Positions 1 to 35,458 of a stretch of 35,458 bases of DNA are shown here, in pieces. Location: positions 1 to 35,458 of the forward strand of contig JAHBMJ010001001.1 in NCBI GenBank assembly GCA_018398765.1, given 5' to 3'. Each line of letters opens with the position of its first letter. The stretch's first letter is position 1. The notes under the pieces were generated by a model. That model saw only the letters and a program-made list of their open reading frames with translations, did no database searches and was not told where the DNA came from. Both the position numbers and the translations under genes were made by a program. This DNA comes from Chromera velia (taxonomy: Eukaryota > Sar > Chromeraceae).

Positions 1-35
<35 letters not shown>
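1..35. repeat. (TG)n microsatellite at left edge
   Basis: A run of alternating TG fills the first 35 bases. It probably lies in or beyond an intron of the minus-strand CBM20 gene. On that gene's sense strand it reads (CA)n. Confidence 0.9.
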
Positions 36-36
<1 letters not shown>

Positions 37-337
37 GGGATCACGGGACAAGACGGTTCCAGAGACCACGCACAAACGCGAACAGACTCGCACCGAATCC
101 GTTCTCCGTCTCTCCCTGCATGCAGTGACACAATAACAAATGCAGTCAATATTCGGATTTAAGGCGTGCGAGCGCGCGCGTGCACATACACACACCGGGT
201 CCCCCCGAAAGAAAGAGAAAGAGAGCAGAACATAGGAGGGGGGGGATCAAAGTTTGAACGTCCAGGCCCGTCTCATGAACTTTTTCCTTCCTTCCTTCCT
301 TCCTTTGCTTGTTCGTTCGTTCGTGCGTTCCTCCCAC

Positions 338-3300
338 CATACAGGCTTCCATCTCCGCTTGGGATGAAATTTCATCTTCCACAGCCAGACTTAGTATGTA
401 TGCTATCTCGCAGACTCTGCCTGGCAGGTGTCTTCTTTCCTGCGCAACTGACTGACTGACTGACTGACTCTCTCACTCGCTGGCTCGCTCAGTCACTTCC
501 TCACCCACTTGCAGATTCATCCATGTACTCAGTCAGTGACTTGCTCAAGCACCTTTCCATTCCCTTCCCGCCGCTTCCCGGGTGGCCTGAATTCTTTCAA
601 TAAATATGACTCGAAGATTTGCATTCCACAAGGCAACCACAAGGATTCTTCCACGACTCACCTGGGGGAGGGTCCACCCCTCAATGTCAATGAGGGTCAC
701 AATGAAATCTTTAGCTCGGCCCAGGTAAGTCTGGATCCAGGACCAAGCGGAGACTCCCCACTGACTCAGCAATTGCAATTCAGAGGACAGGCAGAGCACA
801 TGCAAAGCGACATGCAAAGAGAAACAAAGCTTCAGAGGCAGACGCAGCCTGAAGACGATTAATCCATCCCATGGCGGGGGGGGGCAATCCAGATTGGATC
901 GAAAAATCGGAGAAAGGAAAGAGTGAAGGACGCTCAACCACACACGAGTGAGGAGACAGGCTGCATGGGAGTGAAGAGAAAAGGCGAAGGAAGAGGGAAG
1001 AAATGGAAGAGGAAATGGATACCAGCGAAAGACCCATCAATTCACATAAAGAGAGAAAGACACAGAAATGAAGATGCAAGTCAGGTACCCTACCTGACCA
1101 GCATTCCTGAAAAAGAAAGAAAGACGAGGCCAACAAACAGAAGAAGAAAGACAGACGAGGCCAACAAATAGAAAAAAAAACGATGCAAGGAGACAAAGAA
1201 AGCGACCATCCAAACAAATAAAAGGCCCACAGCAAGGCAAAGAAGACTTACCGCGAAGAGGTCCAATTTTGCCCACACCCCTCTATCTCTTTTCTCTTCA
1301 GGCGGTGCTGTCACCAATTCAATTTTCGTTCCCGCTCTCCCATCAGGAATCGAGAACACAGCCTGTCTCCGCTTCGTCTTCCTCCTATCGCCTCCCTCCC
1401 CTGTCTGCACTGCGAACTCGGGACCCAGCCCCAACAGCGATCCCTCCCTCATCCCCCCCCCCCCCNCCCCCGTTCGAGCAGCGTTACGGAGATACCACTC
1501 TATTTGGGGATCCGAGAGGAACACTGGGAAGGGGTTGACAGCCAAAGATTCCAGCACAGCCATGAAGGCAGTCAGAAGAGCGTCGTTCGTTCTCGACCCC
1601 CTACCCCCCCCACAGCTCTCCTCTGACTTCTCCACGATTACTCCCACGCTAGGGGGGCGGGACCCTTTTCCCCCAGGCCCATTTGCAGGACACTGCAGAG
1701 TATCGTACCACAGTCTGTAGTCGTCCTCTGCCCGTCTCCGGACGAACTCGAGGGGAGTCCCCGCCAGAGGGTGCAAAAAACTTCCAGGGCTCTCAGACGT
1801 CAAGAGAGACCCTACGAGCTCGGAAGAGGAAGAGGGATGCCAAGTTCGCCAGGGCTGCTGGGGAACTTTCTGCAAAACAGTAAAGCAAATAATCATGTTC
1901 AAGAGCCCAGAGTCCAATCTCATTGGATTCTTCTTTTCTTCTTTTGCTTCATGGCTGCTGTGGTACCTTGTATTGTCTCGCAGGTGAGTGAAGGACGAAA
2001 GACTAGAGGAAAGAAGACAAGTCAAGAAGGCACTTTCACGAAGAGGGCAACACAGAGATGGCCAAGCAGGGAATGCAGGACAAAGGGAAGAGAAACGGAG
2101 ACGGAGAAAGGAACCCTCTCTCTCTCAGGTCGTTTCTTTTTCTCCCGCCCCCTTCCCTCTACTGACAGAGAGAGTGAGAGAGAGAAAGGCAGGCTTTCTT
2201 GTCTTGTTCACAGACGGCCAAAAAACTCACCTACCGTCAGACTAACAGCTCAGCAAAGCGAGAGGATTGGCATTAGAAGTCACGAAATGTTGCTTTTCCT
2301 CTGAAAGAAACGACGTGGAGAAGAAGCTAGAAAGAAGACCAGAAGTCATGAGCAGACACACGACCGGCAAACGAGAGAAAAAAGAGAAAGGAAGAGCGAG
2401 AACTCGAACAATGTGCGACTGACTGTTTGTGAAAGCGACCGAGGAGAGAGTGGGGGAATAACAAAAGAGGAGGAAGAAGACGGGGAAAATGGTCGGTTTG
2501 TTGAAGGCGTTTTGGTCCCCTCTCCCTGCAGCCAAGCAAGACATACAGAAACAAAGCATCTCGACTCAAGCATAGGCAAAACAAACAATCCTACATAGAA
2601 CGAGACCACGGGACCGTGACCGAATACTGCAAACGGACAGAAAGAGAGACAGAGAGCCTGAGCAAAGAGAAGGGGAACAGAGCCGAGAGAAACGGAGCCA
2701 GGGAATGGTGACACGGATTCAAATAGGCAAAGAGAGTGACAACCAACCAGCCAGACAAATGCACAGACAGACAGCCAACCGTCCAGCCAGCCGGACAGAC
2801 AGACACTCCACACTTCGGTTCGTTGCTGTTCCTGAAAAGCCAAAAACACGTAGAGACCAAAGCATGCCAAGTGGAGATCGTGAAAAATTCACGTAGACGT
2901 TCGTCCGTCCCTCTTGCACGACGAGATTGATCCCTTTAACGCACGCCCCCCAGGTCCACACGTCCACATCCCCCCCCCCCCCCCCNCCCCCCCACCTTGA
3001 ATGCCCTCAACAGAAGGTCGGAGAAGAACCAGACCCCCAGAGAAAAGAACAACCAGAAGCACACCGCAGAGATCCAAAAGAGGGGACCTGACAGATGCAC
3101 CTGCAGGCAGAAGAGAAGAAAGAAAGAAAAAAAGAAAATCCAGTTGGTAGAAGGAGAAAACGAAAAGTAGTCAATGTAAAATCGCTGAGAGAAAAAAGGG
3201 AACGGAAACTAGTACACATAGGAATTAGAATGCTGAGGTAAGACAGAAGAAAGGGCAAGGAGCATGTGCCCGAAAAGAACCGACGGGGCCAGCGGCACGA

Positions 3301-4684
3301 CGAGCGAACCGATGCAAATGAAACGGTCAAAAGAGAAGTCAGTTGGAAAGAAGGAGGAAGACAGGCAGGCAGCTTACACGTCTCTGCCCTGCCGGCCCCC
3401 CTGCCTCCACGATAACACGAGCAGCGACTTCCTCGAGTTCCCTGTCTTTGTCCTTGTCTTCCTCTTTTTCCTGGTGTTCTGGATCTTCCGTGGGCGCGGG
3501 TTGCAACTGTACTTCCCCCGTCTCTTTCTGCTGCTGCTGCTCCTCCTCCTCATCCGTTTTCCCCTCACTTCCCTCACTGCCCCCATGCAGCTCCAAGGGG
3601 AAGGGGGTTCGGCCCCCCTCCTCCGGTCTGGCATCTACCGTCTCCCCGATCTGCCTCCCCTGGTGCATGAGAGGCGAGGTGGGGGGGTCCTCCCTGGCCG
3701 TTTTGGGGCTCTCTTCTTGGGGCTCTTGCTGCCTCTCCGTCTCCGCCTCGCTGCCCTGCTCAAACTGCGAAGGCGGGCCCGTCTCCAGAGCCTCGGCCCG
3801 CAGTGCCAGCTGCAGCGGGCATCAGAAAGAGAAAGGGGGGGGGGGAGGTGAGAGAAAAGAACCTGAAAGGGAGACGAGCAACTTTTTGGATAGGAGACGG
3901 ACAGCATAAAAGGAGACTGGAGAAGCGATGGGGGGAACAGAGTCGACAGAAGAAGGTACTTGAATGCTGTCTTAGGCTCTTCCTGTTCAGTCACGCTCTG
4001 CATCTGTGCGGATGTGAAAGTGTTTATGCCCGTTGGATCATTTTGGGTGTGGAGGGTTGAGAATTTTGAGCCGTCTCCTTTTCGTTCTTCTTCGATGAGA
4101 GGCAGACTGAGCAGATCTTGCTGGTTTTACGGCAAACGTGGAAAGCACATGAAAGCGATGTTGCCCATGGTAAATGAGGGAAGTCAGCAAGACCAGCTGA
4201 TGGTCGTTCATGTAAGCACACACAGTTGCCTCACCTCTGCAGGTGTCTTCACCCCTTCTCCTCTTTCTGCTTTTGCTGCCACTGCAACAGGAGCAGGAGG
4301 AACGTAGATGGATCTCACGCTTGAATGGACGTTTCCCCAACCTGCGACAACCTCCAGGGCCTGGCCCTGCGTAACTGCAACAAATCTGTTCCCTGAGATT
4401 GGTTCCCATCGTTCTCTCTCCCTTCGACGAGGGGAGGAGGACGAGGGAGTCTTCTTGATGATGAACTTGAACTCTAGAATGAACTTGAAAGACTCGCCCT
4501 CAAAGTTCAGCACAACAGGCTCGGACACCCACAGAGGCCAGAGAGGAAAGTCCTCTGAAGAAGTCTGGAGAGGAACCGCACGGTCGGGATCCCAGGAGCC
4601 CAGAGCGTTGCAGCCCCCGACCACAAAGACGCTCTCTCCGTCTAGAGTCTCGGGGCATCGGCACAGAAAGCGCACGGCCGACAT
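338..4684 (-). CDS. CBM20 starch-binding protein with Glu-rich linker and one membrane helix (multi-exon, probably 3'-partial)
   Basis: Start ATG at 4684. Exons that keep phase 0 throughout are 4684-4235, 3809-3378, 3100-2996, 1869-1252 and 730-662, with donors GTGAGG, GTAAGC, GTGGGG, GTAAGT and GTGAGT. A weaker exon lies near 406-338. Exon 1 (150 residues) is a CBM20 domain: VRFLCRC start, VVGGCNALGSWDP, FPLWPLW, a KFII strand and WEPISGNRF, which includes the aromatic residues that bind glucan in this family. A basic, serine-rich 14-residue loop is inserted before WEP. Exon 2 (144 residues) is a Glu/Gln/Pro-rich, probably disordered linker. Exon 3 encodes one hydrophobic helix (WISAVCFWLFFSLGVWFF). 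Exons 4 and 5 (YRLWYDTLQC, SLAVNPFPVFLSDPQIEWYL, DFIVTLIDIEGW) are not recognised. There is no signal peptide, so the CBM20 should face the cytosol. An N inside poly-C at 1467 makes the local frame of exon 4 uncertain. Catalytic function is unknown; additional exons may exist between 2995 and 1869. Confidence 0.7.
449..471. repeat. (ACTG)n microsatellite
   Basis: About six ACTG units. On the sense strand of the CBM20 gene the array reads (CAGT)n, the same tetranucleotide that expands at intron starts in the PP2C gene. Confidence 0.85.
1095..1178. repeat. local imperfect tandem repeat (GACGAGGCCAACAAA units)
   Basis: GACGAGGCCAACAAA occurs twice, separated by AGAAGAAAGACA-type purine sequence, inside an intron of the CBM20 gene. 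The intron is CT-rich on the sense strand. Confidence 0.6.
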
Positions 4685-5913
4685 GAGGACACCTGACCGT
4701 ACAAGACTGTCAGGCTTCTACGCTACACCGAATTACAGACGTCGCATGTCTTCACATCTCGAACCAGTCTCTGAGTAAGTTGGTCCATCCGTCCGATCCG
4801 GATGTCAGCTTCGGTATATCCATGTCAGATTCCATGATCTTCTGACAGCTGAAGATAGCTGAGTGATATCGGACAATATCGGACACCGTCGGGCTGACCC
4901 ACGCGCAAATGTCATGCATTTCACCTATAGCTGTTCTCCACATCGCGCGGGGAGGGCGGCGCGAAAAAAGGGCCGCTGGTCGAAAAAAGGGCCGCTTTGC
5001 CTCAGTGCGCCGGACCTTTTTTGAAGCAATTAACTTAAAACGATCCACAGTATGACTACACCCTCCTCCCTTCTTTTCCTTCTTGCTGCCAGAGCAGTAC
5101 TGGTGGTAAAAGTCATACCAATCTGTTCCCTTAGGACCAGACAGCTACGGACAGCTTGTGTTTGTATCGGGGTGAAGTCTTATTGCACTATATTGTACTG
5201 TTGGCCTGTTTGCCACTTATTGCACTGTTGGTATTCTATACTGCTCCAACCCTATTCATCAGAAGGCAACCAGAATTTAAAGGGATCTATAAAGGACGTA
5301 GTCCTATGTAGAGACAGGACGTAAGTCCCGTGTAGCGTCAGAGTCTAACACTGAATGTTGTGTCTAATACTGTTTGCAGGTTGATTTTCTTAAAGGGAAT
5401 TGATTTCCGAAAAGTGTAGAATTGTCGATCTGATCTTACCAGAAGTGTTACTTAGATTTCTGATCTTGTTTTGCTGATTGAAAGACTTTGTGTTGCTCAT
5501 TGAGTCTTTCAGAAAGTCTTTTGCGCATGCGATAGTCCATCTTTGGTGTGATGCAGGCCGTGGTTGGTTGGCTCGGCCTTGGCTCGACATGATTTTATCT
5601 TGGCATAGCTCGAAAGACCTCTGAGTCGAAAGACTAGGTCTTGAAGGACTTTAGCTCAGCCTTGCTGGAAGACTTTAGCTTGGCTTTGCTCACTGCATGA
5701 ATTCCATACTAGCTCATACTAGAGCTTCATATGGCTTGATCGGGTATTTCTATATTGCTCGGTCAGATATTATTCTAAGTCTAGACCTTTTAGTACTTAG
5801 GGTCTAGGTATTTTTCTTTTTCAAAGTTTGGGGTTCCACTACTATATAACATTGGTCTTTATTAGTCTTATTGCACTGCATGTTGCTACTTTTCACGGCG
5901 AACTGTTAGCGTG
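4685..5913. other. gene-poor region upstream of the CBM20 gene
   Basis: No convincing exon on either strand. The first 350 bases should contain the CBM20 promoter. A direct repeat CGAAAAAAGGGCCGCT occurs twice in tandem near 4960-4997. Around 5640-5700 there is a short internal duplication (GACTTTAGCTCAGCC / GACTTTAGCTTGGCT) suggesting decayed mobile DNA. The base composition becomes AT-richer towards 5900. Confidence 0.5.
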
Positions 5914-6155
5914 ACCTCCCTGAACCTACCTACCACTTAAAAGTTCAAGCCGCATTTTTAGATAAGTTTGAAAGTCTGCGCCGCAGGCGCGGATCATTTA
6001 CGGTGTTTTGAAAGCCAAAGCCGTATGTTTGGACGGTGTCTTGACTATCTATGCTGCAGGTATGGACAGTCTCTTAAAAAACGATGCCGTAGATAGATAC
6101 AGATAGAGATCATCTTAATTATATTTTTCCAAGTGACACTTAGGTTCAGGGAGGT
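5914..6155. mobile_element. MITE-like element with 15-bp perfect terminal inverted repeats
   Basis: ACCTCCCTGAACCTA at 5914-5928 is exactly reverse-complemented at 6141-6155, and similarity continues inward (CACTT on each arm). The 242-bp element has no coding capacity. This size and structure fit a miniature inverted-repeat transposable element. I could not fix a target-site duplication; the flanks share only a short TTA-like motif. The interior contains GC-rich patches such as CGCCGCAGGCG. Confidence 0.6.
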
Positions 6156-6159
6156 TGTT

Positions 6160-6430
6160 AATGCCGCGGACCTCCGGGACTTTACCACGTTGTGTCATCA
6201 TTCACAGCGCGGCGCACACGCACAAAATACGTAGGTGTGAGAGAAATTTGAAAATGTTAAACTTTAAATAAAAAAGCTGTAGTAAAAAAGTCGCCAACCG
6301 CTTCATCATTTCTCTTATTTCTCTCTATTCTTTTACAACTATCTCTTTCTTTTGTATACTTCTGTATCTCTTTCATTCTCTCTCTTTTTTGATTAATCTC
6401 TTTAACGCTTTCCACAATAAACAGTTGAGG
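6160..6430. other. non-coding, pyrimidine-rich spacer
   Basis: No gene seen. The second half is a long T/C-rich run (TTTCTCTTATTTCTCTC and similar) directly before the first copy of the large direct repeat. Confidence 0.5.
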
Positions 6431-6872
6431 TGTAAGCTATGTGTGTACTGGTCTAAGTAATCATGAGGCTAGCAGTGTGGTAGGCTAAACAGAGATATTC
6501 TTGATCAGCCGTTTATAGAGGGAGTTCCATCTTAGAGTTCTAACAACAACCACTCATGCCAATCATCTAGCTTCTACTGCCTTCCAGGCTCTCTCTTACT
6601 TGGCTACAGAACGCATGCCTCACTGTAAGTATCGTTTAGTGCACAGACGCATGCGCTCATCGATCCCGCGCCCTACTTTGTGCAAGTAGCCCGTCGAGCG
6701 ACTAAGTACCATAACAGCCTCGTCATGGTAGTGGCGCCACGTACAAGCCCTCCATCTGCCCGCTCGCCGAGGCCGACGTCCACGCTCAGTTCATACTGTC
6801 TTTCTTTCTCTCTTACTATCCATATTCCAGCCCTACATCTGCCCGTTTGCTGAGTGGGTAGGGTGAGTAAAC
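6431..6872. repeat. large direct repeat, copy 1
   Basis: Begins TGTAAGCTATGTGTGTACTG and ends GTGAGTAAAC. It matches 8881-9185 closely over the first 200 bases, with about 11 transitions and 2 transversions by eye. This copy has extra sequence in its second half, including a near-duplication of CATCTGCCCG around 6753 and 6836. It could be one LTR of a small non-autonomous retroelement or simply a dispersed repeat. I see no primer-binding site after it. Confidence 0.65.
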
Positions 6873-8880
6873 TCAATTCATTCAATCTCAATTCCTTCCA
6901 TCAGATTCCTTCATTCAAAATAAAGTGATCACACAGCAGCAATAAAATGATAATGACGCTGAGCTCCAGGCTTGGATCGCTAAACAAGAAAATGCAGTCA
7001 ACCTCTAAAATGGACGTATGTGGCTCAGTACACCCTCTTACGCACACTGGCTCGAGACCCTGAACACTCAATTTCCAGTCGACTATTCAGGGTACACGCT
7101 GGCCTCCAGTCCCGAAGGACTGCAATGCCTCCCATCTCTAGCCCACAACATACTCAGTGTGTTGCACACGTTACCCTCTCTACACCTCTTCAGTTTATCT
7201 TCTCACCTCAGGCCCCCTGCTGTGCTAAGGCCGAAATCGCACGTAGCCTGCTTATGGATGTGCAGCTCCATGCTCTTTCATACACTCCTGACAGTCGGAA
7301 GCAAAAATTATAGTCCTCTGCGAGCGGTGCCATAGCAATGATCTGCATAGACGCCAGAGGATTCAAACACTGCGACGCGCAGTCGGAACAAGACGGGTAT
7401 GACCACACACCGGCAAATGTGGCCGCAAACAGCCAGGTTTTCTCTTTCTTCTTTCGACACAAAGTCAATGGTTTGATGCAAAGTCAACATACTGCTCAGA
7501 ACTCCTAATCGCAAAGATGTGCTTTCAGAGTTCACAGCATACGGGGCATGGTTCAACGTGCAGTGGACACTCTCACTCTTCTGTTTGCTGTGACAGTATC
7601 ATGCATGTACACTCTTCTACTCTCGCTCCTAGTCTCTCTTATTTTTCCTTCTTCCCCCCCTTTTCTTTTTTCACCCTTCCCTCCTGAACTCCAAACAGAC
7701 AGCAGGGAAGTAAAGACAACAGATAACATGAGACAGAGACAGCAAGAGAAGCAACATACCAACATTTGCCCTACAGACATCTCGGCCGAAGTCATCAGCC
7801 CCTAGGCAGCCATTCCCAGGCACTAAAAACATACAGCCTCTCCTTTCCCTGCCCCACTATCATTCCCTCATGCAGTCACTTCTCTTCTTCTCTTCATTAC
7901 CTCTTCTTTTTTGTGTTTGTATCTTTTCTTTTCGGCAATCTCCTCTCATCACAATAAACCCTCAGTCTCCCCACCTCCAACTTCCTTTCCCTCCTCTCCT
8001 TCTCTTTTCTCTTTTTCCTTCCTAACTGCCTTGGCCCCCATGGCCTATTCCTATCACGAAGACACAATACAGTCAGGATGTACAGAGAGATACAGTCAGA
8101 CATACTAGCTACCAGACCCATACCGACTTCAACACACTCTCTCTCACTTCATCACCTTCCTTCCTTCCTCCCCCCAAAACAAATTTCTCAACCTTCAACC
8201 AACAACCAAAAGAAAACAATCCAGGAGTTCACTGACTTGGAGATGTGCAGCAGCTACGGTGCCCCCATGGCACTACTGAGCGTTTGGAAACACGGCATAC
8301 CTGGTTGCGAGCGAAGACAAAGACCATACACCTCCAGTCACCACAACCAAACCTCCACTCTATAAGATGCTCTTCCTCCTTCCATCCCAAACCTCTCACA
8401 CAGTAAAACAGCCAAGAGCATCTTCTGCATCACCTGGGTGCGTTCCATATAGGCTTGGACACCTCGTGCTTCATTGCAGTACAATCAGCAAAGATGACAG
8501 TCAGTCAGTCAGTCAGTTCAGTCAATTAGACTGAATGGTCTCCCTCCTCAAGCTTATCCTTCTGGACCCTTATCTCTGGCGGGCCAGCAACCTTGAGTTC
8601 CAAGACCTCCCTCAAGATAAAGAGAACAGAAAAAAACACTGCGCTCCATTATATCTGGAAGAGAGTCTCAAATCCGCCACAAATTTTGATTCGAGAACTG
8701 TTACAAACAACACAAAAGAGACGAAATTTCTTTTCTTTCAACAAGTTTTTCCACTGACGAGCTGACACTGCACTCTTGTCAGTACAGACCTTGCGTACAG
8801 TGATGAGAAATCTCTGTCCAGTCTGACTGTTCATCACCACATCTGCCTCCTTGTGTTGCCAAACGCTCTGCTAACCAAAC
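6873..8880. other. sequence between the two direct repeats, no recognised gene
   Basis: About 2 kb without a recognisable exon. The plus strand from 7560 to 8200 is strongly pyrimidine-rich. In this window that is how sense-strand introns look, so an unrecognised plus-strand gene cannot be excluded. A short CAGT run lies near 8501-8516. If the flanking repeats are LTRs, this would be the interior of a non-coding retroelement. Confidence 0.4.
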
Positions 8881-9185
8881 TGTAAGCTGTTTGTGTACTG
8901 GTCTAAATAATCATGAGGCTAGCAGTGTGGTAGGCTAAACAGAGATATTCTTGATCAGCTATTCATAGAGGGAGTTCTATCTTAGATTTCTAACAACAAC
9001 CACTCATGCCAATCATCCAGCTTCTACTGCCTTCCAGGCTCTTTCTTGCTTGGCTACAGAACGCATGCCTCACTATAAGTATCGTTTAGTGCACTTCGTA
9101 TAAGTAGCCCGTCGAGGGACTAAGTACCATGACAGCTTTGTGGCAGCGCCACGTACAGGCCCTACATTAGGTATGATGAGTAAAC
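8881..9185. repeat. large direct repeat, copy 2
   Basis: Second copy of the 6431-6872 repeat. It starts TGTAAGCTGTTTGTGTACTG and ends GATGAGTAAAC. It lacks about 30 bases after TTTAGTGCAC and about 100 bases near its end relative to copy 1. Confidence 0.65.
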
Positions 9186-9646
9186 GGCCATGAGCTTTAG
9201 ACGATGATTGAGGGTTTTATTATGCATGTCATGTCCCCATATATAAGGGACGGATCTAGCCTAGTTTGTCAGAAGGTCTACAAACTTCAGACAAGGTAAT
9301 AGAATTAAATAGAATGCATGAGGTGATCTTTGACTATCTTTCACATATTTTAAGATTATTTATGATTATTTAAAATGTTTCTTTATCTTTCTTCTAGGTC
9401 TTTCTTACTCCATCTATTTCTTAATTATCTTTGATCTACTTTGATCTTATTTCTGTATTCTTTTTCTTTCCATACTTTCCTGTTTGCCATTCCATATAGT
9501 ACCGTGACACCAACCATCCCACCCTAACCTAAGAGGCTAACTTTAAAATCAATGTGTAGTCTTGTGCATGTACATCTAGATCTGCATTGTATTCACCCAG
9601 GTATACGCACAGTAGTGTACTATCCAGCATTTATCGCAGACATTCT
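9186..9646. other. AT-rich spacer downstream of the RUS gene
   Basis: No gene seen. It contains T-rich stretches and should hold the 3' UTR and polyadenylation region of the minus-strand FTR-RUS gene ending at 9647. Confidence 0.45.
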
Positions 9647-11929
9647 CTAGCTATTTGAATTCTCCCCAGCCGTCCAGTCTACTCTTGGCAATTTTCCGTA
9701 CATAAAATGATCAGTCTTCCACCCCATCCGTTTGACCTCTTCGTGAAAGGCGTCGAATGTTTGCGAAGAAATCGCACTTCCTGCTGCCAAAAGACCATAA
9801 ACCGGCAGCTCTACGCAGCCATCATCTGCTGAATGATTCTCATCCCCCCCCGCTCCTTCGCTGCCTGCCTTCATCCTGCGCGCCCGTGCATCCTCTTCCT
9901 GCTGCCACAAATACCTATCCAGCAGTGTGCGGATACACGCGACTGTGTAAATTGCACGGAGAGTGTCCTCGCCCGTTGCTTCGCTCTTCAACCAGACTGA
10001 AAATCCCTCCAATCTTCTCCCCCGTCTCGAACGAAATCGCAGTCTCCCCCCCCACCCTTCTTCCCCCTCTTCCTCCTGAGGCAACGGGAAACACTCCAGG
10101 TCTTCCTCGTCAGGGTCCCTCAACGCCCCCCCACCCGCTGCAGGTCGGGAGGGCGCTGCAGAGACTCGTGAAGGATCCATGTGAACCACAAAGACGTCAT
10201 CTCCCCAAAGTTCCAAGCAAGACCGGACAGCATCAGGGGAACATCCGCACGTCCGGGGTGATCCAAACAGCTCTGCTCCTGCCACCCCTGGCAGCACTAC
10301 ACGTTCTCTCTTGGCCAGTTCGGCAGGAGACGGCACCGTTTTGTCAAAGGTGAAAGAGGCAGGGACGCACATGAGAAGCTGCTCTCTTTGTCTCTTCCCC
10401 TCTTTGTCTGTCACCCTCTCCATCTCCAACGAAATCTGACGGACAACCGCCTCTGCAGCTGGGAGCGCACAGAGGTGTGACCTCTCGTTATTCAACCACC
10501 TGAACACCACGCTACGAATTTCTTTGTAGATACAAGAGATGTCAACACACGACAGACACATGTATGCTAGTGCAATGGAACGAGGGGCCGTTCCGATCAA
10601 CCTACACAGGGCGATGCCCGACAGCATTCCCATCAGGTCCACCACTGCGACCTGGGCCTCCCCCTTGGCTGTGATGTCTCCAATATTCCTCCCCCCTCCT
10701 GCGGCGGCAAAGGACGCGTACACAGCATTGCGGGTTGCTGAGGAGGTGAGAACCGAGATCTGCTTGAAGCTGTTAGCCGCAGTTGCAAACACAAGAAAGC
10801 TCTTTGGAAATGCATATGTGAGCACCTCCAACCCGTTACCGATCGCAAATAGAACCGACGACCGAAATCGCCACTTTTTTGCATCTCCGTCAAACGCCCG
10901 ACCCATCCTGGACGCCCACAAGATCCTTCCCCCCTTCCCAAACGCGTCCTTGAACACCCACGACAACGCTGCTGCGGCTCCAAGATTTCGGCTCTTGATG
11001 CCCAGTGCAAGCAAGAGGGCCTGGGTACCAAACACATTCACAGTAGCAGACAAGAATCGTTGGACCATTCTCCAAAAAGTGTACGAATAGTAGTCTGGCG
11101 TTACGTTATCTGGAAGCAGAGCATGCTGCACAGTCGTGACTACACGCTCCATGCCGGGCAGCCTCGAGAGACTGGCAGCAGCACGACTCAATACTGCAGC
11201 CACTCCCTCCATTCGCACCGCGCTGCCATCTTTCCCCTCGATCCCCTCCACTCCCCCCTCCCCCCCTGACTCTCCGTTCCCGTTCCCGTTTGTGAATACA
11301 GGAAGGTACCTTCCCCTCCTCTCACTCCACTCCAACCTCCCCCTCCGAGGCCCAATGACTTCCTCCAACACAGGCACCGACAGGAGGGATGAGTTTCGAT
11401 GGGGGGAGGCAAGGGAGGTGCCTGCTGAGGCACTCCTGCGATGGCTCCTCCCCCCCTCAGCCTCCTTCCCTCCATTCCCAAACAGAGTAAAACAAAGTCT
11501 CTGCAAAGGAGGGACGGGCACGGAAGGGTCCCATGCAGAGTGGAAGGGTGGACGTTCCTCCGATCGTGCGGTGCCGTTCCTCCTCGCTGCCCTTGAGGAC
11601 ACGTCCAGAAACCCGCCCCCCCCCGTGCGCGTGTGGGAGGCACACGAACCTCTCTCTTCGTGACCATCGCAGCGGCCTGCGGAGACAGGGATAAGAGAGA
11701 GCAAAACAAAGGGGGGTGCACTCAACACAACACAAGGTGGGGCGGAACGCAGATCGGAGAGAGACTCGACCACATAAGCGAGAGTTGTATATGAGTTTTG
11801 TGTGTGTGTGTGTGTGGTGTGGTGTGGTGTAGTGTGTGTGTGTATGTGTGCGTACATCTGTGTGTGCACGTATGTGTGCATGTATATGTGCATGTATGTG
11901 TGCGTGTGTGTGTGCGCGTGCGTGCGTGC

Positions 11930-11965
<36 letters not shown>

Positions 11966-12551
11966 CAGAGAGAGAAGAGAGAGAGAGGAATGGGGTGGGT
12001 GGGCGCGAGGGAAGGGCAGACCATCACTAACATTTATCCGGGGCTGCGGCAATTTTCTTGATTTCCGAAGCCTCAAAGTGTGCCTTGAAGGGCAGAGGCG
12101 TGCTGAACTCCACCACAATGGGTCTGTCTGGAGAAAGGATGCCTGCAGGATCTTGACGGATTCTTACAACTGTCCCCTCAAGCCCCTCTGGGTTGAATCC
12201 CGTGGCCTTCCACTGCTTTTTGTGCCAGAACCTCAGATCACCACTCTCAACCTTCACCACATCCCCACAACAGAAATTGCCGCTTTCCGGATCACACCGA
12301 GCCTCCTCCTCCTCACCTACACCGACTGCCTTCCCTCCCAGAGCGCTACCGCCAGAAGAGTACCAACGCACACCCCCACCACTGCCGCCACTGCGAACAA
12401 AACGCGAACGCCGCTCCCAACCATGAAATACGAGCCAGGGACGGCCAACAAGGAAACCCCCACAGTCACAGAACAATGCAGAGAGGAACAACAAGTACAA
12501 CGCTACATACACACCCGAGAGTCGGGAAGGAGGAGACGGCAAAGACCTCAT
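9647..12551 (-). CDS. FTR variable-chain-like domain fused to RUS/DUF647 protein (two exons)
   Basis: Exon 1 (12551-12032) and exon 2 (11676-9647) join across a 355-bp intron with donor GTTAGT and acceptor CCGCAG. The sum is 2550 bases, 849 residues plus TAG. Residues 13-32 are a hydrophobic signal segment; 33-75 are Arg/Ser/Gly-rich, like a transit peptide. Residues 94-166 resemble the variable (alpha) chain of ferredoxin-thioredoxin reductase (CCGDVVKV, GFNPEGLEGTVV, RPIVVEF, FKAHFEASEI). About 190 low-complexity residues follow. Residues about 358-570 are a RUS (ROOT UV-B SENSITIVE, DUF647) core: LPDNVTPDYYSYTFWRMVQ, GNGLEVLTYAFPKSF, NIGDITAKGEAQ, CVDISCIYKEIR. The C terminus (GWKTDHFMYGKLPRVDW) is also family-like. 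In the known FTR the variable chain supports the catalytic subunit; RUS proteins act in plastid or membrane-linked vitamin B6/auxin-related processes in plants. Plastid targeting is inferred. Two separate genes remain possible. Confidence 0.75.
11677..12031 (-). other. intron with (CA)n/(TG)n microsatellite in the FTR-RUS gene
   Basis: The donor GTTAGT follows GATAAAT and the acceptor is a pyrimidine-rich stretch ending CCGCAG. Plus-strand 11800-11963 is a TG/GTGC microsatellite. An in-frame TAG begins three bases into the intron, so an unspliced transcript would end the protein after the FTR domain. Confidence 0.65.
11800..11963. repeat. compound (TG)n / (GTGC)n microsatellite
   Basis: Plus strand alternates TG with GTGC, ATGTGTGC and a final pure TG run of about 13 units. 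It lies wholly within the intron of the FTR-RUS gene. Confidence 0.9.
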
Positions 12552-13206
12552 CTTGCCTGTACAAGGAACAGAGAAAAACTGAATGTCCGAGCACTAAATC
12601 TGGAGCTTTCAAACAAAAGAGGTGATTCACCATTATACGTTGTGTAAGGCAATCACAATTTGACCGTCGTGACCGGCAAGCAAAGAAAGTCTGAAGAGGC
12701 GATGAAGAAGCCATTGCAGGATTCCATCACGTCGGGCGGGGCCAATTGGCGGCCTTGCGGGGACCGCCCATTGTGCTCCATTGCAGTGACGCGCGCGTCA
12801 ACAAAAGGGAGACTGAGGTCGGGGAATGTCGTGCGTGCGTCGGCAAAGTGTCTGACCGCTGAAAGAAGTCGTCCAGCTCTTTGATTTGACAACAGTCTCT
12901 TCCTCTGTTGCACCTCTTCCATCCTTCGGCTTATCGATCAGTCCGGTTCGCCTTTCGACCCCCCCTGCTCATTGATCTCCGTGTGCGGTCGGTCGATGGC
13001 TCCGTGTGTTTTCCTGTACGAATATTCTGTGACTGGATCCAGTTGGTGACAGTCTCAAGTTGACAGTCTGCCAGAAAGACGGAAGGAACGGCTGTTCCCT
13101 GGCCCTGTCCTCTGCCAGTGTGGTGCCTCACCTCCCACTAGACCTCCTGTACTTCATCTGATCTTCAGTACGTATTCGAATCGAGTTACTGGCCAATCCG
13201 ACCAGA
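12552..13206. promoter_or_regulatory. bidirectional promoter region between FTR-RUS (-) and PP2C (+)
   Basis: The start codons of two divergent genes are 655 bases apart. Near the middle, 12734-12752 reads GGGCGGGGCCAATTGGCGG: a GC box overlapping a CCAAT box on both strands (CCAATTGG). A second GC-box-like ACCGCCCATTG lies at 12763-12773. No TATA box is evident. Co-regulation of the two genes is an inference from layout only. Confidence 0.45.
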
Positions 13207-14429
13207 ATGCGACCGAATCCCTTCTCACCCACCAAAAAGGCCACCACCAGCCCCAGTCCTCCCAGGGGACGGCCGCCCGGTCCTGGTCAGTCACGCACTG
13301 CGGAACAGTCTCAGCCTGCTGGCCCACCATCCTCGTGCCCTGTGCTCAGATGTACACGCCTTGTGACCCTACCTCCGTGCATGTGCTTCCCGGCTCCCTG
13401 CAGGAACGTCACCGACGCGACCAGGGTCAGTCAGTCATTTTGTCTCCCTCCACTGAATCGCTTCCATTGAGAGGCCTTGTGCATTCCTTCTATTCGTCAA
13501 CTGTATCGGACTGCTTCTTTTTCAATCCTGCCACTCTGCCTGCCTGGCTGCTTGCCTCTCGGCTGCCCTCCTGTCTTCTGGCCTTCGTACCCGTCAGTCT
13601 GTCTCCCTGCTCACAAACCAACCGGCCTGCCTGCCTGCCGGTGTGCCTCGCAGCCTGCCTTCCTGTCTACCTACTCTATCTGCCCCTCCCCTTCTGTGCT
13701 TCAACATACACCTATCTCTGCCTGTCGTGTTTGCTCTGTCCCCCCGTTTCCCTTCGTGCATGGCTTTCGTTGCCTCCCTTGTGCGAGTGCCAGCTTGTGC
13801 CCCCTTTCCTCAGTCAAGTTTTCGTGTGCCTCTTAAGGTTTTTTGCGTGTAAAAATGGCTGTGTGTGTCTGCATGCCTGTGTCTGTGTCTGTGTGTATGC
13901 AGGCAAACGACGACCGCAGCTGTGCGGGGAACGTCTCCCCAAGGGAGGTCGCCCTCTCCAGGGAGGGGTGCGCCTGCCAACGGGGGAGGGGCTGTGACAA
14001 GAACGGTCTGTCTATCTGTCTGTCTGTCTGACCCACTTTCTTCAGCTGTCAGTATTTTGGTCTCGCTTTTTTTCTCGCTTCCTGCCACCGCAACTGTTTT
14101 GTGTCATTCGTTCATTGCTCCTTGCTTGTTTTGTTTCCGTGGAATAAGAGTCCTCTGGACCCCTCTCGTCAGTCCTACAAATGATCCCTGCAGGAGGTCG
14201 AGTAGCCAAGCTTCGATCAAGGTGGATGCATTGATTCTCATTGTGTTTTTTGTCATGTTTGACTTTGCAGGTACAACCAACGAGAAGAAGACTCTCTGTG
14301 ATGGGGCAAATGGGGGTCTGTCTCCTGTGTCTGTCTGTCTGTCTTTCTGTCTGTTTTGTCTTTGTTCTTTCTTTCTTTTTGTCTGTTGTGTTCATGAAGA
14401 AAAGGAGGGAGAAGAAGAAGAAACATATA

Positions 14430-14470
<41 letters not shown>

Positions 14471-17316
14471 GAAAAGGAGGGAGAAGAAGAAACATATAGT
14501 CTGTCTGTCTGTCTGTCTGTATTTTTCTTTTTCTGACGCACAACCCTTCTGCGTATCAGCCCCACCCCTCCTGTCTGCTTTTTTTTTTGTGTGTCTTTTG
14601 TCGCTTCCGAGCAGCTGCTTTGTGCTCTTTCTTTCTGCGAGGCCTTGACGCTTCATTCTACCTGCCTGCCGCACAGCTTGGGCTCTCACTTCCCGAGCTT
14701 TGCTCTTGATGAGTGGCTTTTGCATTCCCGTCAGAGAAAGAGAGGGCGGCCCAATTGTGGTGAATCCTCGACTGCTATCGTGTAGCTTAATGACTGATGT
14801 GAGCCAATCGATGACTGTTTGACGACTGCAGACTGGATTCGAGGCAGATGGTGCGGTGGATTATGCAGTCACGGTGAGTGGTGGAGGGGGTGGATGCATT
14901 CGGGGGGCGGGTTGGGGTGGTTCATGAGTGAGGGCTGTTGAGGGGCCTGAAGGAAAATTCTTTCGTACGAGGCACCAGCAGAATGTGAAGGGAGGGCTTT
15001 GTGGTTGATGGATTCGCTTCCTGTTTCTGTCTTCCTATCGTTCTTTCTCCATCCGTTCCTTTCTCATTTCCTTTTCTTTCTCTCCCCCCTCCTTTGGTTG
15101 CAACCCTCTCCTTGGTTGATCGAAGAGCTCTGAGAGGGGGTTGCGTTCTTCTTTTTCACTTGTTGCGGAGTGCTCGTGAAAGGTGTTTTCATTCGTGTGC
15201 TTCAATCCCTTCTTTCTTTTTTTGTGGTTGCAGGATGCGGACCGTCAGAATTTGAAAACTGGGAGGGTGAGTAGCTGCTCCTGTCCGTCTCTCTTTTCTC
15301 CCTCCCTCCTTCCTCCCTTCTCTCTCTGCTGGTGTGTACCTCGCCCGAAGGTCAATGGCTCTTTTCTCTGCGTCAGCACCGATGCTCGTTGGCGTGATCT
15401 CTCACAAGAGGCCGCAGGGATGGCTGGGGTTGAGCATTTGTTGGAACAGTCGGCGTGTGTTTTTCTCTTCTCTTTCCTCCCACGTTCGAATCCTGCAGAC
15501 ACTCTCCGGGCACCCGTCAGTCACACAGACAGACAGACAGAAAGTGAAGATTTTAAGGAGAAGAAAAAAGAATAGGGGATGCATCATTGTTTGAATGTTG
15601 TTGCCGAAACGCTTGCATGGTTACAGGGAGGAATCGTTGAGAGTTACGCCGCCAAGTCCAAGGTCGGACTCGTCCCGATGAACCCCAACAAGGTGAGTGA
15701 GTTCGTGAGTCTGTGAGTGGGTGGGTGGGTGGGTGGGTGGGCCGGCAGACAGGCAGGCAGGCACGCAGGCGAGGTTGTTCTGTTTGATGAACGAAAGGAA
15801 CCTTTAAATTGCGTGGAGGGGTGAGTGAGTAGTGAGAAAAGGATGCAGAGTTCGAGTCCCATCTGTGTGTCCCCCTTTCTTGTCGTCTGCGTGGAGGGCG
15901 GCGTGCAGTGATGGGTGCATGGATCGATTGAGATGGTGGCTGTTTCTGGTGTGCGTCTGGTTGATTGCAGGTGAACCAGGACAGTCACTTTGAACTGGAA
16001 GCGTTTGCTGGTCGGTCGGTTGAATGCATGGTCGGTGTTGGACCTCAACTTGAAACAGAAAAGCGCACAAGCTGTTTGTTGTTTTGTCTTCTTATCTCAT
16101 CTTTCTTTGTTCTTTCTCATCGTCCTCTGTTTGGTCGTCTCTTCTTCTTTTGCGTCCGTCTCTTCTCTCCTCCTTTCCCGCTACCGATCGGGTCTTCATC
16201 TCCACTGCCCTCTTTCCTGCTCCTCTGTACACCCGCTGTTGTTCTCGTGGATTTCCCTAGCTGACTTCCTTTTTCTCTTCCTGCTTTCGGGTCATCCTGT
16301 TTCTTTTCTCAGATTATCCGTTTGCCTCTCCGCCTGTCTGCCTCACGGAGAAAACGAAGGAGAAGAAACACATAGTCTCTCTACCTCTCCTCTCATGCGT
16401 TCAGGTGATCCTTCGCAGTATTTTTTTTGTGTGATGGATGGGCACGGGTTGCAGGTCAGCTCTTTAAATTCACCTGTGTCCTTTCTCCTTTCTCCTTTTT
16501 CCTTCTCCTGCCCGCCCTCCTTGTGTCCGCGTTGATTTTTGCATGCACCCGTGAATGCTCTCCTGATCTCACTTTTGGCGGCGGTTCCTTCCCCGACTCC
16601 CCCCTACCCCTCTCTCCTCTCTGATCTCGCTCTTCTGTTCTATTCTCTTCTCTTCTCCTGTTTTCTATTGAACCAACGAACCCTCTTGTCTGCAGGGGAA
16701 AGAAGTGAGTGACATGATCCGGCGGCGTCTCCCTGCAAACGTCCAGGCAGACCCCCAACTACGCACAGACCCTAAAACGGCACTTACAAGAGTAAGTCAG
16801 TCAGTCAGTCAGGCAGTCAGTCAGCCGCTCATTCATTCATTCATTCATTCATTCATTCGATCTCTCTCTCTCTCCCTCTCAGTCAGTCATTGAGCGAGCG
16901 TTCTGTCGGTGACTTAGTCAGTCAGCATCCGTGCAGAAGAAGGAGAGGGAAGAAAACGATGCGAAGAACGGGGGGGCAAGGGGGGACGGACCACAAATTT
17001 CCTCTCTTTCCTACCTTGAACCATCTTCAGGGAGTAGCAGCTGAACTGAATAGACGTCTCCTGGTTGGGCGAACAGTCATTCATGTCACGGCAACGTTCG
17101 TTGGGCTCTCTCTCCGTTTCTCTTTCTGTTCTCCCCCCATGCAATCAAACGTCGACAGACACCGGGGATGAATACAGGACGACCCCATGTTGACCTGCCC
17201 GCCTGCCTGCGTGCGTGCGTGCGTGCGTGTGTGCAGGGGTATTTGAAGACCAATACGGAGCTCAGCCGGTCGGCACTCGACATCTCTTTTTCTGGTCAGT
17301 CAATCAGTCAGTCAGT

Positions 17317-17347
<31 letters not shown>

Positions 17348-18413
17348 TCAGTCAGTCAGTCAGTTCTGTCCACAACATCGAATTAAGTTTTTTCTTTCCT
17401 AGTTCAACTGAATGGGCTGCTTTTACCCCTTTCATCTTTGTCCTTCGCGTCAATTTGTCTGCAGGAGCATGAACGGTTTTTTCCGATTGAGTCTGTTTCG
17501 TCATCTGTATTTCGTGCCTTGATCGTGTGTCCCTCATTGATTGATGTGCTGCAGGGTCGACGACGATCGGTGTGTTCATGAGAGGGTCTACTCTGTTCTC
17601 GGCCAACGTTGGGGACTCCAGGGCGGGTTCGTTTGTGCGTTTGATGGCTTTTTCTTCTCATTTGGTCTGCTGTCTTTTGTTATTCCTTTCTCCGTGTCTG
17701 TCGCTGGTGGTGCTTCTCACTTTGCCCTCTCCCCCTTTGCTCTCAACGAGCTCGTTTCTCTCTTCTTTCTGCTTCGTCTGCCTGCCTGAAGACGACAGCA
17801 AGGCTTCTCTTTCCATCCATTGATGGCTGCTGAATTTGCCGCTTTCTCGCTGCTTTTTTTTGCAAACCCTGTCCTTTCAATTTCCCACGGCCCTCTGTTT
17901 CTTTCTCTCTCCTCACTCACTGCAGTGCTCGGAAGACTCAAAAACGGGAAATGGTCAGTCAGTCAGTCAGTGCCGCTGCATGTCGTTTATTTTCATTCAG
18001 TTACTGTCGGACAGTCAAGAACCATCTGCTTTTTGTTTGGAATCTCCTCGCACATCAATTTCTCCGAAAATGGATGGAGGATTCTTTTTCTGCTTGTTTT
18101 TTGAATAGTTCCTTTGTTTGGCCTCGCTCTGCACCAAAAGAAGACAAAAGAGCGACCTCCAGAGGAGATGGCTGTGTGTGCGTATCCTCTGATTCATCCC
18201 TCTCTTACCCCAGACAGAAATTTCTGCCGAGGGGTGACGTTGGGACCTTCCGAGAGAGAAAGAAAGCAAGAAGAAGCGAGAGGACCAGCGCACTTCCTTG
18301 TCCACTGCCTGTCTTGTGAAAGTTTAATTGTGTAGTTCTGAAAGTCAGTCAGTCTGTCTGTCTCTCCTGAGCTGCTTTTCAATTCTTCTGATGCGTTTTC
18401 TTCTTTTTTCTCG

Positions 18414-18449
<36 letters not shown>

Positions 18450-20090
18450 CCCACAGGACTGCGGTGGCTCTTTCAGATGACCACAAACCGGACAGACCTG
18501 ACGAGAAGGTGGGAGGGTGGGAAAATGGGGTCGCAATGCATGGACAGACAGGGCGCATCTTTTCTCCGTCCTTCCTTCCTTCCTTCCTTCCTTCCTTCCT
18601 TTCTTCCTTTTGTTGCACGATCGAACATTTGCGGGGGGAATGGAATTGGGAGCAGATTTCTTCTCCGACATCCATGAAAAGTCCTCCTTGCATCATTTCT
18701 TTCTCTCCCTCTCACTCTCCGTCCCTCCCTCCATTCCTCTCGCTCTCTTTGTCTCTCTTCCAGCTGTCTCTCTGGAGTCTCTCTCAAACAAACCTTTATT
18801 TCTTCTTTGGTTTCCTCCTTTCTGTGCATGTGCATGCAGGAAGGAATGCAAAACAGAGGAACGAAAAAAAGAGATTCACTCTGTATGCCCCCCGCCCCTT
18901 CTTTCTTTGTGTTTTGAAGTCGCGGGGCAGAGAACAGAACATTGCGTGTGTGTGTATGTGTGCGTGTGTGTATGGATGGATGGATAACTTTCTCTGCCTG
19001 CCTGCCTGCAGGCCCGCATCCTGAAGGCCAACGGCCGCGTGGAAGCCTTCAAGGGACCTGACGGGGAGGATATCGGGCCTCCCAGAGTCTGGCTGAAGCA
19101 CCAGGACGCTCCAGGTCCGTCGGTCATTCAACAAAACAATCACACAGATGCACAGACAGAATAAAATGAATACATGTCTGCACATGTGCATGAGACCCAC
19201 GGGAGCAATTTCGTGGTAAGCGGTCAGATTTCTTCGAGGGTCCGGACGCATTTGGAGGATTGTCTTTCTCTCTGTGAATCTGTGACCTTTGCTTGAAAGA
19301 ATCTGCTCATGTTTAGTGCTAGAGACAGAAAAGATCAATGGATACTCTCCATCTCTTCCTGAAGTCAGGCATCTCCACTTTCTTCCCGACGTGCTCATCT
19401 GTCTGCCTGCGTGTGCGGGGGGACTGCATGACTGTGGACTCGCTCACTTACATGCATGCATGCCTGCAGGACTTGCGATGGCCGCTTTTTTTTTTCATAC
19501 AGAATTATGAAAAGTAAAGTAGATACAGAAAAGTAAATACATGCATGCATGCATGCAGGACTTGCGATGGCCAGGTCAATGGGGGATGCGGTTGCTGCAA
19601 CGGTCAGTTTGTCGATCTGTTTTTTTACATTCCATTCAATGAGCTTTCCTCCTCTCTGTCAGTCTGTCTGCCTGCTTCTTTCTTTGTCTCTCAGCCTGTG
19701 TGCGTGCGTGCGTGCGTGTGTGTGTGTGTGTGTGTGTCCTCATTTCTGGCAAAGCGCTTTTTTTATTTTCTCGCGCTTAGCATTGCGGCCTGTGTCCGCA
19801 GACAAAGAGAGACGTTGCTCTAGTTTTTGACTTTCCTTTTCTTTGGTCGCTCGATGCGTTGATTTTGAGGAAGCAAGTGCATCTGGCCTTTGTTCTGTCT
19901 GTCTTCTCTTCCATGTCTCTTTCGGTTGTGTTATCTCGGTTTATCCTCCACAGATCGATGTGTGTTGTTGCCATGAAATGAACCAGGGCAATCGCATATT
20001 TCTGTTTTTCCCTCTGCATGTATGCAGGTCGGGGTGATTGCGGAACCAGAAATACAAATTCACGAATTGGAACCAGAGGACAAGTTCATG

Positions 20091-20124
<34 letters not shown>

Positions 20125-20196
20125 GTCTGTCTTTGTTGCTTTCTTTCTTTTTGTCTATTGTGTTCACGAAGAAAAGAAGGGAGAAGAAGAAACATA

Positions 20197-20228
<32 letters not shown>

Positions 20229-21079
20229 GCTATGCGATCTTTCTTTCTTTCTTTCTTTCTTTCCGTTCTTCTAAATTGAAGCCCAGATTTTCCGAAGAAA
20301 TTTCCATCTGCAGACGGACAGAACACATTCATGCATGCGTGCGTGCGTGCACCGGACCATTTCCAAAAAGCGTACACGAACGAACGCCGTCCTCTACCTC
20401 TCTGCGTGTGTCGACGAGTCTCTCTCTCGCCCTTTTCTCTTCTCTTCTCTGCCTGCACGAACGAGAGAGACGTGGAAGGAACTCCCCTGCCTGCCTGCCT
20501 GCCAGTCCTCTGGCTGTCTACCTCCGTGCCTGCCTGGCTGTGTGATTCGCTCTCTCTCACACACACAAAGCAGTTTTCGCGCGTGTGCAGAGAGAGATGT
20601 CTTTTCTGTCTCTCCTGCTGCTGATGCGACGCAGGTTCTGGCGAGTGACGGTGTGTGGGAGTTTATCTCAAACGAGGAGGTGGTACAGGTGCGTTTGTCT
20701 TTCTGTTCGTGTCCTTCTCAGAGTGTGTTGGTCTCTCCTCTGGTTGTCTGTGAATTAAAGGAGCAAAGGCATTGGTAAAGGGGGGAGAGAGGGAGGGAGG
20801 GAGGTATTACGAGAGGAGGGAGGGTTGAAGAAGAGACCAGAGTGGAAGGCGTGAGTGTAGCCTTATTCTTTTTCTGGACTGGTTTGGTGGACTCCCGAGT
20901 GCTTGCGTGTGTGTTGAAGTGGACTGGCTGCCTTTTCTCTTTCCGTTTGCTGCCTGGGCATCTGGGTGGTTGTTCGATTGGCTTTTCGTCTTCTTTCATT
21001 TAATTGCTAGCGGTAGATTTGTGCGTGTCCGCACTTCCGTGTGCGCGTGTGTGTGCGTGTGTGTGTGTATGTGTGGGTG

Positions 21080-21121
<42 letters not shown>

Positions 21122-21418
21122 CAGTACGTCCAGGCCTACTGGCAAAAGAAGGACCCCCAAGCAGCGTGCGATTTCATGGTCAGTCGGTCAGTCAGTCAGT
21201 CGGTCAGTCAGTCGCTCATTCATTCATTCAGTCGGTCAGCCAGTCAGTCGGTCAGTCAGTTAGTCGCTCAGTCAGTCAGTCAGTCAGTCAGTCAGTCGGT
21301 CAGCCGGTCGGTCGGTCGGTCAGTCAGTCAGTCAGACGGTCAGCCAGCCAGTCAGTCAGTCAGTCAGTCAGTCAGTCGCTCATTCATTCATTCAGTCAGT
21401 CAGACGGTCAGTCAGTCA

Positions 21419-21461
<43 letters not shown>

Positions 21462-22687
21462 AGTCAGTCAGTGGCTCATTCATTCATTCAGTCAGTCAGA
21501 CGGTCAGTCAGTCAGTCAGTCAGTCAGTCAGTCGCTCATTCATTCATTCAGTCAGTCAGTCAGACGGTCAGTCAGTCAGTCAGTCAGTCAGACGGTCAGT
21601 CAGTCAGTCAGTCAGTCAGTCAGTGAGTCAGTGAGTCAGTGAGTCAGTGAGTGAGTTAGCTAGTCAGTCAGTCAGTCGCTCATTCATTCAGTCAGTCAGT
21701 CAGTCAGTCAGTCAGTCAGTCGCTCATTCATTCAGTCAGTCAGTCAGACGGTCAGTCAGTCGCTCATTCATTCATTCATTCAGTCAGTCAGACGGTCAGT
21801 CAGTCAGTCAGTCAGTCAGTCAGTCAGTCAGTCAACAAGGTAGGAGGTGAGAGGGGTAAAGGAAAGAGGAACTGGCTTGCCTTCGACTCATTCATTGAGC
21901 TAACATAAATCACGCTTGCGCGTGCACGCTTGTAAATGTGAGCGTTTTGTGTGTGGGGGGGAGATTTTTTGTCCGTATGAAGGCATGTCGATGTTTTGTT
22001 CTTTCTCCCTCTCATCTGCTTGCTAGGCTATTGTTGTCGCTCCGCCCTCCTCCACGTGCGTGCGTATCTATTTCTGCCTGTTCACCTCATGATCCCTGCT
22101 TGTTTGCTTGTTTGTATACCTGCTTAATTGTGGGAGTGTTCATGCAGGTGTCAGAAGCAAATCGAAGATGGCGGAAGGAAGAGGAGGTCAGTCAGTGGAC
22201 AGTCAGGCACGTGGGGTGTGGGCTCAAGAAGGGAAGGGTGCCGAGTCTCACTGTGTGCGTTTGCGTGAGTTTTAGCTGATGATCGACAGACTGTTCTTTG
22301 TGTCGAATTTGCTCCTCGACTTGCTCTATTCTCTTTTTGAGTTTCTGTCAACGTCGGGCAATGTCTGCGGCTGTCTTTTGCTTGGAAAAGGGGCCCTTAC
22401 GCAAGCGGCAAGGAAAAGGAGTGAATTTGTTTTCGAGAAAAAGAAAAAAGTGCAGAGCGTCTTCGTGCAAGTCTGTCTGGGAACATGCAGGAGAAAAAAG
22501 ATAATCGCGCAGTCTCCCTTATCGTCTCCTTGATGGTGTGAAGACCCATTGGCTGCTTCCATTCCATTCACTGCCTCTTGTCTGCAAATTGTCTGTTGTC
22601 TGGTTGCACAAACAAACAAACAAATGCTGCATGCAGGTGATTGATGACACGACGGTGATTGTCGTGTTCCTCAACGTCCCTGGGTGA
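13207..22687 (+). CDS. PP2C (PPM) family Ser/Thr protein phosphatase, 21 exons
   Basis: Exons: 13207-13285, 13404-13425, 13903-14005, 14271-14315, 14832-14873, 15234-15266, 15627-15692, 15971-16010, 16405-16454, 16696-16791, 17237-17294, 17555-17626, 17926-17953, 18457-18508, 19012-19114, 19559-19602, 20028-20090, 20635-20688, 21125-21178, 22148-22186, 22637-22687. They total 1194 bases (397 residues plus TGA) and every junction keeps frame. The first roughly 95 residues are Pro/Ser/Arg-rich. The catalytic domain shows, in order, VNQDSHF, FFCVMDGHG, SGSTTIGV, ANVGDSRA, LSDDHKPDRPDEK, GPPRVWLK, LAMARSMGDA, VIAEPEI, LASDGVWEFISNEE, EANRRW and VIDDTTVIVVFLN. The Asp residues that bind the two catalytic Mg/Mn ions are present, so the enzyme should be active: metal-dependent dephosphorylation of phospho-Ser/Thr. 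No membrane helix or targeting leader is seen. The first two or three exons are less certain than the rest. Confidence 0.93.
14320..14522. repeat. (GTCT)n arrays with two copies of an intronic purine-rich repeat
   Basis: In intron 4 the donor GTCTGT runs into (GTCT)n, then GTGTTCATGAAGAAAAGG, GAGAAGAAGAAGAAACATAT, another (GTCT)n, a second shorter copy (GAAAAGGAGGGAGAAGAAG, AACATATAG) at about 14470-14500, and (GTCT)n again. The same block recurs in intron 17 (20130-20205) and partly in intron 8 (16345-16376). Confidence 0.85.
15715..15742. repeat. (GTGG)n microsatellite at the start of intron 7
   Basis: Exon 7 is followed by GTGAGTGAGTTCGTGAGT and then (GTGG)n, so the boundary GTGAGT is repeated and drifts into a tetranucleotide array within 25 bases of the donor. 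Confidence 0.85.
16345..16376 (+). repeat. intron 8 partial copy of the shared intronic repeat
   Basis: GGAGAAAACGAAGGAGAAGA followed by AACACATAGTCTCTC is a diverged match to the blocks at 14388-14437, 14470-14500 and 20160-20200. Confidence 0.55.
16792..16893. repeat. (GTCA)n then (ATTC)n array at the start of intron 10
   Basis: The donor GTAAGTCAGTCAGTCAG runs straight into (CAGT)n, then CCGCTCATTCATTCATTC and a longer ATTC run, then CT repeats. The CAGT-GCTCATTC combination is the same unit that builds the large array in intron 19. Confidence 0.9.
17205..17232. repeat. (GCCT)n/(GTGC)n array against the exon 11 acceptor
   Basis: CTGCCTGCGTGCGTGCGTGC leads directly to GTGTGTGCAG, the 3' splice site of intron 10. 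Confidence 0.85.
17295..17364. repeat. (GTCA)n / (GGCA)n array at the start of intron 11
   Basis: The array begins at the donor itself (GTCAGTCAATCAGTCAGTCA), passes through about seven CAGG units and returns to CAGT. Confidence 0.9.
17954..17970. repeat. (GTCA)n at the start of intron 13
   Basis: The donor is the first of four GTCA units directly after exon 13 (AAATG|GTCAGTCAGTCAGTC). Confidence 0.85.
18410..18456. repeat. (CTGC)n array against the exon 14 acceptor
   Basis: About ten TGCC units end in CCCACAG, the 3' splice site of intron 13. Confidence 0.9.
18566..18605. repeat. (TTCC)n microsatellite in intron 14
   Basis: Roughly eight TTCC units on the plus (sense) strand. A similar run occurs at 22700-22728 in the 3' flank. 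Confidence 0.85.
19451..19483 (+). repeat. duplicate of the exon 16 3' splice site and first exon bases
   Basis: Identical in 32 of 33 bases to 19540-19572, which contains (ATGC)n, the acceptor TGCAG and the first 14 bases of exon 16 (GACTTGCGATGGCC). After the upstream copy the reading frame meets TGA in about ten codons. It is therefore a decoy or alternative acceptor within intron 15. Confidence 0.85.
20091..20264. repeat. (GTCT)n arrays, shared intronic repeat and (TTTC)n in intron 17
   Basis: Donor GTCTGT begins a (GTCT)n array. Then come TTTGTTGCTTTCTTTCTTTT, TCTATTGTGTTCACGAAG, AAAAGAAGGGAGAAGAAG and AACATATT, a second (GTCT)n array and (TTTC)n. About 85 bases match intron 4 at 14350-14440. 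Confidence 0.88.
21040..21120. repeat. (TG)n microsatellite before exon 19
   Basis: A GT-rich tract with CGTG interruptions precedes the acceptor GTGCGTGCAG of intron 18. Confidence 0.9.
21179..21836. repeat. giant (GTCA)n higher-order array at the start of intron 19
   Basis: About 658 bases of GTCA units begin exactly at the exon 19 donor. Seven GCTCATTCATTC blocks punctuate the array (near 21211, 21376, 21471, 21532, 21677, 21720, 21760), usually followed by CAGTCAGACGGTCAG. The plus strand has almost no stop codon in any frame. The longest serine-rich reading frames of the region (VSQS repeats) are translations of this array, not genes. Confidence 0.95.
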
Positions 22688-24229
22688 TTTTTTTCTCTTC
22701 CTTCCTTCCTTCCTTCCTTCCTTCCTGACACCCCGTCCTTCCTCGATCCTGCACTTTTTTCTTCTTCCTTCGTTCCTCCCGGTGGTTGTTTTCGTTTGAG
22801 GGAGGGTGGAAGGGAAGGAGAGTAGGGTGGAAGGGGTGCGTTGGAAGGGAAGGAGAGTAGGGTGGAAGGGGTGCGTGGATGCATACATGGATTGAGTGGC
22901 TGAGTGAATGACTGCATACAGAAAGACAGACAGACAGACAGAAAAACATGAACGGACGAAATTGCGAGGGTCCCTTCTCCCTTTGCAGGGGACGGGGGGG
23001 GGGCGATATTGCTGCAGGACCAACAAAGTTTCTTGAGTGAAGGAGTCAGCGAGTTGTTACCATGCTTGTTAACTGTCTCCCGCTGTCCGTGACTGTGACT
23101 GCACGCACGACATATTCGCTTCAATCTGTCCTTTCCTGACTCAGTCTGCCCGACTGACTGACTGTCTGTCTTTGTATCAGGAAGGGTTATGAAGGGGTGG
23201 AGAAAGGAAAGGGCGGAGAAGTCAAGAAGCGTATCTGGGAGGGACTGTTTAGGGAGGCTGCAGTCTGGACGAAAGGGCAGTCACATAGACCGATAATTTA
23301 AATGTACTCTGCTTTCTCTCCGCAACTCTTCCTTTTTTTGCTCTTTCTCCCTCCATCCATCCATCCATTCTCCGCTGCCGCTCGCGTGCGTATTTTTCTG
23401 TCGACTCTCCTTGCAGAGTTGCTGTGCCTTTTTCTTTTTTCTTCTCCCACTTTTCTTTCTTCCTTCCCTTTCTTCCTTCCTTTTTTTCTTTCTTTCTGTG
23501 GAGCCATCGTGCGATCGACAGACAGAAAGAAAGAGCTTGAGTGAACGGCACAATGAAAGGGAGGCGTGCTTTGAGGAGGGTCGGAGACGGATTCAGCACT
23601 CGCAGCATTCGAAGAATTGACTTGGCAAAGAGACGAAAGGGGAGAGCGAAAGAAATCTATGTGGAGAGCCCAGCAAGAGCGAGAGCAACTCGCTTAGGGA
23701 CAATTCTCAAAGGCTTCACGAAAGAGAGAAACAAATTGCTGTCATGAAGGCGTCACTCCCTGGTATTGTTTTGCTGTCGACCTGCCAGTCTTTTTCTTCG
23801 TTGCTCAGCCCTTTGGGAGCTCTCCTCTGGCAGAGCTGCCATTCGCATTTACGTGATGTGCTCCTGACTTGCCTGTCCGCCTCCTTGCTCAGTTCCTGAT
23901 TGAGAGCGGCCTTCGAACGGGTATGAGTCGCCTCCCAAGCGTGTGCTTGCTCTACTCTCACAAACCTGTCGCATCCTGTCTTCTCTGTCACCCACCGTCC
24001 CTGAAACCGTCAGGCTCCCATTTCCATGCAACCCATCCCTCAATTCGCCTCCTTTACACCATGCACGCATCGACGCGAAAGGACCCGGACAGCCTTCAAA
24101 CTTGACAGCAGGTGGTGCTGCCGCCGTCAAGGCGAGACACTGCGTCGATTGAGCAACCTTGATCGACCCTGTATTCATGTGTTAAATGCAGAGTTCAAAA
24201 CCGACAACTGAACATGAAAAAATGTTGCG
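22688..24229. other. 3' flank of the PP2C gene, no recognised gene
   Basis: Contains a (TTCC)n run at 22700-22728, a 35-bp tandem duplication at 22808-22876 and pyrimidine-rich sequence at 23310-23500. Open frames here are short and low in complexity. I see no conserved domain. Confidence 0.5.
22808..22876. repeat. tandem duplication, 35-bp period
   Basis: GGAAGGGAAGGAGAGTAGGG followed by TGGAAGGGGTGCGT occurs twice head-to-tail. Confidence 0.8.
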
Positions 24230-24817
24230 TATAATTCATTCATACATCTATCGACCAAGAAAGTTGGTAACTTAACATAAAAATTCAAAAATTGTAACGT
24301 TTAAATTACTAACTTGAGCTGTCTAGAAAAATCTAGTTACTTTTTTAAAAAAGTAACTCCTAGAGCGCGCACTACATAAACAAAAATAAAAGATGAAAAA
24401 AGCTTTTTTTTATGTTTTTTTTTTTTAATCATGATACTCAATAGGTAACTCACTAGGCAAACAACTGTTGCTCAAGTGTTGTCAAAGTGTTGCACGGGGT
24501 GTTGCATTAAAAACTGTATACTTTTTAGTTGATAAATAAAAAAAAATAAAAGACCGGAAACTTTTTTTTTTTCTTTTTTCTTTTTTCTTTAAATTCTTTT
24601 TAATTTTTTATTTATGGAGTGCAAAGCCTACAGTAACTCTTAAATGCACTGATGATGATGAGATGACTTAACCCGCCAGCCATCGTGTCCCAATGGCAAA
24701 GGGCAGTCTGTGAGCATTCATCTCATATTATAAGCTAGGAGCACGCTAGCGAATGCTCACCTAAAGTGGCCGAACTTTAGGACTACTAGCTAGCAGAACA
24801 CTGCTCTCCAGGATCGA
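24230..24817. other. AT-rich non-coding block with palindrome and hairpins
   Basis: A marked drop in GC, with long A and T runs (24395-24430, 24535-24615). A perfect 24-base palindrome lies at 24335-24358. An inverted repeat GTGAGCATTC/GAATGCTCAC lies at 24710-24719 and 24751-24760. Directly after it is a CTAAAGT/ACTTTAG hairpin at 24761-24780. No gene seen. Such blocks often derive from DNA transposons. Confidence 0.6.
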
Positions 24818-25530
24818 TTAGTCCGGTCCTAGGTATGCAGTAATCAGGGTACTGGCCTTTTGGACGTCCCTCTGAAGAAGAAGCGAAAAGTACCACCTTA
24901 CCCACTCCTCGGCCTGCCCCATGCCCCTACCCTCTCGGGCTTCCTGTCTCTCTCCATGCTCACACACTTCTTCTATTGACATACACTCCAGTCGCCTATA
25001 CCAGAGATCACTCAGTCTCCCCCGCGGCCCCTCCGTTTGAACACAAGTTATCAGACGGTGAATCGGATCGTCAATCAATTTCTCCCAACTTTTCTCTTCA
25101 CAGGCTTTACAAATTGATTCAACCCTCCCCCCATGGTTTGCCCCCCCTCCAACAATGGCGCACAACAAAGGGCGGAAAACTGCCCCGGGGGAAGATAAGA
25201 ACTGCTTGGGGAAAGGTTCCGCCAAGGCAGACCATGAGCCCCTCCTCCCCTCCACCAAGCTTCCGAGAACCAATTTTGCAAAGCGTTGGCTGGTACTATT
25301 CTCCTTCTGATATTTGGTCAGGCAAGCAGACAGAGGAAAAGACACGCTCCCATGCATTCCTTGTCTCCTCTGCTTCCTCTCTCTCCTTTCTGTGATGGAG
25401 ACCGGGTTTACCCAGTCCCCCATCCATTCGTTCACTTCTCTGTTTCTTGCTCCCCTTTTTAGCTTGCTATCTGATATTCTGAAATCGACCTCATCTGGTT
25501 CACTTTCCAGGAGGGCAGGACTGACGGGGC
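24818..25530 (-). pseudogene. 3' part of an unrecognised gene, cut off by the retrotransposon
   Basis: An open frame enters from the LTR and ends with TAA at 24818. The protein-like part runs from LESEPDEVDFRISDSKLKRG to STLITAYLGPD and includes WEKLIDDPIHRLITCVQ, LSDLWYRRLECMSIEEVCEH and WVRWYFSLLLQRDVQ. A 120-base intron is plausible inside it (donor TGG|GTAAAC near 25403, acceptor ATATCAG near 25290, both phase 0). I do not recognise the family. Its upstream part is missing, because the copia 5' LTR begins at 25531 in antisense orientation to this gene. A match on the far side of the element was not found by eye, so the gene is probably broken or its remaining exons are beyond the window. 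Confidence 0.45.
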
Positions 25531-25864
25531 TTGAATATGCTTGAATGTGAGTTTGTGTGATTGAAGGAAACTGTGAGTGCAATCAGTCTGTCAGTGGTTA
25601 AAAGTGATAGGATGGCAGTTCAATCAGTCAGACACACACTGGTGTGCGGGCGTGGGTCGTGCGGTTTCTCATATTGAAGCAGTGATGTAATCGCTGTCAA
25701 TGCACTGCCGTCTCGTGTAAACTTCTTGACTGTTGCTAGAAGATGGAGTCAAGAAGACTGAAAAACTTTATTGTCTGGTAGGTTCAAACTTTCCTGTTTG
25801 TTCTGTTCTGTTCAAGTCTATATACTTGGCTGTTCTCTAGCTAAGTATATAGTGTATTGTCACA
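25531..25864 (+). repeat. 5' LTR of the copia element
   Basis: 334 bases from TTGAATATGCTTGAATGTGA to GTATTGTCACA. It aligns without any gap to 31282-31615. The U3/R part contains CTAAGTATATAG, a possible TATA signal. Confidence 0.92.
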
Positions 25865-25867
25865 ATT

Positions 25868-25882
25868 TGGTGTTCCCAGGCA
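25868..25882 (+). promoter_or_regulatory. primer-binding site of the copia element
   Basis: TGGTGTTCCCAGGCA begins three bases after the 5' LTR. TGG at this place pairs with the CCA end of a tRNA. The tRNA species cannot be named from this sequence. Confidence 0.6.
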
Positions 25883-25920
25883 GCGTATTTGTTTGTCGTT
25901 TGCTTGGTTCTCTCCTGTGA

Positions 25921-27135
25921 ATGCGGAATTCATTTGCGCCTCTTGGTTCCGATTCTCCTGTGTCTTCTGCTCATTCTTCTCCTGTTTTTGCTGCTGCATC
26001 TACTACCATGCCTGGCAACGATTTAGCGCCAAGAGCTGCTTCCGCAGCTGCCATCAAGCTGCCAGATTTGTCGTAGGTTCCCGAGTTGAAGACGTCTCAC
26101 GACTGGAAGTCTCAGGAGGAGAAAGTCCGTGTTGCTTTCGCTAAGGACTTTAAGACCTGGCGAAGATCCTTCGAGTTCACCACCAAGTTTATCATGACCT
26201 TTGTGGAGAAAGAGGAGCACGTTCTCGCCCTCTGGGTCCTTGCCCTCCTTTGTGCGTTCAAAGCCTTTCCTTCCCTTCAAGAGGAAGTTCATCTCTCTGT
26301 TGGTGAGGGAAAGGAGAAGGCAGATTTGCTGGAGGCCATCTCAGTCGAGGTCACCAGACGCAAGTCCCTTGACAAAGATACCTGGCAGAACATCTTTCTG
26401 AAGCTGGAGAGAGCGCAGTACGGGAGAGAGGACATCGTCAAGGCCATGAAGCGGTTGAAAGATACCATTTGCGAGTGTGGCGCCGTAGGTTACAAGCCCG
26501 ATGCCGACCTCAAGCGTCGTGCATTGAAGAGTATGCTCACCAAGTCCGAGTGGAACGATTCCACTGAGAAGGCCTCTCTGAAGACCGGGAACAAGGTCTC
26601 AAAGCTTAGCTACGATGAGATCCTTGTGCACGTTGATACAAAGGTTGACGCCACTGAGGATTACGAGATTACTCGACCTGTTGATGGTTGTTCGTCTTCT
26701 TCCTCCCCCAAGTGCAACTACGAGTTTGGCGCTGCAGCTGATCGCTCGTAGCGTCCGAAGGGTCGAGGCAAGGGTCGTCGGGGGAAGAAGAACAATCGGA
26801 AGGAGAAGTCTTTCCAAGGTGAAGGGGGTGAGGAGTCCCAGTCTGGAGCAGCGACGTCGGGTGCCATGAGTTCTTCCCAGACTTGGCCGTGCCCTAACTG
26901 CAGTCACATGAAGCACCTCAACCCCAAAAAGGGGTGCCCGGCTGCCAACGTTCGCTGCAGTTTCGAGGGCTGCGGTATGGTTGGGCACTACATGAAGTGT
27001 TGCCCTAAGATTCTGAACCCCAAGAGGAAGCAGCAGCAGGCCAAGGCTGCAGGTGAGTACATTCTCGTGCAGAAGGGAACCATGTTCCAGCTTAGAGAGG
27101 ATCGGGAGCGATCCTTCTCTGATGAGGATTTTTGA
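25921..27135 (+). pseudogene. copia gag remnant
   Basis: Starts at ATG 25921 and runs to TGA 27133, with in-frame TAG at 26074 and 26749. The middle (WKSQEEKVRVAFAKDFKTW, KFIMTFVEKEEHVLALWVLA) resembles a capsid-type helical region. A basic stretch (RPKGRGKGRRGKKNNRKEK) follows. Near the end are CPNC and a CX4CX4H-Cys motif (CSFEGCGMVGHYMKCC), a variant zinc knuckle for RNA packaging. Confidence 0.8.
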
Positions 27136-30100
27136 AAGGCCCCTGGGCCGCCCCCCCCCAGTCCCAGTTCAGCCGCTGGGGAGGGGCAGAGGTCTCATCA
27201 AAGGCTGGAAGAGAGCGTTTTATAGGGGTGACCTTGCGTAACGTGCAGCAGAGTGGGTGGTATAAAGAGCCAGAGTGGGAGGATGTTTGTGTTTCTGTCC
27301 CAAAAACCCCTGTCGAGTGTTTTGTTGGCGTGGTGGGGGATGATGGGGAGTGCATTGCTGACTCCAGTTGCTCGTTAGGTCTTTTTACCCCTACGTTCGA
27401 GAAGTTTGTTATCTCTTCTGAAGACCAGTCAGTTGATTTTCATCTCGCTTCTGATGCTGCCCCCCTTTCTCTGAGAGGGGTCAAGACAGTCCACCTTCCG
27501 TTTGAGGATAAAAGGGGGAATGTACGCATCATTCCGGAGGAAGGGTATATTGATAGGTTGATTGGTCGTGCGCTGTTGCCATACGCAAAGAAGAAGTTGC
27601 ACTTGAAGGGGGAAGATTCGTCTGATGATGATTCCGACTCTAGTTAGGTGTGTTTGCAGAACATTCATGGGAGATGGTTCCGAGCTCTCAATGATCAGAC
27701 GGGCAGCGTTCCTGTACTCCGTCTTACTCAAAATAAAGAGGCCATTGCGGCTTTTTGTGTTTGTCCCCCTGTTTCTACGTTTTTCCTGACAGAGTCTACT
27801 CTCTCTGGACAGTCTGATCTGTCAGAAGAGAACAAAGCGCATCTGCTCCACGTTCTGTACTCCCGTTTAGGGCATGCCACCAGGCAGCGCCTGGAGGCTA
27901 CCTTGAAGGAGAAGGGGGTAGGTGTACCATATTCTGTTGGGGAGTGCCGAAAGGTACGAGACACGTGCAAAGCGTGTCGGGAAGTTAACTTCTGATGCAG
28001 AAAGTTGAAGCATCAGGGTTCTGCTGCAGAGACATGAAAGCGTGTCTCCAAGCCATGCGAGGAGCCTCCAGTTGACAGAGGCGAAGAGAAGGAGCGAGAG
28101 TCCAAGGGTCCGGAAGGAAGCTTCAATGCTGACATCTACCACGATCTGAAGGACATGAAGAGGAAAGGCATCGGGGGGGTACGCTATGTGTCGGTGATCA
28201 TTGATCTCCACACACAGCGTAAGTCCTTCTGGTGTTGTCGCTCCAAAGATCGCGCGCTGGCCCATCTAGTTGCTTGGATGCGCAGGTGGGAGAGGGCTGG
28301 GAAAGGGAAGCCAAAGATTGTCCATTTAGATAACGGACGCGAGTTTATTTGCGAGCAGTATCGTTCTTTTTATCGAAGAGAAGGCATTCACACTGAGTTT
28401 GGTCCACCTCGCACTCCTGAAGTGCAGGCGATAGTTGAAAAAGTGAATGATGAGTTCTTTTCTCTTTTGAACAAACTGCTTTTACAACGTTCTCTCCCTT
28501 TTTATGTCTGGCCTGTTTTTATTTCTGGTGTCGCAAATGCGTTGAATGAGGTCGTTCATGCTTCGACTGGCCGTTCACCGAACTGTTCTTTGTTTAGTAA
28601 GAGGTCGGGTGTCCCTTCTGTTGCTGCGGGGGATGTTGTTTGCTTGGCAAACCCTTCCTGCTGGCAGAATTTCATTGCTGGTGGGCCCTTTAAAAAGAGC
28701 GAGCATGCTCTGTTCGGGGGGGTTATTAGCCCACAGTCTCTCTCTGTCTTGCTTCGGTGGGGGGGACAGTGGAGAGCTCTGTGTATGCATCTGATGCATA
28801 TTCAGTTGGAGCGACGTAGTTGCGGAGAGGGAAAGTGATTCCGTTATTGGAAGAGGTTTGGTTTAGGTTGGTTGGGGGGAGGAGGACAATCAATCAGATG
28901 CGGAAGCTGAAATCGGGGGTGATCGATCCTTCCGATAACGGCGTTGCAGAGCCAAGCGATCGCCTTCCCCCATCATCTAGTGGCACCCCTCCGAAGTGTT
29001 CTGGCTTATTAGTCGGGGGGTGCTCTGTTTTCTGGACAGGTTGTGAGGGAAGGGGCAAAACAGACGTATGGCATTACTACTGCTCGGTTGAGAGAGGGGG
29101 ATGATGGTGTGTTCCATCCTATTGAGCTTGAAAAGGTGAAACAGAAAGATATTGTGGAAAGATTTGAGATCTCTCCTGATGGTCGTCTTCCCCAGTTTGT
29201 TTTCGACAGACTAGCTAAGCAGGCCCCTCCATCTCCTGATTCCTCAGACCCTCCTGTCCCTCCTGTCCCTGACACTGAGATCCCTGTAGACGTCGATGTC
29301 ATTGCTGAGCAAGCCGCAGAGGAAGCCGCAACTGCCGAGTTTGTTAGGTGGTCTGAGATGTCAAAGAGTCAGAGGGAGAGATATATGAGGGAGAAAAGGA
29401 AGAAAAGGAGAGAGTTGAAAGAAACCCGCATTGCAAAAGTGTTTGACAGCTATTTAGAGATCGCATATACAGTGATGAAGGCTGAGAAGGCGCGAAAGCT
29501 GTCGCAAAGAGAGAATGATACGAAAGGTCACATCATTGCCAGTGAAGAAGAAGTAGCTCAGGGCTTGTTCAAAGAGTCCGATTGGAAAGAGCTTGCCAGG
29601 TGGTGTTTGTGCTCTGTGTTTGATCTCTCCTCTTAGATGTTGCAGACTGAGCAAGGAGTGAAAGCCGTCTCTCTCCGTTGGGTTCGAACGTGGAAGCTGA
29701 AAAACGGAAAGCGAGTTGCTAAGTCCCGTCTTGTGGCAAAGGAGTTTCAGGACTCGCGTAATTGGGGAATGTTGGAGACTTACTCCGGTACAGCAGACCC
29801 TAACCTCGCCAGAGTTGCATTTCTGTGGGCGGTCTCTTGCGGACTGCAGGCCGTTAAGATGGATATCTCGACGGCATTTCTCCAGGCCCCCATAAAGGAT
29901 GCTGTATGGCTGCGTCTCCCTTCTAACCTCCCTGTGGAGGTCTGTCCAGGACTCCGTGCGGGTGTGTTCGTTCGCATCCAAAAGGCTGTGTACGGCCTGA
30001 AGGACACTCTAAAGGTATATACCTCCTACTTCAAGAAGAAGGTGCATTCATTGGGGTGGACTGAGATCTCGGAATCTATTCTAGTCAGAAGAAATCGGAA

Positions 30101-31058
30101 GGGAGAGCCTGTTGCGTTGCTTGTTATGCATGTCGACGATCTTTTTCTGTTTTCTCCTTCTGTCAATGAAGATGTCAAGGGAATTCAGGGGTTGTTCGAT
30201 ATTGATAAGCCAGAAAGAATGGATAATGGAGAATTGTATTTGTACGTTGGCATGTCCATTCGTATGCGTCCAGGTGAGATGTTACTCGATCAGTCAAGTT
30301 ACATTCAAGGGATGTCTGAGCGTGTGAGTGAGAAAACAAGAAAGCCGTTGACAGAGAAGGACCTTTTGCTGCCTGAGGAGAAGGATATAGATCTCTCTCT
30401 GCAGGCTGAACAGCAGAAGAATGTTGGTTGTTTGGGATGGGCGGTTAAAACCCAACCCTCTCTGTCTTTTCTCTTTTCTCACCTGTCTCGGTCGAACTCT
30501 CATCCGTCCCGTTCATCTGTTCTTGCGACTGAGAAGGCTCTCTAGCATGCCAGAGAGACTGCTCGTCCGCTGCGTCTCTCTTCTGTCTCTTCTGTCCCCT
30601 GTCTGTTGGTTTGGGGGGATGCGAGTTATGAGTTAGCAAAGAAAGAAGGGAGGTTGGGAATCAAGATGCAGTTGGTGGATGAAAGTGAGATCGTGAATCT
30701 TGACAAGATAAGCGAGGACAACACCGTGTTTTGGCTCAGCAAGAAGCTGGCAAGAAAGCTGCTGGGGTCAACGATTTCAGCTGAGTTGCTTGCCATACAT
30801 GATGTAGTCAAGTCCTCTTGGTCGATCGCTCACTTAGTTAGAAAGTTGTGGAGAAAGATGCCTCTTGTTGTTGTTGTGACTGACTCGCAGCCGTTGATAT
30901 TTCAGTTGAGTAGCAAGCAGTGTAAGAGCGAGCCTCACATGCAGGGTGAGTTGGAGTATGTGTTGGAGAACCTTGCGGAGTTGGAGGCGAAGGTGAAGTG
31001 GGTTCAGTTAGGTTCTATGCATGCAGACAGACAGACGAAGTTCCTTCGTTGCAGTTAA
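27132..31058 (+). pseudogene. copia pol remnant (protease, integrase, RT, RNase H)
   Basis: Reads in one frame, shifted relative to gag, apart from stops and a disrupted stretch near 28840-29040. Protease: CIADSSCSLG at about 27352 (D-S-S rather than D-S-G). Pre-integrase zinc motif: HLLHVLYSRLGH with later CKAC. Integrase: VSVIIDLHTQ, HLDNGREF, AIVEKVND (DDE triad). An unconserved acidic/basic spacer at 29043-29636. RT: WVRTWKLKNGKRVAKSRLVA, MDISTAFLQAPI, KAVYGLKD, HVDDLFLF (HVDD in place of YVDD). RNase H: VWGDASYE, SAELLAIHDVVK, TDSQPLI, HADRQTK. Stops lie at 27645, 27993, 28035, 28836, 29634 and 30543. They are almost the only damage, so it was disabled by point substitutions. Confidence 0.9.
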
Positions 31059-31281
31059 GTGTTTCCGAGTTTCTTCTCTTTCAGTGTGTCTTCTCTACTC
31101 GCGTTTACAGTTCAGACAGGGGGTGATCTGTAAGAGAAAGTGCATGCGGGGCGGCGTGTCGAGGCACGCTGGGCGGGCCACATAGACCTTTAGTGGGCCG
31201 AGGCCTGCATGCGTGTATTAGTGTGTCATTCTTTGTTCAGACTCGAATTGAGTGCATATGCCAGGGATAGTTGAGTCGGGC

Positions 31282-31615
31282 TTAAATATGCTTGAATGTG
31301 AGCTCATGTGATTGAAGGAAACTGTGAGTGCGATCAGTCTGTCAGTGGTTGAAAGTGATAGGATGGCAGTTCAATCAGTCAGACACATACTGGTATGCGG
31401 ACGTGGGTCGTGCGGTTTCTCATGTTGAAGTAGTGATGTAATCGCTGTCAATACACTGCCGTCTCATGTAAACTTCTTGACTGTTGCTAGAAGATGGAGT
31501 CAAGAAGACTGAAGAACTTTGCTATCTGATAGGTTCAGACTTTCCTGTTTATTCTGTTTTGTTCAAATCTATGTACTTGGCCGTTCTCTAGCTAAGTATA
31601 TAGCATACCATCACA
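31282..31615 (+). repeat. 3' LTR of the copia element
   Basis: 334 bases from TTAAATATGCTTGAATGTGA to CATACCATCACA. Relative to the 5' LTR all differences are transitions and there is no insertion or deletion. Confidence 0.92.
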
Positions 31616-31969
31616 TGCGGCGCGGCCTAAGGCACGGCGCGGACATGAGGAAACTTTCTTCCATTTGGGCGCCCCGCGGCAGAGTGGGGCTGCTCCGCGG
31701 CCCCACGGCGTTTACCCATAAACGCCGCAGGCTTTACAGGCATTGGCCAACACACTGAGGCGACGACATGCATCATGCATACGCATGCAGGCCCCGGCAT
31801 ACCCTCAAACTTGACGTCGCCTCGGAGGGCAGCTCAACTCTACTGAGATTAGCCGAGAGGCCCTGAGATCACACGGATCCGCATAACACATTTTTTCATT
31901 TTTTTGGGGGGGCCGGGGTTCAGTTCTATCTCTATCCGTCCGTCACGGTGTCATCCAAATTCTAAAATG
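31616..31969. other. GC-rich hairpin-prone flank right of the element
   Basis: Contains GGCGTTTACCCATAAACGCC (an imperfect palindrome near 31708) and several GCGG/CCGC runs. CATGCGGCGCGGC...AAGGCACG at 31614 resembles CATGCGGGGCGGC...GAGGCACG at 31145, inside the element before the 3' LTR. No gene seen. Confidence 0.45.
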
Positions 31970-33283
31970 TGCCCCTCAAGCAAGTCGTACGGAGCATAAC
32001 GCGGCGGCGGGTCATACAGATGTGCATGGACCAATTAGAATCCGCCGCCAAACCTTAACGGGCTCAAAAATTTCGAGGGGAAAAGGAACAGCCCTCTGTT
32101 CCCTTTTCCCTCCTGGACTCAAAGCAATGACCCTAGGAGACATCAGTTTGCCTCTCTAGACTCTCTCTAGCTGCTTGGTGAAGAAAAAACGACTCCCAGA
32201 GTCATAGGGAGTCCAAAGAATGGACGTCTGAGGTCTGACACCTGAAGAGGCCAAAGTGGCCTTCCTAGACTCAAAAATTCAGAAAGGGCTATGGTACATC
32301 AATGATGATAAAATACATACCAACACGCTCCATCTGGTCCAGGTAAGTTAGTTCCAACAGGGGATAAAGAATGGTTGATGCACTGTGGACTTTAACTGAC
32401 AAGTCTGCTCATAAACAGAAAGATACACTCCAGATGGCGCCCTATATCAAATTGCCGGAAGGGCTTTTTCCTTTTTGAGCACTTTAAACCTGCAGCCATC
32501 GCACAAAAGTATTGCCCAACACTCATATGCTCCTGTCTGGAGGGAAAGAGCAGGATAGAACCACTTACCGGGGGAGCTGGAGGTCGATTAATACCCCTGA
32601 GACGCCAATTCTCCACAACAGGAAGACAAAACAATCTCGCCTTCCCATAACCAGCAGACTCACCAGAAACCTATTCCGCTGGCCTGGGAGGATAACAACA
32701 GACACAGAGCATTGGGCAAAATTGCTGGGGATCGATTCTGCAGCCTCCTAGTAGAAAGAAGGAATGTTGTTTTGGAGGCCTGGGAGGTATTTTCCTGACT
32801 GGTCCAGACTGGAGCTTCCAGACACGCCAAAGCAGATCAACTGCGCCACAAGACTTCACTTCGACACAGAGGCAAGCTGTCTAATACTAGGGGAGCGGAA
32901 TTGTACCAGTTTGACCATTGGTACTGCTTTACACAACAAGGTAGACAGGAAAGGACGAGAGGACGAAATGACCCTTCTCTGTGTGTTGGTATGCTTTTTG
33001 AGCATTCTGAGCACAATTTCGGGATTTTAAGAGTAGCCCCGGAAAGTTTTGGCCCAAATTCTTGCACCAACGCACTCAGCGGCCTCTAGGAACCAATTTG
33101 GTGCCTTTCTGGGCCCTGGGCACCGCTGGAATCGCGTAGACCAGCTTAACTGGCTCAAAAATTTTAGACCCTTCTAATTGGTCCATGCACATCTGTATAA
33201 CCACCTTCCACGTTGCGAGCAGCGATCGCATTATAATTACTTCACTCCTCATAATACATGCCCCTCAAGTAACTCGTACCGAG
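31970..33283. mobile_element. possible non-autonomous element with 27-bp inverted repeat inside 25-bp direct repeats
   Basis: A 27-base sequence at 32014-32040 (ATACAGATGTGCATGGACCA...) is perfectly reverse-complemented at 33172-33198. Outside it, TGCCCCTCAAGCAAGTCGTA... at 31970-31994 recurs in direct orientation at 33259-33283 (22 of 25). Inside it, CTTAACGGGCTCAAAAATTT at 32054 recurs in direct orientation at 33145 (19 of 20). The 1.3-kb interior has no recognisable coding sequence. Class of element unknown. Confidence 0.5.
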
Positions 33284-34077
33284 TTGCATATGCGCGGTCC
33301 TAAAAAGCATATTTTGCACACGTTGCCGTAGCCTCCGCCACTTTGCATAGGCAAGACATGCCCAAGTCGATCCTTGATGCTTTGTATCAATCAAATTATG
33401 GCTGACCCCCTAAATGGCCCCCCGAGGCACTCACCTAACTAGTTAGGTATTGTTGAGCCGAGACTCCTTTTGCTGTGACGCTCTATAGGCCGCGTGCATG
33501 CTATGGCGCCCTATTAGCCATGCATAATATCTAAACAGTTCCGCGCGTGGCCCCCGTCCATCTATATTGGTGTACATACATGCGTTCACATATTTCCGGA
33601 CATGTTGTAGCCTTCAGAATGTTGATGCATCGTATCGCGCATACGTGAAGCAACAGTGCAACAATGCCGTCTCATCGTATTCAATTTCTGTTCTCGTTAT
33701 ATGCAATACAGAATCGAATTTGTATATCCGAATGAATCGATTGATTGACCAACAGAATCGATTTATAATTCAAGCACGCGCATCCAAATCAATTTAACCA
33801 ATCAATTTGATAGACTTGTATGACTTGCAAGTGTCTGTACGTTTGCATATGATGATGATGATAATGATGTATAGGGTTAAAGCCAGTGAGCCATATACTA
33901 GACTCTGGCCAACCTAGAGCGTCATACATAGAGTTAAACTTTCGACTTAGGCCCCACTGGGGTAAATTGAATCGATGGGAGCCTGACAGGGATGGGGAGG
34001 CGGATGGAAGTGGAGGGTGGCTCCATCTCTAAGCAAACAGGCTTTTGCTTTATCTGGTAGTTCTCTTATAGGCTGAG
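33284..34077. other. AT-rich region, no gene recognised
   Basis: No convincing exon. Contains a GATGATGATGATAATGATG run at 33851 and repeated AATCGATT-type motifs (33714-33800). The last 100 bases would be 3' UTR of the minus-strand gene if the 34078 exon is real. Confidence 0.4.
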
Positions 34078-34176
34078 TTACAACACGCTCTCTATCCCAC
34101 CCTTGAGACGATCGAGGACTGCCTGCATTTCGCCCGGAAGAGGGTCCCCATGACCGATCAAAGCACCAGAACAGCA
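34078..34176 (-). CDS. candidate last exon of an unrecognised minus-strand gene
   Basis: A strong acceptor on the minus strand (pyrimidine tract ending GCATGCCAG) precedes a 33-codon frame reading ALIGHGDPLPGEMQAVLDRL and KGGIESVL before TAA. The other frame after this acceptor is also open for about 80 codons and would fit the phase of the exon ending at 35127, so the correct frame is undecided. Confidence 0.3.
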   Translation of the reverse strand, partial: CCSGALIGHGDPLPGEMQAVLDRLKGGIESVL

Positions 34177-34880
34177 CTGGCATGCCCGAGCGGAGGGAGA
34201 AACGAGAAGAAAAGGGAAAAAACAAGTACCTCATGAGGAACAGAAAGGACGGAGACGGACTCCTCTGTTTCTGTGTCTTTTTTTCCCCCAAGGGTCACGG
34301 GCCAGTGAGATTCCTTCTGTCAGTTCATGTCAGTTAGAGGTCTGTCAGATGACCTCTAAAGAAAATCACCCGAGGCGGAACGGAAGGAGACGGAGAGAGA
34401 AAAAGATCAGAACTCCCAATCTCCTTTGATTCCCTATCTTTTCTGCCGAAGACGTACAAGCAAAGGTTTCTCTCTCAGTTCAGTTCCTGCAGTTCGGTTT
34501 GTTCAGTCAGTTCAGTCGGTTCGGTCAGTTCATCCCTGAGGCACGACTTATTTTCCAGGGGAGTGAAATTGTGAGTAGTAAGCATGATAAAGAAATTCAA
34601 AAAGGGGAGAAAAAGGGAGAAGAAGAACGAAGAAGCCGCACATAGCATGCACCCTGCTCGCAGACCCGCTTGTGAACTGCATGAGCATGAGCGCCCTGCG
34701 TGCCCCCCCATACCCGTGCAGGCTCGAGCCCGTCACCTCCCACCGCCTTCCACGCTCATGTGAGGGGTGCCATCCGAGCCCCGCAGCCTGGGCCTCTTAG
34801 GGTTATCCGTCTCACGTTTCCCCCCCATATGCTTTTCACTCACCCCCCGATTGATTCCGTTCCGCCCTTGTTTGTTCGTC

Positions 34881-34903
34881 AATCAATCAATCAATCAATC
34901 AAT
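34881..34903. repeat. (ATCA)n microsatellite
   Basis: Six AATC units in a probable intron of the right-end minus-strand gene. Confidence 0.85.
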
Positions 34904-35017
34904 CGGATGACACACACTCGGACTGACATAACGAAAAATTCCCCTCAAAAACAAGTACGGTCGTCAAGAATGAACAACGACGGGGAAAGAGTGAGAGGAA
35001 ATGAGGGAAAAGGAAGA

Positions 35018-35039
35018 AAGAAAGAAAGAAAGAAAGAAA

Positions 35040-35076
<37 letters not shown>

Positions 35077-35090
35077 GAAGAAAAGAGAAA
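35018..35090. repeat. (GAAA)n microsatellite
   Basis: About 17 AAAG units with two GGAAG interruptions. On the minus (sense) strand this is a CT-rich tract just downstream of the 35127 donor. Confidence 0.9.
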
Positions 35091-35126
35091 GAATGACAGA
35101 CTGAGGGAACACACACAGCTACTTAC

Positions 35127-35446
35127 GAAGGCAATCGGAGATCGTCCGTGCGCCTGCAACAGGGTGCTTTTCGAGGAGAAGTGTGAAGATCTCCCTCACT
35201 TTCTTCTCATTTTCGCTCACACCCCGTCCCAACTGCTGCTTAGCCATTTGTTATGCCCACAGAATCAAGTCTGACTTAGAGCGAGCGTCTCTTACTTCAT
35301 CCAAAAGCCTATTCATGCGTCCCCTCTCCCTTTCAGTCCCTTTGCATTCAGTCAACTTATGAACAACATCATTCAAATAGCCACGCCCATGCAAATCGAG
35401 GGGGCAGTGCTCACAGACCGTCTCTACCTCCCCGTTCGGAACTCCC
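35127..35446 (-). CDS. exon of an unrecognised gene with an in-frame TAA, 5'-partial
   Basis: The frame enters from the right edge (VETVCEHCPLDLHGRGYLND, VVHKLTECKGTERERGRMNR, LLDEVRDARSKSDLILWA), meets TAA at 35253-35251, and continues two codons later with MAKQQLGRGVSENEKKVREI, FTLLLEKHPVAGARTISDCL. It ends at a strong donor (CTTC|GTAAGT at 35126-35121). Both halves look protein-like, helical and charged, and share the frame. Either the TAA is a nonsense mutation or sequencing error in one exon, or one gene ends and a second begins at ATG 35247. CEHC could be part of a metal-binding pair. The family is not recognised. The poly-C at the window end blocks further reading. Confidence 0.5.
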
Positions 35447-35458
35447 CCCCCCCCCCCC
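35443..35458. other. terminal poly-C, probable assembly edge
   Basis: A run of C closes the window. Similar poly-C runs with an embedded N occur near 1457-1471 and 2972-2993. Confidence 0.6.

Follow-up and report, generated by a model that had tools for sequence, protein, structure and literature searches.

A 35,458-nucleotide stretch of the Chromera velia genome (contig JAHBMJ010001001.1, the window hereafter) carries a retrotransposon with two LTRs that differ by transitions only. The locus raises the question of whether repeats in this alga are destroyed by a C-to-T process resembling the repeat-induced point mutation (RIP) of fungi, as the original prediction proposed, or whether they decay in another way.

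The element and its LTRs

The LTRs, an integrase placed before an RVT_2-type reverse transcriptase and a short target duplication identify the element as a Ty1/copia retrotransposon (Table 1). Its LTRs had been described as 334 bp long; both stretches do align, but the LTR of this family measures around 487 bp, i.e. the match in other copies begins 153 bp further upstream, and the 334 bp are its 3' part. At the boundaries so defined, TGTGAGAG starts and 5-bp target duplications were found in three of six copies examined (L009, L012 and L021). The left LTR of the window lacks its first part and adjoins another repeat ending at around 25526.

Table 1. Features of the copia element and of other repeats in the window (Ts, transitions; Tv, transversions)
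Feature	Position	Strand	Remarks
Repeat family 2	6430..9170		LTR-like ends at 6431-6755 and 8881-9167; shares the C>T bias
Repeat family 3, ~877 bp	24650..25526		Same C>T bias; 39 long matches elsewhere in the genome among those listed
Left LTR, 3' part alone (334 of ~487 bp)	25531..25864	+	Gap-free match to right LTR
Ty1/copia-type internal region	25865..31128	+	Broken reading frames
Integrase core domain (rve) frame	28038..28838	+	PF00665, E 1.9e-11
Copia-type reverse transcriptase (RVT_2) frame	29637..30545	+	PF07727, E 5.2e-18
Right LTR, complete, 487 bp	31129..31615	+	Other copies begin at the position equivalent to 31129
Further repeat	31997..33216		Inserted also in copia copy L022; pair with 84 Ts and 14 Tv

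Comparison of 25531-25864 with 31282-31615 without gaps (offset 5751) reproduced the differences originally counted by hand, i.e. 29 in 334 bp, every one C/T or G/A and none an indel, with the C or G state in the left copy at 15 sites and in the right at 14. Read on the C strand, the base after C was A at 17 sites, T at six, C at three and G at three. The CpA preference drawn from these numbers holds across 12 LTR pairs of the family but is not significant in the window pair alone, whether the 17/29 are set against the 43 % background given by the LTRs' own composition (p 0.37) or CpA (13/112) against CpT (6/94; p 0.23). Finding no transversion among 29 changes has a probability of 1e-8 under the transversion fraction of tandem arrays from the same genome (158/337) and of 0.04 under that of the 12 LTR pairs (20/194); the window pair thus represents an extreme case of what the whole family shows.

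Mutation spectrum of the copia family and other repeats

When the copies of the family were aligned and their Ts/Tv ratios and sequence contexts computed, the bias proved to be family-wide (17 copies; 12 LTR pairs), and the other copies did not show normal transversion rates. Polarised by the majority, 2815 of 3229 internal changes in the 17 copies were C>T or G>A, as were 150 of the 154 resolved transitions in the LTR pairs, where Ts:Tv was 174:20. The C>T rates for the family were 0.120 in CpG, 0.095 in CpA, 0.041 in CpT and 0.036 in CpC, i.e. a purine after C is accompanied by two to three times the rate seen with a pyrimidine. The LTR pairs agree, with CpA at 82/1191 vs CpT at 28/1063 (p 2e-6) and CpG, at 43/402, above CpA. 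A plant-type CHG context was ruled out, no preference being found family-wide or in the 12 LTR pairs (CHG 27/904, CHH 102/1745, CG 43/402). The rate is similar for both strands and the load even along the element. A pyrimidine preceding the C approximately doubles the rate within CpC and CpT, while CpA and CpG are changed equally often after a purine or a pyrimidine.

The bias is common to other dispersed repeats besides the copia family, and the excess of CpG and CpA over CpC and CpT recurs in families 2 and 3 and in four further repeat pairs. A C-to-T process that acts on both strands of repeats, after insertion, in several families and with CpA among its targets is thereby borne out, and with it part of the original prediction.

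Independence of the changes

The changes are independent and clock-like, though with heterogeneity of Ts:Tv among the short LTR pairs (p 0.018). The same sites have changed independently in different copies and shared sites are unlinked; chimeric assembly was rejected as the cause, as linkage is absent even within 30 bp. Private changes within copies were neither clustered nor coordinated by strand (same-strand neighbours within 20 bp 0.58 vs 0.52, p 0.10), and a processive deaminase was rejected because the strand-run and clustering tests were both negative. For the internal sequence, C>T:Tv was homogeneous among copies in two tests (p 0.57 and p 0.37). The C>T load per copy is overdispersed (variance/mean 9) and covaries weakly with the transversion load (Spearman 0.59, p 0.07).

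Tandem arrays, genes and base composition

Most genic and tandem controls lack the C>T bias. Ts:Tv was 179:158 in 14 tandem arrays of the same genome vs 174:20 in the LTR pairs (p 2e-19), and CpA was no higher than CpC in these arrays. Among four LHC gene copies (95-99 % identity, 551-690 bp), which represent one family only, C>T or G>A accounted for 6 of 21 resolved changes. CpG was raised both in the tandem arrays (25/95) and in one LHC pair (13/62), so CpG decay may extend beyond transposable elements (TEs); in non-repeat DNA of the window CpG is mildly depleted, at 0.70 of expected. The repeat spectrum would lead to an equilibrium of around 8 % GC, vs 51 % observed in non-repeat window DNA. 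The contrast in TpA is weak: the window repeats stand at 0.51-0.70 and four gene loci at 0.40-0.66, compared with 0.39 for the non-repeat DNA of the window. Although this test of composition is weak, most of the indirect tests speak against a presence of the same pattern in single-copy DNA. As a SNP control, a second haplotype of 9600-12640 was sought; the 40 candidates scored, of 863, were short repeat matches only.

Candidate methylation and deamination enzymes

The enzymes of RIP are RID and DIM-2 in Neurospora and Masc1 in Ascobolus. Neither a RID/DIM-2-like gene nor a DNMT1 was recognised among the matches to the C5-methyltransferase profile PF00145, a search read exon by exon, in which genes can be missed. 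These matches comprised two clear DNMT2-type genes and a probable third, a class known mainly for tRNA and marked by a CFT motif, as well as a weak, unclassified fourth candidate with an assembly gap after its motif I exon; on contig C1422 the match was below the cut-off. The PF00145 matches lie on five contigs, all of them different from the copia contigs examined. The genome does contain an SRA domain, a reader of 5-methylcytosine. As to the cytidine deaminases suggested by the original prediction, APOBEC_N, the sole family searched, gave no match past the cut-off (best E 0.88).

Possible explanations of the bias

Taken together, the C-to-T decay points to cytosines that carry a chemical mark in mobile elements, and not to a proven hypermutation of the fungal style. 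We favour, as the probable explanation, TE-targeted cytosine methylation, stronger at CpG and CpA than at CpC and CpT, with ordinary deamination decay, over a homology-sensing RIP. In this reading a single source sequence gave rise to the full copies of the Ty1/copia-type family, which decayed where they had inserted. The host would keep them methylated, mainly at CpG and CpA, as a means of transposon silencing, and over time 5-methylcytosine would deaminate to thymine. Since CpA has no cytosine opposite, its mark would have to be restored after each replication by a putative targeted de novo methyltransferase.

Methylation is favoured by the predominance of C>T, by the CpG and CpA contexts common to the copia family and the other repeats, by the even spread over element and strands without clusters or linkage, by the homogeneous C>T:Tv of internal sequence, by the contrast with tandem arrays and LHC genes, by the distance between 8 % and 51 % GC, by the SRA domain and by the milder parallel in plant TEs. 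Several observations count against methylation, i.e. that no methyltransferase match could be assigned to a class other than DNMT2, that LTR pairs are heterogeneous, that C>T and transversions covary weakly and that TpA contrasts little, as well as the raised CpG in the controls and one LHC pair with 8 Ts and 0 Tv.

A true RIP-like defence, in which a methyltransferase, alone or together with a deaminase, recognises duplicates by homology and hypermutates them from C to T in bursts, is unlikely. Repeat-linked C>T changes that affect both strands and favour CpA among other contexts, the 29 transitions without a transversion in the window pair, the heterogeneity of the LTR pairs and the overdispersed load would all fit it. 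Strict RIP fits poorly: the CpG rate is at least that of CpA, clusters and strand runs are absent, C>T:Tv is homogeneous in internal sequence, no RID/DIM-2-like gene was recognised exon by exon, and the LHC duplicates of the one family analysed were spared although, given their length and similarity, RIP would be expected.

We consider it quite improbable that the bias is linked to chromatin without methylation, with silent DNA being poorly repaired or suffering damage to its cytosines, e.g. from UV at dipyrimidines. The doubling by a preceding pyrimidine within CpC and CpT, and the even, scattered and clock-like changes, would agree with such damage, but the indifference of CpA and CpG to the preceding base is not what dipyrimidine damage predicts. 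Very little likelihood attaches to a C-to-T spectrum acting genome-wide, with repeats not special. The depleted CpG of non-repeat DNA and the raised CpG of tandem arrays point in that direction; against it stand the balanced Ts:Tv and unremarkable CpA of these arrays, the LHC genes and the discrepancy between predicted and observed GC content. Finally, pre-insertion editing of retroelement RNA or cDNA by an APOBEC-like or ADAR-like enzyme, for which the transitions-only window pair might speak, is hardly credible, because one cDNA yields both LTRs and earlier edits would be common to them, whereas the changes are LTR-specific and arose after insertion, and also because both strands are changed, the direction is C>T and not A>G, and the deaminase search, which covered APOBEC_N, gave nothing past the cut-off.

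Comparison with known systems

The repeats of Chromera resemble those subjected to RIP in Neurospora and Ascobolus in their C-to-T changes on both strands and the place of CpA among the preferred contexts, and differ in a CpG rate not below that of CpA, in the sparing of the tested gene duplicates, in the lack of clusters and strand runs and in that no RID/DIM-2-like gene was recognised. An alveolate relative is Symbiodinium, a dinoflagellate. Symbiodinium possesses DNMT2 paralogues, as does Chromera with its DNMT2-type genes, but carries methyltransferases in retrotransposons, with tested activity at CG (PMC5890265), whereas the PF00145 contigs of Chromera lie apart from the copia contigs examined. 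Naegleria gruberi is likewise a protist with a repeat-concentrated mark outside CG; its cytosine methylation treats all four dinucleotides alike and is credited to DNMT1 (PMC12344493), whereas the putative mark of Chromera has a preference for CpG and CpA, and the exon-by-exon search recognised no DNMT1.

In plants, i.e. wheat and Welwitschia, a raised Ts/Tv in TEs is attributed to deamination of methylated cytosine, which affects other DNA less (PMC2996936, PMC8275611). Chromera shares the higher Ts/Tv of TEs and differs in its CpG and CpA context without CHG preference. The effect in wheat is milder, with a Ts/Tv of 2.8 in TEs vs 1.9 in introns and UTRs (PMC2996936), compared with 174:20 in the Chromera LTR pairs.

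Implications for Chromera velia

For this genome, dating of LTR elements by total divergence would mislead. We found no prior report of repeat-directed non-CG DNA methylation in chromerids in the literature searched, and the repeat-linked CpG and CpA footprint would be evidence for it at the sequence level. It is tempting, if rather doubtful, to speculate that Chromera velia marks its TEs with 5-methylcytosine at CpG and CpA through methyltransferases that are of the DNMT2 clade or have escaped recognition, and that this mark, much like RIP, defends the genome by mutating them. If true, this would be a non-fungal use of cytosine methylation for destroying transposons, in a photosynthetic relative of the apicomplexans.

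The window element and its LTR pair

The window element is a Ty1/copia-type retrotransposon with broken reading frames, and 5 bp target duplications were seen at the printed element boundaries in three of the six copies inspected. As originally predicted, gap-free alignment of 31282–31615 with 25531–25864 gives 29 differences in 334 positions, i.e. transitions only and 0 transversions, and recounting returned exactly the proposed near-even split of losses between the LTRs (15 vs 14) and the proposed bases following the C state (A 17, T 6, C 3, G 3). The CpA bias read from these counts is not significant when set against LTR composition (P=0.37), and the LTR is around 487 bp long instead of the predicted 334 bp, matches in other copies beginning 153 bp further upstream. 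The left LTR is incomplete, being cut at the end of repeat family 3; since that end abuts the shortened LTR (25526–25531) and the missing ~153 bp, sought elsewhere in the window, is absent from it, the insertion was either rearranged or joined wrongly in assembly. This copy has an LTR divergence of 8.7 %, in agreement with a doubling of its internal C>T load (8.8 %).

Among other features of the window, the probable ferredoxin–thioredoxin reductase (FTR) alpha chain piece overlaps the upstream end of the UVB_sens_prot gene in a different frame. A PsaD exon of the host has about 150 residues identical to chain 9hyu_D.

Features of the window, with coordinates
Feature	Coordinates	Part of	Evidence
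Family 2 repeat, LTR-like ends	6430–9170		
RUS-type gene, UVB_sens_prot domain	9647–12163 (−)		domain match
Probable FTR alpha chain piece	12027–12593 (−)		just below cut-off
Tandem array, GTCA-like 4 bp unit, ~164 copies	21179–21834		
Family 3 repeat	24650–25526		
Left LTR	25531–25864	window element	
Internal region	25865–31128	window element	
Integrase core	28038–28838	window element	domain match
RVT_2	29637–30545	window element	domain match
Right LTR	31129–31615	window element	

Mutational spectrum of the copia family

Searching the genome (177.8 Mb, 4040 contigs) with the LTR gave at least 40 matches, two of them inside the window (40 of 46 candidates scored). The window and 28 loci, one per other contig listed in that search, yielded 41 LTR rows; in 12 elements both an upstream and a downstream LTR piece were present, two of these pairs being short (161 bp in L025, 116 bp in L023). 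Local alignment of the 12 pairs, in which the window pair enters as 24 in 322 and not as 29 in 334, showed 174 transitions and 20 transversions over 3502 bases; polarised by other copies, 150 of the 154 resolved transitions were C>T or G>A, a further 20 being unresolved. In the internal sequence of 17 copies, with the commonest base per column treated as unmutated, C>T/G>A made up 2815 of 3229 changes, next to 170 T>C/A>G and 244 transversions (each copy contributing 1500 or more internal bases; columns counted if six or more copies covered them and the majority base reached 60 %).

Per site, internal C>T rates were 0.120 at CpG, 0.095 at CpA, 0.041 at CpT and 0.036 at CpC, while the rates were 0.005 for A:T>G:C transitions and, for transversions, 0.002 (A/T sites) and 0.004 (C/G sites). 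The CpG+CpA rate was level across the element (0.082–0.125 per 350 bp bin), the two strands were alike (0.0755 vs 0.0698), and no CHG preference was found in the copia copies. At CpC/CpT sites of the internal region, a pyrimidine on the 5' side roughly doubled the C>T frequency, which recalls dipyrimidine damage.

Other repeats

In family 2 (window and 19 loci, of which L051 and L052 overlap and were both cut from one place), C>T/G>A accounted for 1955 of 3007 changes, with C>T rates of 0.197 (CpG), 0.131 (CpA), 0.083 (CpT) and 0.075 (CpC). Their share was just 38–40 % in L054, L057, L059 and L060, which we read as subfamily differences held in common; the LTR-like ends of the window copy are 18 transitions, four transversions and 38 gap positions apart. 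Family 3 (window and 10 of 39 long matches) showed 356 C>T/G>A among 424 changes, with C>T rates of 0.115, 0.095, 0.059 and 0.043 in the same order. Four further repeat pairs, picked from 36 repeat rows and lying in flanks of or insertions in the sampled loci, gave 199 transitions and 19 transversions, at rates of 0.092, 0.092, 0.034 and 0.032 (CpG+CpA vs CpC+CpT, P=2e-12); one of them, fam4, adjoins the family 2 subfamily and may belong to it. Exceptions were two inverted-repeat rows within L022 (225–240 bp; Ts:Tv 6:4 and 2:3) and several rows with L050 (around 4:1). In L016, a 652 bp repeat pair (3230–3871 and 4936–5587; 22 transitions, one transversion) brackets an insertion in the copia copy, placed as would be the LTRs of a nested element.

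Tandem arrays, LHC genes and composition

As controls, 14 tandem arrays lying outside copia and both other families (2 and 3), with a period of 12 or more and less than 35 % difference between neighbouring units, showed 179 transitions and 158 transversions; CpG was raised (25/95), and CpA (49/439) was not above CpC (55/403). Four LHC gene copies of 95–99 % pairwise identity, i.e. one gene family under selection, showed six C>T/G>A, seven T>C/A>G and eight transversions, with six ties, a C>T share different from that of internal copia sequence (P=1e-9). Their pairwise Ts:Tv ranged from 24:10 to 8:0; L074, at a contig end, is closer to both others than these are to one another, and could represent a mixed assembly. 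Older LHC pairs had Ts:Tv around 1 or lower. In another LHC pair, L083 and L085, C>T affected 13/62 CpG and 1/55 CpA sites, which may be CpG decay reaching genes.

Composition is a weak control: observed/expected TpA was 0.39 in non-repeat window DNA, 0.51–0.70 in the three window repeats and 0.40–0.66 in gene loci L037–L040, and CpG 0.70, 0.50–0.66 and 0.68–0.78, respectively. The stronger contrast is that the repeat spectrum would have its equilibrium at about 8 % GC, against 51 % GC in non-repeat window DNA.

Manner and timing of change

Shared C>T sites in 10 full copies were unlinked (the four-gamete fraction was 0.511 both as observed and after shuffling; r2 0.114 vs 0.111 at up to 30 bp), and shared transversions were scarce (8 of the 146 minor states in these copies occurred more than once), together indicating radiation from one source followed by independent hits, which often fall at the same cytosines. 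The C>T:Tv ratio was homogeneous for private changes (17 copies, P=0.57) and for all changes (10 copies, P=0.37); the C>T load was uneven among copies (variance/mean 9) and covaried weakly with transversion load (Spearman 0.59, P=0.07). Ts:Tv was heterogeneous among the 12 LTR pairs (permutation P=0.018), which argues against a simple clock.

The original prediction invoked a C-deaminating defence against repeats that resembles repeat-induced point mutation (RIP; RID/DIM-2 in fungi). Such a defence, with bursts of C>T on duplicated DNA recognised by homology, is unlikely, as the LHC duplicates are spared and the 767 private C>T changes are not clustered, nor was there a significant excess of same-strand neighbours among them over between-copy controls. 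Editing of retroelements before insertion is highly improbable, given that C>T is symmetric between strands and the LTRs of one element differ.

Candidate enzymes and interpretation

A PF00145 profile search of the genome returned eight rows on five contigs (C3982, C1092, C675, C788 and C1422). The best structure matches of C3982 and C1092 were to DNMT2/tRNA C38 methyltransferase. The C675 gene, with a C-terminal exon above the Pfam cut-off, weak DNMT2 likeness (E 0.035) and PPCQ and ENV stretches upstream of that exon, is probably DNMT2-type. The DNMT2-type genes of this one genome thus comprise two clear cases and a probable third (loci L037, L038, L039, L040 and L086). C788 holds a candidate below the cut-off (protein E 0.019), with a motif I exon followed by an assembly gap. 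An SRA domain was found at C2797, and APOBEC_N had no match above the cut-off in the genome profile search. The literature searched, with most subscription journals outside its scope, contained nothing on methylated cytosine in Chromera DNA and, among the papers listed, nothing on RIP outside fungi.

Judging from the sequence patterns, we moderately favour a reading in which transposable elements (TEs) would be targeted for methylation of their CpG and CpA cytosines, which would then deaminate gradually. Decay of methylated TEs by deamination is described for plants in PMC2996936 and PMC8275611; compared with the plant TEs described there, the context differs and the effect is larger in the Chromera repeats.
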